NCBI GenBank assembly: GCA_003116975.1
Contig: BGKB01000056.1
Span: 248,001 to 312,000 of the forward strand
Direction: 5' to 3'
From: Aurantiochytrium sp. KH105
Lineage: Eukaryota > Sar > Bigyra > Thraustochytrida > Thraustochytriidae
Length of the DNA: 64,000 nt
In this document: piece after piece, positions 1 to 64,000 of the stretch
Numbering within the stretch: position 1 is the first letter of the stretch
Layout of the letters: each line of letters opens with the position of its first letter
Program-made: the position numbers and the translations under genes
The notes under the pieces: model-generated
What the model was told of the DNA's origin: nothing
The model's database searches: none
Seen by the model: only the letters and a program-made list of their open reading frames with translations

Positions 1-526
1 GGAGACTCTCGGTCTTGCAGAAAATGGAATAAAGAAGGTGCCCCTCGTCTCATGTTTCTCTCGGTCTCTTGCATGTTGCGTCGTCTGAACGACCAAGTTC
101 TGGCTGTTGCCGCTGCAGCTGCTGCTGCGGCTGCCGCTGCTGCTGCTGTTGCTGGCTGGTGAAAATGGATTTTCTCCGGAATCCATTTCCGCCAGGCCGG
201 GCCAGGCCTGGCCGGCGGGGCGCAAATGAGAAAGGAAAAAGTGGCGGGGAAGCCGTGGGGTATCACAGTTCCTTACACAGAGAATGGAGAGATTTCAACG
301 TGAGGCTTCTTTCACAAGGTTGCCAAATAGGCAAGAGAGTGGATCCACTTGTGGTGGCCTTCGCCGTCTCCGAAACACCATGGAACACGAGTTGAGGGGC
401 TACTAAAGAAGAGGAGGCGTTCAAGAAGCTTTCATTGAAGGGGCTGAGGAGGAAGGAAGCCAAAATTTCACCAGACCTTGAGTCCCCCCAGACTCATGCA
501 AACCTGCATCGCCCAACTCAACCCTG
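1..526. other. Window edge, no gene seen
   Basis: No reading frame here has a credible start, composition or family resemblance. A CTG/CCG-rich stretch lies around 105-155 and a GC-rich quasi-palindrome (ggccaggcctggcc) around 198-213. It is probably the upstream region of the first kinase. Confidence 0.5.
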
Positions 527-1519
527 ATGGGGTCTGCAATCGTCACCCCCGCGAGAGATTCCATTGACAGGGACGACGCAAAGAACCAAACATCATGCAG
601 GGGTTCCGAATGCCTTCGCGAGCAACTCTACAGCTCTCTACGACTTGCTGATAAGTCGGTGGAGAGAATGCAGGTGATCTCCCAGGGTAACTGTAGCAAA
701 GTTTATAAAGCGCGATTCTGCAGTGATGACGAGGGGTTCTTTGCCCTCAAGGTATACGATTCTTCGGCCCGCGGCGCTCGAGAGCGTAAGCGTGAACTGC
801 GCGCTTTGCGCATTCTGGCTTCGAGCAAAGCAGAGTGCGACTTTGTTGTCAAACCTATTTTCAACAACAGCTTAAAGAACATTGCGGTCGAGTACTGCGC
901 TGGAGGCGATCTCGCAAATCTGTTGCTGGAGCGGAACCCAGACAGTGACGAGGTCCGAAGGTTTGCGTTCGAGATAGCCTGTGGTCTTCAGTTTCTCCAC
1001 ATGCGCATGATCATTCATGAGGATGTTAAGCCGGGCAACATTGGTCTGACAGCCGATCAACACGTCCGAATACTCGACTTTGGACTTTCCGAGGTTCTAC
1101 CAGAGAAATCCAGTAACTCCTCTGGGCAAGAATATAAACCTGAAGATGGAAATATTCGTTGCGCCAATCGCGGCGGCGTTTTTTCCAGGCACGGCACGAC
1201 GCCATATGCGTGTCCAGAAAAGCTGCGTGAGCTTCCTCACAGGTTTGAAGCCGACTGGTGGAGCTATGGCGTTGTTATTTTTGAGATGCTTACAGGCGGC
1301 TTACCGTGGCTCGGCTGCTCAGCAGAGGAGACTTGCAGGATGATCTGTGAGGACCCACTGGTTGTACCTAGAGCACTTCAGAATGAAGTTGAACCTGACG
1401 CTCTCCGCTTCGTGCATGATCTTATTGGCATCAAGGAGCCACTACATCGTCTGGGATATCGGGGGGGTGTCAAAGACTTTGAAAGTCACCCATTTTTCAG
1501 CGCTTGTTCTGGACATTAG
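527..1519 (+). CDS. AGC-like Ser/Thr protein kinase with HED catalytic loop (copy 1)
   Basis: This 330-residue protein is almost entirely a protein kinase domain. It shows the ATP-anchoring lysine in FALK (K75), a catalytic loop reading HED-VKPGN (164-170) where most kinases have HRD-LKPEN, the metal-binding DFG (184-186), a CPE version of the APE motif (229-231), and the DWWSYG helix-F signature. The domain ends RLG...HPFF as in AGC kinases, but no hydrophobic-motif tail follows. The glycine loop is degenerate (QGNCSKV). The segment from DFG to CPE is stretched by a Ser/Gly-rich insert of about 20 residues. A paralogue lies 1.1 kb downstream in the same orientation, so the pair arose by tandem duplication. 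The start is the ATG at 527; the substrate is unknown. Kinase fold is certain; AGC grouping is inferred from the tail and overall pattern. Confidence 0.9.
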   Translation: MGSAIVTPARDSIDRDDAKNQTSCRGSECLREQLYSSLRLADKSVERMQVISQGNCSKVYKARFCSDDEGFFALKVYDSSARGARERKRELRALRILASSKAECDFVVKPIFNNSLKNIAVEYCAGGDLANLLLERNPDSDEVRRFAFEIACGLQFLHMRMIIHEDVKPGNIGLTADQHVRILDFGLSEVLPEKSSNSSGQEYKPEDGNIRCANRGGVFSRHGTTPYACPEKLRELPHRFEADWWSYGVVIFEMLTGGLPWLGCSAEETCRMICEDPLVVPRALQNEVEPDALRFVHDLIGIKEPLHRLGYRGGVKDFESHPFFSACSGH

Positions 1520-2612
1520 CCCATCTAAGAAGAGCTTTGTTCGCAAGAACGGGGCGTCATTCGAATCTCTCCTGTATTTTTGAAATCAATGTACCATACC
1601 ATGTGAACCGATTTCTTAGCTAATTCATTGAAAGCAGCAACTTAGGCTTGTGCACCGAACTTGACTTCCTATTCGTCTCACTTACTCTTGTGCAGTTGTG
1701 TTTCGAATTTTTCAAGAAAGGGGCTGTTTCATCATGATGTTCCCGAAGCGGGAGCTCGGAACCTCGTAGGCTATGTGCGCACTTGGGGTTATACAGAGGA
1801 AAACAAACGGGCACTTGCATTTCCATTGTCCATGTCTGCTCGACTCTTCATGACGCCAACGTTCAACGTACTTGCAACAGCTTGTTCATCTTCTCCTTGC
1901 CTGCTTGTTCACTCCACTAGCAGTCCTGCAGGCTCACAAATCAAACAATCACTTGCTTGCCAGTGGTAAAGCCTTGCAGAAAACCTATACGCCCCCAATG
2001 TGGACGAAACAAAAACAAAAAATCACCGCACACAACTGCGCGCATACGTTGGGCTTTCCGTCGGGGACGGACGGAGTCCGCACTGTACAGCCTGTGATCC
2101 AAAGCATGCCTCTGTTTCCCGAAAAGGACGGCGCATGCGGGTGGCAGTGGGTTTCAACGGAACTCCAGAGGGAGTTCCAAAATGGACTCCAGGCCTTCAT
2201 CACAGTGGCGGTCTTTCCGTCGACTTTGCAATCACGCGGGGCGTCTCGCCTCGTGCTGGTTGATTGGACACTCGATGGACGAGCGAGGGCCTGCGTCGGC
2301 CCACGTGTATAGAGTGGCCGTGTTCGTTGGGTTGGGATCCAGTCGCGGTGATATGGCCTCGTTAGACTCGTCGCAAGGCCGATCGATGATAGCCTTCATC
2401 GGCTGTCAAACCGGAGGATAGAGGCGGGAGACGTGGGGAAGGGCGCTATTTGATACGTACCGCAGCGCTTCGTGTCCATTTCTGAAAGGTGTTTCGCGTC
2501 AAGCCAAGCCTCGGGGTTTCGTACCGCAGGTCAATTAGCAGCCTATGGTTTTTCCAAGGGCTGAATTGCAAACCTGCAAAGAGGTTTGGGTTGGTCCACG
2601 GGAAGCTTCGAC
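1520..2612. other. Intergenic region between the two kinases
   Basis: About 1.1 kb with no supported gene. The longest open frame (1872-2312) opens with TTG and matches nothing recognisable. It presumably holds the 3' end of the first kinase transcript and the promoter of the second. Confidence 0.5.
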
Positions 2613-3677
2613 ATGGGGGCTGCGGCCGCGACCCCGCGCGGTCCGATGCGCGGCGCTACGATGCGTGACGCTGAGATCGAGTATGCATGTCCCCGCAAGA
2701 GCGACGAGTGCCAGCGCATTCACCGCTTCGGAACCCGACAGGTGAGCGCCGCATGCATCGAAATGCTAGAGGAAATCGCTCAAGGTAGCCGCTGCAAAAT
2801 CTACAAAGCGCGTTTTCACAACACCAAAAAGCGTTTCGCCGTCAAAGTATTCGATTGTTTGGCCATCGAAAGCCGAGAGTACGAGAGAGAAGTCGCGGTT
2901 CTTCGCGTCCTGGCTTCCAGTAAAGTAAAATGTGAGTTCTTGGTCGAGCCACTTTTCTCAATTAGGTCAACACACATTGCCGTCGAATTCTGCCCTGGAG
3001 GGGATTTAGCAACGCTTCTTTCTCGCCGAGTCATAGAGCCCGACGAGCTGCGGAAATTCGCCTTCGAAATCGCGGAAGGGCTTCATTTTCTTCACATGCG
3101 CATGATCATTCACGAGGATATCAAACCAGGGAATATCGGTTTGACCATTGAGCACCATGTTCGAATACTCGACTTTGGTGTCTCAGAGATTCTCTCTGAA
3201 CCTGCCCCCGAAGCTTCGAGCGAGCAAATCAACTCTCATGATACAAACTCTATGGTTTCACATCGCCGAGAACCGGTCTCGAGACAGTCCATGACAGCTT
3301 CCTCTCGATCCGACCTGGACTGCAACCGGCTTGTGACGCTCTCTAAGCAAGGAACCCTTCCTTATGCATCTCCTGAAAAGCTAAGTGAGATCCCGCACAG
3401 TTTTGAAGCTGACTGGTGGAGCTATGGTGTACTCGTATACGAAATGCTCACCGGAAATATACCGTGGTTTGCCAAATCAGCGGCAGAATTAAGCAACAGG
3501 ATATGTAAAGACCCACTTAGGGTGCCCGAAATTCTGCGTCCCAGCCTTGATCCGGAAGTTCTTTCTTTTGTGCAAGACCTCATCGGGAGCAAAGACCCTC
3601 TTGACCGTCTTGGGTGGCGCAGAGGTCTGCGAGACCTCGAAGAGCACCCATTCTTTCGCAGCATCGAGATTCAATGA
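2613..3677 (+). CDS. AGC-like Ser/Thr protein kinase with HED catalytic loop (copy 2)
   Basis: Paralogue of the upstream kinase; 354 residues from the first in-frame ATG at 2613 (the frame is open a little further upstream, but only with a TTG). It shares long identical stretches with copy 1, including FLHMRMIIHED and FEADWWSYG. Catalytic elements are FAVK (K78), HED (167-169), DFG (187-189) and SPE (253-255), followed by the terminal RLG...HPFF. The insert between DFG and SPE is longer than in copy 1 (about 63 residues) and rich in Ser, Arg and Gln, so it is a likely phosphoregulated activation-loop insertion. Both copies keep Glu in place of the HRD arginine, so this is an inherited property, not decay of one copy. 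Role unknown; an active enzyme is likely because Lys, Asp and DFG are all present. Confidence 0.9.
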   Translation: MGAAAATPRGPMRGATMRDAEIEYACPRKSDECQRIHRFGTRQVSAACIEMLEEIAQGSRCKIYKARFHNTKKRFAVKVFDCLAIESREYEREVAVLRVLASSKVKCEFLVEPLFSIRSTHIAVEFCPGGDLATLLSRRVIEPDELRKFAFEIAEGLHFLHMRMIIHEDIKPGNIGLTIEHHVRILDFGVSEILSEPAPEASSEQINSHDTNSMVSHRREPVSRQSMTASSRSDLDCNRLVTLSKQGTLPYASPEKLSEIPHSFEADWWSYGVLVYEMLTGNIPWFAKSAAELSNRICKDPLRVPEILRPSLDPEVLSFVQDLIGSKDPLDRLGWRRGLRDLEEHPFFRSIEIQ

Positions 3678-4329
3678 ATCACTGACAATGCGGAGCAGAT
3701 GAGGAAGAAAAAGATGACCGCGTTTTTTACTTTCTTGACAAATCTATGCGCGACAAGCAAGGCGAGTTGGCTGGCTGGCGCACCAACATTTTTGACTGCA
3801 TGTCTGTTTCTCTGTCGGGTGTTTTTCTTTTGTGCACTTCGACTTTCCATGAATCCTCCGTCAGAACACTTTTATGTGCAAGCACGTACACATACACACA
3901 GTACATTTTTATAAGTTCAAATAATTTCGTTATATTTACTTGACCGATTTCCGGCGCCTTGACTGGCTGACACCTACGACTCGTTTCTGCGTGACGAAGT
4001 CGATTTACGACGAAATATGATGATCGCAAAAGAAAGGTCGCCTCGTCCGCCCCATCAACCATCGTTGCCTGACCCCTCTCTCCCTTGCTTGACCCCAGCC
4101 GGCAAGTTGATCAAAATCACGGTAAGTAAATCTCCGAGTATACAGCAATTTATTTTGGAGGCGATAAAAGAGGAGTGCAGGGTTGTTTTGTTTTTGACGC
4201 ACTCGTTGGTATAAAGTGCAGTCGAGCCGGAACCAGCGCGAGCTGTGCTCCGCACAGATGTTGGCGAGCGCACGCATGATCTTCTAATGCGTTCACTCAA
4301 ACGAACGAGTGTTGCTCCTGGAGCTTTGC
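3678..4329. other. Convergent intergenic region (kinase 2 / H2A 3' ends)
   Basis: About 650 bases separating the 3' ends of kinase 2 and histone H2A. Open frames here are short and unconvincing. An AT-rich segment at 3900-3945 could include a polyadenylation region for kinase 2. Confidence 0.5.
4294..4311 (-). terminator. Small hairpin just after H2A stop
   Basis: Read on the minus strand, CACTC and GAGTG form a perfect 5-bp stem around an 8-base loop, starting about 18 bases after the H2A stop codon. It does not match the canonical metazoan histone 3' stem-loop. It could be a lineage-specific histone 3'-processing element or chance. Confidence 0.25.
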
Positions 4330-4734
4330 TTAGTAGTCCTGCGAGGCAGAGACCTTGCCACCAGCCTTCTTCTTGCTGGGCATGAGCACGGCGTGGATGT
4401 TGGGGAGAACACCACCCGAGGCAATGGTCACGTTGCCGAGGAGCTTGTTGAGCTCTTCGTCGTTGCGGACGGCGAGCTGGATGTGGCGGGGGATGATACG
4501 CGCCTTCTTGTTGTCGCGGGCGGCGTTGCCGGCGAGCTCGAGGATCTCGGCGGCGAGGTACTCAAGGACGGCGGCCATGTACACGGGGGCACCACCACCG
4601 ACACGGTTGGAGTAGCCGCCCTTCTTGAGGTAACGCGCGATACGGCCGACGGGGAACTGAAGACCAGCCTTGGCCGATCGGGTCGTGGCCTTGCCACCCT
4701 TCTTGCCGCGTCCACCCTTGCCCTTGCCCGACAT
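4330..4734 (-). CDS. Histone H2A (H2A.X type)
   Basis: Core nucleosome histone, 134 residues. The N-terminus [11 protein letters not shown], the histone-fold segment [14 protein letters not shown], the acidic patch ([16 protein letters not shown]) and the [19 protein letters not shown] segment are all canonical. The C-terminus ends SQDY, which fits the SQ(E/D)-hydrophobic motif phosphorylated by ATM/ATR-family kinases in H2A.X. It is transcribed divergently from the H2B gene, with 544 bases between the two start codons, the usual eukaryotic pairing for joint S-phase control. The ATG at 4734 gives the expected N-terminus. Confidence 0.98.
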
Positions 4735-5278
4735 TGTGCTTGAGGTTGTCTTGCTGCTGCTGCTGCTGCTGCTCTGCTGACTTGAGGTTCACGTTTCAGG
4801 TTTGCCGAGTCCTCCACGCCACGCTCTCGCGCCCCATCAACTTTTCTCTGGCCTTTGGTTTTTTCCCGCGCGCGCGGCGACCGCCTTGCGGTGCCCGGAT
4901 TTTGTTTTACACGGTTTTTTCCATCACCGCGCCAGGTCGTTAGGTGGTCGTTAGGCGGTGGTTAAGTAGATTCTTGTAGCATAAAATGGAATACTAAGTA
5001 GATATAAGTCTCATACAAGACACAGCGCAATGTTGAGGATGTCGTGTGGGAAAAAAGTTCACGTGGCGCGTGGAAAAACCAAGAGCGCTCGGCGACGGCA
5101 AAAATCTGAGCTGCGAAGAGGTAGTAGGGCCTATCTAGAACAAGAGTAGGCAGGGAAGGCAAGGGAGTTCGATGGCACGGCGGCGAGACCGAGGCAGAGC
5201 AGAACCTGATCACCAAACACAAAATACAGAGCAGCAGCAGCAGCATACATACAAGAAGTCAAACACCAACCAGCAAAG
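4735..5278. promoter_or_regulatory. Bidirectional H2A/H2B promoter
   Basis: The 544 bases between two divergent histone start codons must carry both promoters. A short CTG run lies in the H2A leader (about 4752-4780) and a GCA run in the H2B leader (about 5232-5245). A TATA-like gatataag sits near 4999. No individual element is assigned with confidence. Confidence 0.7.
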
Positions 5279-5638
5279 ATGGCCGGCGGATCCAAGGGCG
5301 TGAGCAAGAAGGCGGCCAAGGCCACCAAGGCCTCGGGCGACAAGTCGAAGAAGCGCTCGAAGCGCACAGAGACCTACTCCTCGTACATTTACAAGGTGCT
5401 CAAGCAAGTGCACCCCGACACCGGTATCTCCAAGAAGTCCATGAGCATCATGAACTCCTTCATCAACGACGTCTTCGAGCGCCTCGCCACCGAGGCCGGC
5501 AAGCTCGGCAAGTACAACGACAAGGCCACCCTCTCCTCGCGCGAGGTCCAGACTGCCGTCCGCCTTGTGCTTCCCGGTGAGCTCGCCAAGCACGCTGTTT
5601 CGGAGGGCACCAAGGCCGTCACCAAGTTCACCAGCTAA
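5279..5638 (+). CDS. Histone H2B
   Basis: Core nucleosome histone, 119 residues. A Lys/Ala-rich N-terminal tail is followed by the H2B fold: [39 protein letters not shown], the [21 protein letters not shown] segment and the final helix ending AVTKFTS. The C-terminal lysine that is ubiquitylated in other eukaryotes (within GTKAVTKF) is conserved. It is the divergent partner of H2A. The ATG at 5279 gives a canonical length. A candidate poly(A) signal lies about 90 bases past the stop, suggesting a polyadenylated message. Confidence 0.98.
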
Positions 5639-6247
5639 GCCCGTCTCGAAAGCGACGCTCAGCACAATTTACCCTACCGCTATCTCCATTCCCTCATCCT
5701 TTTGCCGACATTGACAAGCCCATAACAATAAAATCCCGTGTATCGTATTCGCCACTCTCTTTAGCTATGTTTCGCTATCCGCAGGAAGCTACTGTCTTGT
5801 CATGACAAGCAGTCAGGTGTTGGATGATTGCAGTAGGTCAAAAGCGCGATCTCGATTTCTTGGAGTGAGGGTTGTGCAGCTGCCTCGTAGCTGAGCCAAG
5901 CGATCGACTCGAAAATAACAAAAATCGTGTGTAAATTATTTGCGAATAAACAAGCAGATCTTGCCATACAAGGCTGAATACGTGTGGTGATCGATCATCT
6001 TGCTCCCTTCTATTGCGGCTTTGTTTGCAAAGACATATATCGAGCTCGTGCACGGTGCACAAACATGTTTTTTTTGCGGCCCTGAGTTTCTTCGATTGAA
6101 TCACTGCAACCGTGCAGCTGCAATGCAGCCAGAGCACTCGCAGCTTGACTGCCTGACGGATCAAGACTGACCTAAACTTAGACTGGCTGGCTGTACTGGA
6201 CTGACCTAGTAGGCCTCCGCGGACTGGTGCAGCGAATTGAGAATCAC
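5639..6247. other. Convergent intergenic region (H2B / BCKDHB 3' ends)
   Basis: About 600 bases with no credible gene. A minus-strand frame at 5838-6251 is open but has no recognisable content and overlaps the end of the dehydrogenase gene. Confidence 0.5.
5727..5732 (+). terminator. Candidate poly(A) signal for H2B
   Basis: An AATAAA hexamer lies 89 bases after the H2B stop codon in a low-GC stretch. Whether this lineage uses AATAAA is not shown by the sequence. Confidence 0.35.
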
Positions 6248-7372
6248 TCAAAAGTCTACGGTGTGCTTGATTGCCTCAAAGTTCTTGAGATGGTCCGGAA
6301 CGTAGCATTTTTCAAAGACAAGAGGGAATGGCGTGTCGTAGCCGCAGACGCGCTGGATGGGCGCCTCGAGGTACAGAAAGCACTTGTCTGAGATCGTGGC
6401 GGCAATCTCAGCGGCAAAACCAGACGTCTTGGGGGCTTCATGGCTGACAACCAGACGACCCGTCTTCTTGACCGAGTCAACAATAGTGGCAATGTCCCAT
6501 GGCACAATTGTGCGCAAGTCGATTAGCTCGCACGAGATGCCCATCTCTGACTGAGCCATGTCACAGGCCTTGGCCAGAACATGCATCTGGGCGCCCCAGC
6601 CCACCACTGTTACATCGGTGCCCGGCTGCACGATCTCAGCCTTGCCAAGTGGGATGGTGTAGTCGCCCACGGGTACATCGCCAACGGAGCCGCGGTAGAG
6701 TGCCTTGGGCTCGAAGAAAATGCAAGGATTTGGATCGCGGATGCAAGAGAGCAAGAGACCTTTGGCCTGAATGGGGTCCCGCGGGATGACCACCTTGAGC
6801 CCCGGCGTGTGTGTAAAGTAAGCCTCTGGACTCTGGCTATGGTAGTGACCACCGTGGCCAATGGCGCCATACGGCGCACGCACCGTGAGCCCGCCGCAAT
6901 TGAACTGGTTGCCTGACCTGTACCGCATTTTGGCCGCCTCGTTCACGAGCTGGTCAAAGGCCGGGAAAATGTAGTCTGCGAACTGCACCTCCGCGATAGC
7001 GGTGCGCCCCGTCGACGCGTAGCCGATGCCGAAGCCTGCGATGCCCTGCTCGCAGAGAGGCGTGTTGAAGACACGGTTCTTGCCAAACTCGTCGCGAAGC
7101 CCCATGCTGCATCGAAAGACGCCCCCGAACGCCACGTCCTCGCCAAAGAGCACCGCCGAATCATCCGACTTGAGCGCCGTGCGCATCGCGTCGTTGATGG
7201 CCATGAACATGTTCATGCGCTCCTCCGGCTGCGTGGCCACCTCGTCGCCATGGTCCGCCGCCGCCGCCGCCACGCTCGCCGCGCGCTGCTGCGGGGCCTT
7301 CGCCGCCGCGCCGCCGTGGCGGAGCGCCTTCGCCGCGGCCCCGCTCTTCGCGAGCGTCTTGGCCGCGCGCAT
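6248..7372 (-). CDS. BCKDHB: Branched-chain 2-oxoacid dehydrogenase E1 subunit beta, mitochondrial
   Basis: Beta subunit of the thiamine-diphosphate-dependent E1 of the branched-chain 2-oxoacid dehydrogenase complex, which decarboxylates the 2-oxoacids of Leu, Ile and Val in the mitochondrial matrix. The 374 residues begin with an Ala/Lys/Arg-rich presequence (about 1-40) without acidic residues, as expected for matrix import. The mature part has the transketolase pyrimidine-binding domain ([42 protein letters not shown]) and the C-terminal transketolase domain ([34 protein letters not shown]). The GGVFR and HYHSQSPEA signatures favour the branched-chain enzyme over pyruvate dehydrogenase E1-beta. 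Length is close to the usual 390. The ATG at 7372 preserves the presequence. Confidence 0.95.
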
Positions 7373-8875
7373 CCTCCCCGCGCGCGAGAGCGACCGAGCG
7401 AGCGAGCGAGCGAGCTTCGCGCCGCGCGTCCCGCCGGGTCCCGCCTCGTCCCAGCGATCTCCGCCGCGGAAATTTCGACTCGACCGGCCTCGCTTGCGCT
7501 GCGCGCGGGGCCGTGCGCGCGAGCGTGCGCGCGAGCGGGCGGGCGGGCGGGCGTGCGGGCGGCGAGCGTGCGGGCGGGCGAGCGTACGAGCGCGCGCGTC
7601 CGGAGCTTGGCGCGTTCGGGGTCTGCGAGTCGCCCGGCACGGTTCGAGCGAGGGTGGATTTGGGTCTGCCTGTGCGCCTTCTCACGGCGGAATAGAAGCA
7701 GCAGAGCGGGGCTGCGAAAGGCGACGGGATGGGCGACGCGGAGAAGGGCTTCGCGACGGACGCCCTGGAGCGCGCGGAAACCTGGACGAGAGCCGTGCGC
7801 GGAGGCTGCGCGGCTGCTGGCTGGCTGGCTGCGACGGCGAAGATGGGCTTCGGGAGTGCTGGATGGCGTGCAGAATTTGCAGATTGCGCGTGGCGTGGGT
7901 ATCGTTGCGGCGGTGGATTTTGGGGCGGCGCTGGGGAAGCGAAGTGGACTCGACGTCGAAGCCAAGGAGATTCGCCTGCAGCAGCAGCCGGAGCAGCGCG
8001 TCCGCAAAAGCTGGGCTGCGCTCGTCGAGAAAGTAAGTCCTTCCGTACACAGGTCCTACCTAGCTCGACGTCGACAATTTCCGCCAACCAGCCTCCCACC
8101 CAGCCGCTGCCAAAACATCACCGGCGCCGGCCTCGCCAAGAGAGCGGACACGGCTCCCGTGGAAATTGCTGCCAACAAAAGGTCCTTCCCCGCCTGCGAC
8201 TGAAGAAGGATAAGAGGACCGTGTGCAGCAAGCAGCAGGTTGTCGAGAATCGGCGCCTCCAACTAAAAAGTGCCTGGCACAAAGCCCTTCTCCACGGGAA
8301 TTCCGCGCCTGGGACCCAAACACCGCACCTCTCGCCTAATGAAGCGCCAGAGTCTCCGCTCCACGAAGAGCCCGCGCCGCTCTGCACCTTTGGCCAGCCG
8401 GCCGGCGTCCGCACCGATGCGAAGCAAGACCTTGGAGAAGAAGAAGTAGATGATGAGGCCGAAGTGGCGGGAAGAATGAATGCCACGATAGGACGAGGGG
8501 CACCAGAACTAGCGCGAGGCACTACATTCTGGGGAACCCAGAAAAGACGCCGGGGGACACTACATTTACGGACTCTAAATTGGGGCGAAAAGAAGGGACC
8601 CATAACGGCTGCGCAGAGGGCGATCGGTTCATGCTCGCGAGGCGAGGCGAGGGCGCGAGGGACGCCGAGACTTGAGCTTTGGGCGGCGCCGCCCACCGTC
8701 GTCGCTGAGACGATCGACGCGACGGAACGATCGATTGTCTTGCTGAAGAAGGAGCCTCTGGTCAACTTTTCTTCGGCGGGCCGGCCAGGTGGCTGATCGA
8801 TCGCGTCAACGACGTCGACGACGACCAAGGACGACCCAAGGGACACTAGCCAGCTGCTGGCAAGAAAACGGAAAC
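7373..8875. promoter_or_regulatory. Divergent promoter region between BCKDHB and TBCCD1-like gene
   Basis: About 1.5 kb between divergent start codons. The part next to BCKDHB is extremely GC-rich with short tandem repeats (cgag units near 7390-7415; gcgggcgggcg and cgagcgtgcgg units at 7535-7600). Several long frames cross it on both strands because stop codons are rare in such sequence; none resembles a protein family. Confidence 0.5.
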
Positions 8876-10981
8876 ATGCCGAACGCTATGTGGCTGCGAG
8901 GCGAGGTCTTCGACCATGGGCTTCTTCATCTTGCGCTGCTTGAGCGTGACCCAGAACCCTCGAACGCATCGACCGGACGCGCCTTTGACAGAATTGGACG
9001 CTGCCTTATCGGACTGCGCTCCAGAAATCTTGGTTGCCTGCTCATGCGCGACAATTACCCCGCGAGCGCGCGAATCCTAGAGGCAGTCTGGAACGAGGCT
9101 GCGGAACCTGGCGACAGAGTTCTCACGGAAGACCAGTGTATTTGCCTTTTGCAGATCTTTGCCGCTCTCAAACCCCGCGCGTGGCGCTCGGATCGCCAAG
9201 CAGAGGCAGAATTTGTACTTTTCCTTGCAGTGCAGCTCTTTTTCCACGCGCGCATTCACGTGCAGCGCGACGACCAAGTCTGTTGGCCATCTTCCGATGC
9301 CATTGCAACCGACCCCCCGCAAGCGCTTTCCGCTGCCGAGCAACATCAACGCATCGCAAACGCTGCCGAAAGCGGTCTGCATCCCTGCACGCCCAAGACG
9401 CTCCGCGCACACTCGCCACGCTCGCTGGCGCTGCGAGCCATTGGCCACGAGAGCGACGAAAGGCTAGACTTCATCAAGACCCACGTCCGCGATATCTTTT
9501 GGCTTGTCAGTCTTTGCGATGAGCTTTCGGCGCGCAGTTCGTTTCTGGAGCGCTGGAATCTCAAGGAACTCAGCGCAGATGTAGTACGTGCCTTGGGCTT
9601 TCTCCTCTCTGATGGCAAGGAATTGCGCCCCCTCTGCAGCCGTCAAGAGGCCAAAGTATCGTGCCTCGAGCTCGAGATGCTTCTTGGCCGCTCTCTTGTG
9701 CTCAACGACGAAGCGAATCCACGCCCTGGTCCAGCCTTGGACCCAGATACTCCAGTCCCGGACGACGGAGTCTCGGATACCACCGAAGTGGCCACTGATG
9801 ACGACGACGAGGATGACGACGAGGACAACCACAATACCTCGACTGGCGGCGGAGCTCCGATGACGCACGATCCGCGTCAGCAGTCCGTTGATACTCCTCT
9901 TTCACCGCATTTCAACATCGTCATCTACAATGCGCGAAGGCGCACCATCCATGAGGCCTGCGACGAAGAACACCCAACAGAGCGTAGCGACACGAGCCCC
10001 AATCCAGGTCTAGCTACGGATGGTGCAGCTACTGCTAATAGCAGCAGCACCAGCAGCAACAACAACAACAATCAAGAAGAGATTCATGCACAAGAGGGAC
10101 AGACTTCGCCAGCACGACGTCGCGGGAATCGGGTGGTCGATAAGGTGGCCATCTTCGCATGCAAGAGCTCATACATTTATGTGCTCGTGCCAAGCAAACA
10201 TGTTCGAATCGTAGGCTGCAGCGACACAACGATTGTGCTTGGCCCGTGTGCGCGCATCGTTACGATCGAACATTGCAGCAATGTCGAAATTATGGGCATC
10301 ACGCGAAACCTTGCCGTGGGCAACTCCTACGATTGCAAGATTAATATGCACACGCTCGACGCGCGACCCGTTCTCTTCGGAGACTGCCGTGGACTCGAAC
10401 TTGGGCCCTTTAACACGTTTTATCCCCGCCTCGGACGGCACCTCCTACAAGCGGGCATCGATGCGCGCGTCACTTTTCCAACGACCGACTTTCTCTGTCT
10501 CAAGCCGATTGATATTACCGACCAAACCGCAGCGGGCGCTGCATGGACGCTTTTGCAACCTGCCGATTTCGCGCCTTTCGCGGTCCCATTTCCCGATCCA
10601 GGTCTTCACGATGCCTGTCGGGACAACCCCGTTGGTCTTCCACCCGCGTACGCGCAGTCACTCTTTCAGAAAGTCGATCGCGTCGAGTCACTTCTTCGCC
10701 GTCTATCTACGGCGTATCTCACCACCGACGACAACGATCTTGATCCGGGCTTTGAGGATGCAAAAGAAAGCGATTCGCCCACAAACGAATCCAAAAGCGC
10801 CACGAGCTCGTCTTCCGCGTCAAGTGCGGATGCGACATCTCGAAAGCAGCAACTAGAGCGTGCCTTCCAGGACGCCTTTCGGGATTGGCTCGCGACTTCT
10901 GGCAATGCGCGGCAAATTGTTGATCTCATCAAGCTGCATCCTAATGACGAAGCTGCAAAGCCGTCATCTCTTGTGCAATAG
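8876..10981 (+). CDS. TBCCD1: TBCC domain-containing protein 1-like
   Basis: A 701-residue protein from the ATG at 8876 (the open frame reaches back to a GTG at 8789 but has no earlier ATG). The C-terminal half (from about residue 420) carries the TBCC/C-CAP beta-helix: VAIFACKSSYIYVLVPSKHVRIVGCSD, then a run of short beta-rungs, then the LGPFNTFYPRL segment typical of TBCCD1. The N-terminal half is helical with conserved blocks (LTEDQCICLLQIFAALKPRAW; FWLVSLCDELS). Between them lies a low-complexity region rich in Asp, Thr, Ser and Asn (about 290-420). TBCCD1 proteins act at centrosomes or basal bodies and affect Golgi positioning and cilia. The 3' end converges with the next gene, with only 67 bases between stops. 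Confidence 0.85.
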   Translation: MPNAMWLRGEVFDHGLLHLALLERDPEPSNASTGRAFDRIGRCLIGLRSRNLGCLLMRDNYPASARILEAVWNEAAEPGDRVLTEDQCICLLQIFAALKPRAWRSDRQAEAEFVLFLAVQLFFHARIHVQRDDQVCWPSSDAIATDPPQALSAAEQHQRIANAAESGLHPCTPKTLRAHSPRSLALRAIGHESDERLDFIKTHVRDIFWLVSLCDELSARSSFLERWNLKELSADVVRALGFLLSDGKELRPLCSRQEAKVSCLELEMLLGRSLVLNDEANPRPGPALDPDTPVPDDGVSDTTEVATDDDDEDDDEDNHNTSTGGGAPMTHDPRQQSVDTPLSPHFNIVIYNARRRTIHEACDEEHPTERSDTSPNPGLATDGAATANSSSTSSNNNNNQEEIHAQEGQTSPARRRGNRVVDKVAIFACKSSYIYVLVPSKHVRIVGCSDTTIVLGPCARIVTIEHCSNVEIMGITRNLAVGNSYDCKINMHTLDARPVLFGDCRGLELGPFNTFYPRLGRHLLQAGIDARVTFPTTDFLCLKPIDITDQTAAGAAWTLLQPADFAPFAVPFPDPGLHDACRDNPVGLPPAYAQSLFQKVDRVESLLRRLSTAYLTTDDNDLDPGFEDAKESDSPTNESKSATSSSSASSADATSRKQQLERAFQDAFRDWLATSGNARQIVDLIKLHPNDEAAKPSSLVQ

Positions 10982-11048
10982 AAAACAAAATCAAAATATA
11001 TGTCGGGACAATATCCCCACTTAGCACTCGTCCTCTTCCTTCTGCCGG

Positions 11049-14000
11049 CTACTCTATGTCCTGCGAAGCGTGCCAGTCGAGAGGGAGCGCGCCATGCTCT
11101 CGCTCCCAATGAACCCGTCTAGAGTCTCTTTCAGCGCGCAATTCGCGCATTGCATCGCTCAATCGGTTGATGGCTCGCAAGGCCTCCTTTTCTGCAGTCT
11201 CGTTCACCTGGTTGCTCTCAAGGACTTCCGCGCTCCTCTCCACGGCGCGCCCTAAACGCACAAGCTCTTGCTCTGCAAGCAAGATCGGCACGGCTTCCTG
11301 CAGTTTGCGCACCATGTTCTGGTACATATGAACGAGTTCCGGAGATGCTACGATACACGCCTCAAGCTTGCGCAAGAGGATGAGTTTATGCTTGGCCTGC
11401 TCTTCAGAAAGTCCAAGACCCCTCATCTTGCTCCAACCCAAGGAGAGCTCGCGCTCAAATCTATCCATTTTCTTGCGTTGACTCGTTGCATGTTGATCAC
11501 GAAGCTTGCCGATGTGCGCATCGGCTTCTGCACGCGTCGAGACAGGCGGAAGTAAATGTTGCTGAAGATCGCGGGCGAGTACAGCGGCCTCTCTTTCCGC
11601 GAGTGTGCGCTCGTGCTTTCGTTCCGCGATTTGTGTTTCGACCGCAGCTCGCTTTTCCTTCAGCACATCCACCTGGCGAGACAATACACGACGAAACTCA
11701 GCCGTTGTTTTACGCTGCATCGCCGCATCCACCCCCTTGGACTTTTCCTCAAGGGCGGCTAGATCTTGCGCGTGCTCGCTAGCCAATCGGTGCTTGCTAT
11801 CTCGCAAATTCCGACGCACAGCTCCGAGTGCCTTTGCAGACTTGCGCTCAGCAGCCTCGAGAATGCGGGCCTTTTCCTCTCGACCGAGTGCCTCGATGCG
11901 CTTCGCTACCTCTTTGCACCTTTTTTCAAGCGTGTGGAACTCTGCATCTTGCAGAGATCGCTGCAAACGATGAACGGCCTCAAGCTCGGCGAGCTTGCTC
12001 CGCAAGGCGCCCTCAGGGATTCGAGCATTTTCCAGAATATTTTCGGACTCATCGATGCGTTGCTGCAGTGCATGAATCCGCTCGCGGGACTCCGAGCATT
12101 CTCGAAGCACCGCATTCACCTTTTCCTGAGCAATATCCGCTTTCAGCGCTACGTGTGAAACTTTGTTGAGCAGCTCCACCGGGTCATGCTCGTGAACAGA
12201 TGGTTTTCGACGGCGTACGAAGCCTGTTGAAAACGAGCGAGGGCGTTCGTCAGCAGAACCAAAAAGTCCTGCGCGATCTTCAGCCAGAGGTTTCGATCTC
12301 ACTTGTTCCAGACAGGCCTCCATGATGACTTGTCGCTTTGTGGCCAACTTTGACAACGCGTCGAAGCTTTCCAAATCTGCGCCTTTCACATCTTCGAATG
12401 CCTTGTCGAGCTCCTGTGCGTGTCCCTTGGCCATGAATCCTATTTGCTCCAGCTCACGTGTTCGCCGGAAGACTAGAGCAGATCGAAATTCTTGCTCTCT
12501 TGCGCTTTGTCGCGCGCGCTCGGCCCTTTCCGCTTCCTCTTTTCGCTTGACTGCGCGCTCGGCTTCGAGTTGTGCGAGAAGCTCGGTTTCCTCTTCGACC
12601 GAGAACAGGACTTCGCGCTCTATCCCGGTTGCCATTGATACCTCTGCAGCGCCATTTGACTCCAATGCTGTCGTCTTTGGAGAGACCTCAACATCTTTGG
12701 GTGGCTTCGAAGAAATTGTCACATCTTCTTTTCCGCTTGCTGCGGTACTTGTTCCTACATCCTCTCGCTGCTTGTGGAATTTTTGCTGATGTTGTTGTTG
12801 TTTTGCTGCTGCTACTTCTGCGGTGGCGGCGACGGTAGTGGCGGCAGCAGCAACAGCTCTTTCTCTTTCTTCTTTTACTTCTTCTTTTTCGGCTGTTGCT
12901 GCTGTTGCTGCTGCTGTATTTTGGACTGACAAAGCAGCAACATCACTCGTTTCCGTTTCTTTTTCCGCATTCTCTTTCTTCTCTGCTGCTCCTTCTGGTG
13001 GCGGCGGTGGCGGTGGTGGTATTGCCGCAGCGGCCGGAGCAGCGTCTGTGACCATTTCATCGGCCGATGCTACCACCTCATCTATCTCGAGCACCTGCGC
13101 AAGTCTGTGCTCGGTTGAGTTTCCGCGCGCTTTCGTATCAACACCTAAGCTTGCACTGCGATCGACGTCCGCCTTGACCGAGGCACTGTCATCTTCGTGA
13201 AAGGCTGCCTCGCTCGATGCTTCGTCGGACATACTGTCCTCCTGCTCGTGAGATTTGATGTCAGCTTCGTGAATGAGACTTCGACTGCTCTTTCGCTGCT
13301 GACTGAGTCTTCGGAGCGAAGCTAGACGACGTAATGAGCCTGTCGTACTTACGGTTTGTGCACTGGTAGAGCTCTGAACGGACCCAGCCTCTGAGACGCG
13401 GTCGTCATCAATGCTCACGTCGTCCGCCTCACAGCTCGGCTGGCCCGAGTCAGTTTCAAAAAAATTAACAGGGACTTGCTTGCCGTCTCGGGCCAAAGCA
13501 TGTCGCACTGCGCCCTCTGGCAAGCCTGCCTTGAGCATCAGTCTGTACTTTTCGAGACCATCTGGCATACTAGATATTTTCATGTCTGTCGCCGTTTGCT
13601 TTGAATGATGTTCATTGGACTCGGTCGTTGTATTTGACTTCGTTTCAGCAGTTGTGCTTGCCTCGGTGGTGGGCACATTTGGTTTCGTCGCATCTGACTT
13701 TGACAATTGAAGATCAAGGGAGTCATCATGTTCTCGCTGCTGAGTCTTAGCAATACCATGGACAACAGCTTCATTCGTTGTGGAAGGGACACGATTGCGT
13801 CGGAGCTGAGCAAAGATGGCGCTCATGTCCTCTTGAGAAGGCTCAGTTGGCATGGAAGACGGGGCTACTAATCGCCGATCCGCCCGTCCTGTCTCGAATC
13901 GAGACACTTCCGGTTCCGTGGAAGCTGTACCTAAAGGTGTTTGGTCAAGGGGCTCGTCATGCTCTCGCTGCTGCAATCCAGCAACGCCATGAACAACAGC

Positions 14001-15173
14001 TTCATTTGCTGTGGAAGGAACACGATTGCGTCGGAGCTGAGCAAAGATGGCGCTCATGCCCTCTTGCGGAGGCTCAGCAGGCATTGGAGACGGGTTCGAT
14101 ACGCGCCGACCCGCCAGGTTTGTCGCGATAGTAGTAGACATTTCCGAATCCGTCGCGACATAAGACTGCTGCTCGAGCGACTCGTCCTGTTCTTGCCCCT
14201 GCGTATTCATTACGCCATGAAAAACAGCTTCATTTGTCGTAGATGGAACTCGGTTGCGCCGGAGCTGTGCAAATATGGCGCTCATCTCCTCTTGAGGACC
14301 CTCTGCGCCAACTTGTGACATCTCCCCGGGCATCGTTGGCGGTGGGAGATGTGGAGGCTTTGGCTTGTGAGCAGTAATATCCTCTGAAGCCTGACTAGGC
14401 AACTCACTTGACAATGACAATTCAGGTGCTCGAGAATCTTCATAATTTTGCAAGGGCGGCGGTGGCCGCGGCACATTATCGACGTTGGTGATTGGACTTG
14501 GCATATCTGGCAGGGCTGCCGGTGGCGAAGGAATCTCAAAGGGAGTGATCGCTTCTTCGTCCTCAAGTGTTATGGGTAGTGGAGGCAACGGAGGAGGATC
14601 GTCATCATGCAGTACTTCGTCCTTTTGTTCGTGTCCGCCCATCGAGTCTTCGCCAGTCCATGAGCGACTCCGAGGACTTGAAAGCTGCGAAGCGTCATCC
14701 TTGGACTCGTACTCAAAGTCTGAGAGTCCTGCATTATGAATGTGCAAGGCAGACGGCATCTGGGGCGGTACAGGTGGGGCTGCTGCGGGTGGCAAAGGTG
14801 GTGGGGGGGGAGGAGGCGGCGGCACAGAGGCAAAACTTGCTCTGTGCTTTTGTTCAAAAGCAGAATCTTTTGCCGGAGATGCTTTGCTATCCATGGCATT
14901 CCTTTTTCTCGGCACGGCGCCAGAAGCATAGTTTGCAGAAAGAGCTTCCTTGATGGCGGCCTTGGTGACCTTTTTCGTGAGACCATTACGATTCTCTTTT
15001 CGTCCTTTTGGCTTTGTCCGCGCGCTCGCGTCTTTCGATCTGGCCGAAACCGAGCCCGAGCTCGAACCCAAGCTTGCGCGCACACCGCGCCGCTTCGCAA
15101 ACCTTTCCAAGTCCTCGAGGTCTGCCTCCGTTGGCGGCGGCGGCAAAGGCGGCGGAAGCGGTGGCGTGGACAT
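11049..15173 (-). CDS. Proline-rich, WASHC3-motif and coiled-coil protein (1374 residues)
   Basis: The protein begins at the ATG at 15173; the frame stays open further upstream only with a TTG. N-terminus MSTPPLPPPLPPPP; further proline runs near residues 120-140 and 720-730, plus scattered PPPLPP, are typical of profilin/SH3 ligands in actin regulators. Three near-identical repeats of about 76 residues are centred near 297, 373 and 450, each containing MSAIFAQLRRNRVPST. Near residue 534, KYRLMLKAGLPEGAVRHAL with a following DG resembles the short segment of the WASH subunit CCDC53/WASHC3 that also occurs in other cytoskeletal proteins. From about 858 to the end the protein is a long charged coiled coil. 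An actin- or WASH-linked scaffold is likely; no FH2, WH2 or kinase domain is clear. The FAQLRRN repeats may be actin-binding, but this is a guess. Confidence 0.75.
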   Translation of the reverse strand: MSTPPLPPPLPPPPTEADLEDLERFAKRRGVRASLGSSSGSVSARSKDASARTKPKGRKENRNGLTKKVTKAAIKEALSANYASGAVPRKRNAMDSKASPAKDSAFEQKHRASFASVPPPPPPPPPLPPAAAPPVPPQMPSALHIHNAGLSDFEYESKDDASQLSSPRSRSWTGEDSMGGHEQKDEVLHDDDPPPLPPLPITLEDEEAITPFEIPSPPAALPDMPSPITNVDNVPRPPPPLQNYEDSRAPELSLSSELPSQASEDITAHKPKPPHLPPPTMPGEMSQVGAEGPQEEMSAIFAQLRRNRVPSTTNEAVFHGVMNTQGQEQDESLEQQSYVATDSEMSTTIATNLAGRRVSNPSPMPAEPPQEGMSAIFAQLRRNRVPSTANEAVVHGVAGLQQREHDEPLDQTPLGTASTEPEVSRFETGRADRRLVAPSSMPTEPSQEDMSAIFAQLRRNRVPSTTNEAVVHGIAKTQQREHDDSLDLQLSKSDATKPNVPTTEASTTAETKSNTTTESNEHHSKQTATDMKISSMPDGLEKYRLMLKAGLPEGAVRHALARDGKQVPVNFFETDSGQPSCEADDVSIDDDRVSEAGSVQSSTSAQTVSTTGSLRRLASLRRLSQQRKSSRSLIHEADIKSHEQEDSMSDEASSEAAFHEDDSASVKADVDRSASLGVDTKARGNSTEHRLAQVLEIDEVVASADEMVTDAAPAAAAIPPPPPPPPEGAAEKKENAEKETETSDVAALSVQNTAAATAATAEKEEVKEERERAVAAAATTVAATAEVAAAKQQQHQQKFHKQREDVGTSTAASGKEDVTISSKPPKDVEVSPKTTALESNGAAEVSMATGIEREVLFSVEEETELLAQLEAERAVKRKEEAERAERARQSAREQEFRSALVFRRTRELEQIGFMAKGHAQELDKAFEDVKGADLESFDALSKLATKRQVIMEACLEQVRSKPLAEDRAGLFGSADERPRSFSTGFVRRRKPSVHEHDPVELLNKVSHVALKADIAQEKVNAVLRECSESRERIHALQQRIDESENILENARIPEGALRSKLAELEAVHRLQRSLQDAEFHTLEKRCKEVAKRIEALGREEKARILEAAERKSAKALGAVRRNLRDSKHRLASEHAQDLAALEEKSKGVDAAMQRKTTAEFRRVLSRQVDVLKEKRAAVETQIAERKHERTLAEREAAVLARDLQQHLLPPVSTRAEADAHIGKLRDQHATSQRKKMDRFERELSLGWSKMRGLGLSEEQAKHKLILLRKLEACIVASPELVHMYQNMVRKLQEAVPILLAEQELVRLGRAVERSAEVLESNQVNETAEKEALRAINRLSDAMRELRAERDSRRVHWEREHGALPLDWHASQDIE
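13720..14330 (-). repeat. Three in-frame ~230-bp tandem repeats
   Basis: Three copies of a roughly 228-231-bp unit inside the coiled-coil protein gene encode the MSAIFAQLRRNRVPST blocks, positioned at about 14284, 14056 and 13825 (minus strand). Copies are nearly identical at the core and diverge between cores, pointing to fairly recent tandem duplication. Confidence 0.85.
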
Positions 15174-15834
15174 GGTCGTGCCCCCCAGGCCCGCCCACCT
15201 TGTCCGCCGTCTCCCCAAACGCTCCAAACGCCGCCTTCGCCGTCCACGCTGTGCAGGAGCTAGCTGCTGCCCACCCTCGCGCGGTCTGGCGCCCTCGCAC
15301 CAGGGCGCGCGGGCAAGCAAGCTTTGCTTGCCGTCGTCGGCCTCAACCCGCGACCCCTTTTGCGACAATTGATCGACCCACGCAGAGCTCAGCTCCGCTC
15401 AGCTCCGCTCAGCTTGCGAGAGCCAACGTTCGGCCGACTGCCCGCCTTGCTCGACTTCGCCCAGGCAGGCAGGCGGGCAGCGCGAGCAGGCCAGACAGCC
15501 CAGCGCCGCCGAGGCCGTCCCGACGATGTCAGTTTCTGCCGCCGCAGCGCCGAGCACAGCGCGCAGCCCACCCAGGCCGGGAGGGGCCGCTAGCAGTCGC
15601 TACGGGTCTGCTAAGGTCAGAGTCCAACGGATACATTGGGGAGGGCGCGCAGAGGACGCTGGGCGAGTGTCCCGGCGAGCTGAGAGCGCTCGGGTGCGTG
15701 CGGAGAAGAGCGCAGGCGAGGAAAGAAGGCGGAAGGGCAACGAGAGGGCGAGACGGGGCAAGGCGAGGCAGGCATCGATTGCTGCTGGCTGCCATCGACG
15801 TCCTGATCTCGCGTGTGGCGAGAGACGAAGCGCG
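15174..15834. promoter_or_regulatory. Divergent promoter region
   Basis: The 660 bases between the divergent start codons of the coiled-coil and androglobin-like genes. A short direct repeat (agctccgctc) occurs near 15391-15411. Open frames run through from both genes because the region is GC-rich, but their translations are compositionally simple. Confidence 0.5.
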
Positions 15835-18800
15835 ATGGGCAAGCCCGGCAAGGGTGCGGCAGCCGCTGTGAACCCAGCCTTCGAGACGGGACTTTTGGAT
15901 GTCGAGCCGTGGCCGCTAGATTCAGAGTACCAAGTTGACGCCGAGGCCGACGAGAACGAGAACGCTGCCGAGGAAAATGCGTCTGCGAGCGAAGTTTGCG
16001 AAAGCGACGCTCAAGATTGTGAAATTCAGAAAGACACCAGAGATGGTCTTCTCCCCGCCATCAATTTGCCCTTGTGGCAAGATCCAGAGGCTCAGCATGC
16101 TTCGTTTGTAAGCAAAATTCAGTCGCTAGGCGCTGATGTAGAATGGCTTCCCATCGACGAGGTTGTCGCCGAATCCGTTCTTCATGACGAAGAATTCGCG
16201 CCAGCATCATGGTCAGTTCTTCGTCTTCACGGTGGGTCCGAGGTATTCCGTTCTACTCTGGGTATTCTCTGCAATGAGACGCTGGACATTGGAGAAGATC
16301 GATGCCCATGGAAACGCGTGGAATCTCGCGAAGTTCCAGCACCATCTGACGATGATCCACAACCTCGGCCACGCTTTGCTGTTCAACTATACCTAGACGG
16401 CGACCTGCGGGAAGTCATTGTTGATGATCTTGTTCCTGTGAGAGATGGAGTCATTCAGCTTGCTCATGAACTCATTGAGCTTCCCGCGCAAGAAGTCGAG
16501 GTATCACCTACAGACTCGCAAGCTAGCGAAGAGGATAACGGCGCAGAAAGCGAGCCACCTGCACCGGCGCCAGCACGATTCAAGGCTATCCTCTGGCCCT
16601 TACTTCTGGAAAAGGCAACCATGTGGGTCCAGGAGCAAAGCACATCCGCAAGCTTGGGCCGTGCCCACCCGCTTTCGCTGCTCGGTCCGTGCTTCGCTCT
16701 TACCATGCCCGAGGGACGTGTCGCAAATATCGTTCAAGCGACTCCCCAAGAGGCTGATTGGACACATTTGCGTAGACCCTCCAGTGGAGACTTTGTCTTT
16801 GAGTCCTGGGATGCGTGGATGCGTGCAAAGGCGGATGCAAAGAGCGCTGGCGATGAAGATGCTCTGGCAATGCTCGAGGCCGCTGGCGAGGCTGCAAAGG
16901 AAAAGAAGCGTCAGCTTCTCGCAAGTAAGCTCGCCACTTCAAACGAGCCCGCCGACGCAGAGTCTACCCAGGAACCAGGTGCCGTGCCCGAGACGCCGAA
17001 AAAGGAGAAAAAGCAGAAGCGCCGCAAGAAGACCAAAAGACGTCGGAGCTCTGATGATGATATCATTCCGGTCGACACGATCGCTTTCGATGCGGCGATG
17101 AAGGCTCACAAAGACGCTCTTGAGGCCGCTGTAGCGAGCTTGCATGAGCGGCGACGAACATTTGAGGTGCTTCGTGCTACTGGAGGCGTGTTACGGGCCA
17201 AACTTTGCGTAAGCAGAGGTCGTGTTACATCCGATGACGACGGTGCTGCGGCTCAAGGCGACGCTGCTCCGCCCGACACTAGTGAGGCTGATACCGCAAC
17301 GAAGCAACCACTCACTGAGTCCGAGATGCTCATGGAGGAAAATCTCCTTGGGCTCGCTGCAGGTATTTGGAAAGAGGTGGAACTTGAAGTGCGTGCAGAT
17401 CAAATGTTCATCGTCATTGAAGCAGGTGCAAGCCGCATTCGTGTCGCTGGCTATCCGCAGATCCTCTCGTCAATGCCCAAAAATAGTGACGGTAGAACTG
17501 CGCACACGTTTTGGGTCAATCGCACTGATCTTGACGCCGTATCTGCAACCTTTGAGACATGGAGATTCGTGGACCCTCTTCAGGATGCTTGTCGCATTGA
17601 CTACAACGCAGGCGAGGATGGAGTCTGGAGCGCACAAGATCTTGGACGCGCATTCATCGCACCTCCTCCCTCCGCGGAGGCAGAGGGTAGTGCAGCAGAA
17701 GAAATGACTCTCGAGTACACCCTCATGCTCGCATGTAAATCCGGTCCACTCGATGAAGTCGCAGAGCTTGAAGTAGATACCTATTCAAGTGGAGTTGTGG
17801 CAATCGATCAAGACTTGCTTGCAGCCTTTGAAACGCCTCGTCGAGCAGATGTGGAGGCTACAACGGAGATATATCGCGTTGAGATCGCTCATGGTTTGGC
17901 CTGTTTCTCTCTGCCTCTTTCGTCGAACGCTATTCACGTGTTTAGGCTACATTCACCAGCCGGCGCGCTTGTGCGGATCGTCGGAAACCTTTCTTCCATG
18001 GCGCCGCCTCTTGTACTTGGCGCGCTTGATGCCTGGAAGGAAATGCGGACAAGGTGCGAGGGTCCTAGCGCGACGGAACTTGTTACCTCTGAGACCCTCG
18101 AAATCAGCTACACAAGACCAGAAGACTGGCAATGCATTGCAAGATACCGCGTGGATCTTGGTGGGCAAGATGAGGTCCAAGCAGAGAACAAGGATGACAA
18201 AGAGGAGGAGGAGGAGAAGGAGACTGGAGCGGTAACACCACCACAGTTACCTAGCTTTTGCGCGAGCGTTGATTTCTCGAATCGAGTACATCGAGACTAT
18301 TTGCAAGTTTGGGAAATCGACACCGAATCTGGAAAACATGTTCGCAGGGACAAACTTGGGATGTGGGTGCCCCCCTGCGAGCGCTCGAGCTCTACGTTCG
18401 ACCTCGTTTTCCTCATGGTAAGCCCAAAGCTCGACAAGGTGCCGTCGGCCTCATGCCAAATTTCACTCGCATGCGCAACAGGAATAAAGAGCGCACAGCG
18501 TCTTACCACAGCAATTGCATCGCTCCGTCGAGGTACATATGTACCAAACAATAGAGGAATCCTCTTCCGCGAGTACTTTGACGCCATTCCGCAAGTACTG
18601 ACTTTTCGCGTCGAAGTGGGCCAAAGGGATCTGCCATTCAAGGTGCAATTGATTTCCCAAGACGTTGCAGCGCAGCTTCAATCACGAACATTGGGCTCAG
18701 ATACGGACGAGATCATTGCCGAAACGTACTCAACCACGGTAGAGAACGCTAGCGTGTCTGGCGTCGTCGAGCTGCATGCATTCAGACCCGACACATTGGA

Positions 18801-19470
18801 TCAAGTACGCGCATCTTCAGAGCGCCGTCTTGTTCTCCAGGCAGCTCTGTTAGACGGCGACCTCTTTGGACGGGCGCCATACTGGAGCGAGGCGCAGTAT
18901 CCCGACGGATATACTCCTGTACCCGACAACTCAAACCAAGCTTCTGATGCAGAGAACGAGGTGGCTTTCCGTATTCGAACAATTTCGGATGTTCCCTTTG
19001 AACTGATGCGCGAGTCTACGTGGGAATCTGCCTTGTTAAAAGAGCAGGCGCAATGGGAAGTCGAAGAGCCAGGTCGAGCGGAGCGCGCCAAATTGCTCCG
19101 AGAGAGCTTTTTGGCTGGATTTTTCCCTCTTGAGGACACAACAAATGGTGATGATACCAACGTCAAGGATGAGGAAAAGGCCACCGACGCGGCCGAAGGC
19201 GAAATGAGTGAGGAAGCGACTCGAGAGAAAGCGAGAGTCGCCGCGCGGCACAAACTCGCGCACAAGAGAGACGAAAAAGGCCAGGTGTTCTGGCGCAGAT
19301 GTCCGATCCCTGCCAACGACGAAGATGAGTTCTTGCTAGACGAGTACAAAGCGCGAGAAGATTTCGAGGTCGTCGAAGAGGACACACTTGAAAACTGCCG
19401 CGCAAAACAAGTTGACTGGTACAAGAACCTAACGCAGGCTATGAGCCAAACAGACGACCAAGCGTCCTAG
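15835..19470 (+). CDS. Androglobin-like protein with inactive calpain fold, no visible globin
   Basis: A 1211-residue protein from the ATG at 15835. An in-frame ATG exists at 15526, but the extra 103 residues are Arg/Ala/Ser-rich and look like translated leader. Near residue 192, DLREVIVDDLVPVRDG matches the calpain cysteine-protease core, and ILWPLLLEKA near 254 matches the following helix. The calpain catalytic Cys/His/Asn cannot be picked out, so the domain is probably inactive. A very basic stretch (KKEKKQKRRKKTKRRR, about 389) and acidic low-complexity segments follow. Residues 640-730 contain VDTYSSGVV...LPLSSNAIHVFRLHSPAG, which resembles the beta-domain of androglobin. The final 60 residues (YKAREDFEVVEED...) are charged and helical. 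Androglobin-family proteins are associated with motile cilia. No circularly permuted globin is evident. Confidence 0.6.
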   Translation: MGKPGKGAAAAVNPAFETGLLDVEPWPLDSEYQVDAEADENENAAEENASASEVCESDAQDCEIQKDTRDGLLPAINLPLWQDPEAQHASFVSKIQSLGADVEWLPIDEVVAESVLHDEEFAPASWSVLRLHGGSEVFRSTLGILCNETLDIGEDRCPWKRVESREVPAPSDDDPQPRPRFAVQLYLDGDLREVIVDDLVPVRDGVIQLAHELIELPAQEVEVSPTDSQASEEDNGAESEPPAPAPARFKAILWPLLLEKATMWVQEQSTSASLGRAHPLSLLGPCFALTMPEGRVANIVQATPQEADWTHLRRPSSGDFVFESWDAWMRAKADAKSAGDEDALAMLEAAGEAAKEKKRQLLASKLATSNEPADAESTQEPGAVPETPKKEKKQKRRKKTKRRRSSDDDIIPVDTIAFDAAMKAHKDALEAAVASLHERRRTFEVLRATGGVLRAKLCVSRGRVTSDDDGAAAQGDAAPPDTSEADTATKQPLTESEMLMEENLLGLAAGIWKEVELEVRADQMFIVIEAGASRIRVAGYPQILSSMPKNSDGRTAHTFWVNRTDLDAVSATFETWRFVDPLQDACRIDYNAGEDGVWSAQDLGRAFIAPPPSAEAEGSAAEEMTLEYTLMLACKSGPLDEVAELEVDTYSSGVVAIDQDLLAAFETPRRADVEATTEIYRVEIAHGLACFSLPLSSNAIHVFRLHSPAGALVRIVGNLSSMAPPLVLGALDAWKEMRTRCEGPSATELVTSETLEISYTRPEDWQCIARYRVDLGGQDEVQAENKDDKEEEEEKETGAVTPPQLPSFCASVDFSNRVHRDYLQVWEIDTESGKHVRRDKLGMWVPPCERSSSTFDLVFLMVSPKLDKVPSASCQISLACATGIKSAQRLTTAIASLRRGTYVPNNRGILFREYFDAIPQVLTFRVEVGQRDLPFKVQLISQDVAAQLQSRTLGSDTDEIIAETYSTTVENASVSGVVELHAFRPDTLDQVRASSERRLVLQAALLDGDLFGRAPYWSEAQYPDGYTPVPDNSNQASDAENEVAFRIRTISDVPFELMRESTWESALLKEQAQWEVEEPGRAERAKLLRESFLAGFFPLEDTTNGDDTNVKDEEKATDAAEGEMSEEATREKARVAARHKLAHKRDEKGQVFWRRCPIPANDEDEFLLDEYKAREDFEVVEEDTLENCRAKQVDWYKNLTQAMSQTDDQAS

Positions 19471-19550
19471 GCAAATTCGCGCCACAAAGGCAGCTTCCAT
19501 CGTTATTCTTTTTCACACACGCTTTAAAATTACAACATCTTTGGTATGCT

Positions 19551-22500
19551 CTAGCTGTCAGCCGCTATAGTAGCGTTCTTTTGGGAGTTTCCCGAGTGCT
19601 GCGCATTCGTTTCATCTGGGATCGTGCTTGGGGAAATGTTGCTTGCCTTTGCTTTGCCCTTCTTTTTGCTCTTACCCTGCCGGCCCTCTTCGTTTGCCCA
19701 TGCTTTCCGGTAAATGCCAAGCTCGGGCTCGTGACGGAAGACCTCTTCCTTTGTGCGTTGAATGCAGGCTCCTGATGGAATCACAACACTCGACCCAAGA
19801 GCGTTGTTATCCACCGTGCTCCATTGAACCTCGAGCCAAAACTTGCCTCCTTTCTCCGCAACGATGCGACCCGCAATGGACCGCCAGCACGGAAGCCCTT
19901 GTCGTTCCGAGAAAAGGACCAAGTCTCCTGGAATGAGGTCTTGATTGACGCAGGGTATGGAAAAGTCTGTCTTCGCGCTTGAAGGCCGAGTGAGCTGCGA
20001 TTGCGATTGCGCAGCTGTCAGCGTCGACGCGACGATCACGTCACTTGGCTCAGAGGATATCTGATTCTCGGCATCTGTCGCAATGACGCGTACCTCCACC
20101 ATGCTCGACGGCTTGAGTCCATAAACTCGTGTCAGGGTGCTGCGACCACGATATGCAGGAATCCACGGTTCCTTCAGCTTCGAACTCATCCAGGTATCCG
20201 TGCTTGCTTCAGCAGGAAGCGTCCTGTACTCCACGACGTACTGGTTTGCGCCGCCTTTGGGCGCGTACCAGCGCAGTAGCAAGCTGTCTGCAAAAGCCTC
20301 GACGAGAACGGGACGCGATGGCACATTCGGAGCCGTCTGGAAAGACGCGTTTGTGGACCAAGGACTTTGAAAGGAGATTGGCTGATCGAGCATCAGCTGG
20401 CAACGAACGCGAAGTCGAACCGTGTACGTCGCATTTGGTCGAAGTTTAGGGAGTGTCCAAGCGTGCCCTTTCGTTTCAAAGGACTCGCTTCGGCCCTTGG
20501 CGGAGCGAATCTGCACAACAAAGCTTGTGCGCGTCGCGGCCGACTTCAAGCCAAGAATTTCGCCGCCAGCAATCGAAGCGGCTGTAGCCTCCCACCGGCG
20601 AAACGTCTCGGCGACATTCCCGACAGCCCCGTTGCGCTCGACGGCTACAGCATCCGGCTTGCAGTTGTAAGGTTTCCACGTCACGGCCGGGACGCATACG
20701 ATGGGAGGACGCGGAGGTGAAAGAGGAAGTACAATGCACGGGTGAGACATTCTACTTGCGTCCTCGTGTCTGTTGAGAGCGCGAACAACAAACTCATATG
20801 GACTTCCTGGCTCGAGCCCCACAGCTTGACAACTCGTCTGCTTGCCGCGATAGATCACCACGCCCACGTTATGTGCCTGAAGTCCTGCCAATCTCATATC
20901 GCGAACCAACAATTCGTAGTAAGAGCCTGAAATTGTAGCGGGAAGGAAGTCGCCCTCATCTTTGTCTGTTGGACCGCTGCGCTTGTCGAGGTTGCTCGAG
21001 ATAGCGGCCACAGGAAGACCCACTGCCGAGGGAAGGTCAAGTCCCGATGACCACGTCATCACGCACCTTGCAAGACGCCCTTCGTAGGTGCAATTTGAGG
21101 CCCTTGGCTTGTGAGGCGTGAGGGGAGCTGTCCAAAAGCTCTTTCTGGATGGGCGTGATGCTCCATGCTCATTAAATGCCGTGACCCGGAAGAAGTATTC
21201 GGTATTCGGCTCGAGATCACCGACAACAAATCGACCTTCTGGCAGGGAAGGCGGTTGCGTCAGACTCGGAGGATCTTGCCATAACACGGTAAAGGAACCC
21301 TTGTGGACACGTTCTACGCAGTAAAAGCTGACATTGGGGTTGCCTCTACCTGAGATCTTGTACCCAAGCGTAATGCTCGTCGCCGAAGAAAGCTCCGGGA
21401 CTCGAAAGAGAGCCGGAGTTCCCGGCGGGACCGCATGTTTTTGCTCGTGAACGTGTTGGGCCTTTGCAAGGCGATTTTGCCGCGAGACAACCGATAGAAA
21501 CACGAGCGCTCGCTGCAGCTCCGCTCGCTGCTCGCGCCAGTGCATGGCGATATCTGAGGGTGCTCCCGCAACCACGAGAGCCTGCTGAACTCGTTCCTCA
21601 AGCGAAAGCTCGTACTCGCGTCCGTGCGAAAGAATGCCGGCTTTGGGACGAGTCCACGAGGCCTGGGACGCCTGTGGGGAAAGATTGCCAGGCCCGGCTT
21701 GTCTCGATGCGATCTGCAGCACAAAGTTCATATTCACCGTGTCTGGGATGGCCTCCCCGTCCGCGTCTCTTCCACAGAAGCTGGTCGTAAGTCGCTTTTC
21801 CTCATGAAGACGAAGCTGGATACCTGCGGAGGCCAGTATCTCGCGAAACCGATCTGTTGGGCACGCACAGAGCATTTTCTGATAAAATGCAGAAGAAGCA
21901 GATCGATCTCCAGCTGGCCCAACGACGCGCTGAAAGGCAGTCACGAGATCGACATTAGGGTTTGACAAGAGCTTGACAAGTACGCTGCGTAGGTGAACCC
22001 ATTCCCAGTCTTTCGACGACGTTGTCGCAAATGTTTTGGGCGGGAATTGACTCCAAGCAGCGGCACACTTTGCTCGACCCGCAAAACCGGAAGACCATTG
22101 GATAAAGTTGGAAAGCAGGCCCTTGGCATCAACGGCCTTTAAAGCTTTGCCTACGTCTCGCCAGAGCGACTCACGGTCCCCGATAGTCCCGACGGCGATC
22201 GCAGGTTGGTCGATTGCTTCGAGAAAGCTTTCTGCTTGCGCGCGCGCACGCTTGCGTTCGAGCCAGAGGGTGAATTGGTGATCAGCACCCTGACGTCGCG
22301 CAGATGTGGTGGCCATTTGCGTTTTCCGTTTGCAATCCTGCAGGCCCTCGAGCACCCGGTCGTCAACATAGCCGTCTGGGTCCACAAAGTTCTCTGCAAA
22401 TACATAGCCTGCCTGCAACAGTAGTTTTCTGCACTTTTCGAGGTCCATAAAGCTTGTCGCATGCACGTATCGGTGATGTGAGCGCTCGAGAAGGCCTTTG

Positions 22501-25500
22501 AGAACCGGATCAAGGCTCTGTTGCGTCTTCATCAAGGAAGAGCTCCCTTGCGTTGCGTTTTGTGGTAAGCGCAGACGCAGCTGGTGCTTGCGTCTCACAA
22601 AGTGCGCGTGCGTCGCTTGGCGCTCTTTTGCGGCCTCCTTTTCAGTTTGAACCCTTTTGCGCTCGGCGGTGGCCTCGATTTCTTTCGTCCATGCTTGTAA
22701 ATCATCAGGCCCAATACGTTGGAGGAATCGCCTCACGCTGAATTTAGTCTTGCTTGAAGTAGTATGGGAACTTTGCCACTCGTTTGGATGCTCCTTTTCA
22801 GGAAGGTCGTCTTCGCTGTCCTCCGCTTGCGTCGCCTGTATTTCCTGAAGCTTGAGGTGCTCAAATCTTGCAACAACGAGCTCCTTGCGCACTTCGCGTT
22901 CGCAAGCAGTCCATCTTTCGCGACAAAGCCTAATAAATTTTTTATTGGCCTCATCTCCAGACTTGGCCTCGGCGGTGAACACGAGACCATCTTCAAAAGC
23001 GCGACCACGCTTGGACCAAGCAAGGAACGACTGCTCGAGCGATTCTCCCACCGGACCTCCACATCGCACGCTAATTAGAAGATCTGTAGCCGCTAAGGCG
23101 CGTCCTGCACGAAGCCAGTGATCGTCTTCTGACGCCAAGTCTCCAGACACGGATTCCATGATCTTGGTCGCATTTTGCAAAAGGTCCTTGAGAATTTTCC
23201 ATTGCGCAAAGGAGAGCTGACTGTCGGTCTTCATCTTAGCTTTCCGATCATGTTTCGCAAACAGTTCTTTCATCTCGTTGACTTTACGCTGCTTGCCAGA
23301 ACCAGACTCAGCGCCTGGGGCCCCCCAAATGTACTTCCATACGCTGTCCGAGCGCTTCGAAAATCGAATCAAATCTTCGAGCTGCAGCTGCCGAGGATTC
23401 TTGCTGTTTGCATCACCCTCCTGGTCCGCGGTGTAGCTCCCGGGAGGTGCTGTCGAGAAATATCGGAGCATCGCCCGGTAATCTACGCAGATCTGTCGAC
23501 GTGCATCGCATGTCTCGAACCTCTGACAAATGCGTGAGCTTTCTACGTCGTCAATATGCAAATGCTCAAAAAAATCTTTGGTGCAGCGTTGAAAGATTTG
23601 CACGGGGAGATACCCCAAGAACTGACGGTCCTCCTTTTCAAATCGCTCCAGAAGACTTCGGAACTCTTCGCTGTCACCATGATCGAAGATTTGGCGCAAC
23701 TTGCGCTCCTTGGACACTGGTATATCTAAATGCAGGACCCTTGTCAATGCCCCGAGGTCCACCATATTCGTTTGAGGTTGCGTAAATTTGCGAAGAATGC
23801 GCAGAACTGATCGTGCGTTCGCCTCAGTTCGCATGACGCACTCCTCGTCGCGTTCCTGATTACCACCAATCTCTTTGGCTGCCTCGTCCAGCTGTTGAAG
23901 ATTATGAACCCCGTTAAGCGCAGTCATGAGAACACGAGAGACCGCGGCGCGCGAAGCAGAATCTTTGAGCTCAAGCTGGGCCAGTTTCTGCAGCAGAGGT
24001 TTCCCCTGAAACGAAGCACAGCGCAGTTGCTCCAGAGCGTTCTCGTCGTGAGACGTAAACATTACAATGAATTCCTCGGGCGCGATTTCGCTCACAAGCT
24101 CTCGGTAGACCACAAAAGCACGATCTTCCAGATCCTCCGATGCTTGAACTTGAGGGCCGCAACTTGCCGATTTTTTCGATGAATTCTTTTCTAGGATCCC
24201 AAGTCTTCGCGAGAGGCGACGGATTTCTGTTGAGGTTGCTTTCAACTGCAAAGACTCTGCGAGTACGGCACGGAATTCCTCAATCTCGACGCGGTCGGAA
24301 AATGTCGAATCCTGAGCCTCGAGCGCATCAAGGAGACCGCAAGGGCCGTGAAGGTCTTCATGTGAACGTACAACGTCCCGAAGAACACCGACAATTTCCT
24401 CGCGCGAATAATGAGTTTCTTCCTTGACGGCAAAAAGACGTGACCAAGCCTCCGAATGCACGGCCAGCGAATCAGTCTGTGCACTGACTTGATCCCGCCG
24501 GTGAGAGTACATGGGGTCCACTAGCAAACAGAAGGCGTCAAAGGTTAATTCGCGCACACGGGCCGGCTGGTTTGCATCCTGGGCGAGCTCCTCAGGAGAA
24601 CGAGGGCCACTGAGCTGAGGTTTCCCACCGGGCTTGAGCGCTCGTCGATAAAATAGAAATGGAAAATCGGCAACACGAGCTGCTTCTGTTTGACTCAGCG
24701 GCAGGCCAAGCAACTCGGAAGCCTCAATCAGATCATGCAGCTGAATGGCGCCATCCTGTGCGACGTCAAGGTCATCAAAGCAGGAGCGTAGAGTGTGAAA
24801 AAATTGCACCGGATTTGGCCGCTCACCCGCAGAGTCGGCAATATACTGACGAAGCAGCTTGACGAATTCGAAGCGATCTCGTAGATGCTCCGAACGACGC
24901 CGCGTGTTGAGCTCGGAATCGAGGACAGGATCGTGTGGGGCGGCCGCACTGGAAGGACTCGCGGGGCTTCGATTCGCTTCATCCATGCCATCGTCCCAAA
25001 ATGGGACGCCTGGGTCGAAGTCCTCTTCTGCGAGCCTCTCGTAGACCAAGTCAGCGACCTTCTTATAGTATACACCAACCTCGGATGTGTGCTGTCCAGC
25101 CGAAGGACCACTTGCTTCAAAGGCGGAAAGGGCTCTCGGAAGCGCTACAATGGCAACATGGATGCCGAGCTGAAGCAATGCGCTGTGAAAGTCCCGGTGT
25201 GTGAGCTTCTCCGAGCCCATTGTGTCAAAAGCCGCAAAACAGTCTGTGAGTGTAACGTTACTCAGACGCAAAATGCGCGCTTTGTCTTTGAGAGCCGCAA
25301 CCAGCTTTTCGAGCTCACGTTCGTGTGGAGGCACACGTTTAGTTGCTTTCATTGCCGGCGAGTGCCGAAAATCTTCGAGCAGGACAAATAGCTTTCGGTA
25401 GTCGACGTCATCTTGATTACTGCCTTGCAAATGATTGGCAAGACGACGCACTAGACTCCGCTCATGAACTGTGCCACCTGCGCCGTGATCGTTCGTTGAA

Positions 25501-26834
25501 TCTTTTTCGCATTCGCCATCGGCATTCATGGCGCCACGGATAAAGCCTAGCCATTCCATGCACTGCATAAAGTCTGAAAAGCGAATTTGGCCCGTGAGAT
25601 ACTTGTCAAATTGCTCAAAAACATCCCGCACGTCAATATGCACAAATGGCCCCGTCCCTGTCAGTCCATGCATTTTAAGCAGGAAGGACTTCAACTCTGA
25701 TTGCGTGAGATACTCTAGAGCATGCAAACCAGCTCTCCTTCGACTGGAGTCGAGTACAGGAGATTCTGACTGCGTCTCGTCCTGTGGGCTTGATCTTTGC
25801 TGCTGGGGCTGGTGTTGTCGTTGTTGTTGTCTTGGGGTGACCTCGGCTTGACGTGTGGGAGCCAGAATTTCCATGAGCAAATCCCTGTATCGAATGCACT
25901 CTTGCATATCGTCTTGAAGGGCAAAACGCGCCTGGAGTCTTCGCAAATCAATGGGGGCAAGGGAGTAACCGACCTTTGCAAAACCCTGTGCAAGCTGATC
26001 TGGCGTAATCCACCCCCGAAGACGCTCGTCGTTGGACTCCATTTGAAACCAAAGCTCCTTGTATCCGTCAGGATTGAGTGATATATAATCTCGTGCAAAT
26101 TCGCGCATTCGCACAAGGACGTCAATAGAAGTTGCGGAAAATTGTTTGATGTGCTCCGTGTGGTTTTGGCTTGGAGCGGTCTTTGCCTTTCTTGCGTCAC
26201 CATTTTCAAGCATGTCTTGTAGGAAGAGAGCATAGGCCACCTTTGCAGCGTCTTGACCATCGACATAGGAAGATGCAAGGAAGGAGATTTCTTCGGGCTG
26301 AGCATTGAGCCCGAGACTTTGCAATGCGAGTCCAAAGTCCTCTGTGGAGATACTCCCGCGGGCTTCTGGGTCAAATCTGCGAAAATAGAGTCTTACTTCA
26401 ACGTGTTGATCTGCGGCATGCTCCAAAAGCTCGCGGACCCGTTGTGCAAAGCGCTCTCCAGCTTGCGTTTGGTGAAAAGCACGAAGACCTGCTACAAAGT
26501 CATGGTGTCGAAGGTACCCGTGGCCTGATCCGAAGAGCTCTTGTACAGTGTTAATTTCGTCGTCGGTGAGCTCGAAGCGGGCACCACATACTTTCCTGAG
26601 TCGTTCAAATAGACTCTGGCTCCGCACGACAGTGTCAAGCTCGTCGTCGTCGTTATTGTCGTCGCGCATCTTCGTGGACCGGGCGCCTACGCCCGCGCTT
26701 CCATGTCTGTGCAGAGCGTCATCATCAAATTGCAAAAGTTGGGCCTCGAGCACCTCGAGTGTCTGGCGATGGCTCCCGAGCCCATTGGCGTCGGCCGCAG
26801 CTTGTAGAATGCGCTCAAAGAGATTCACGAGCAT
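19551..26834 (-). CDS. Giant EF-hand and fibronectin type III protein (2427 residues)
   Basis: The start is the first in-frame ATG at 26834 (open upstream only with a TTG). The N-terminal third contains several divergent EF-hand-like units: FDPEARGSISTEDFGLALQ (near 148), DKYLTGQIRFSDFMQCM (406), FDTMGSEKLTHRDFHSALL (535) and DLDVAQDGAIQLHDLIEA (689). Most lack a full set of calcium ligands, so calcium binding is uncertain. The middle is helical, charged and coiled-coil-like. Residues about 1806-2280 hold three to four fibronectin type III domains, recognisable by LEPNTEYFFRVTAFNEHG, LEPGSPYEFVVRALN, LRPNATYTVRLRV and LKPSSMVEVRVIATD. The Lys-rich C-terminus ends in a disordered tail. EF-hand plus Fn3 giants of this kind occur in protist flagella; an axonemal or cytoskeletal role is an inference. 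No signal peptide or membrane span is seen. Confidence 0.8.
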   Translation of the reverse strand: MLVNLFERILQAAADANGLGSHRQTLEVLEAQLLQFDDDALHRHGSAGVGARSTKMRDDNNDDDELDTVVRSQSLFERLRKVCGARFELTDDEINTVQELFGSGHGYLRHHDFVAGLRAFHQTQAGERFAQRVRELLEHAADQHVEVRLYFRRFDPEARGSISTEDFGLALQSLGLNAQPEEISFLASSYVDGQDAAKVAYALFLQDMLENGDARKAKTAPSQNHTEHIKQFSATSIDVLVRMREFARDYISLNPDGYKELWFQMESNDERLRGWITPDQLAQGFAKVGYSLAPIDLRRLQARFALQDDMQECIRYRDLLMEILAPTRQAEVTPRQQQRQHQPQQQRSSPQDETQSESPVLDSSRRRAGLHALEYLTQSELKSFLLKMHGLTGTGPFVHIDVRDVFEQFDKYLTGQIRFSDFMQCMEWLGFIRGAMNADGECEKDSTNDHGAGGTVHERSLVRRLANHLQGSNQDDVDYRKLFVLLEDFRHSPAMKATKRVPPHERELEKLVAALKDKARILRLSNVTLTDCFAAFDTMGSEKLTHRDFHSALLQLGIHVAIVALPRALSAFEASGPSAGQHTSEVGVYYKKVADLVYERLAEEDFDPGVPFWDDGMDEANRSPASPSSAAAPHDPVLDSELNTRRRSEHLRDRFEFVKLLRQYIADSAGERPNPVQFFHTLRSCFDDLDVAQDGAIQLHDLIEASELLGLPLSQTEAARVADFPFLFYRRALKPGGKPQLSGPRSPEELAQDANQPARVRELTFDAFCLLVDPMYSHRRDQVSAQTDSLAVHSEAWSRLFAVKEETHYSREEIVGVLRDVVRSHEDLHGPCGLLDALEAQDSTFSDRVEIEEFRAVLAESLQLKATSTEIRRLSRRLGILEKNSSKKSASCGPQVQASEDLEDRAFVVYRELVSEIAPEEFIVMFTSHDENALEQLRCASFQGKPLLQKLAQLELKDSASRAAVSRVLMTALNGVHNLQQLDEAAKEIGGNQERDEECVMRTEANARSVLRILRKFTQPQTNMVDLGALTRVLHLDIPVSKERKLRQIFDHGDSEEFRSLLERFEKEDRQFLGYLPVQIFQRCTKDFFEHLHIDDVESSRICQRFETCDARRQICVDYRAMLRYFSTAPPGSYTADQEGDANSKNPRQLQLEDLIRFSKRSDSVWKYIWGAPGAESGSGKQRKVNEMKELFAKHDRKAKMKTDSQLSFAQWKILKDLLQNATKIMESVSGDLASEDDHWLRAGRALAATDLLISVRCGGPVGESLEQSFLAWSKRGRAFEDGLVFTAEAKSGDEANKKFIRLCRERWTACEREVRKELVVARFEHLKLQEIQATQAEDSEDDLPEKEHPNEWQSSHTTSSKTKFSVRRFLQRIGPDDLQAWTKEIEATAERKRVQTEKEAAKERQATHAHFVRRKHQLRLRLPQNATQGSSSLMKTQQSLDPVLKGLLERSHHRYVHATSFMDLEKCRKLLLQAGYVFAENFVDPDGYVDDRVLEGLQDCKRKTQMATTSARRQGADHQFTLWLERKRARAQAESFLEAIDQPAIAVGTIGDRESLWRDVGKALKAVDAKGLLSNFIQWSSGFAGRAKCAAAWSQFPPKTFATTSSKDWEWVHLRSVLVKLLSNPNVDLVTAFQRVVGPAGDRSASSAFYQKMLCACPTDRFREILASAGIQLRLHEEKRLTTSFCGRDADGEAIPDTVNMNFVLQIASRQAGPGNLSPQASQASWTRPKAGILSHGREYELSLEERVQQALVVAGAPSDIAMHWREQRAELQRALVFLSVVSRQNRLAKAQHVHEQKHAVPPGTPALFRVPELSSATSITLGYKISGRGNPNVSFYCVERVHKGSFTVLWQDPPSLTQPPSLPEGRFVVGDLEPNTEYFFRVTAFNEHGASRPSRKSFWTAPLTPHKPRASNCTYEGRLARCVMTWSSGLDLPSAVGLPVAAISSNLDKRSGPTDKDEGDFLPATISGSYYELLVRDMRLAGLQAHNVGVVIYRGKQTSCQAVGLEPGSPYEFVVRALNRHEDASRMSHPCIVLPLSPPRPPIVCVPAVTWKPYNCKPDAVAVERNGAVGNVAETFRRWEATAASIAGGEILGLKSAATRTSFVVQIRSAKGRSESFETKGHAWTLPKLRPNATYTVRLRVRCQLMLDQPISFQSPWSTNASFQTAPNVPSRPVLVEAFADSLLLRWYAPKGGANQYVVEYRTLPAEASTDTWMSSKLKEPWIPAYRGRSTLTRVYGLKPSSMVEVRVIATDAENQISSEPSDVIVASTLTAAQSQSQLTRPSSAKTDFSIPCVNQDLIPGDLVLFSERQGLPCWRSIAGRIVAEKGGKFWLEVQWSTVDNNALGSSVVIPSGACIQRTKEEVFRHEPELGIYRKAWANEEGRQGKSKKKGKAKASNISPSTIPDETNAQHSGNSQKNATIAADS

Positions 26835-27459
26835 CCTTTTGCGCGGCAGCGCAGTCGGCTTGCTGAGCGTGCGCGAGTCACGGCGCCGCAAAAGGCCGGT
26901 TTTCTTGAGCGCGCGGGCTCTATGATTGCTTTTTGTTTCAAAGCTTGCACAGTAAGTCTCGCCATCGAGCTCTCTGGCCAGCCTCGTCCCGAAACCTATG
27001 CATGTTGCTCTAATCTACACTTCAAGTTGCGCAGCCCCTTGAAGGAAAAAGAACCGTTGAGGAGTGGCCCACAGCAGCCGTGGCGAATCTCGAACATGTA
27101 GGATCTACTAGGTAATAAAACGGACTTATATTTTTTGGCAGTGTGTACGCAACAGAACCGGGGTAGAATTGCCCTTCCATCGCGACACGAATATCTGCGC
27201 CAAAGACCCATCGGACCACTTGCCGCGAGGGAGAGCTACGTCACGTCGGGTGCGCAGGCTGCCGCGCAGTGTTTGCACCTCCTTCTGCAGTTCGTGTGTT
27301 CGTACGGCGGTTGCGCTGGTGCGAGAACATCCATTGTGCGTGACTGGTTGGCGAGCGCGAGCACGAAAAGTAGTCTCCATCGAGGCCCTCGTCAAACGTG
27401 GTCACGCTACGCTCCGTCCCGAAAAACGCAGCGTTAGCACTTGTGAAGCATAGAGTGGC

Positions 27460-27500
27460 GCAGCGAGCCTGGCGCAGCGAGCCTGGCGCAGCGAGCATCC
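27460..27500. repeat. 14-bp tandem repeat
   Basis: The unit ggcgcagcgagcct occurs nearly three times in tandem, the last copy diverging at its end. Confidence 0.8.
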
Positions 27501-27550
27501 GAACAAGTGCACTTGCGTACAATCGGCTTACTTCTTTCTTGCGCCCTTTT

Positions 27551-27558
27551 GTGACGTC
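27551..27558. promoter_or_regulatory. TGACGTCA palindrome (CRE-like)
   Basis: A perfect 8-bp tgacgtca palindrome lies within gtgacgtcacag, about 160 bases upstream of the NPRL2 start codon. In other eukaryotes bZIP factors bind this sequence; its use here is unproven. Confidence 0.4.
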
Positions 27559-27715
27559 ACAGCGTCCAAGACCGGAGTGGAAAAAGATCACGTTCGCGCC
27601 AAGGAAAAGAGAAAGTGAGCGGGTATCGCGGCGCACTTCATTTTGTTCTCGTTGTAATCGTCTTGGCGTCATCGTTGGCTCAACTTTTCGCTGAAGGAGG
27701 AGAGGGAAAGAAAGG

Positions 27716-29104
27716 ATGGAGTCAAAAATGGAATCTGTGTTCTTTGCCAAATTCGACGACATTGTAGGACCAAAAGTTGTCTGCGAGGTCGCGCGGCCGC
27801 GGAGCAATCTATCTATTGGCCAGTTTGGCGATGCGGACTACAAGGAAGAAGGTCTCTTGAGCGCGAACGACGGTGCTTTTTTCGACCGTGTCAAAGACTT
27901 TATAATTACAAAAAAGCAGCTCTGTGGATCTCTTCTCACAGTCTCTGACGACATGACCGGATGCAAAGTCATGAGTTGTCCACTTTACGTTGAAGACGAA
28001 AAGGTGTACGCTCGTAACGTATTCTTCTTTGCTTTCGGTTTTATCTTCAAGGAAGATGTGCAGGTTGGCGCGTACGAGGCAGTTCTTCGAAAAATGTCGG
28101 ATGTGATGCGGTCAGTCGAGGTGGAATCTCAATTTCTGAGCGCTGACGACCCAAGTGGCGTCAGGAATGTGCTCAAGCAGGTGGTGAGCGATCTTTCCGC
28201 TTTTCGCGAAAGTATTGTGTCCGTGGACGAAAGGAATGTCCTGGCGCTGAAGTTAAAGCCCAGGTTGGTGGATCCGACGGACGTGATGGACCATCAAGTT
28301 CCAGTGCAAACGCGAAGAATGGACCAATTCGTAACCAAAGAATACGACTTGACCATTCAGCAGGTGATACGCTACATTGACGGAGAACGTCATGTGCGCC
28401 TCATCGCTGAAGAAAGCGGGGTGGCCGTGGCGCTTGTGCGCCGATGTGTTCGGCAGCTGCTTTACTTTCGCTGTGTGCGTCTCGTCGACATTTTCCAATA
28501 CTCAAATTCGTACACCTGCACGCCGCGACTCGTGGAGCTGGTGGAGGATGAGAGACTACAGAAAGACTGCTTGCATTTTGTGTGCGCGGGCCGAGGAGAG
28601 AAGCCAGAGTTGTGGCGCGTCTTTGGAATGTACGCTTTTCTACATCCGTGTCTGACACTTCGGGACTTTTGCACGATTCAAGACCCAGGTGCGTACAATG
28701 TGAATTTGCGTCGCCTCATAACCTTTGGCGTTTTGCATAGCTTGATTCGACGCGTACAAACCTTTCCTGTGCTTGCGCCATCTGTGGACAAGACTGAATT
28801 AAAAGGCCACGACACGCTCGCAAAGTATCGAAGGTTAGTCGCGGAAAAAACCTCTGCATCGCTAGAGCATATCCGCGATGCTAGTGCTGAGAACGACTTA
28901 TCCTTTTCGAATATTTTTGGCGATGATGTCATGCAGGGTACTGACCAAGAAACGGACCAGGAGGATGAGTCTCGAGCGCTCGATTTTCTCGTTGATGGCC
29001 AGCATAATTTGGATTCAGTATGTGCGGAGCTATGGTGCTCTTCTGTTGACCTGCGAAAGACACTTTCGACGGACGAGGATGTCGTTTTCATCAACACCAA
29101 CTGA
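27716..29104 (+). CDS. NPRL2: NPR2-like GATOR1 complex subunit
   Basis: NPRL2 is the subunit of GATOR1 (with NPRL3 and DEPDC5) that restrains TORC1 at the lysosome or vacuole when amino acids are scarce. The 462 residues start with the diagnostic longin-type strand VFFAKFDDIVGPKVVCEV, followed by DFIITKKQLCGSLLTV, GCKVMSCPLYVEDEKVYARN and FFFAFGFIF, all matching the family N-terminus. Further blocks (MDQFVTKEYDLTIQQVIRYIDGERHVRLIAEE, VRRCVRQLLYFRCVRLVDIFQYSNSY) match the winged-helix C-terminal region. Length is close to the usual 380-500. Either of two nearby in-frame ATGs (27716, 27728) could be used; the first is taken. Confidence 0.93.
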   Translation: MESKMESVFFAKFDDIVGPKVVCEVARPRSNLSIGQFGDADYKEEGLLSANDGAFFDRVKDFIITKKQLCGSLLTVSDDMTGCKVMSCPLYVEDEKVYARNVFFFAFGFIFKEDVQVGAYEAVLRKMSDVMRSVEVESQFLSADDPSGVRNVLKQVVSDLSAFRESIVSVDERNVLALKLKPRLVDPTDVMDHQVPVQTRRMDQFVTKEYDLTIQQVIRYIDGERHVRLIAEESGVAVALVRRCVRQLLYFRCVRLVDIFQYSNSYTCTPRLVELVEDERLQKDCLHFVCAGRGEKPELWRVFGMYAFLHPCLTLRDFCTIQDPGAYNVNLRRLITFGVLHSLIRRVQTFPVLAPSVDKTELKGHDTLAKYRRLVAEKTSASLEHIRDASAENDLSFSNIFGDDVMQGTDQETDQEDESRALDFLVDGQHNLDSVCAELWCSSVDLRKTLSTDEDVVFINTN

Positions 29105-29268
29105 GAGAGACTTGGAAAAGTTTTCTTTCATCTTCAATTTTTTTTTATAGAAAAGAAAGAAACTTCCTGAGGGGACATAGAAAACATGACTCTGCTACAG
29201 ACTTTATAAGCTAAAAGAACAAAGTGTGTGTATGTGTATGACTCGTTCGATTTTCCTTCGCAGAGCCC

Positions 29269-31263
29269 TTACCGTTTTTTGGACCAAGATTGAGCTGTAC
29301 CTTTGCGACGGTCGTTCTTACCATCAAGCTCATCATAATCGTCACCGTCTTCTTCGTCGTCGTCATCGTCCGCATCGAGGCCACCCTGTCGACGCGAGCG
29401 GGAAGGCGGGCCTATATCCATCCACATTCCACCCCAAGAGGCCTTACGAGCGGCTCGATAGACTCGATCGCGAACCTTGGATTTCGAAAGTGTCACGCGA
29501 GAAACTTCGCCGTCTGCTTGACACAAGTCGAGCGTGACGTGTCCCTTGCGAATCAGAGGGTGTCGCAGGACCCTAGCGGCTTGCACATCGCTAAGTTCTT
29601 CTTCAAGCGTGCCAGTTTCAGCTTCGACCTCGGTATCCCCTCTTTTGCTGTCGAATTGTTTCGTAGACGTGGTCGGCGTTTCGTTCTCTCTCACACTCTG
29701 GAGATATTCTTCGTATGGAGACATTTCCGATTGATAACTTTGGTCCTCGCTCTCCGTTTCTGCCTTTCCTCCGACCAAGTTTTCTCCCGATGCTTCGATT
29801 TCTTCTTCCTCTGCTTCTTGGTCATCGTCGTCGTAGTAATCTTCTTGGACAGGGATTTTTTGAGCGGCAAAGTAGGCATAGTTGAAAAAGGACGTTTTGC
29901 GACCTACACCCTGACCCTTTCGGCTTGGCTTTGTGATGGTTCGCATAATGTTCTGCGTAAAGAAGCAGCCGCGATCGTAGCGGCCGGATGGAGTTGAGCC
30001 ATTGGCCATTGGACAAGTCATACTGTGAGGGCAGGGTGCAATGATGCTAGGTCGCGAACCTCGAAAGGGATCCATGGCCAGCACCCGCGTCGCGGCGCGA
30101 GAAAGTGTTGTCTGCTCAATGAGCAGTTCCCGGGCATCGAGAACGATGTTGCGCGAACCAATGTCAGAGTGTTCGGCAATAATGAGGACGCCTCCAGGCT
30201 TGACGAGCTTCCACAGATAAGCAAGCGCCACGGCGCGTGCTTGGTCAGAGGGTAGCTCTGAAAAAGAGAACATGGCCGTGACAAGATCGTATTGCGGGTA
30301 GTCTTCGGAGTTGAGGCCTTGAACCATTTCGGGAAGGCTTGGAGACCAGAGCAAAGACAAGTTGGGGCGTCGCTTGGGTGCTTCGCCATTGTTGTCAGCG
30401 CCTTCTCCCTCGCTTCCGTTTCCATCGGTGGGATCAATAATTTTGGCATTCCTATAGTCTGAGAGGATGTCCTCGATGGGTCTGCGAAGATCAGGTGGCG
30501 GTTCGATGAGAGTTTGCGCAATTTCCCACATGGAGCGCGAGGGGTCAATGAGTGTCGCTTCGTCGAGAGTTGTGCGGAGGGCGTCCGTGTCACGAGCAGC
30601 AAGAACAGAAGATCCGGCGCCAGACCCAAAGTCGAGCATGCTCCGCATCACAGGCTCTCCGCCGTCATTGTTTTCGTCGTCGTCGTCGTCGTCGTCATCG
30701 TTTCTCGTCGAAACAAGCGACCAGTCAGCCCGCGCGAGAGAGTCCTCAATGATTCGCTGAGAGAGCCCGTAGGAGTGCGTCAGGTCAAAGGAAAGATACG
30801 CCAAACTCTCTTTCCATGAATACAGAATTGGTTTGGCGGGCTCGCCATTTTTAAAGTGATGCAGGCGCGCCACCCTGCGCGCGTGCAATCTTTCATAATA
30901 CGTGGCGAGTTGAGGCAAGGTGCGACCCTTGAGAATCTCGGGAAGCTGATCAGTCACACGCTTAGGTAGCACGCGAGCCTGTTTAATTCTGATTTTCGAT
31001 CGTTTCTCAAGGCGTTTGAGCTGCGTGCGGTCAAGTTGTGCGCCGTAGGCCTCAGAAGCGACCTTGTCGCTAAGGCTAAATCCAAGTGCCTCCGAGGTCG
31101 ACTTGAAGAAATCTGTCGCCCTCTCAAAAAGGCCACCACTGCTTGCACCCTGGTTCTGGCCCTGACGCGTGTCACTGAGCATCCTCTTTGCTCCAATTCC
31201 TCGCGGTATCAACTGGCCTGCCGCCACGAGGCCCGAGGAAGTTTTCCTCGTGAGAGGCCCCAT
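29269..31263 (-). CDS. METTL17: METTL17/Rsm22-type mitochondrial small-ribosome assembly factor
   Basis: A 664-residue member of the Rsm22/METTL17 family, which binds the mitochondrial small ribosomal subunit during assembly. A basic N-terminal presequence is visible. The family helix SYGLSQRIIEDSLARADW precedes a methyltransferase fold with the SAM motif DFGSGAGSS (about 208-216) and the segment YDLVTAMFSFSELP. The Cys cluster CPHSMTCPM (about 411) with the later RGCFFTQN corresponds to conserved metal/Fe-S ligands of the family. Odd features are an acidic insert of eight consecutive Asp between the helix and the SAM motif and a long C-terminal extension rich in Asp, Glu and Lys (about 480-664), both unlike the compact animal protein. 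The ATG at 31263 preserves the presequence. Confidence 0.88.
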   Translation of the reverse strand: MGPLTRKTSSGLVAAGQLIPRGIGAKRMLSDTRQGQNQGASSGGLFERATDFFKSTSEALGFSLSDKVASEAYGAQLDRTQLKRLEKRSKIRIKQARVLPKRVTDQLPEILKGRTLPQLATYYERLHARRVARLHHFKNGEPAKPILYSWKESLAYLSFDLTHSYGLSQRIIEDSLARADWSLVSTRNDDDDDDDDENNDGGEPVMRSMLDFGSGAGSSVLAARDTDALRTTLDEATLIDPSRSMWEIAQTLIEPPPDLRRPIEDILSDYRNAKIIDPTDGNGSEGEGADNNGEAPKRRPNLSLLWSPSLPEMVQGLNSEDYPQYDLVTAMFSFSELPSDQARAVALAYLWKLVKPGGVLIIAEHSDIGSRNIVLDARELLIEQTTLSRAATRVLAMDPFRGSRPSIIAPCPHSMTCPMANGSTPSGRYDRGCFFTQNIMRTITKPSRKGQGVGRKTSFFNYAYFAAQKIPVQEDYYDDDDQEAEEEEIEASGENLVGGKAETESEDQSYQSEMSPYEEYLQSVRENETPTTSTKQFDSKRGDTEVEAETGTLEEELSDVQAARVLRHPLIRKGHVTLDLCQADGEVSRVTLSKSKVRDRVYRAARKASWGGMWMDIGPPSRSRRQGGLDADDDDDEEDGDDYDELDGKNDRRKGTAQSWSKKR

Positions 31264-32078
31264 GTTCTTCTTCGTGGACCCACGCTTCTGGCTTTGCCTA
31301 CACGACGGGGACTCGTTCTCGCGTTCGCGTTCGCGTTCCCGTCGACGACAAAGCAGCGCGGCAAGGCGCCTGCGACGAGGGAATGTAGGGGAGCCGTGGG
31401 AGGCGGGAAGGAGTCAAGAGCCCTAGCGTGGGCCGGCGTCGCGTTGAAGCTATTCCGGCCAGGTCTGCTGCCTGCGCAGCGTGCAAGTCCCTCTTGAGCC
31501 CGCTCGTGGCCACGGGAAATTGGGGTCTTTGAAGGTCCATAAAAATTGCGGTACCCGAGGACCCCGAAACGAAATAGAGGCGGTTGCGGCCGGATACTAG
31601 TAGGCTCTACAGGGGATCATGGATGATGATGATCCCGAGCAGCAGAGCAGAGCAGCAGACTCAAACTCGCGCGAACCGGGCGCGCGTGGACACGGGCGAG
31701 CCCCCTTGCGGCGCGCGCGCGCGTGGATACCGGCGAGCAAGGTCTGTTTTTGCTCTGCTCGAGCGGCAGGCACACGGTCCTTGTCGGCGGACTTTGCCGC
31801 GTGGCGGCGGAAGCACGTGGCGGCGTCCGGCTGGACCCCTCCATCCATCCATCCGCCGCGCGAGCAGCTTCGTCTCGTCGTCGTTGTCGTTGTCGTCGCG
31901 CTCGAAGAAGCGAAGAAACGAACAATAGGATAGACTCGGAAAGGCTGGGATAGGATAGATCTTCTTCCTTTCTCATTTTACACGAGGACGCGCGCCTGTT
32001 TTCGTGCGAGAACACATTCGTTCGTTCGCGCGTTCGCACGTACGCGGCTGGTAAACGGCACCGGGGTCGAGATAGCCC
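31264..32078. promoter_or_regulatory. Divergent promoter region between METTL17 and the glycosyltransferase
   Basis: About 815 bases between divergent starts. It holds short simple repeats (gttcgc units near 31319-31335; ccatccatcc near 31841; gtcgtcgttgtcg near 31875). Overlapping short frames exist on both strands; none is convincing. Confidence 0.5.
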
Positions 32079-33662
32079 ATGGCTGATACCGTCATTTCGA
32101 GCACGAGCACGAGCACGAGCACGAGCAGCGGCACAATCATTGGGGACTTGGGACAGCGTCCAGGACGACGAAGGCGCGGACAATCCCGCGAACTGACAAG
32201 GGAATCCTCGCTCGAGGTTGACGAAAACGCAACGATTCTTGGCGAAAGTATGGGCAGCGAGACCCCAATCTCGCGCTCAAGGCGCACGCAGCCGCCGCGG
32301 CGCGTCAACCATCGCGGCGTCTTGTTGCTGGCCTTGCTGACGGTGGGATTCATTACGCTCTTGCAGTTTGTCGAAGAGGGTCCTTCGCAAGACCGATCAT
32401 CTTCTAGTAGCGTCTTCAAGTTTCTAGAGGGCGCAAAGAAGGCCGCTGCGGCGGCTGGCGTGGGCTCCGCGGGGAAAAGCAGACCTTTGCTGGAGCGCGC
32501 CGAAGAGGCGCGCAACATTAGCAGTTTTGTGAGCGTGATTGCCGAAGGCGAACCGGTGGCGGTTCTCACGTATGTCTCATACTCGTACAAGGCAACATTG
32601 CTAAATTGGATGGTCGCGATGGAGCGCGCCAAGGTGCCCGGGGTCGGCGTGGTGTGTCTGGACCAGGATTTGCGCGCGTACCTGCGGGAGCGCGGCATTC
32701 CGTGCTACATGCCAGCGCAAGCGCCTTCTGGAGGCGGTTCGAAAAAGGGCCAGCTCAATGTCAAGGCCATTAGCAAGCTTTGGATCATGCGGCTCGTGCA
32801 TTTGCTTGATGTATTGCGCTCCGGAAAAAGTGTGGTTCTATCTGACAGCGACGCGATCTGGGCAGAGAATGCGATCGCTTCGGGGATTTTACACGAGCGC
32901 TCAGGCGACATTGTCGCATCCAGAGGACAGTATCCTTGGGACGTGGCCGAGAACTGGGGCGCGACGCTGTGCATGGGCGTAGTGTATTTTCGTGCCGTGC
33001 CATCGGTGGTGTCGATGCTTGAGAACGCCCTTGAAGAGGCTGTGCAGGCGAACGACGACCAGATTGGCCTCAACAACGCATTGTACAATTCATTTGGTCA
33101 TGACCCCGTGCGGGTTTTCGGCCGGCGGCTCGAGATTACCGACCGCTACCCGGCCATTGCGCCTTCGACGGGAACGTTGCCGCGACTTGTGATATTACCG
33201 CACAAAGTGGTGCCGCGTTTTTGCGCCGAGCTGTCCCCAGCTGACTGGGCATCGCACGTCGCGATCGCTCATTGTCACGCTCTCGACGGTCAAAAGGCCA
33301 AGAATTTCAAGAATTGGGGCAACGCCAAGAATCGTAACAACATCATGATCAAGTATAACCTCTGGTGCGACGCCGTGGGTTCTGACAAAGACAAGGACAA
33401 GGACAAGGACCTGGTACCTGCCACGCCCAAGGAATTCGATTCCTGGCTCCAGGACACTGCACGCGACTGCGGTTTTCTCAGTTTCCGCGATCCCGGTCCA
33501 CCCTCGGGTGCTGCGGACCGGGACCGCGACAAAAACGAGGCCGCGGACGATGAGGAGGAATTGGCGGAAGGAGCGGGCGAAGGAAGCGATGCTGCCGCCC
33601 TCGGAAATCTTCGGACCGAGAATGGCAAGCCGCGAAACGCGCAAGCAGTCCCTGACCCTTGA
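32079..33662 (+). CDS. Type II membrane glycosyltransferase, GT77-like nucleotide-diphospho-sugar transferase
   Basis: A 527-residue Golgi-type enzyme: a cytosolic Ser/Thr/Arg-rich head, a single signal anchor at about residues 80-98 (GVLLLALLTVGFITLLQFV), then a luminal catalytic domain. The catalytic part shows LSDSDAIWAEN (about 255-265), the DxD metal/nucleotide-sugar site of this family, then GDIVASRGQYPWDVAENWGATLCMGVVYFRA and DDQIGLNNALY, the usual order in nucleotide-diphospho-sugar transferases such as plant xylosyl- and arabinosyltransferases. The sugar and acceptor cannot be read from sequence. The head has a serial Ser-Thr repeat from agcacg units, and a DKDKDKDKD run (about 437-445) lies near the C-terminus. 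The final 60 residues are disordered and acidic. Confidence 0.85.
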   Translation: MADTVISSTSTSTSTSSGTIIGDLGQRPGRRRRGQSRELTRESSLEVDENATILGESMGSETPISRSRRTQPPRRVNHRGVLLLALLTVGFITLLQFVEEGPSQDRSSSSSVFKFLEGAKKAAAAAGVGSAGKSRPLLERAEEARNISSFVSVIAEGEPVAVLTYVSYSYKATLLNWMVAMERAKVPGVGVVCLDQDLRAYLRERGIPCYMPAQAPSGGGSKKGQLNVKAISKLWIMRLVHLLDVLRSGKSVVLSDSDAIWAENAIASGILHERSGDIVASRGQYPWDVAENWGATLCMGVVYFRAVPSVVSMLENALEEAVQANDDQIGLNNALYNSFGHDPVRVFGRRLEITDRYPAIAPSTGTLPRLVILPHKVVPRFCAELSPADWASHVAIAHCHALDGQKAKNFKNWGNAKNRNNIMIKYNLWCDAVGSDKDKDKDKDLVPATPKEFDSWLQDTARDCGFLSFRDPGPPSGAADRDRDKNEAADDEEELAEGAGEGSDAAALGNLRTENGKPRNAQAVPDP

Positions 33663-34747
33663 CACTGACAGTGACTGAGTCGTCGTGTTCATATTGGTTG
33701 TGCGCCGCCGCCAAGGGGCGGCCGCGTAACGCGAGAGAAAGGAAAAAGAAAGAAAGGTTGTTTTTCCCTGCTTGCCAACGTTGGGCCTGACGGTTCAAGT
33801 TGTTGGCCTGCCAAGGCTATTCTCTGCCTTTGCCATTGCTTTTTTTTTGGCTCGGGAACCTCACTGACAGTGAGCGATGAGTGAGCCGGAGCCCCCCAGC
33901 TAGGTGCAATGATGTGAATTCGTCTCGATCTGCTGCTGGAAGGCGCGTTGTGACTGTGGCTGACAGCGTCAGTGATGCATCGTACTGTCACCTTCAATCG
34001 CGGCCTGACGATCGCAGGCGATAGCAGTCGCAAGCCGCTGCCGCTGCTGCTGCCGCACCGGCAGCTGCAGCAGCAGCGATCGTTCAAAGCGAAGACAGGA
34101 AGGCGATCAAGGATGGAAGGATGGAAGGAACCTTTCGCTGAACGTAATAAATAAGACATCGAACCCCCTGTGTGATTGAGCGTGCCCAAAGCCTCCCTCC
34201 TCCCTCTGTCAGCGAGATAGTGCTGCTTGATAGTATGCTATTTGCGGTGCATGCTCTTTGCGTAATACATACGTGCGTCCTGTCGTCGCGACTTCGTCCC
34301 CTGCTGCTTGCTGTTGCTCGTGCCATTCTCTTGCTTGCCAGTGCCGCCCTGATTTCCGGCCCATTTGAGTGGCTGTTCGCGGGCGATTCCGTGCTGAAAA
34401 GCGGAAGACCGTGACCTTCATTTCTGTTTCCCTCGTCTGCGACACCTGCGACAGCGACAGTGCGACCGCTGCGGCAGAGCGAAAGCTGCGATAGCGACAT
34501 AGAGACGCGTCTGCGACCTGCAGCTGCAGCTGCATTTCTATCGTCGTGGTTGCTAGAGCCAGAGCATGAGATCGGTTTGCGTGCTTGAGTCAATGAGGGA
34601 TGAGTCGACCAGTGCGATGAGATGATGGCCATGTCGTCGCTATCATCTGTCTTGAACATCTGAATGAAGGCTCATCCTATGCAGGCAGCAGCGAGCTGCA
34701 AGAACGAGGCAAGAGCGAGCCAGAGCTCACCTCAGCCAGAGCTTAGC

Positions 34748-34750
<3 letters not shown>

Positions 34751-34779
<29 letters not shown>
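34751..34779 (+). repeat. A29 homopolymer
   Basis: Twenty-nine consecutive adenines in otherwise mixed sequence. It could be the tail of an inserted retrotranscript or replication slippage; no target-site duplication was found by eye. Confidence 0.9.
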
Positions 34780-37170
34780 CGGAGAAGGGCTGGCTGCATG
34801 TGTCTTGTTCGACCTTTAATCTTTCCGCATCTGTCTGTAGGTCTCCAGCAACGCTTCGATGCACGCGACTATGAGCTAGGCGCGAGCTAGAGCAGGCGCG
34901 GCAATCGTGCAGCGCAGGGTGCAGCTGCTGCTCAGGCGACACTGAGCGAGTGCACAAATTGGTTAGACATTTGTGTCTTCAAGTCACACGCACGTGGCAT
35001 GGATGACGCGTTCTGTTGAATGCGAGATCCGCACCGGTGACGACTCGACGGCTGCGGCTGATCAGTACGCCAAACTGTAAGCAAGATGAAGTAAATGAAG
35101 GTTAAAAAGAAAGAAGCATGTGCTCATGTGTTTTATTCAAAGTCTTGATGATTGTTCGTGGTGGCGACAACAATGGCTCGAACGAGCCTGCTCATATGCT
35201 TGCTTGTAGCGGTTGCTTTGGTCTCCTTCTTTCGTCGTAGACGTCAACGATGACGTCTTTCCGTCCTGGCGACGCCATCAAATTAGCCAAGTATCATCCG
35301 GGTGCAATCAAACGAACCAGCCGAAAGATCTTGGCGAGTTCGCGCCATCTTCTTGCCCATCGCGGTCGTACATACATGGCGTGGCCACACCAGCAATGAC
35401 AAGTAAGTTCGGATCCTGATCCAGCCTACAGCCAGCTGCAGCTGCAGTGCAGCTGCAGCAGCAGATGCAGCTGCTCCTTGGCTGATGCAGTAGAACATCG
35501 TTAAGAGATCGCAAAGGCGCATACGTAGCGGATCCAGATGTGGGATGATGACGGCAACAACGACAAAGTCCCATCTAGAGATAGGCCTTGGATCATTTTT
35601 CGAGCCCGCAAAGCCCGGCGGCAGCGGCACGGGCCCCACGACGCGAGCGCTCGCAGCTGCAGCTCTATGCCGCGTCGCCTTGCTCACGAGAGCCCCAAGG
35701 TTTGCGTCGGCACTGCGCCAACCGAACAGACGGGGCGGATTGCGGCATCGATTGCGACCGACGGCCGCAGTTGCATTCACTGTCAAGTTGTCCAGCTCTG
35801 CTCCGCTCTGCTCTACTCTCATCACAGGCTTAAGAAGAACATAGCACACGACGGATTCCGGCGCGCGGCATGACGTTCGCGCTCACCGGAACGCGTGAGG
35901 TCATGTCCTGCCTTGGCTCGAACGGCCCACGCCGGTTCGGGAGCCGCTGACGGACGTCGCTTTCGTCCCTCGCTCCTCTTCTCCTCGCAGGGCCCGAGCC
36001 CGAATTTCCGCGCCAGGACCTGCGTTTCGGCCTCGCCGCCGCATCCTCGCGCAACGCATCGCAACGCATCACAACGCAGCGCAACACGGCGCGTCTCCGG
36101 CTCCGCGTGCGTCTCGCGCGCCTTCCTGGCTCGGCATGGCCATGGTCACGGCCATGGCATTCATGGCGATGGCCTCAATCATCGTCACCCGCGCGGCATC
36201 GACGCCGGAACGACGCCGCGGCTCCTCGAATGCAATGTGCTCGCGGCGATTGCGCGCGTGCACTGCCATCGACCTGCGGGATGTCTAGAGCGGCACCTCG
36301 AATCCCCGGTCGCCTTACATTGTTAATCATCATCGCGCTCGTCCCAATGCCTGGTCCCGGAGGCCGCGCACGGGACCTCGCCGCGCGAGCACGGCGGGTC
36401 TTGCAGGCGCAGCGCCTCGCGAGGTGAAAGGTCGACCGCGTGGCGTGGCAAGGTCGGGCTGGGCGCAAGGTTTGGGCTGGGCTGGGGTGGGTCCCAGCTG
36501 CAGGCAAGAGCATACGCACGTGCACGCACTGCGAGCATCGATCGAGTGACGATTTGGGTGGACCTGGACCTGGACCTTGCGCCGAGTCGGAGTCCGTCGG
36601 GCCGCAGCTGCAGCTGCAGCTGCAGGCGGCGGGCGTGCGTTGGCAGAGCGGCGAACGCGGCGCCGTTCTGCGTGGGTCGTTTTGATCGCGATCACGAGCC
36701 GAGGCGCTGTGCTCCAGGAGCTGGGATAAGATAAGAGAGCGAGGGAGAGATAGATAGATGCCTGCAGCTGCACTGCTGCGTCTAACAATAAGCGGTAGGC
36801 GGGTCACACCCGGAAGAAGAGTGACCTGGTAGATCGATCGAGCTCATCGCCTCAGATGTCAGTGTCTCCGGCGGGAGGAAGGTGAAAGTGACGAGCACGA
36901 GGCTGGCTGGCCAGCCATCATCGAGCAGCGAGCGAGCGAGCGAGCGATTCGATGGATCGATCTGGAATCGACGACGCGACATCGCAGTTCTGGCCCGGTC
37001 GTGGCCGCAGCCGCAGGTGCCGTTTGGGCTGGAGGACGGACGATGATGATGATGCCAACATCGGACCCGATCAGACAGCGCAGATCAGATGGCGAGTCGC
37101 CAACATCGCTGCAACTGCTCGCGTTGTCCGCGTCGCGTCTCGCTGCGTAGGTAGGTCTGGGCGCGGAGCG

Positions 37171-37192
37171 ATCGATCGATCGATCGATCGGT
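37171..37192. repeat. GATC tetranucleotide repeat
   Basis: About five and a half copies of gatc in tandem; self-complementary, so it can form a hairpin. Confidence 0.9.
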
Positions 37193-37310
37193 TGTAAAAG
37201 GGAGGGACGGTGTGGCGGGGTGGTGGGTGGCGCTGCACATTAGTGCACTGCAGAGCCACACGCATTTCATTGCACCGCATTACATCGATCGACCAGCCCT
37301 GTGTTCTTTG

Positions 37311-37490
37311 CTTTGCTTTGCTTTGCTTCGCTTCGCTCTGCTTTGCACTACACTGCACTGCACTGCACTGCACTGCACTGCACTGCCCTGCCCGGCATTG
37401 CATGCATTGCATTGCACTGCATTGCATCGCGTCGCGTCGCGTCGCATCGCATCGCATCGCGTCGCGTTGCCTCGCAGCGCAGCGCAGCGC
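37311..37490. repeat. Drifting pentanucleotide tract (CNNNG units)
   Basis: About 36 pentamers of the form C-N-N-N-G in tandem. The unit changes in blocks along the tract: ctttg, then cttcg, then cactg, then cattg, then cgtcg/catcg, then cagcg. One 4-base unit (catg) near 37401 shifts the phase. It ends about 430 bases before the start of the NADH dehydrogenase gene. Confidence 0.85.
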
Positions 37491-37926
37491 AGGCAGACGG
37501 GCAGACCCTTAACTGCTTCGCCTCGCGGTCGGCAGCGTCTGCTGCAGCAGCTACTGGTGCTGCTTCCGCAGGTGTCGAGCCGAGCGCCCTCCCTCGCTCT
37601 TCTCCTCGAGCCGCGCTGACGCCGCCCAGGCCGCGAGAACGAACTCCTGCGCTGACCGAGCTTCTTCCCCGGCCCGCGGCCACGGCAGGCGCTGCAGCTG
37701 CAGGCCGCTCGCGAGGCTCTTGCGCGCGCTCGGGCGAGGCAGTCCCCGAACCGGGCCGGCGCGGTTTGGGTGTGGCGCGGCGTGGCACGTCAGCGAGCGG
37801 ACTCCGCCGGCGAGGAAGCGTCACAGGCGCCTTTCTTTTGTGGAGCGCCAGAACCCGAACGAGGACCAGGACCAGGACCGGGACCGGGAGCAGGAGGACC
37901 AGGCAAGGGCGCGGGCAGAGAGCAGC

Positions 37927-39441
37927 ATGGCGGGGATCCTGGCGGCGGGCGCGAAGGCGCTGGCGCGCGGGGCGCTGCGGGCGGCGCGCGGCGACGAGGA
38001 GGCGCGCCGCGCGAGCATGGCGCGCCGAGGCCTGAGCGCCATGGTGAACCAGGCCGACAACAAGCTGCTCAAACCCGTGCGTCTGGTCAGCTCGCGGTCG
38101 CTGGCGAAGGCCAGACCCCGCATCGTCATTGTCGGCAGCGGATGGGGCGGGTACTCCTTTCTCTCGTACATTGACAAGAAAAAGTACGACGTGCAGGTGA
38201 TCAGTCCGTCGAACCACTTTCTCTTTACGCCGCTGCTGCCGAGCTCCGTCGTTGGCACACTCGAATTCCGCGCCATCCAGGAACCTGTGCGCACCGTGCG
38301 CAACCTTGGCGCGTACTACCAGGCCAAGGCTCTCTCCGTCGACGAGAACACGCGCCAGATTACCTGCAAGGGCATCTTTAGCGGCGACGAGTTCCGGGTC
38401 GAGTACGACTTTCTGGTATGTGCTGCAGGAGCAAAGACGAACACCTTCAATACGCCCGGCATTGCAGATCGCGAAGGCAAGGAAGTCTTCTTTTTGAAAC
38501 ACTTGCACCACGCGCGTCAAATCCGGAACCGTATCCTCGAGTGCTTTGAGCGTGCCGCCATTCACCTCACCGACGACGCGGAGCGTGACCGCCTCCTGAC
38601 CTTTGTTGTCGTGGGAGGCGGACCCACCTCGTGCGAGCTTGTTGGCGAGCTCCGCGACTTTATTCGCAATGATGTCGCCAAGTGGTACCCCGATCTCCAG
38701 GACTACATTTCTATTCATCTCGTTGAGGCGCAGAGTCGGCTGCTCGGTTCCTTCGACGAGTCGGTGGCAAAGATTGTCGAGAGACGCTTTCGCCGTCGCA
38801 ATATTCAATTGCATCTCGGCGCCTCGGTAACTGGTTTCGACCCTGAAACCGGGATTACCAAGCTTTCCGACGGGTCAGGCATCCCGACTGGAATGCTCGT
38901 GTGGAGTGCCGGCCTTGAGCAGACGCGCTTTGTTCAAGACGGCCTCGACGGTGTCGAGAAAGGTCCTGGCAAGCGCATCATCATCGATGATCATCTCCGT
39001 GTTTCTGACCCGGACAACAAATTCGACAACCGATTCTTCGCGCTTGGTGACTGCGCCATCAACATGGAGACTCCTCTCGCTCCGCTCGCCCAGGTTGCAG
39101 GCCAGCAAGCAAAGTGGCTCGCCAAAGCCTTCAACGAGGCGCCTACTGGCGTTGGTCTCGTCGCTCCGGCCGCCCAGGTCTTCAAACCTGACTCGGATCC
39201 TTTTGCCTTCTTCTCGCTGGGCAGCATGCTTACCTTTGGTGGGTTTCAGGGCGCTGTTGATTTCACCCAGGTTGGCAAACAGAACGAGGAGTCCAATCTT
39301 GGTGCCCTCTCTGGATTTCTCTCCTTTGCCATGTGGCGCTCAGCTTATCTCCTGCGCCAAAACTCTTGGACCAACCGCATCCTCATTCCCATGTACTGGT
39401 TCAAGTCTTTTCTGCTCGGACGCGACATCTCCCGCTTCTAA
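37927..39441 (+). CDS. Type II (alternative) NADH dehydrogenase, mitochondrial
   Basis: A rotenone-insensitive, non-proton-pumping NADH:ubiquinone oxidoreductase of the inner mitochondrial membrane, 504 residues from the ATG at 37927. The frame is open further upstream, but that translation is Arg/Pro-rich repeat-like sequence. The N-terminal 50-60 residues are Ala/Arg-rich, an amphipathic presequence. Two dinucleotide folds are visible: IVIVGSGWGGYSFL for FAD and FVVVGGGPTSCELVGEL for NADH; the acidic residue ending the second strand (IHLVEA) favours NADH over NADPH. FFALGDCA and PLAPLAQVAGQQAKWLAK give the FAD/quinone region. The C-terminal WRSAYLLRQNSWTNRILIPMYWFKSFLLGRDISRF is the membrane-anchoring tail of this family. 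No EF-hand insert is present. Confidence 0.95.
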   Translation: MAGILAAGAKALARGALRAARGDEEARRASMARRGLSAMVNQADNKLLKPVRLVSSRSLAKARPRIVIVGSGWGGYSFLSYIDKKKYDVQVISPSNHFLFTPLLPSSVVGTLEFRAIQEPVRTVRNLGAYYQAKALSVDENTRQITCKGIFSGDEFRVEYDFLVCAAGAKTNTFNTPGIADREGKEVFFLKHLHHARQIRNRILECFERAAIHLTDDAERDRLLTFVVVGGGPTSCELVGELRDFIRNDVAKWYPDLQDYISIHLVEAQSRLLGSFDESVAKIVERRFRRRNIQLHLGASVTGFDPETGITKLSDGSGIPTGMLVWSAGLEQTRFVQDGLDGVEKGPGKRIIIDDHLRVSDPDNKFDNRFFALGDCAINMETPLAPLAQVAGQQAKWLAKAFNEAPTGVGLVAPAAQVFKPDSDPFAFFSLGSMLTFGGFQGAVDFTQVGKQNEESNLGALSGFLSFAMWRSAYLLRQNSWTNRILIPMYWFKSFLLGRDISRF

Positions 39442-39883
39442 GCTAATGACTTGTTTTACAATAATGAAAAGACCTGGTCTGTCTCCTGTCATTTCTTGCG
39501 TTCGTTTTCGTTGTGCACACCTACGAGGCAGGTGCGGTAAGGAATTCTTGTTTGACAACTCGACAAGTTCTTCTTCTTCTTTTTGCTCCTCCTCCTCCTG
39601 CAAAAGGAAAGGTCAAGCAACCTGGTATAAACATACTGCGTAACCTACATTAGGTATGTAGTAATCTAGAAAAGAAACCAGCAAAAGCTCTTCTTTGATT
39701 TTGGCCACTGCTCATCTGCCTTTCTGTTTATTCATCCATGTCAATCGTGGCATAAACCTCCGCGGTGAACTTCCGCCTAATTTGCCCGAGTCGGCTTGGG
39801 GTAAAAGCAGATCTCCTTCGCGAACTACAGACAGTCAGACAGACAGACAGACAGACATAGACAGACGCTCGAAGACCGCAAGC
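39442..39883. other. Intergenic region upstream of the oxygenase-Ctr gene
   Basis: About 440 bases holding the 3' end of the NADH dehydrogenase transcript and the promoter/leader of the next gene, including a CAGA repeat just before the start codon. No gene seen. Confidence 0.5.
39829..39866 (+). repeat. CAGA tetranucleotide repeat in 5' leader
   Basis: An imperfect run of caga units ends 18 bases before the ATG of the oxygenase-Ctr gene. Confidence 0.85.
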
Positions 39884-41737
39884 ATGAAGCTCGCGCAAGC
39901 GGCAGCTGCGGCTGCTGCAGCGCTCGCAGCGCTCGCTGACTCGCCGCTTGCAGCCGGCGCAAGCGCTAGCGCAAGCGCATACGCAAACGTAGACGCAAAC
40001 GTAGACGGTGTCGCAGGAGTGAAGAATGAAGCTTTCCACGCCGCGTGGAACGTCCCCGAGGTAGACTACTTTGCACTACTTGAAGAGGACCAAGGCCGCG
40101 CCGAGGAAGAACAAATCCGCGGTATACGGCGTGCCTTAGCAGAACATGGTATTGTGGCGATCTCTGGCGTTCCCGGCATTGATGAGCTCCGCCAAGAAGC
40201 ATTCTCTCAAGCTACAGACTGTCTCCCGAACCTCCAAGATAGCGCGCATGTCGAGCTTGATGACGGCACGCAACGTCTCAGCATTGGTGCACGAACCGTT
40301 GCGCACGCAATGAAAGACTGGGAAAGTCCAGCGCTTCTTGCGTCCACGCATCCGTCCTGCGTCGCCCTTCGCGGCATTGGCCGGAAGCTCCGCCGCGCCG
40401 TGCAATTGGCGCAACAAATGTTTCTCGCGCGCGTCGATCAGGTCTGCCAGACATCGGAAAAAAGCAGTGATTTCTTCGTTGCTCGAGCGACAAGTTCAGG
40501 AGACGATGGCTTCACCTCTGTCCGTGACCTCATTGATGCGGGCTCGCAGCTCGAGCATATGCACGTATACAGCCGCTCGCAACAAAAAAGTACCGGCGAA
40601 CACGGCGGGACGAGCGCCGCACTTGATCTTCACGAAGATGCCGGCCTGTTCATTCTTTTCGTCCCTGCGGTCAATTTTGGCAAATCCACGAGCGCTGCCG
40701 ATGGCTTTACTCTGGAACTTGCGAGCGGCGAACGCGTGACTCCGGTCTTTCCACGAGATGGGAACACAATCGTTCTCATGATTGGGGCAGCCTTTGAGCG
40801 CCTTGTTAATCCGCGTTCACGCGTCCCGCTCCGCGCCATGCCGCACGAGCTCCATGTCTCGCACGGCAGCACGCGCGCATGGTTTGGCAAAATGTTTCTC
40901 CCCCCGGCCGATGCGCTCTACACGGCAGAGAATCAGACATTCGCAAGCGTACACGCTGCGCAAATTGACGCTGTACGGGCACAACCTGCAAAGACGGCCT
41001 CGATGGGCTGCACCGATGTCTTTGCGTATGCCACGGACCAGTCCAGTGGATGCAAGAATGACGAGCTTTACTGCTGGATGAAGTGCATGCCCAAACCAAC
41101 GTGCGATACTCACAAGCAGGCCCGCTGTGTGCATCCGAATGGGGATCCCTGGGACGTGACCACACATTGCACCGAATGCGCGCCGCGCTGCGTTGCCGAG
41201 CACCACAACCACACCGTTCAGGGAAACGATTTTTGCAATGGTCAAGGAACAGTCATGTTTATGGAGCGCATCGTTGGCTGGGCTGACCAAGACGAGGCAT
41301 GTGTTGTTTTATTGTTTCAAGTCTTTACTCTAGATACGCGCCTCAAGTTCGTCGTCGGCATGATCGCAGTCTTCGCCTTTGGGGTTGCCACAGAACTTCT
41401 TGGCCTTGCGCGTCGTAACGTCGAGAAACGTGAACGCTCCAAGCCGTATTCCATCACGGGAACACTTTTGCGGGGATGCATGCATTTCACACAGCTCGCC
41501 TTTGCCTATGTCGCCATGCTCTTTGCCATGACTTACTCGCTGCCCATCATGACATCCATCGTCGCGGGACTCACGACAGGACATGTGCTCTTTAACATGC
41601 GTCAGCCCGTGAGTGAGCATATCGAGCCTTGCTGTGCCATTACGTGCGACGAAACGGCCTCGACGAGCTCTTCCGAGGCGGGAAACTCGACGACATTGTC
41701 GGATCCTCTGCTCACGGAGAACCGTCACCAATGCTGA
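39884..41737 (+). CDS. 2OG-Fe(II) oxygenase-like domain fused to a Ctr-type copper transporter
   Basis: A 617-residue protein from the ATG at 39884, which gives a clean signal peptide ([18 protein letters not shown]). Residues about 55-350 resemble isopenicillin-N-synthase-type 2-oxoglutarate/Fe(II) oxygenases: the metal motif HED in LDLHEDAGLFIL, then GNTIVLMIGAAFERLVN, the distal His in AMPHELHVSHG and an Arg in STRAWFGKMF. Residues about 375-435 are Cys-rich (GCKNDELYCWMKCMP, HCTECAPRC). Residues about 453-590 are a Ctr/SLC31 transporter: the GTVMFMERIVGW entry segment, TM1 with FQVFTLDTRLKFVVG, TM2 with the copper-selective MxxxM (MLFAM), TM3 with GxxxG (GLTTG), and a C-terminal CC. All key Ctr residues are present, so copper transport is likely. 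The enzyme domain would face the lumen or outside. The fusion is unusual. The 3' end converges on the TatB-like gene. Confidence 0.85.
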   Translation: MKLAQAAAAAAAALAALADSPLAAGASASASAYANVDANVDGVAGVKNEAFHAAWNVPEVDYFALLEEDQGRAEEEQIRGIRRALAEHGIVAISGVPGIDELRQEAFSQATDCLPNLQDSAHVELDDGTQRLSIGARTVAHAMKDWESPALLASTHPSCVALRGIGRKLRRAVQLAQQMFLARVDQVCQTSEKSSDFFVARATSSGDDGFTSVRDLIDAGSQLEHMHVYSRSQQKSTGEHGGTSAALDLHEDAGLFILFVPAVNFGKSTSAADGFTLELASGERVTPVFPRDGNTIVLMIGAAFERLVNPRSRVPLRAMPHELHVSHGSTRAWFGKMFLPPADALYTAENQTFASVHAAQIDAVRAQPAKTASMGCTDVFAYATDQSSGCKNDELYCWMKCMPKPTCDTHKQARCVHPNGDPWDVTTHCTECAPRCVAEHHNHTVQGNDFCNGQGTVMFMERIVGWADQDEACVVLLFQVFTLDTRLKFVVGMIAVFAFGVATELLGLARRNVEKRERSKPYSITGTLLRGCMHFTQLAFAYVAMLFAMTYSLPIMTSIVAGLTTGHVLFNMRQPVSEHIEPCCAITCDETASTSSSEAGNSTTLSDPLLTENRHQC

Positions 41738-41984
41738 TCGCCACAACAAAGGCGGCGCACACTGTTGATTGCAAATATTTGTTTTTGCTTTCCTCTCCGG
41801 TCTCGATTGATACCCGATATTGTCAGCCAGCTGCGGCACGGACAGAAGTTTCTTTCTTTGCAATGCATCTCAACCAAGCGCATTTTTCAATTCTCTTTTC
41901 TCTTTTCTTTACTTTCCTTTCTTTCTTTTCTCGGTGCGGCCGTGGCAATCTGAGACTGGGTCGCACCGTACGCGATATACAATT

Positions 41985-42758
41985 TCATCTTTTTGGACCC
42001 GACTTTTCCATCTCCTCGTATGCCTCGATTACCTTACGATATTCGATACCACGCAAAATAATGTCCGCCCCGCCTTGCATTGCCTCCGTTGTCATTTTCA
42101 TGCCGCCATGGCCACCGGCTGCAGCCTTGCGAAGCGGCGAGGCGAGACGTAGAGGTTCCAGGGAAATTAGTTCCTGAGGAGTGTGACTCATTGATGGCGC
42201 ACTTCGACCTTGACCTCCTCCTCCTCCTCCTCCTCCTCCTGCTGCTGCTGCTGATGATGATGATGGTGATGGTGATGATAGCAATGGACTTTTCGAGGTA
42301 TATGGTGCCGAGAACGTGGTGCTCGCTGATGCTTCCGCTGCTCCCTGAGCACGTTCGCGAAGTGCTGCCGATCCAGGATGGCTCGTCTTCGTAATTTGGG
42401 GCCTTTCGCCCTGCTGTTCGCCTTCACTTTGCTGGCCTTGCTGCGCGGCCCTCTTGGCGGCCATCTCGGACATGACGGTCTGCTGTACGGAGTGGACCGG
42501 GTTCATGCTCGCGGCCCTGATCTCATTTTGCAGCTCCATAAAGTTTTGGAATCCCTCGCGCAGCTCAGGACGCACATTGGAAAGACCTTCCGAGTTGATC
42601 GCCTCCATGGCCTGCGCGCGCACGGTGTTGATGCGCACTACGGACCGTCCAAGCAGCCTGCCCGCGATACGAGCCCCCGACATCATCTCCTGGCGCCCAA
42701 GAAACAAGTACGCCACGGTGCCAATCATGGCCAACTGGCCGAGCGAAAGGTCGAACAT
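41985..42758 (-). CDS. TatA/B-like twin-arginine translocase subunit
   Basis: A 257-residue protein starting MFDLSLGQLAMIGTVAYLFLGRQEMMSGARIAGRLLG. This matches the TatB/TatA plan: MFD start, one short hydrophobic helix, a hinge (LGR here where LGP is usual) and an amphipathic helix with a glycine-rich face, then a charged helical region (about 30-110). The second half is low-complexity, with poly-Ser/Ala and a run of nine Gly encoded by CTC/CTG/ATG-type triplet repeats at 42211-42280. There is no separate N-terminal targeting peptide; the basic helix after the membrane span could act as an internal mitochondrial signal. TatA/B proteins work with TatC to export folded proteins. A plastid or mitochondrial location cannot be decided from the sequence. 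Family call is by pattern only. Confidence 0.65.
   Translation of the reverse strand: MFDLSLGQLAMIGTVAYLFLGRQEMMSGARIAGRLLGRSVVRINTVRAQAMEAINSEGLSNVRPELREGFQNFMELQNEIRAASMNPVHSVQQTVMSEMAAKRAAQQGQQSEGEQQGERPQITKTSHPGSAALRERAQGAAEASASTTFSAPYTSKSPLLSSPSPSSSSAAAAGGGGGGGGGQGRSAPSMSHTPQELISLEPLRLASPLRKAAAGGHGGMKMTTEAMQGGADIILRGIEYRKVIEAYEEMEKSGPKR
42211..42280. repeat. Triplet-repeat tract inside the TatB-like gene
   Basis: On the plus strand a run of ctc units is followed by ctg and then atg/gtg units; on the coding strand it reads as the Ser/Ala/Gly homopolymer region of the TatB-like protein. Confidence 0.85.
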
Positions 42759-43078
42759 CTCCGCGGCGGCGAACGCCTTCTGCGCAGCCGCGCCCTCTGC
42801 GGGCCTGCGGCTCTAGAGCGCACGCGCGCGCAACTCCTCGCGCTCGCTCGCGCTCCTTTTGCTTTTGCTGCAAGTCGTGGTCGCGAGCAACCGATTGAAA
42901 GCAAGCACCCCATCGACTGACATGAAGAAGTTGAACAGAACAGCAACCAACGCGACGCACTGCGCTGCAGCCTGACTGCAGAGCACGCACACGCACCGTG
43001 CGAGGCTCTCCTCTTCTTCTTCGTCTTGGTCTACTACAACAAGAACTCTTTCCTCGCTATCGTTATTCACGAGCGCCA
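42759..43078. promoter_or_regulatory. Divergent promoter between TatB-like and P-loop/PfkB genes
   Basis: A compact 320-base divergent intergenic region with no gene; it must carry both promoters. Confidence 0.5.
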
Positions 43079-45022
43079 ATGGCGTCCTCGCAAGGCGAGA
43101 GCGGCGGTGGCGGCAAAGCCCGGGCATGGACATGGCTCTGCGCTGAGGCCCACGGAGACCCCACGGCCAAGGCCGTGCGCGTGGATATCCGTCTCTGCGG
43201 GCTCAAGGAGAGCGTGAGCGTGGAGAAGGAATTCGCAGAACGCGTGCTGGACCCAGCGCTGGACCTTGTCGACGCAGTGCGCCGCGATAAGACCGACGAT
43301 GCCAGAAAGATTGTAGCCTTGGCGGGGCCCCCGGGCGTCGGCAAGACGCTTCTCACCGCTCTCATTGCGCGCTACTTTGAATCTCAGACGGAAAGCCAAA
43401 ATGAGGTGGTGGCATTGAGCATGGATGCCTACCACCTCACCAATGCAGAACTCGACGAGAAAGGTCTACGCCAGCGAAAAGGTCAGCCCGAAACTGTGGA
43501 TGGTACTGCGCTGGCAAAGGACATGACACGCCTTCGAGAAACCCCGCGAACAAAGCTGAGCCTTCCTGTATACGATCGCGTCCAGCACGATCCGGTGCAA
43601 GACGCGCTTGAAGTCCCGGCGTCTGCCTCTGTAGTCCTCGTAGAAGGAATTCATCTTTTGCTCGATCAAGAGCCCTGGACATCCCTTTCCTTTGATGCCT
43701 GGATCCTCCTTTTTGCTGACGAGGATCAAGTCATTTGCCGCAACCGGGTCATCGCCCGCAAGGCAGCCAACAAGGTACCGCGTCAGGAAGCTGAGCAGCA
43801 CTATGAGCACGTCGACGCCCCGAACCATCGCCAGTTCGTCAGTGATGCTCGAAAGGCGCTCGCTCGCGCGAATCGTCCAGCACTTACGCTCTCTGTAGCT
43901 CTTTCCACGCGTGCGCCACCCCTTGCCGAATGGCATGAGACCCCGACTTGTACTTTCGAAGAGGACAAGGCTTGCCTCACTCCTCTTGATCCCGATTCTG
44001 CCCCCAAGCTCGTCATTCTCGGCCCGAACCCAGCCCTGCAAAAGACGATGGTGTTCACGGAAGGCATTCAGATCGACCAAGTCAATCGAGCTGCGGATCT
44101 CCGGAAATCAGTCGGGGGAAAGGGCCAACAAGCCGCGCGCGCCGCGACCAATTTTAACGCAGCGCATCAAGGAGGTAGTGCGGCTCGTATAGAGCTTGTT
44201 CAAGTCCTTGGCGGCGCAAACGGTCAAGCTGTTGAGAACATGCTTCACGACAAGGGCGTTCCTATGCGCACCATCGGCGTCGATGCAGAGACAAGGACGT
44301 GCCTCACACTTGTAGACAAAACGACAAATGAGGCAACCGAGCTTATCGAACCCTCGGGAGAACTTTCAAGCAAAGAATATCAAGAATTTGTCGAAGCCAT
44401 TCGCTCAACGTGTCGGGACGCCGCTGCAGTTGCCATCTGCGGAACGGCACCTCCCGGCGCGGAGTCCATCTACAAGGATGTTGTTGACCAAGCTCCTGCA
44501 CAGGTTTTTGTTGATGCTTACAAGGGTGTCGAGGATGCACTGCACGGGGTCACACTTCTCAAGATCAATGCCACTGAGCTCCGCAAACTTGCAGCCTCCG
44601 GTCCGCGCTCGGAGCAAGTGGACTCGCACAGTCTTTTCGCTTGTGCGCGACGTCTCTTTGCCCGTTTTGCAGGCATTGAATTTATCTGTGTCACAGACGG
44701 ACCGCACTTGGCCAGCGCCTTTGCGCGCGCGACACCTGATCGATACACCGAGTTTCTCATTCCCAAGCTTGATTCGTCCGAGCTTGTCAACCCCATTGGC
44801 GCGGGTGACACCGTCCTTGCCGTTACGGCCATTTCGCTCATCCGAGGTGACGATATCGACACTAGCTTTGCCCGGGGTCTTGCCGCAGGGACTGCTAGCT
44901 GCTTGGAACTTGGCGGGGCAGACTTTGCGCCTGATCGTCTGCGCGACTTCTTTGCGCGGGTTGCCGCAGCCCAGGTTCGTGCAGCGGACGCTTCGGACAC
45001 TGCACCGAGCGCAAGCACCTAA
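43079..45022 (+). CDS. P-loop (uridine-kinase-like) domain fused to a PfkB sugar kinase
   Basis: A 647-residue two-domain protein from the ATG at 43079. The N-terminal domain (about 70-300) has a Walker A GPPGVGKT (83-90), followed by VVALSMDAYHLTN, VVLVEGIHLLLD and RVIARKAANKVPRQEAEQHYEHVDAPNHR; this order matches the uridine/phosphoribulokinase-like P-loop kinases, including bacterial fructose-transport kinases. The C-terminal domain (about 309-620) is a PfkB/ribokinase-fold kinase: LGPNPALQKT, the RKSVGGKGQQAARAA substrate loop, AICGTAPPGAE, LKINATELRKLA and the catalytic NPIGAGDTVLAV. The NPA and GGKGQQAA motifs place it nearest to 1-phosphofructokinase or tagatose-6-phosphate kinase. Two kinase steps on one sugar, for example fructose to the 1,6-bisphosphate, are conceivable but unproven. 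No signal peptide or membrane span. Confidence 0.85.
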   Translation: MASSQGESGGGGKARAWTWLCAEAHGDPTAKAVRVDIRLCGLKESVSVEKEFAERVLDPALDLVDAVRRDKTDDARKIVALAGPPGVGKTLLTALIARYFESQTESQNEVVALSMDAYHLTNAELDEKGLRQRKGQPETVDGTALAKDMTRLRETPRTKLSLPVYDRVQHDPVQDALEVPASASVVLVEGIHLLLDQEPWTSLSFDAWILLFADEDQVICRNRVIARKAANKVPRQEAEQHYEHVDAPNHRQFVSDARKALARANRPALTLSVALSTRAPPLAEWHETPTCTFEEDKACLTPLDPDSAPKLVILGPNPALQKTMVFTEGIQIDQVNRAADLRKSVGGKGQQAARAATNFNAAHQGGSAARIELVQVLGGANGQAVENMLHDKGVPMRTIGVDAETRTCLTLVDKTTNEATELIEPSGELSSKEYQEFVEAIRSTCRDAAAVAICGTAPPGAESIYKDVVDQAPAQVFVDAYKGVEDALHGVTLLKINATELRKLAASGPRSEQVDSHSLFACARRLFARFAGIEFICVTDGPHLASAFARATPDRYTEFLIPKLDSSELVNPIGAGDTVLAVTAISLIRGDDIDTSFARGLAAGTASCLELGGADFAPDRLRDFFARVAAAQVRAADASDTAPSAST

Positions 45023-45793
<771 letters not shown>

Positions 45794-48700
45794 ATGGCAT
45801 TCGAGAGCTATTCCACGCGGTGCGCTCAAGAACGCGATCTGAGTGCTCTTGAACGGCTCGAGAGTTTTGTGAAGCCGAGCTTTCGCGTTAGTGTCAAGGA
45901 GCTCAAGCATCGCGTAGCATCGTCCGTCGATACCTCTGGTGCGCTCGTCCTGGAAATTCCTAATCATCACTCCGCCGCCCGATCCTCCTCTGCGTCGCTC
46001 TCGTCCGACGACTCGACATCGGCATCGTCGGCGCCAGAGTCGAGATCTTCGCAATCTGAAGACAACGACCAGCTGTCTGCAGGCAGACCTTACGCCAGTG
46101 CTGACAATACGCTTATTGTAGGCGTTTTGTACTTTGTTCGTGCGAACAAGCGCAAGACCCAGCAATTGCGGTACAAGTCTGTGTTTGACCAGGCTGACCC
46201 GGAAGGCGACACTGTCTTTTGGGTACATCTCGTGCTCGACCCGCAAGCACGAGACCTACTCGACTACTTTCACGCGGCTGCACGCACGTTCTGCTTTGAT
46301 ACTCTTGGGGTTAGCAATGTTCGCGCCCTTACTCATTGCAGCGATGTGAGTGATGGGGCAATTTCCAGTTTGTGGGATCTCGAAGACTACGTTACGACAG
46401 CCAAGCGCACGGATCGCAACCTTTTCTTGCACTCGAGCCACGGCGCAACCTTCGTTGGCCTTGTGTCAGGCTACAATATGCGCGACACAGTGAATGCAGG
46501 GTATGCCGTGATTATGCAGTACGATCGGGAGCCCGACACCAAGAACGCCGCGTTTGACGTCATGCGCAAGGACGCTACGATCGCTCGCGTGTCCGTCTCC
46601 GTGCTTCGCGACCTCGTATGCGGTGCAATCGGTCTCTCCGACGAGTCCGGTCAGAAAACTTTTGATGCAGATCGCCCGTGGTTTGAGCTTGGACTCGATT
46701 CTGTCTCGCTCATGGATTTGCACGGAAATCTCGAGACTGCGTTGAACAAGGAACTCGATGTGTCCTTTCTGTTTGCGATCAACACCTTTTCCAAGCTTGT
46801 GCGTGCCGTAGGCGACACAGACGAGGTCAAGGGCGATGAGGCCAGCCGGCATGCAGCGAACCGTACTCCAATGCCAGAGACTAGAGGTGCAGCATCCACT
46901 GGTCTCTCCGTGCTTGGTCTCGGACTCCGCTTTCCTAACCATCGCGGGGCTGGCACGGATCTAGAAACTCTCGAAGCCTTTCACGCAGCTCTTCACGAGG
47001 ACGACGGGGACAACGCTTCCTACAAACGCCTCGTGCAGCGTACGCGTTTTGCGGACCAATTCCTGGAAAAGGGCATTAGTACAGAACAAGCGCGCTGCAT
47101 TCCCTTTGCGCAACGACTTGCCTTAGAGACTGCCTTCTCTGCGCTAGCAGATGGGCCGCCTGGGCTTCTCGAGGCCGCCAATCGCCGCGTCGGAGTCTTT
47201 GTAGGCGCATGGGACGGAGGCTGTCGTGAGGTAATGCAAAAGACAAGCGAGGATGAAGCGGCTTCTGCACACGCTGCTGCGGGATTCTCAACATCCATCA
47301 TTGCCAATCGCATCTCGTACATGCTTGACCTGTCTGGTCCAAGCGTTGTAGTGGACACAGCCTGCTCAAGTTCGCTAGTCGCGCTAGATTATGCATGCAA
47401 GTCCATTGCAGCGGGAACTTGTGAGGCTGCTCTCGTGATCGGCGTCAATGTTGTTGACGAGACAAATTCGGACTCTCGCACCGCCCTGCTCCGCCAAGGC
47501 GGGTTTCTCTCATCTTCATCGGCATGCTTTGCCTTTGATGATCGCGCTGACGGATATGCGAGAAGTGAAGGCGCTGGGGCACTTCTCCTTGCACGCGCGG
47601 GTCTTCTCCCTGGCGCGCAAGATTATGCACGTGCCAAGGTCGCTGCGGTCAGTGTGAACCAGGACGGACGTACCGTCAATCTCCATGCACCAAACCCTGA
47701 AGCACAAACAACGCTCATTCAAGAAGCGTGCCGCATGGCGGGCGTTGAGCCTCATCAAGTGTCTTTTGTGCAGACGCATGGCACGGGAACGCGCCTGGGT
47801 GATCCCATCGAGGCAGCTGGTCTTCACGCAGCGCTGCGATCTTCCTCTTTCCCGAATGATTCACACAACGTCCAATCACCATCGCTGGCGGCGCCGGAAC
47901 CTTTGTTTCTGACGTCCATTAAGTCCCAATTTGGACACCTCGAAGGAGCAGCCGGGATGATCGGTCTCATTGCTACTATACTCGCGCTGCAGACCCGGGA
48001 ACTCCCTGCTAATCGTCGTCTGCAAAAACTCAATCCAGCCGTTGACTTTACTGCCTGGAATCTGGCTCCTGTGGGCCCACTGGGTCCTGTGAAGCTACCT
48101 GCGGAAGCGCAAAGCCTTGTGGCCGGCGTTTCTTCGTTCGGATTTGGTGGGACGAATGCTCACGCTCTTTTACAGTCGGTCGGACCTCTTCGCGGACGTG
48201 AGGAATTCGCATCTCGAGGACGCATTCCTTGGTCTGAGAATTTTCACACAATTCCTTTTGCGCCATTGCTTTCGGAGCCGATCGATCTTGGGGATAAGAG
48301 CGATTTGGAAAGTCTTATGGATCATCGTCTAGGGTCTCTCGAAGTAATTCCGGGTGCTTTTTGGGCGATCATCGTGTCTGAAATGAATCCTGGCGCCCAA
48401 CTTCTTGCCCTTCGCTTTGTTTCGCTCACGCAACTTCCGGTGGGCGACGATTGGTCCATTTCACTGCGCCGTGGTTCCAAAAAGATGGCGATTGTCAACA
48501 ACGCTGGTTATAGCGTCTGCGAGGCCACTGCGCAGTACAATCCTTCACCCTTGCAGGCGCTTGGTAGCTTGGCGGATACCATGGCAGCCTGCTCGTGTGC
48601 CCTGGACCTCTCTTCATTCTATACCCGATTGGGAAATCGGTATGGTCCACGGTTCCAAGCGCTTCGTGAGGCGCGCGCAAGTGACGATGGAGTCATTCTC

Positions 48701-51700
48701 GCCGATCTCTGTGTTGACAGACAATACTCATGTTCCGCGAGGGTCTCGCGTTCCATTCTACTCGATGCTGCGGCACATACGTGCTTTCTTGCCTTTCAGA
48801 ATCAAAGCGCAATCGAAGAACCTCATTACGCTAACGGTTTCGAGGCACTTTGGTGCGACCAGCAATGGCTGCGGAGCAGCCCGGAATCTACAACATGGCG
48901 TTGCGTTGTCTATCGTCAAGATTCTTTGCGCTTCGATTGGGACATCTTCTCTCCAACGGGAAAGCTTGTCGTTTCCGCGAGAGGATTTACTTTGGGAAAG
49001 ACGCGTGTGACCCGCTCCTCATCAGTCCCGCTACAACGCCAGCACGTGGTTGTGTCCCGTTCTGTCTGGCAATTCTTAAACACGGATGAACTCGCTTCGC
49101 AGCGTCGTGTAGAGCCGGATATTGTCATTAGCGAACTGTGCTGCGAATCGCTCCATAAGCGCATTCAAGAACTTCTCGAGTCGACAAATCGACCTCGCGT
49201 GTGTGTTCGTATCCAAGACTCTGCACAAGAGGGCTACATTCGCTCGCTGCGGCGTGAAGAGCCAGCATGGCCACTTCATATGTATTGCGGCCCCGATCAC
49301 GAGGACGTTGTCGTTCTCGAGGATGAGCCAGAGGTTCTCGTATCTGGGCCAGATCAACTTGCTGTGCGTCGACTGATTCCTCTAGAGGATACCCGTGAGA
49401 GCACGGTCACGAGTCCTTTGCCTGTCGTCTGTCCTGTTGAAAATGGAACCTATCTGATTTCCGGCGGAGCAGGTGCCATTGGGTTGAGGATGGCTCGTGA
49501 ATTATTTGCTCGTGGTGCTGGCAAAGTTCTACTGTTGGGTCGCTCGAAGATGCCGAGCGGTCAATCAGCTGCATCTCTCCAGGGCTCTGTGTACCTGCAG
49601 TGTGACATTAGCGATGAGGCAAGTATCCGCAGGGTTGTTGGGCCCTATGCGAACGAAATCCGGGGCGTCATCCACTGTGCAGGCGTTCTTCGCGATGGGA
49701 TGATTGGAAAACTTTCCAATTTCAGCGAGGTTTTCGCCGGCAAAGTTGGTGGCGCAGAATCGCTCATGAAAGTCATCGACCCTCTTCGTGATACGGTTGA
49801 CTTTTTCATACTTTGTTCTTCGGTCACTTCATGCCTAGGAAGCGCGGGTCAAGCCAATTATGCTGCTGCAAATTCTGTCCTTGACGCACTTGCTGAGGCT
49901 GCAGCGTCAGAAAAGGTCGTTAGTATTCAGTGGGGGCCATGGCACGGCCCACAAAGCATGGCAGCTGCATCAGCTACGAGGTGGGAACGTCTAGGACTGC
50001 CTCCCATGGATCCAGATGTCGCCACCGATGCGTTATTCTCTCTTAAGCGTGGTTGCGGTCCTGTAGTCTGTATTGCAGGCATGGATCCTCATGCCCCAGG
50101 AGCAGCAAGTTCGTGGGCTCGCGAACCCATGGTGCGGGAGCTCTTTCTCAATTCAAAGACACTGACATCTTCAGAATCTAGGACAACGTCTGATGACGCG
50201 CGGGTGCTGGTTCGCCGCATTTCATCTACTTTCATTGACGATTGTGACGTCGGCGAGAACGAAATGACACCATGGCGTGATGCTGGTATGGACTCACTCG
50301 CCATGGTAGAATTTCGCAATATGCTGCGCATGGCAATTCCGGAGCACATTACGCTGCGAGACACCGTGCTCTTTGACTACCCAACCCCTCGTGCGCTGAT
50401 TGACTTTTTGTCAGAGGCTATGGATGGTTCTCGTGTGCCTAGTCAGCGTCAAAATCTCGAAATGGTAGTCTCTGCTGCTTCGAGTGGTGCCTTGGCTGTT
50501 ACCGGAGTTGCGTGCCGACTTCCGGGCGGAGCCGACTCCCCTGCAGCATTTTGGGATCTTTTGCAGAGTGGACGTGACACCATGACCGATATTCCTCTGG
50601 GCCGGTTCGACTGGGAAAAGTCTACAGATCGTCTCTATGCTCGAAAAGCTGCCTTTGTGGACAACGTAGACCGCTTTAACGCCGACAAATTTAAGATCGC
50701 CCCCGTTGAAGCACAGCAAATGGACCCGCAACAGAGACTTGCACTTGAAGTTGCCTCCGAGGCGCTCGCAGATGCTCAGTTGGGTGCGGACGCTCGAGTT
50801 GGGGTCTTTGTAGGCGTCATGACCAACGATTGGGCTCGGCTCATGGACCCAGCCAAGCCAACGGCATATTCTGCGTCAGGTCAGATTCCTTGCGTTCTCG
50901 CCAACCGAATCTCCTATGTTCTCGGACTTCAAGGTCCGTCCATGGCAATCGACACTGCATGCAGCTCTTCCCTTGTGGCGCTGGACGTCGCAGCTGCATC
51001 GTTGAGTCGCGGAGACTGTGACGCAGCAATCGTGCTTGGTGTGAACCTTATTCTCGACGACGGTGTTCACGCTGAGGAATGTGCGGCCCGAATGCTTTCA
51101 GCCTCGGGGCGCTGTGCAACTTTTTCTGAAGATGCAGACGGTTACGCTCGCGGTGAGGGCTGTGTAGCATTCGTTCTCGAGCCAGAAGACACTGCAGAGA
51201 GAGCTGGCAAGGCAACATGGGGCAGTGTTCTCTCCACCGCAGTCAATCAGGATGGACGAAGCGCCAACTTGACATCTCCGAATGGTCGAGCACAAGTTGA
51301 CGTGGTCCGCCGAGCTCTTGCTCGAGCAAAGCTTGTCGCAAACGATATCAGCTACATCGAAACGCATGGCACTGGCACTCCGCTAGGGGACCCCATCGAA
51401 GTTGGAGCCTTGAGCGACGCTCTCGGCAGTCATACAGGGCAGGTTTGTCTGGGTGCTCTCAAAACCGTCATTGGCCACGGAGAGGCTGTTGCTGGCGCCT
51501 CGGGTGTGCTCAAGGCTTTGCTTTGCATTGAGCACAGCGAGGTTCCAGCCAATTTGCATCAGTCAAAGATGAATCCCAAGGTTGCAGAGGTCGCCGCGCC
51601 TTGGATGCGATTTCCTCAAAAGCGACCATTTGAGTTGCCCGATCAAGCCATTGCAGGCATCTCGGCATTTGGATTTGGTGGAACAAACGCCCATGCCATC

Positions 51701-54700
51701 GTGGCAGGGCCAAAGGGTCGCGCGCGCACGTCTTCTAAAAGTACGCGAACAATGAAGGATCAGACCGCCCCGCGTATGCCATGGAAAGAAGATGAGCTCG
51801 TCTACAGAATATCATGGAGTGCTAGCTCTTCTTTTCCTTCCTCTGACAACAGCGCCGAATTGACACCAATCCATCAGGTGCAAACTTTTGAGGATGTCCT
51901 CGATGTGGTTCGGAACGTGCCAGCGCATGAGAGACTCAAGGTGACCTTTGTGACCCGCGATTCTGCAACGTGTGCCTTTATTCGCTCGCTCCGGCTCGCT
52001 CGTCCTTCATGGCAGCTTCGTCTTGTTGAATCGACTCGTGCATCGCTGGACGGAGTCATCCTCGACAGGGACGCTCTCGAGCAACGCGTGGATGATCGTG
52101 GTCACGTGAGCATTCCGGTTCTTCAGCGAGCTCCACACTTTGTGCCATACAGTCTCGGTGGCCTTCAGCATCTTGGTCCTGTACTTATTACAGGTGCATC
52201 AGGAGGCATCGGTCGCGCGCTCATTGACTCGCTCCTCGACGCGGGGCTTTCTCAGATTTACGCTCTCTCACGAAGCGGCAAGGCCTCGAATGATCCGCGT
52301 GTGGAGGCGATCCAGTGCGATGTTTGTGATGCCGCATCAGTGGAGCGTGCCGCAGATTTCATCGGGCCAAGCCAGGTCTCTTTCATCTTGCACGCAGCGG
52401 GCATTCTCGAAGAAAAGAGCGTTCTCGAGCTAGATTCCAACACTGTGGAAGCTCACAATTCGGCAAAAGTTCATGGGACGCGTAATCTTGCTTCGAGCTT
52501 TCCGAGTGCTTCACTGATTGCGTTTTCGTCAACATCTTCGGTCTTTGGAATGCGTGACGCTCCTGCATACGCCATGGCAAACGCTTCTATGGAAGAGGAA
52601 ATTTTCCGTCTCCGCGCAGATGGTGTGCGCGCAGCAAGTTTACTTTGGGATCTATGGGCAGAGACTGGCATGGCGCACGCGCGCTCGATGGGTAGTAGCA
52701 AACGTGGCTTAAGTACCCGCCGGGCTTGCCAGATTCTTGTCGGTGTGCTTCAGAATTGGAATGAAACAAACGATCCAAATGGGCTCATCATTCTCGCAGC
52801 GGATCTTGCTCGGTTGCGCCAAAGCTTGGCCAATCCAGCGCTCTTGGACGCACTCGCACCACCTGCAAACCTAGCGGCTTCGGCGCCTGAGCGAGGTGAG
52901 TCTGGCGATCGTTTCGCACCTCATCTGGGTCCTTCTCGACCGCCTCTTTCGCAGAGTCTGCGTCAAGCCTCCACTGCTGAACGCAAAGCTATCCTGGAAG
53001 ACTGGCTAATCGTCAATGCTCGGCAGCGCTATACGGACACGAGTGCTACTCTTACGCCCCAAACCTCCTGGCAGCAGGTCGGTTTCGACTCTCTGTCCAT
53101 GACCGAATTTACTGCCGCTTTGAATGATGCCATTGGGTTACGCAACTCGCCGGATGAGCTCTCGGACACTGTCATGTTCGATTATCCTAACGCGCATGAA
53201 CTTGCGAGCCACGTAGCCCAGGTGTGGAAATTGGAGTCGCGAAGCTTCGTCAGCGAAGGCAACCCCGCTTCGATAGTTGCAGACCAAGCGCCTGAAGCAG
53301 CTGTTGTGAGCATGGCTCTTCGTTTCCCTGGATCGCGCCTGAACGCAAGTCCTAAGGGATTTTGGGACTTTTTGTGCAGCGGAGGCGACGCGATGCAGGA
53401 CATTCCTCCAGATCGCATCCCAACTTTGGCTCGCGACAATGTTGACAAGGAGGACGAGAAACGATTCTCTGGCGTATACGTCCGCAGGGGTGCCTTCTTG
53501 CACCCAGATCTCTTTGATGCCGACATCCGTGGAGCCTTTCCTTTCTCAGATGCAGAAAGCCTAGCCATGGACCCTCATCAACGTCTTGGGCTTCAAGTCG
53601 CAGGCGAGGCGCTCGAGTCTGCTAAAGTTGCTGGAGCCAACATGACTTGCGTTGGAGTCTTTGTTGGAGCGCAAAATACAGAGTACACGCTGTCCCAGGC
53701 TGATCGAGTGGGAACCTTTACTGCGACAAGCACAGCTCTTTCCATCATCGCCAATCGCATTTCCTACGCCTTTGACCTGTCTGGCCCCTCTATGACAATC
53801 GACACGGCATGTTCTTCATCGCTCGTCGCTCTGGACGCCGCGCTAAAGGCTCTTCACGCAGGTGATTGCACGAGCGCGCTCGTTTTGGCCGTCGATCTGA
53901 TGCTTTCGCCCCACCGCTTTGAGACCACCTGCGCGGCGCGCATGCTTTCGCCAAACGGTCGTTGCGCGACCTTTTCGGATGCGGCCGACGGATATGCTCG
54001 CGGTGAAGGCTGCGCTGCTTTGGTTGTAACACTTGATCAGTCAAGTGAACTTCCAGCTTGGGGCATTGTTCACGGCATCGCGCTCAATCAGGACGGCAAG
54101 AGTGCAAATTTGACATCTCCGCGTGGGCCCGCCCAAATCGCCTGCATCGAGTCTGCCTTGCAGCGTGCAGGCGTTGTGGATCGCGATCAAGTCGTCTTTG
54201 TCGAAGCACATGGCACGGGGACCAAATTAGGCGATCCTCAAGAGCTCGAGGCTCTGTCGACCGTCTTTAAAAACCGACGCAAGCCCTTGCATGTTGGTGC
54301 CGTCAAGTCATCGATTGGGCATCTCGAGGCCGCCGCTGGTCTTGCGGGTGTAATCAAGGCGCTATTAAGCCTTAAACACGGCGTACTGCCTCCGAATTTG
54401 CACTGTGATCAGCTCAATCCCCGGATTGCAAAGCTTCAGACGCGCTGTCCTCTGCGCTTTCCTCAAGGCCAGATGATCAAATTGGAACCTGCAGCGCACC
54501 GCCTTGCTGGTGTCTCTTCGTTTGGATTTGGTGGCACGAATGCTCACGTGATTCTTGGATCCGTACCGGATGCACGTGCCGACCGTGCAGCTCGTTGCTT
54601 TCGGCCAAACCTCTTTACCGCACGTGCGATCGAACTTCGTCCGATAACCGGTGTTCCAGGCAAGTGGAAGGAATTATTGCTGCCTGGGGCCGCAAATCTC

Positions 54701-57700
54701 ATCCGAAACCATCGCGTCGGCTCACTTCCAGTGCTCCCTGCGACATCGTACATGGAGCTCGTGCACCCACTCTTTGAGGGGGCCGCTCTGGAGTTTTCGG
54801 ATCTTGATTTGCGTAGTATGTACTTTCTCGAGATGGCGAGGCGCAGGGAAGCAAAAGCAGACGCCTCCTTGGAGTTTGATCTCGAGCTAGATGAAGTCAC
54901 AAGCACTGTGTCGATCTCCTCGGCCCGCGACGGACGCCTTCGAGCGACGATGAAAGTAAGAAAGTTGGAAAACGCGCCTCCACGAGTTGATCTCGCCATG
55001 CTCCGAGAAAAGTGCAGGCGCGAACTCCCAAGTGGCGACGCATTGTACGAAACAATTGGAAACCAATACCAAGGGCCATTCCGCGCCGTGTCGGCCGCAT
55101 GGTCTAGCAAAGATGGTGACTTGCTGCTAGGTCGAGTGTCAATGGACCAGTTCGTTTCAGCGGAAAGCCTTGCTTCTGCCTGGCTAGACGCGGCATCGCA
55201 CGTGGCGCTAGCCGCAATGGACTTGGAGCATCGCAAAAAACCAGTCTATGCAGAGAGTGTGAAGGGCTACATGCTTGCGGCCGCGAACATGAAGCGCCAA
55301 GCCGCTGCCGATCCCTTTGTTTGGTCGTGTATTACGAAAACGTCAGACAATACTTTCGACATGGAGATCTGCAGAGACTCCGGCGAGGTGCTCGCTCAAG
55401 TACGTCAGTTCAGCTTCGGGTTCTTCTCTGCGACGTCGTCCGAGATCTCGAAACCGTTGCAAGATTCGACTCGATTGTGGAGAGATGAGTGGGTCGAGCT
55501 TACCCTTGGAAGAAACGACTCGCAACTCGCTGTTGAGGTCATCGATCTTCCTACCGCAGAAACTTTACTCCCAGAGCTGGCCCATCGCTTGCGCATGGGT
55601 CCATCCCATTCTTATGTAGTGCTGGCGCACACCGCCATGCACTGTGGGCTTATCGCATGCACGCGGCGCGAGTACACGAGTGCAACGCTTATCACCGTAG
55701 AGGGCGGCAGACTACCGAATGGCGTTCATGCTGCTCAGCTCGTCTCTGTGGCACGCAAAACTGGAATGACCTCGTTTCGTGTCAGCTCTACGGATGCAAG
55801 CATATATGGTCGAAAAAGAGTTGCCATGGAGGCTGCGAGTCCAAAAGACGCGCTTTTGCGCGTGCAGCGTGGCGCGACGTATCTCGTGACCGGTGGCGGC
55901 GGAGCTCTTGGACTGCAGGTCGGAAAGGAAATTGCATTGCGTGGTGGCACCGCTGTCCTCTTGGGGCGCTCTGCGCATCTAGCACCTGGTGTGGAGCTCC
56001 CTGCAGGCTGCCGCTATGTATGTTGTGATATTACGGACTCAAGTGCTGTTTCCCGAGTTCTCAGCAAGTTGGAAAAACTTCGTGGAATTGTGCATTGCGC
56101 AGGCGTCTTGCGCGACGGGACGCTCCAATCCGCGCAGCCGAACGATTTTGAAGAAGTTGGCGCCCCCAAGCTACAAGGAGCGCAGGCGCTCTTGGACAAT
56201 GTGGACAGACGGCAGCTTGATTTTGTGGTGCTCTTTTCCTCGGTGGCCGCTACAATCGGGTCCGCAGGTCAAGGGGTCTACGGTGCAATCAACGCGTCCC
56301 TGGACGCAATTGCTGAACGCGAGCACGCGAATGGCACACCTATCGTGAGCATTCGCTGGGGTCCTTGGTCAGGCGCTGGAATGGCAGCAACACTACAAGC
56401 AAAGTGGAAACGGATGCGTCTACAAGCTTTGACGCCTCAAAATGCCCTTGACGAAATGTTTCGACTACCCCGTACCCATGCGGTCGTGACAATCTGCGAA
56501 TTTGATGATGCAAACGAACAGCCTCTTTCAAAGTCGGGCTCTGCAGAATTGCATGCGCGATCCGGTTGGTCTCGAAGCAGCTTGTGTGAGCTCATTCTGG
56601 ACATTGCACAAGAAGTCAGCCCTGATCATACTCGAGTTGGCATGGAGGATCCGTGGCGGGACGCCGGACTCGACTCGCTCGCCATGGTAGAGTTTCGCAA
56701 TCTGCTTCAGGATCGCATTGGCACCGAGACGGCGCAACTCGAAGATACGCTTTTACTTGACTATCCAAACGCTGATGTACTGGTTGACTGGCTCGTGTCT
56801 CAGCTTCCATCCAGCGCCGAAGGACCTGTCGGTAACGAAACTTCGGTGATGAGCATTGTCAACAGCGACGACATTACTGCGCCGAGAGCTGTCGCCGGAG
56901 ATGAAGAGCACATGAAAAGACAGTCTTGCACCACCACCACCACCACCACTACCACCAAGAGCAACGACAACAAAAAAAACAGCATTGACGGACTCCGGAA
57001 GCATGCAGAATTCGCTGGACCAAATGAGGCTGTGGGGTACACGCCAAGAGCTACAACTGTTGTGACCGGCGTTGCGTGCAGGCTTCCAGGAGGTGCAAAC
57101 TCTCCAGAGCGCTTTTGGGAGCTTCTTTGCTCGGGTCGCGATGCCATGCGACCTGTTCCCCTCTCGCGATTCGACATGAGCGCTCACTTTGACACTGATC
57201 TATCGGTCCCTGGCAAATCTTATGTGGACCGAGGCGCTTTCCTTGACAATGTTGATGCTTTTGACAACAGTAAATTCGGTATCTCTGATCTCGAAGCAGC
57301 ACGCATGGATCCTCAGCAGCGGATTGCTGTGGAATGCGCCTATGAAGCTCTCGTGAGCGCTGGCGTGGTCGAGGAACCAACCAAGTCCGGCGCTAAAGTG
57401 TCTCCATCAGCGGTGAAACAAGCCAAAGTCGGCGTCTTCGTTGGAATGATGACAAACGATTGGGCCTCAATGGATCATGGTACGCCCTCCGCCTTCACTG
57501 CTACGGGTCATTCCCCCGCAGTAGCGTCGAACAGGATCTCATACATCTTTGGCCTCACCGGCCCTAGCATGACCATTGACACTGCATGCAGCTCCTCTCT
57601 GGTAGCGCTTGATGCAGCGCGCAGAAGCTTGGAAAGCGGGGATTGCGAGGCAGCTCTCGTTGTTGGTGTCAACCTGATACTTTCGCCCCAGCTATATGTG

Positions 57701-60700
57701 GAAGAGTGCGCGGCGCGTATGCTTTCCCCACGGGGCCGCTGCGCAACCTTTTCGGAAGATGCCGACGGATATGCGCGCGGTGAAGGCTGCGTTGCCATCG
57801 TTTTGCAGCGAAGCGATGATCCAAGCCGTTTATCAGCACTTGGTGAAGTTCTCAGTACTGCAGTCAATCAAGATGGACGCAGTGCAAACATTACCTCGCC
57901 CAATGGACGAGCGCAGGAAGAGGTCATTGGCCTCGCGATTGAGCGAGCCGGAATTCTTCCCGAAAATGTTGCCTTCGTTGAAACTCATGGCACTGGGACT
58001 GCTCTTGGTGACCCGCTCGAGGTAAGCGCGCTCTCGCGCATTTTTCGGGACAGGGAGACTCCACTCGTACTTGGGGCGGCCAAGGCCTCGGTGGGGCACA
58101 CCGAGGGAGCCTCCGGACTCACGGGTCTTTTGAAGGCACTGCTCTGTGTGCATTATGGTGTGGTACCAGGAAATGCAAGCCTCGAAGATGGCCCCAACGC
58201 AAGACTTAACCCCAAAGTGCAACAAGTTGCACTGTCGCAGATGCGATTTCCTGGGCGCGGGGCCAGTGTCACGCTTCCAGTGGACGCGGTGGCGGGCATC
58301 TCAAGTTTTGGTTTCGGCGGAACGAACGCTCACGTTATTGTACGAGCTCCGAGTGCACATGAAGGGCATTTTGATATGATGCGGGGCCGAGAAGATATTA
58401 GCTGGGCGCCAACGCACTTTAGAAGTCCTCTCGCCAGGAACGACACTCTCGTGACTGGTCATCATAGTCTCATGAGGGATGAAAAGGACCGCGACTCACG
58501 AAAAAACCGTGCGCCACGTGAATTTGGACTCTCGGTCAAAGCTGCAGTCCATGAGGTGCTCGATCTCTTTCTCTGGGAGATGACCGCTGCACAGCCACAC
58601 GGGCAAGACGATCAAGAATTTTGGAACATCCAGTTCGAGGATTTGCATCAATGCTCGATGGGCCGGCTCTCTGTCGACGCAAAGCACCGTCGGATCATCA
58701 GCAAGGATGAGACGCCCGGAGACCAAGTCATTTGCAGCGCCGCAGAGCCCTGTGGCAGCGGGTCGCACACATGGCTTGATAAAAGTAATGCAGAAGACGT
58801 GTGGGAGCAGCAATCAGTCGCATGGTTTCGCGAGCAGACGTCCTCGCTTGGATGGCGCTCTGATACACTGACACTAAGTGAGATTTTCGTTTCACGGGAA
58901 ACGAACGCTATTCGACTGAACTTCCCGCAAGGTGTGTTTTCCCAAGAGGGTTATCTATATGCGCCAAATTCTCTTGGCGAGTGCGTGTTGGCTTTGGGGT
59001 TGACGCAAGTATGGGAAGAAGAAGCTCGGACGGGCTATCGTGTTGCGACTGTTCCTTCCTTGACGTCAATCGATAAGTTGTGGCACGCTACAGGCCCAAA
59101 TTTGTCAAGGTCCGCGGGGGAAGGAACGTTCCATTGCATTGTTCGGGCATGCGGGGAATTGACGCTCATTGACGAGGCTTGTAACAAGACAATTCTGAAA
59201 ATGCAAGGTGCGCAATGCGCTTTTGGACAAGGTTTTGGCGGAACGTCGACGTACACTCGATCCTGGACACCGCGCCATATATCTGCATGTGCGAGGTCGT
59301 CCGTCATCCGTCAAACTGGACTCGAGGCTGCACGGCGACATGTGCACCCAGTTGAAATGAAGGATCCTGTGGGAGACGAAGCATTGGAGCATTATTGTGC
59401 TGAGCACATTCGAAAGACGCTCGCCGCAATGCCTTCCGGTTTCGAGCCCTCTGAACCACATCTCGCGCTTCTCTACCGTCGATGGCAGCGCGCCTATGGC
59501 CATACGTCTGGCGATGTAAAAGCGCAGCAAACGTACCAATCAGCGCCCTCAGGTGTAGAGTTTGACTTTGCTCGAAATTGCGTCGACGCGCTACCTGCGA
59601 TTATCAAGGGAGAACGGCCCGCTCTAGACGTTCTCTTTTCGAATCCTGCGTTAACGACCCGTTTGTACAGTGAGTCTACGCCTTCAAATACATGCAATCG
59701 AGCGATCGCGCAGAGTGTCCAGGGCATTGCTGAAACCATTTACAATACAGCGTCTAGTTCTCAGGTTTTGCGCGTGCTCGAGCTTGGCGCGGGAACAGGA
59801 GGCACTACAATGCATGTAGTCGACCTGCTCGACCAAGAGCGCACGGAATACGTCTTTACGGACATTTCCGACTACTTTTTGCGTCAAGCTGAAGTCACCT
59901 TTGCGTCTTACAAAGACATGATGCGCTATGCATTGCTGAATGTGGAGGAGCCTCTCGCACCGCAGGGCTTTGGCCCGAGTCAGTTTGACATTATCATTGC
60001 TTCCAACATTGTCCATGCAACGCAGGAGCTGCACGTGACCTTGAGCAACATTGCTAAACTTCTGGTCCCGGGTGGTTGCTTTTTGCTCAATGAAGCCACA
60101 ATTTCAACTGCGTTTCTTGACGCGACATTCGGTCTTACAAGTGGATGGTGGCGATTTGCAGCCGCACAAGATGCTTCAAGGCCCGAGCGAGATGGACCTT
60201 TGCTAGCACCACTGAAATGGCGTTCTTTGCTTTTGTCCGAGGGCTTTGCTAGCTTTGATGTGGTGCACGAAGCGGCGCAGGGCCAAGTCGTCATGGCAGC
60301 TATCCTCGATTCCAGTACTTTGCAGCCGCCCTCGGCCTTGCAGCCCTCGGCGAGGGCTAGGATCAACGTCGTAAGCGATCGCCAAGATGACGAACTTTTT
60401 CAGGCGCTTCACGCAAGCTCGCAAGGGGAAGGCGCCTCGATTGACGCACTCGTTCTTATCGCCTCGAGGGAGTGTGAGGTCGGCCTGGAAGCTGATGCAA
60501 CACGTTTCTGGTTCGAGACGCTGCAAACATTTGCAAGCAAGCCACAAGGCACGCTTGTGGTCGTGACGCGGAGCGATGAGTGTTCTCTGCATGCAGCGCT
60601 CTGGGGTATGGCGAGGAGTCTCTCCTTGGAAATGTCTCCAGGGTCGTGGCGCATCGTATGTCTCGATCTTGACAAAGACTCGCAAGTAGCAAATACAGTT

Positions 60701-62914
60701 TCCGCCGTGCATGCCGAAGTCCTTTTGAAGCCGTCTAGCAATGGATCGGGAATGCTACAGGTTCGTCTCGTGAGCGGGGAACGATATCTCGGTGTGCTCG
60801 ACCGGTATGCGGTGCCGATTCCACCACGGTCGCCTCCAACGCTGGACGGCACGTATGTAGTGACGGGCGGACTGGGTGGTCTTGGTTTGCTCACGGCCTC
60901 ACTGTTACTCGACTATGGTGTGAGGAACCTCGTGCTCGTGTCGAGGTCTGGGCGTCTTCGTGAGAATGACATCAACGCGTCGACAGAGGCAGACATTATG
61001 GATCGCATCATGAGCTATGTAGGTGTTACCTTGAGACTCGTGGCGTGCGATGTTGGCAATCGAGAGGATTTGGAGCGCAAGGTCTTTGATCGAATCGATG
61101 CAGACGACCGCCTCCCTCCCGTGCGGGGCATTGTGCATGCAGCCGGCATTCTGCGCAATCGCGCAATGAAAAGTATGGACTACGCGGCAGAATTTTTGCC
61201 TGTATTCGTGACCAAGGCCAAGGCGGCAAGGCATCTCGATGATATCGCCCGGGAGCGCAGGTATGATCTCGAACACTTTGTGCTGTATTCTTCTGCTGCA
61301 AGCACCTTTGGTTCTGCTGGGCAGAGCAACCACGCTGCAGCAAATGCAGTTATGGACGCCATTGTGTCCCAACGACGCACAGCAGGCCTTTGTGGAACGT
61401 CGGTTCAGTGGGGCGGATGGGATGATCTCGGCGCAGCAGTAGCGTCACAGCGAACGCAGGAAACGGTACTTGGTCGTGGAATGGGACTACTTCCGATTGA
61501 GAACGGCGCGAACGCGATTCGAGACATTTTCCAGAGCGAAACAGCGCCTGTTTTCGGCGTCAGCGCGGTTTCGTGGCCAATCTTTGGGCCTCAGCAGGCG
61601 GATCCTACCTTTATTGATCGATTCTACCAGGCAAAACACCCGACTGGTGCAAGGGAAACGGAAGATGCGCGACCGACGTCCACGCAGCCTGAGACGAAGA
61701 GCATGCAGGAAGAGAGATCGACTGCCAAGGGCGAAGCGCAGGCATCGTCGCTCGTCGAGGCTTTGCTCAATGAATGTGGTATCCAAGACATGTCCGCATC
61801 GCTGGCTGATCAGGGCCTTGACTCACTGACCTCAATCGAACTCATCGGACTCGTGCGCGCGCAAACGGGCGTGAAGCTTTCACCAACATTCTATCTTGAC
61901 TGTGTCAATGGCCACGGTCTCGCTGCACTACTTGCTCCGTCTTTGAGTAGGCATAGTATTTGCACGCCGTCCCTGAATGATGCTGGGAAGATTTCAGAAA
62001 CGCCATCACAAGAGGAGACAACAACCGTGACAACTCATCAGAGCGCTTCTGCTTCAGATGGTGCAGAGGCAGATCTCCCCTCAATTTCGGCGTGGCTCGA
62101 GCCACTTTTTGCTCCGAAAATGCGTTTGTTCTGCTTTGCCTACGCGGGAGGGCATCCAAATGTATTTCGAGAGTGGACGATGCACATTCCCGCTTGCGTC
62201 CAAATTTGCCCTGTCGCTATGCCTGGCTACGGAAAACAGACGGACCGCGCGTTTTGGCGCTCGATTCCGGAATTAGCTGCGAGTGTGAGCGCCTCGCTTC
62301 CCTCAGATGTTCCATTTGCGCTCGCTGGATCGTGCCTTGGCGCCATAATTTCCTTTGAGGTAGGGCGAACGCTTCGGCAAACTGGCCGCAGACTACCGCT
62401 GCACCACTTTGCAATGGCGTGCAGCGCGCCTCAGGACTACTCGCGTGCACTGCGCCTCCTTTACAGCCATCGACTAAAGGAAAATGCGTTCTTTGTCCCA
62501 TCTGACGAGGCGCACGCTGCTGTGCGCTTCCAGGATCTAAGTGAGCAGGAGCGCGACGACACAGTGCAAGATTTGCATCAGCTAGGCTTCTTCAAGGACG
62601 ACGAGACGTTGTCAAATCTTGCATCCAACAAGGTATACTTTGAGCATGTCATGGCTCAAATTGCGGGACAGATGCAGCTTGCGGAGCGCTATGTTTATGA
62701 AAAGACGTCATCCTTTGAAAGCCCCGTAATCCCTGTGACTGCAATCAGCGGAAGGCTTGACGATACAATTCCTTCTGGTTGGCCACAGGCATGGGAAGCT
62801 CACGCTCCCCAGGGAAGTTTTCGGCACGTGGAGATCGCAGATGGTGGGCACTACATTTTACAAACACATGCGGCTCAGGTGACTCGTGCGATCATCGAAG
62901 ACTTGCTCGACTGA
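45794..62914 (+). CDS. Giant modular type I polyketide synthase lacking acyltransferase domains (trans-AT-like)
   Basis: One uninterrupted frame of 5706 residues from the first in-frame ATG at 45794 (upstream the frame is open only with a TTG and poly-Leu). Approximate order by residue: GNAT-like loading domain 3-246, ACP 256-336; module 1 KS 369-794, DH 824-1073, KR 1216-1399, ACP 1466-1543; module 2 KS 1565-1971, KR 2124-2299, ACP 2393-2478; module 3 KS 2502-2923, DH 2949-3213, KR 3359-3536, ACP 3593-3673; module 4 KS 3753-4186, degenerate DH-like 4242-4486, C-methyltransferase 4589-4843, KR 5014-5216, ACP 5314-5389, thioesterase 5439-5706. All four KSs keep Cys-His-His and all five ACPs keep the D-S phosphopantetheine site. 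No AT (GHSxG) or ER is present, so malonyl units must be loaded by a separate acyltransferase. It is not the thraustochytrid PUFA synthase, which has tandem ACPs. Predicted product: a methylated pentaketide. Confidence 0.93.
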   Translation: MAFESYSTRCAQERDLSALERLESFVKPSFRVSVKELKHRVASSVDTSGALVLEIPNHHSAARSSSASLSSDDSTSASSAPESRSSQSEDNDQLSAGRPYASADNTLIVGVLYFVRANKRKTQQLRYKSVFDQADPEGDTVFWVHLVLDPQARDLLDYFHAAARTFCFDTLGVSNVRALTHCSDVSDGAISSLWDLEDYVTTAKRTDRNLFLHSSHGATFVGLVSGYNMRDTVNAGYAVIMQYDREPDTKNAAFDVMRKDATIARVSVSVLRDLVCGAIGLSDESGQKTFDADRPWFELGLDSVSLMDLHGNLETALNKELDVSFLFAINTFSKLVRAVGDTDEVKGDEASRHAANRTPMPETRGAASTGLSVLGLGLRFPNHRGAGTDLETLEAFHAALHEDDGDNASYKRLVQRTRFADQFLEKGISTEQARCIPFAQRLALETAFSALADGPPGLLEAANRRVGVFVGAWDGGCREVMQKTSEDEAASAHAAAGFSTSIIANRISYMLDLSGPSVVVDTACSSSLVALDYACKSIAAGTCEAALVIGVNVVDETNSDSRTALLRQGGFLSSSSACFAFDDRADGYARSEGAGALLLARAGLLPGAQDYARAKVAAVSVNQDGRTVNLHAPNPEAQTTLIQEACRMAGVEPHQVSFVQTHGTGTRLGDPIEAAGLHAALRSSSFPNDSHNVQSPSLAAPEPLFLTSIKSQFGHLEGAAGMIGLIATILALQTRELPANRRLQKLNPAVDFTAWNLAPVGPLGPVKLPAEAQSLVAGVSSFGFGGTNAHALLQSVGPLRGREEFASRGRIPWSENFHTIPFAPLLSEPIDLGDKSDLESLMDHRLGSLEVIPGAFWAIIVSEMNPGAQLLALRFVSLTQLPVGDDWSISLRRGSKKMAIVNNAGYSVCEATAQYNPSPLQALGSLADTMAACSCALDLSSFYTRLGNRYGPRFQALREARASDDGVILADLCVDRQYSCSARVSRSILLDAAAHTCFLAFQNQSAIEEPHYANGFEALWCDQQWLRSSPESTTWRCVVYRQDSLRFDWDIFSPTGKLVVSARGFTLGKTRVTRSSSVPLQRQHVVVSRSVWQFLNTDELASQRRVEPDIVISELCCESLHKRIQELLESTNRPRVCVRIQDSAQEGYIRSLRREEPAWPLHMYCGPDHEDVVVLEDEPEVLVSGPDQLAVRRLIPLEDTRESTVTSPLPVVCPVENGTYLISGGAGAIGLRMARELFARGAGKVLLLGRSKMPSGQSAASLQGSVYLQCDISDEASIRRVVGPYANEIRGVIHCAGVLRDGMIGKLSNFSEVFAGKVGGAESLMKVIDPLRDTVDFFILCSSVTSCLGSAGQANYAAANSVLDALAEAAASEKVVSIQWGPWHGPQSMAAASATRWERLGLPPMDPDVATDALFSLKRGCGPVVCIAGMDPHAPGAASSWAREPMVRELFLNSKTLTSSESRTTSDDARVLVRRISSTFIDDCDVGENEMTPWRDAGMDSLAMVEFRNMLRMAIPEHITLRDTVLFDYPTPRALIDFLSEAMDGSRVPSQRQNLEMVVSAASSGALAVTGVACRLPGGADSPAAFWDLLQSGRDTMTDIPLGRFDWEKSTDRLYARKAAFVDNVDRFNADKFKIAPVEAQQMDPQQRLALEVASEALADAQLGADARVGVFVGVMTNDWARLMDPAKPTAYSASGQIPCVLANRISYVLGLQGPSMAIDTACSSSLVALDVAAASLSRGDCDAAIVLGVNLILDDGVHAEECAARMLSASGRCATFSEDADGYARGEGCVAFVLEPEDTAERAGKATWGSVLSTAVNQDGRSANLTSPNGRAQVDVVRRALARAKLVANDISYIETHGTGTPLGDPIEVGALSDALGSHTGQVCLGALKTVIGHGEAVAGASGVLKALLCIEHSEVPANLHQSKMNPKVAEVAAPWMRFPQKRPFELPDQAIAGISAFGFGGTNAHAIVAGPKGRARTSSKSTRTMKDQTAPRMPWKEDELVYRISWSASSSFPSSDNSAELTPIHQVQTFEDVLDVVRNVPAHERLKVTFVTRDSATCAFIRSLRLARPSWQLRLVESTRASLDGVILDRDALEQRVDDRGHVSIPVLQRAPHFVPYSLGGLQHLGPVLITGASGGIGRALIDSLLDAGLSQIYALSRSGKASNDPRVEAIQCDVCDAASVERAADFIGPSQVSFILHAAGILEEKSVLELDSNTVEAHNSAKVHGTRNLASSFPSASLIAFSSTSSVFGMRDAPAYAMANASMEEEIFRLRADGVRAASLLWDLWAETGMAHARSMGSSKRGLSTRRACQILVGVLQNWNETNDPNGLIILAADLARLRQSLANPALLDALAPPANLAASAPERGESGDRFAPHLGPSRPPLSQSLRQASTAERKAILEDWLIVNARQRYTDTSATLTPQTSWQQVGFDSLSMTEFTAALNDAIGLRNSPDELSDTVMFDYPNAHELASHVAQVWKLESRSFVSEGNPASIVADQAPEAAVVSMALRFPGSRLNASPKGFWDFLCSGGDAMQDIPPDRIPTLARDNVDKEDEKRFSGVYVRRGAFLHPDLFDADIRGAFPFSDAESLAMDPHQRLGLQVAGEALESAKVAGANMTCVGVFVGAQNTEYTLSQADRVGTFTATSTALSIIANRISYAFDLSGPSMTIDTACSSSLVALDAALKALHAGDCTSALVLAVDLMLSPHRFETTCAARMLSPNGRCATFSDAADGYARGEGCAALVVTLDQSSELPAWGIVHGIALNQDGKSANLTSPRGPAQIACIESALQRAGVVDRDQVVFVEAHGTGTKLGDPQELEALSTVFKNRRKPLHVGAVKSSIGHLEAAAGLAGVIKALLSLKHGVLPPNLHCDQLNPRIAKLQTRCPLRFPQGQMIKLEPAAHRLAGVSSFGFGGTNAHVILGSVPDARADRAARCFRPNLFTARAIELRPITGVPGKWKELLLPGAANLIRNHRVGSLPVLPATSYMELVHPLFEGAALEFSDLDLRSMYFLEMARRREAKADASLEFDLELDEVTSTVSISSARDGRLRATMKVRKLENAPPRVDLAMLREKCRRELPSGDALYETIGNQYQGPFRAVSAAWSSKDGDLLLGRVSMDQFVSAESLASAWLDAASHVALAAMDLEHRKKPVYAESVKGYMLAAANMKRQAAADPFVWSCITKTSDNTFDMEICRDSGEVLAQVRQFSFGFFSATSSEISKPLQDSTRLWRDEWVELTLGRNDSQLAVEVIDLPTAETLLPELAHRLRMGPSHSYVVLAHTAMHCGLIACTRREYTSATLITVEGGRLPNGVHAAQLVSVARKTGMTSFRVSSTDASIYGRKRVAMEAASPKDALLRVQRGATYLVTGGGGALGLQVGKEIALRGGTAVLLGRSAHLAPGVELPAGCRYVCCDITDSSAVSRVLSKLEKLRGIVHCAGVLRDGTLQSAQPNDFEEVGAPKLQGAQALLDNVDRRQLDFVVLFSSVAATIGSAGQGVYGAINASLDAIAEREHANGTPIVSIRWGPWSGAGMAATLQAKWKRMRLQALTPQNALDEMFRLPRTHAVVTICEFDDANEQPLSKSGSAELHARSGWSRSSLCELILDIAQEVSPDHTRVGMEDPWRDAGLDSLAMVEFRNLLQDRIGTETAQLEDTLLLDYPNADVLVDWLVSQLPSSAEGPVGNETSVMSIVNSDDITAPRAVAGDEEHMKRQSCTTTTTTTTTKSNDNKKNSIDGLRKHAEFAGPNEAVGYTPRATTVVTGVACRLPGGANSPERFWELLCSGRDAMRPVPLSRFDMSAHFDTDLSVPGKSYVDRGAFLDNVDAFDNSKFGISDLEAARMDPQQRIAVECAYEALVSAGVVEEPTKSGAKVSPSAVKQAKVGVFVGMMTNDWASMDHGTPSAFTATGHSPAVASNRISYIFGLTGPSMTIDTACSSSLVALDAARRSLESGDCEAALVVGVNLILSPQLYVEECAARMLSPRGRCATFSEDADGYARGEGCVAIVLQRSDDPSRLSALGEVLSTAVNQDGRSANITSPNGRAQEEVIGLAIERAGILPENVAFVETHGTGTALGDPLEVSALSRIFRDRETPLVLGAAKASVGHTEGASGLTGLLKALLCVHYGVVPGNASLEDGPNARLNPKVQQVALSQMRFPGRGASVTLPVDAVAGISSFGFGGTNAHVIVRAPSAHEGHFDMMRGREDISWAPTHFRSPLARNDTLVTGHHSLMRDEKDRDSRKNRAPREFGLSVKAAVHEVLDLFLWEMTAAQPHGQDDQEFWNIQFEDLHQCSMGRLSVDAKHRRIISKDETPGDQVICSAAEPCGSGSHTWLDKSNAEDVWEQQSVAWFREQTSSLGWRSDTLTLSEIFVSRETNAIRLNFPQGVFSQEGYLYAPNSLGECVLALGLTQVWEEEARTGYRVATVPSLTSIDKLWHATGPNLSRSAGEGTFHCIVRACGELTLIDEACNKTILKMQGAQCAFGQGFGGTSTYTRSWTPRHISACARSSVIRQTGLEAARRHVHPVEMKDPVGDEALEHYCAEHIRKTLAAMPSGFEPSEPHLALLYRRWQRAYGHTSGDVKAQQTYQSAPSGVEFDFARNCVDALPAIIKGERPALDVLFSNPALTTRLYSESTPSNTCNRAIAQSVQGIAETIYNTASSSQVLRVLELGAGTGGTTMHVVDLLDQERTEYVFTDISDYFLRQAEVTFASYKDMMRYALLNVEEPLAPQGFGPSQFDIIIASNIVHATQELHVTLSNIAKLLVPGGCFLLNEATISTAFLDATFGLTSGWWRFAAAQDASRPERDGPLLAPLKWRSLLLSEGFASFDVVHEAAQGQVVMAAILDSSTLQPPSALQPSARARINVVSDRQDDELFQALHASSQGEGASIDALVLIASRECEVGLEADATRFWFETLQTFASKPQGTLVVVTRSDECSLHAALWGMARSLSLEMSPGSWRIVCLDLDKDSQVANTVSAVHAEVLLKPSSNGSGMLQVRLVSGERYLGVLDRYAVPIPPRSPPTLDGTYVVTGGLGGLGLLTASLLLDYGVRNLVLVSRSGRLRENDINASTEADIMDRIMSYVGVTLRLVACDVGNREDLERKVFDRIDADDRLPPVRGIVHAAGILRNRAMKSMDYAAEFLPVFVTKAKAARHLDDIARERRYDLEHFVLYSSAASTFGSAGQSNHAAANAVMDAIVSQRRTAGLCGTSVQWGGWDDLGAAVASQRTQETVLGRGMGLLPIENGANAIRDIFQSETAPVFGVSAVSWPIFGPQQADPTFIDRFYQAKHPTGARETEDARPTSTQPETKSMQEERSTAKGEAQASSLVEALLNECGIQDMSASLADQGLDSLTSIELIGLVRAQTGVKLSPTFYLDCVNGHGLAALLAPSLSRHSICTPSLNDAGKISETPSQEETTTVTTHQSASASDGAEADLPSISAWLEPLFAPKMRLFCFAYAGGHPNVFREWTMHIPACVQICPVAMPGYGKQTDRAFWRSIPELAASVSASLPSDVPFALAGSCLGAIISFEVGRTLRQTGRRLPLHHFAMACSAPQDYSRALRLLYSHRLKENAFFVPSDEAHAAVRFQDLSEQERDDTVQDLHQLGFFKDDETLSNLASNKVYFEHVMAQIAGQMQLAERYVYEKTSSFESPVIPVTAISGRLDDTIPSGWPQAWEAHAPQGSFRHVEIADGGHYILQTHAAQVTRAIIEDLLD
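45800..46800 (+). other. PKS loading module: GNAT-like domain and ACP
   Basis: SFRVSVKELKHR...GALVLE, then LIVGVLYFVR, VSNVRALTHCSD, FLHSSHGATFVGLVSGYNMRDTVNAGYAVIMQYD follows the pattern of GNAT-like domains that start some bacterial PKSs by decarboxylating malonyl units. A 45-residue Ser/Asp-rich insert (about 45961-46105) interrupts the first part. The ACP site is FELGLDSVSLMDL near 46690. Confidence 0.7.
46899..50420 (+). other. PKS module 1: KS-DH-KR-ACP
   Basis: KS with DTACSSS (Cys codon 47363-47365), QTHGTGT and FGHLEGAAG. DH with catalytic His in DHRLGSLEVIP (48323-48325) and Asp in LLDAAAH. KR with SGGAGAIG, HCAGVLRDG and the catalytic NYAAAN. ACP site GMDSLAMVEF. The DH directly follows the KS C-terminal linker; there is no AT. 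Confidence 0.88.
50488..53225 (+). other. PKS module 2: KS-KR-ACP
   Basis: KS with DTACSSS (Cys codon 50960-50962), ETHGTGT and a variant GHGEAVAG where GHLEAAAG is usual. KR with TGASGGIG, HAAGILEE and the catalytic AYAMAN. ACP site GFDSLSMTEF. No DH, so a hydroxyl should remain. Confidence 0.88.
53297..56810 (+). other. PKS module 3: KS-DH-KR-ACP
   Basis: KS with DTACSSS (Cys codon 53810-53812), EAHGTGT and GHLEAAAG. DH with His in NHRVGSLPVLP (54710-54712) and Asp in WLDAASH. KR with TGGGGALG, HCAGVLRDG and the catalytic VYGAIN. ACP site GLDSLAMVEF, nearly identical to module 1. Confidence 0.88.
57052..61960 (+). other. PKS module 4: KS-(DH-like)-cMT-KR-ACP
   Basis: KS with DTACSSS (Cys codon 57587-57589), ETHGTGT and GHTEGASG. 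A DH-sized segment follows without recognisable catalytic His/Asp. The C-methyltransferase has the SAM motif LELGAGTGGTT and IIIASNIVHAT. KR has TGGLGGLG, but the catalytic Tyr position reads His (SNHAAAN, codon 61331-61333). ACP site GLDSLTSIEL. Confidence 0.85.
62108..62911 (+). other. PKS terminal thioesterase, type-II-like, with Cys nucleophile
   Basis: An alpha/beta hydrolase beginning RLFCFAYAGG...FREW, with PVAMPGYG, the nucleophile elbow AGSCLGA (Cys codon 62333-62335), Asp in GRLDDTIP and His in GGHYIL. The FCFAYAGG start is the hallmark of discrete type II thioesterases rather than ordinary macrocyclising type I domains. Confidence 0.85.
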
Positions 62915-63246
62915 TATGTTCAAACGAATCCAAAAGACAAGTAGAAAGAAATAACTAAAGTTTGCCTCCTTAACCAAAACATCAATGCAGCACGTAGAAC
63001 GCTGAAGCGTAAATGTGGCACCTTGCAGGTATAAGAGTGAATGAAGAATGGTACCAGGTGCGGCTGAGCGGCTTCGTCGCTGCGGCTAAAGGTCAGAGAC
63101 CTTGTAAGGATAATGAAAGAAAAGGAAAAGACGCACGTCGATCGTTCAATGATAAACTTTGTCGCGTATGAGCAAGCTCAGTGGATCTCAATAAACTGAC
63201 AAAAGCCTTGACTTCTATTTTAGCAAAATGTTTTATAAGTCTCGGC
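62915..63246. other. Convergent intergenic region (PKS / kinase 3' ends)
   Basis: 332 bases between the PKS stop and the kinase stop on the other strand. No gene seen. Confidence 0.6.
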
Positions 63247-64000
63247 CTAGGGTACTGTGGCCATCTTCTTGCCGCTCGCGGTGACCGCCGCACTAATGCC
63301 AGCAGCATGATCTCCGCCGGCGAGAGACTTGCGCATGCGGGCGACAGCCTTGATTCCATTGACAGCATTCTTGAACTTGCGCGTAGCGTTGTACTCCCTG
63401 AGCTTGTCAAGGTTGCCCGTAAGGTTGGAGTTGGCGTCACCTTGCAGCCACTTGTGCTGGAGCACCTCGGAGATCGTCGGACGCTCAACCGGATTGGTCA
63501 CCAGCATAAAATTGATAAAGTCCTTGGCGTCTTGAGAGACATCGTCCCAGTACGGAGAAGGGAACTCGTACTTGCCACGTTTGATTTGACGGAAGAGCTC
63601 CGCGTTGTTGGGGTGGTAAAAGGGCGGAAACCCGCATAACAAAATGTAGGCGATGACGCCAAAGCTCCAGACATCGACCTTGAAGTCATACTTGTCGCCC
63701 TGGAGAATCTCAGGAGCCACGTAGCCCGGCGTCCCGCACGCGGTCTTCATGAAGGGCTCCTCCTTGCAGACCTTTGCAAGACCAAAGTCTGCGAGTTTGA
63801 CGACGGCGTCGTTTGTCTCGTCAGAGTAGAGGAGGTTCTCAGGTTTGAGATCGCGATGTACAATATCCTGCTTGTGGCAGTATTCGAGAGCCTTGGCAAT
63901 GCTAATGAGGTCCCGTCGGGCCATGCTCTCTTCGTAGTGCTCCTTTTCTACGATGCGATCAAACATTTCTCCGCCCATCATGAGCTCCATGACCAAGTAC
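63247..64000 (-). CDS. Calcium/calmodulin-dependent protein kinase-like, C-terminal part (cut by window end)
   Basis: The gene runs off the window; the visible 250 residues start in the kinase hinge (YLVMELMMGGEMFDRI), so the ATP-binding lobe lies beyond 64000 and no start can be given. The C-lobe is canonical: HRDLKPEN, ADFGLA, GTPGYVAPE, DVWSFGVIAYILLCGFPPF and the HKWLQGD end. The tail after the kinase domain, LREYNATRKFKNAVNGIKAVARM, resembles the autoinhibitory/calmodulin-binding helix of CaMKI/CaMKII-type kinases. Membership in the CAMK group is well supported; calmodulin binding is inferred. Confidence 0.9.
   Translation of the reverse strand, partial: YLVMELMMGGEMFDRIVEKEHYEESMARRDLISIAKALEYCHKQDIVHRDLKPENLLYSDETNDAVVKLADFGLAKVCKEEPFMKTACGTPGYVAPEILQGDKYDFKVDVWSFGVIAYILLCGFPPFYHPNNAELFRQIKRGKYEFPSPYWDDVSQDAKDFINFMLVTNPVERPTISEVLQHKWLQGDANSNLTGNLDKLREYNATRKFKNAVNGIKAVARMRKSLAGGDHAAGISAAVTASGKKMATVP

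Follow-up and report, generated by a model that had tools for sequence, protein, structure and literature searches.

A four-module polyketide synthase without integrated acyltransferases in the thraustochytrid Aurantiochytrium sp. KH105

The polyketide synthase locus

The window analysed here is a stretch of 64,000 nucleotides from the genome of Aurantiochytrium sp. KH105. At 45794-62914 on the forward strand it carries a polyketide synthase (PKS) gene of about 17 kb, which is a single open frame of 5706 residues and encodes four extension modules. The TACSS, HGTGT, and GHxE motifs are present in all four KSs and the GxDS serine in all five ACPs. The initial annotation had described one continuous gene with four modules and intact KS and ACP catalytic residues, and this description is confirmed by open reading frame, Pfam, and motif checks. 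The domains are listed below from 5' to 3'.

45794..62914, forward: whole PKS gene; 5706 aa in one open frame, the allele supporting the ATG at 45794
45794..46537, forward: GNAT-like decarboxylase loading domain, putative, residues 1-248; T180, H213, and Y243 aligned on CurA T355, H389, and Y419
46586..46798, forward: loading ACP (S303); PF00550, GLDS motif
46817..48166, forward: KS1; Pfam and motifs
48221..49093, forward: dehydratase DH1; PF14765, HRLGSLEVIP at 844, DAAAH at 991
49241..49993, forward: KR1, catalytic Tyr kept; PF08659
50141..50413, forward: ACP1; Pfam and GxDS
50471..51718, forward: KS2; Pfam and motifs
51791..52693, forward: KR2, catalytic Tyr kept; PF08659
52946..53218, forward: ACP2; Pfam and GxDS
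53291..54583, forward: KS3; Pfam and motifs
54611..55483, forward: dehydratase DH3, from motif and family alignment (HRVGSLPVLP at 2973, DAASH at 3132), without a Pfam DH match at E<=0.01
55661..56413, forward: KR3, catalytic Tyr kept; PF08659
56516..56788, forward: ACP3; Pfam and GxDS
57071..58348, forward: KS4; Pfam and motifs
58349..59293, forward: gap between KS4 and methyltransferase, probable decayed dehydratase (double hotdog); fold matches, model pLDDT 51.8, no sign of an acyltransferase
59294..60283, forward: methyltransferase (MT), probably C-methylating; PF08242, GAGTGG motif
60401..61483, forward: KR4, His replacing the catalytic Tyr; PF08659
61691..61948, forward: ACP4; Pfam and GxDS
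62051..62911, forward: thioesterase with Cys at the nucleophile position (GSCLG); PF00975

Where does the protein begin? The open reading frame around the gene spans 45428-62914 on the forward strand (5828 codons), and the ATG at 45794 gives the 5706 residues. A second contig, C27, carries an allele whose frame between stops opens just one codon ahead of the same methionine, which places a stop codon two codons upstream of it. This stop supports the ATG at 45794 as the likely start of the PKS. A run of 66 in-frame leucine codons (45506-45703), found within the 122 codons upstream of this ATG, is probably untranslated, because the stop of the allele lies directly upstream of the start.

The two alleles agree at 5465 of the 5704 residues aligned and the frame is open on both. 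The dN/dS ratio between them is 0.22 over 5704 codons, and the PKS locus is under purifying selection. Such pairing is found more widely in the 76 Mb assembly, where strong KS and acyltransferase (AT) matches occur as contig pairs.

The genes around the PKS (TBCC, NPR2, Rsm22, Ctr, PfkB/PRK, NDH2-like, and protein kinase genes) are eukaryotic. A bacterial contaminant was considered and rejected on the strength of these flanking genes and of the presence of the gene on two contigs, so that the locus is a eukaryotic one, as had been assumed at the outset. The earlier statement that the gene stands alone, outside any cluster, is also borne out: no biosynthetic partner or AT was found among 17 of the 23 other open reading frames of at least 250 aa in the window, or among three further ones downstream. 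Elsewhere in the window, 19551-26891 on the reverse strand encodes a 2446-residue protein with fn3 and EF-hand domains.

A homologue search against 5.8 billion proteins gave 949 matches. Among the 120 of these that were listed, P0002 (51% over 100%) and P0003 (43% over 99%) are homologous over the full length, and P0004 (a record under the name Durusdinium trenchii), P0005, and P0014 are partial or rearranged. P0004 is a rearranged family member in which one KS is a stub, and it might be either a dinoflagellate gene or a contaminant. The nucleophile position of the thioesterase is Cys in six of six family members. The His in KR4, which the initial annotation had missed, is shared by five members (the PKS, P0002, P0003, P0004, and P0014); a pattern search did not find the KR4 motif in P0005. 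Among 301 other KR motifs, mostly from bacterial sequences and with redundancy kept, 295 have Tyr and two have His at this position.

The His in KR4 and the decay of the dehydratase in module 4 would fit a gene that is a non-functional relic. Against this stand the open frames of both alleles, the low dN/dS, the retention of all KS and ACP residues, and the two full-length homologues, which share the domain order at an identity of 43-51%. It is hardly credible that the gene is a relic.

Absence of an integrated acyltransferase

The claim that no AT lies anywhere in the 5706 residues was upheld by searches of three kinds. Pfam searches of the PKS in two overlapping pieces (E<=0.01) found KS, KR, ACP, DH, MT, and thioesterase domains and no PF00698. 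The GHSxG motif has no match across the 5706 residues. A profile made from 25 AT sequences and applied unfiltered at E<=10 found no match in the PKS, in its allele, or in any of the five homologues, all of which are without AT. As positive controls, the same profile gave 227-270 bits with the three discrete ATs of the genome and 311 bits with the MAT domain of a PUFA-type synthase. It also detected the shrunken AT remnants that follow all five KSs of another protein, P0007 (39-46 bits); therefore, an AT remnant of that kind in the PKS would have shown. The PKS is composed of modules without an integrated AT.

The sole gap with enough room for an AT lies between KS4 and the MT, and this segment matches dehydratases, in a model of low confidence. 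Its identities to P0002 (28%) and P0003 (27%) are the lowest among 19 segments. No free AT chain occurs in its fold-match list (VIA), which would be insufficient to exclude an AT if taken alone. No AT hidden in a linker was found, and its exclusion depends on the dehydratase matches (model pLDDT 51.8) combined with the motif, Pfam, and profile searches. The corresponding part of P0003 bears two strings that resemble dehydratase motifs, HMQDGYLLSP and DAAFQ, the first of which falls in the latter half of the domain when aligned; they are taken as chance. The segment is probably a decayed dehydratase, to judge from the modelled fold. Thus, the initial description of modules that run from KS straight to DH, KR, or a linker is correct in that no AT intervenes, but the supposed linker of module 4 looks like a degenerate dehydratase.

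Proposed initiation by a GNAT-like domain

How might such an assembly line be started? Residues 1-248, whose loading domain the initial annotation had missed, have a GNAT fold that is closest to CurA, GphF, and SxtA, while NCBIfam gave no match for the N-terminal piece. T180, H213, and Y243 coincide with T355, H389, and Y419 of CurA, and the catalytic Thr and His are invariant in all four aligned family members. The domain resembles the GNAT-like decarboxylases of CurA, GphF, and SxtA in its fold, in the positions of Thr (Ser in GphF), His, and Tyr, and in its place before an ACP. In contrast to CurA, its host is a eukaryote and it has Asn at the position of Arg404, as do all four aligned members. 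A possible role in acetyl transfer has been described for Arg404 of CurA (PMC3701320), and its replacement is a point against the proposed scheme.

As judged by these sequence features, residues 1-248 are a GNAT-like decarboxylase of the CurA/GphF type, for which decarboxylation of malonyl-ACP is predicted. The domain would decarboxylate the malonyl group on the loading ACP and so provide an acetyl starter. With a decarboxylase at the start, one malonyl donor could charge all five ACPs and supply the starter as well.

Candidate acyltransferase donors

Which enzyme could supply the malonyl groups? The 14 genome-wide PF00698 matches listed as best candidates belong to FAS I, to a PUFA-type KS-AT-ACP protein, to an AT-KS-ACP protein with a neighbouring 327-residue AT, and to two FabD-like genes. 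Among these matches each gene is present on two contigs and none is on the PKS contig. The suggestion that discrete ATs be sought in the genome proved fruitful, since three of them, on contigs C33/C47, C90/C49, and C98/C89, lie elsewhere in the genome with complete catalytic residues (GxSxGE, Arg, and His kept in all).

The FabD-like AT on C33/C47 shares 94% identity, along its whole length, with a deposited "FabD [Schizochytrium sp.]". Together with the presence of FAS I and of a PUFA-type synthase, this identity suggests that the thraustochytrid host is probably a near relative of Schizochytrium. Its closest PDB match is the malonyl-CoA:ACP transacylase 2c2n (189.6 bits), which we take to be human MCAT. 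The frame starts at the AT domain with no presequence, as does that of the deposited Schizochytrium FabD. The AT on C90/C49 is closest to another malonyl-CoA:ACP transacylase, 3qat (175.5 bits), and is extended at its N-terminus by about 45 Arg/Ala-rich residues, which look mitochondrial by eye. The C33/C47 enzyme is preferred as candidate donor because it begins at the AT domain, whereas the extension of the other looks mitochondrial; the MAT of the PUFA-type synthase would rank second. An upstream exon that escaped notice could add a presequence to the C33 gene.

It is rather improbable that the C90/C49 enzyme is the donor or that the PKS works in the mitochondrion. This AT is complete and its extension, as judged by eye, may be a presequence, but the PKS itself begins directly with the GNAT domain. 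Somewhat less improbable, although still unlikely, is a supply of malonyl by the MAT of the PUFA-type synthase or by the AT of FAS I. Both are present in the same genome, the former as a KS-AT-ACP protein beside a KS-KS protein and named from this architecture. The MAT domain of a thraustochytrid PUFA synthase was found to complement an Escherichia coli fabD mutant (PMC9702510), and such a domain can therefore act apart from its protein. On the other hand, complete discrete FabD-like ATs exist, so that the PKS need not depend on a domain reaching out of a megasynthase.

The third discrete AT, of 327 residues, is found at C98:189000-202000 (L042 and L043, with matches on C89) beside a 2062-residue AT-KS-ACP protein, which also carries methionine-synthase-like and flavin/NAD oxidoreductase-like parts. 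The pair resembles Mn4_10926 (AT-KS-PP) and Mn4_10925 (AT), as these are given in the accessible text of PMC6050695. A KS-like stretch with two internal TGA codons is found at C104:48087-48533 (L029).

The predicted assembly line and its product

It is probable that the gene encodes a four-module, single-protein PKS whose ACPs are malonylated in trans by a free-standing malonyl-CoA:ACP transacylase, the C33/C47 enzyme being the first choice, and whose acetyl starter is made by the GNAT-like domain. A single substrate and a single AT borrowed from elsewhere could then suffice for all modules. If the chain passes once through each module, modules 1-3 would each add two carbons, followed by KR and DH chemistry in the first, KR chemistry in the second, and KR and DH chemistry in the third. 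Module 4 would add two carbons and a methyl group from SAM. A beta-keto group is probably left there, because DH4 appears to be decayed and KR4 is without the Tyr. Finally, the Cys-type thioesterase would release the chain.

Read from the domain order, and on the assumption that neither DH4 nor KR4 is active, the acyl group at the end of the line would be 7-hydroxy-2-methyl-3-oxodeca-4,8-dienoyl. The predicted product is 7-hydroxy-2-methyl-3-oxodeca-4,8-dienoic acid, a cyclised form of it, or the decarboxylated ketone. The candidate donor ATs for the PKS are few, and its predicted product is simple. As an apparently intact example in a genome close to that of the industrially used Schizochytrium, it makes the trans loading of a eukaryotic assembly line testable.

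Origin of the acyltransferase-less modules

Have these modules come from bacterial trans-AT PKSs, with which they share the lack of an AT? The final KS tree has 84 rows and draws on 23 of at least 80 loci and on 16 of the 117 listed non-family proteins. Its sampling is partial; the sole named algal PKS is the Durusdinium record, and no named chlorophyte, haptophyte, or apicomplexan PKS is included. All 19 family KSs form one clade (98/95) in which the modules sort largely by position, and this clade lies within a 28-row clade (100/99) together with KSs of P0049, P0117, and P0111. The 23 trans-AT KSs lie elsewhere, on a branch of their own that is weak (79/85). Forcing the family and these 23 KSs into one clade was rejected (p-AU 0.0011), the groups having been chosen after the first tree. 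The trans-AT group was defined by AT-less labels, by PF22336 in precomputed domains, and by position in the first tree; the AT labels of the bacterial KSs are approximate, as P0007 is labelled AT-less and has remnants, and P0016 and P0111 carry shortened ATs.

In the first tree, of 89 rows, the family was not one clade and needed two label changes. The long KS1 group joined near the KS of the C98 AT-KS gene, and L089, in which an AT follows the KS, fell on the trans-AT side, so that the two sides were imperfectly sorted by AT content. For the 84-row tree, five rows that were long or lay apart were left out: the KS of the C98 AT-KS gene, FabF, L089, L090, and L093.

The likeness to bacterial trans-AT PKSs drawn in the initial annotation does not extend to kinship: the KS tree and the AU test argue against it, and the RhiE-like KS-MAT linker PF22336 was not found in the PKS by Pfam at E<=0.01. 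Four stretches of this linker occur in P0122, whose KSs belong to the trans-AT clade. No AT gene was found near the PKS, which is a further difference from the bacterial systems. Horizontal transfer of a bacterial trans-AT PKS would explain why the modules have no AT and why a GNAT loading domain precedes them, and P0122 and P0123, both with KSs in the trans-AT clade, match the N-terminal region too (E 6.3e-12 and 5.1e-10). That region search was not exhaustive, since P0002 bears the domain yet is absent from the matches listed. However, the family KSs group with cis-AT and shared-AT KSs, and GNAT loading is also found in LynB1 together with an integrated AT (PMC10127204), so that this mode of loading is not confined to trans-AT lines. 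Such a transfer is very improbable.

The nearest named non-family KSs are those of P0049 (Myxococcus stipitatus) and P0117 (Photobacterium damselae), in which some modules are without their own AT. For four KSs, a single AT remains in P0049 and two remain in P0117, whereas the PKS has none; unlike the PKS, both list adenylation and condensation domains (NRPS-PKS). The two proteins possibly represent an in-between state towards AT loss. The position of the family KSs outside the trans-AT clade, with the AU rejection, suggests that the AT-less state arose apart, perhaps by way of AT sharing. Most likely, a line akin to cis-AT PKSs gave rise to the PKS by losing its ATs, in a loss separate from that of the bacterial trans-AT PKSs. 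A fuller scenario can be offered tentatively: the loss would have passed through ancestors in which one AT served several modules, as it may do in P0049 today, and the line would now use one substrate and one borrowed FabD-like housekeeping AT, with malonyl on each of the five ACPs and the first malonyl turned into the starter by the GNAT domain.

P0007, of 6528 residues, has a shrunken AT remnant behind each of its five KSs, and the two remnants that were read have both lost the active-site Ser. The ATs of this other line seem to be still decaying. These observations suggest that integrated ATs have been lost more than once, and P0049, with its shared AT, and P0007, with its remnants, look like stages of such a loss.

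Known eukaryotic relatives

The idea of a eukaryotic AT-less line loaded in trans agrees with the absence of an AT and with the eukaryotic neighbours of the gene, but the type itself has already been published. The PKS fits the eukaryotic AT-less multimodular type of PMC4661987 in having several KS modules, no AT, and free-standing ATs elsewhere. According to the accessible portions of the reports, AT-less multimodular PKSs occur in chlorophytes, the haptophyte E. huxleyi, and a dinoflagellate (PMC4661987, PMC7073580, PMC10455422). What the present gene adds is its initiation logic and, probably, an independent loss of ATs; it shows more clearly how an AT-less assembly line could be started and fed. 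In the open-licence literature, no thraustochytrid PKS was found that is described as having a GNAT loading domain, and this PKS gene is not mentioned in the accessible text of PMC10394414 and PMC10794256. One paper has GNAT, polyketide synthase, and Schizochytrium together (PMC11122798).

The closest published counterpart is the thraustochytrid gene Mn4_04057, for which the accessible text of PMC6050695 prints the order PP-KS-DH-KR-PP:KS-KR-PP-KS-DH-KR-PP:KS-MT-KR-PP-TE, "without AT domain". This matches the domain order of the PKS, although the printed order names neither a GNAT domain nor a DH in module 4, where the PKS has the former and probably a decayed form of the latter. The same text reports ten AT-only genes in Mn4. 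Its discussion of Mn4_04057 is confined to the small promise of this gene for DHA synthesis. The low expression in Mn4 (FPKM 3.52) is a point against the proposed assembly line.

The chlorophyte and E. huxleyi enzymes, as presented in the available parts of PMC4661987 and PMC7073580, are likewise large and multimodular, have no integrated AT, and are thought to use an AT in trans. They differ in how the chain begins: in the accessible text of PMC7073580, the Chlamydomonas PKS has an adenylation domain for the starter and haptophyte PKSs have a single N-terminal AT, whereas the PKS described here starts with a GNAT domain. Most algal trans-AT PKSs covered by the available parts of PMC4661987 are without an MT, in contrast to the present PKS, which has one.
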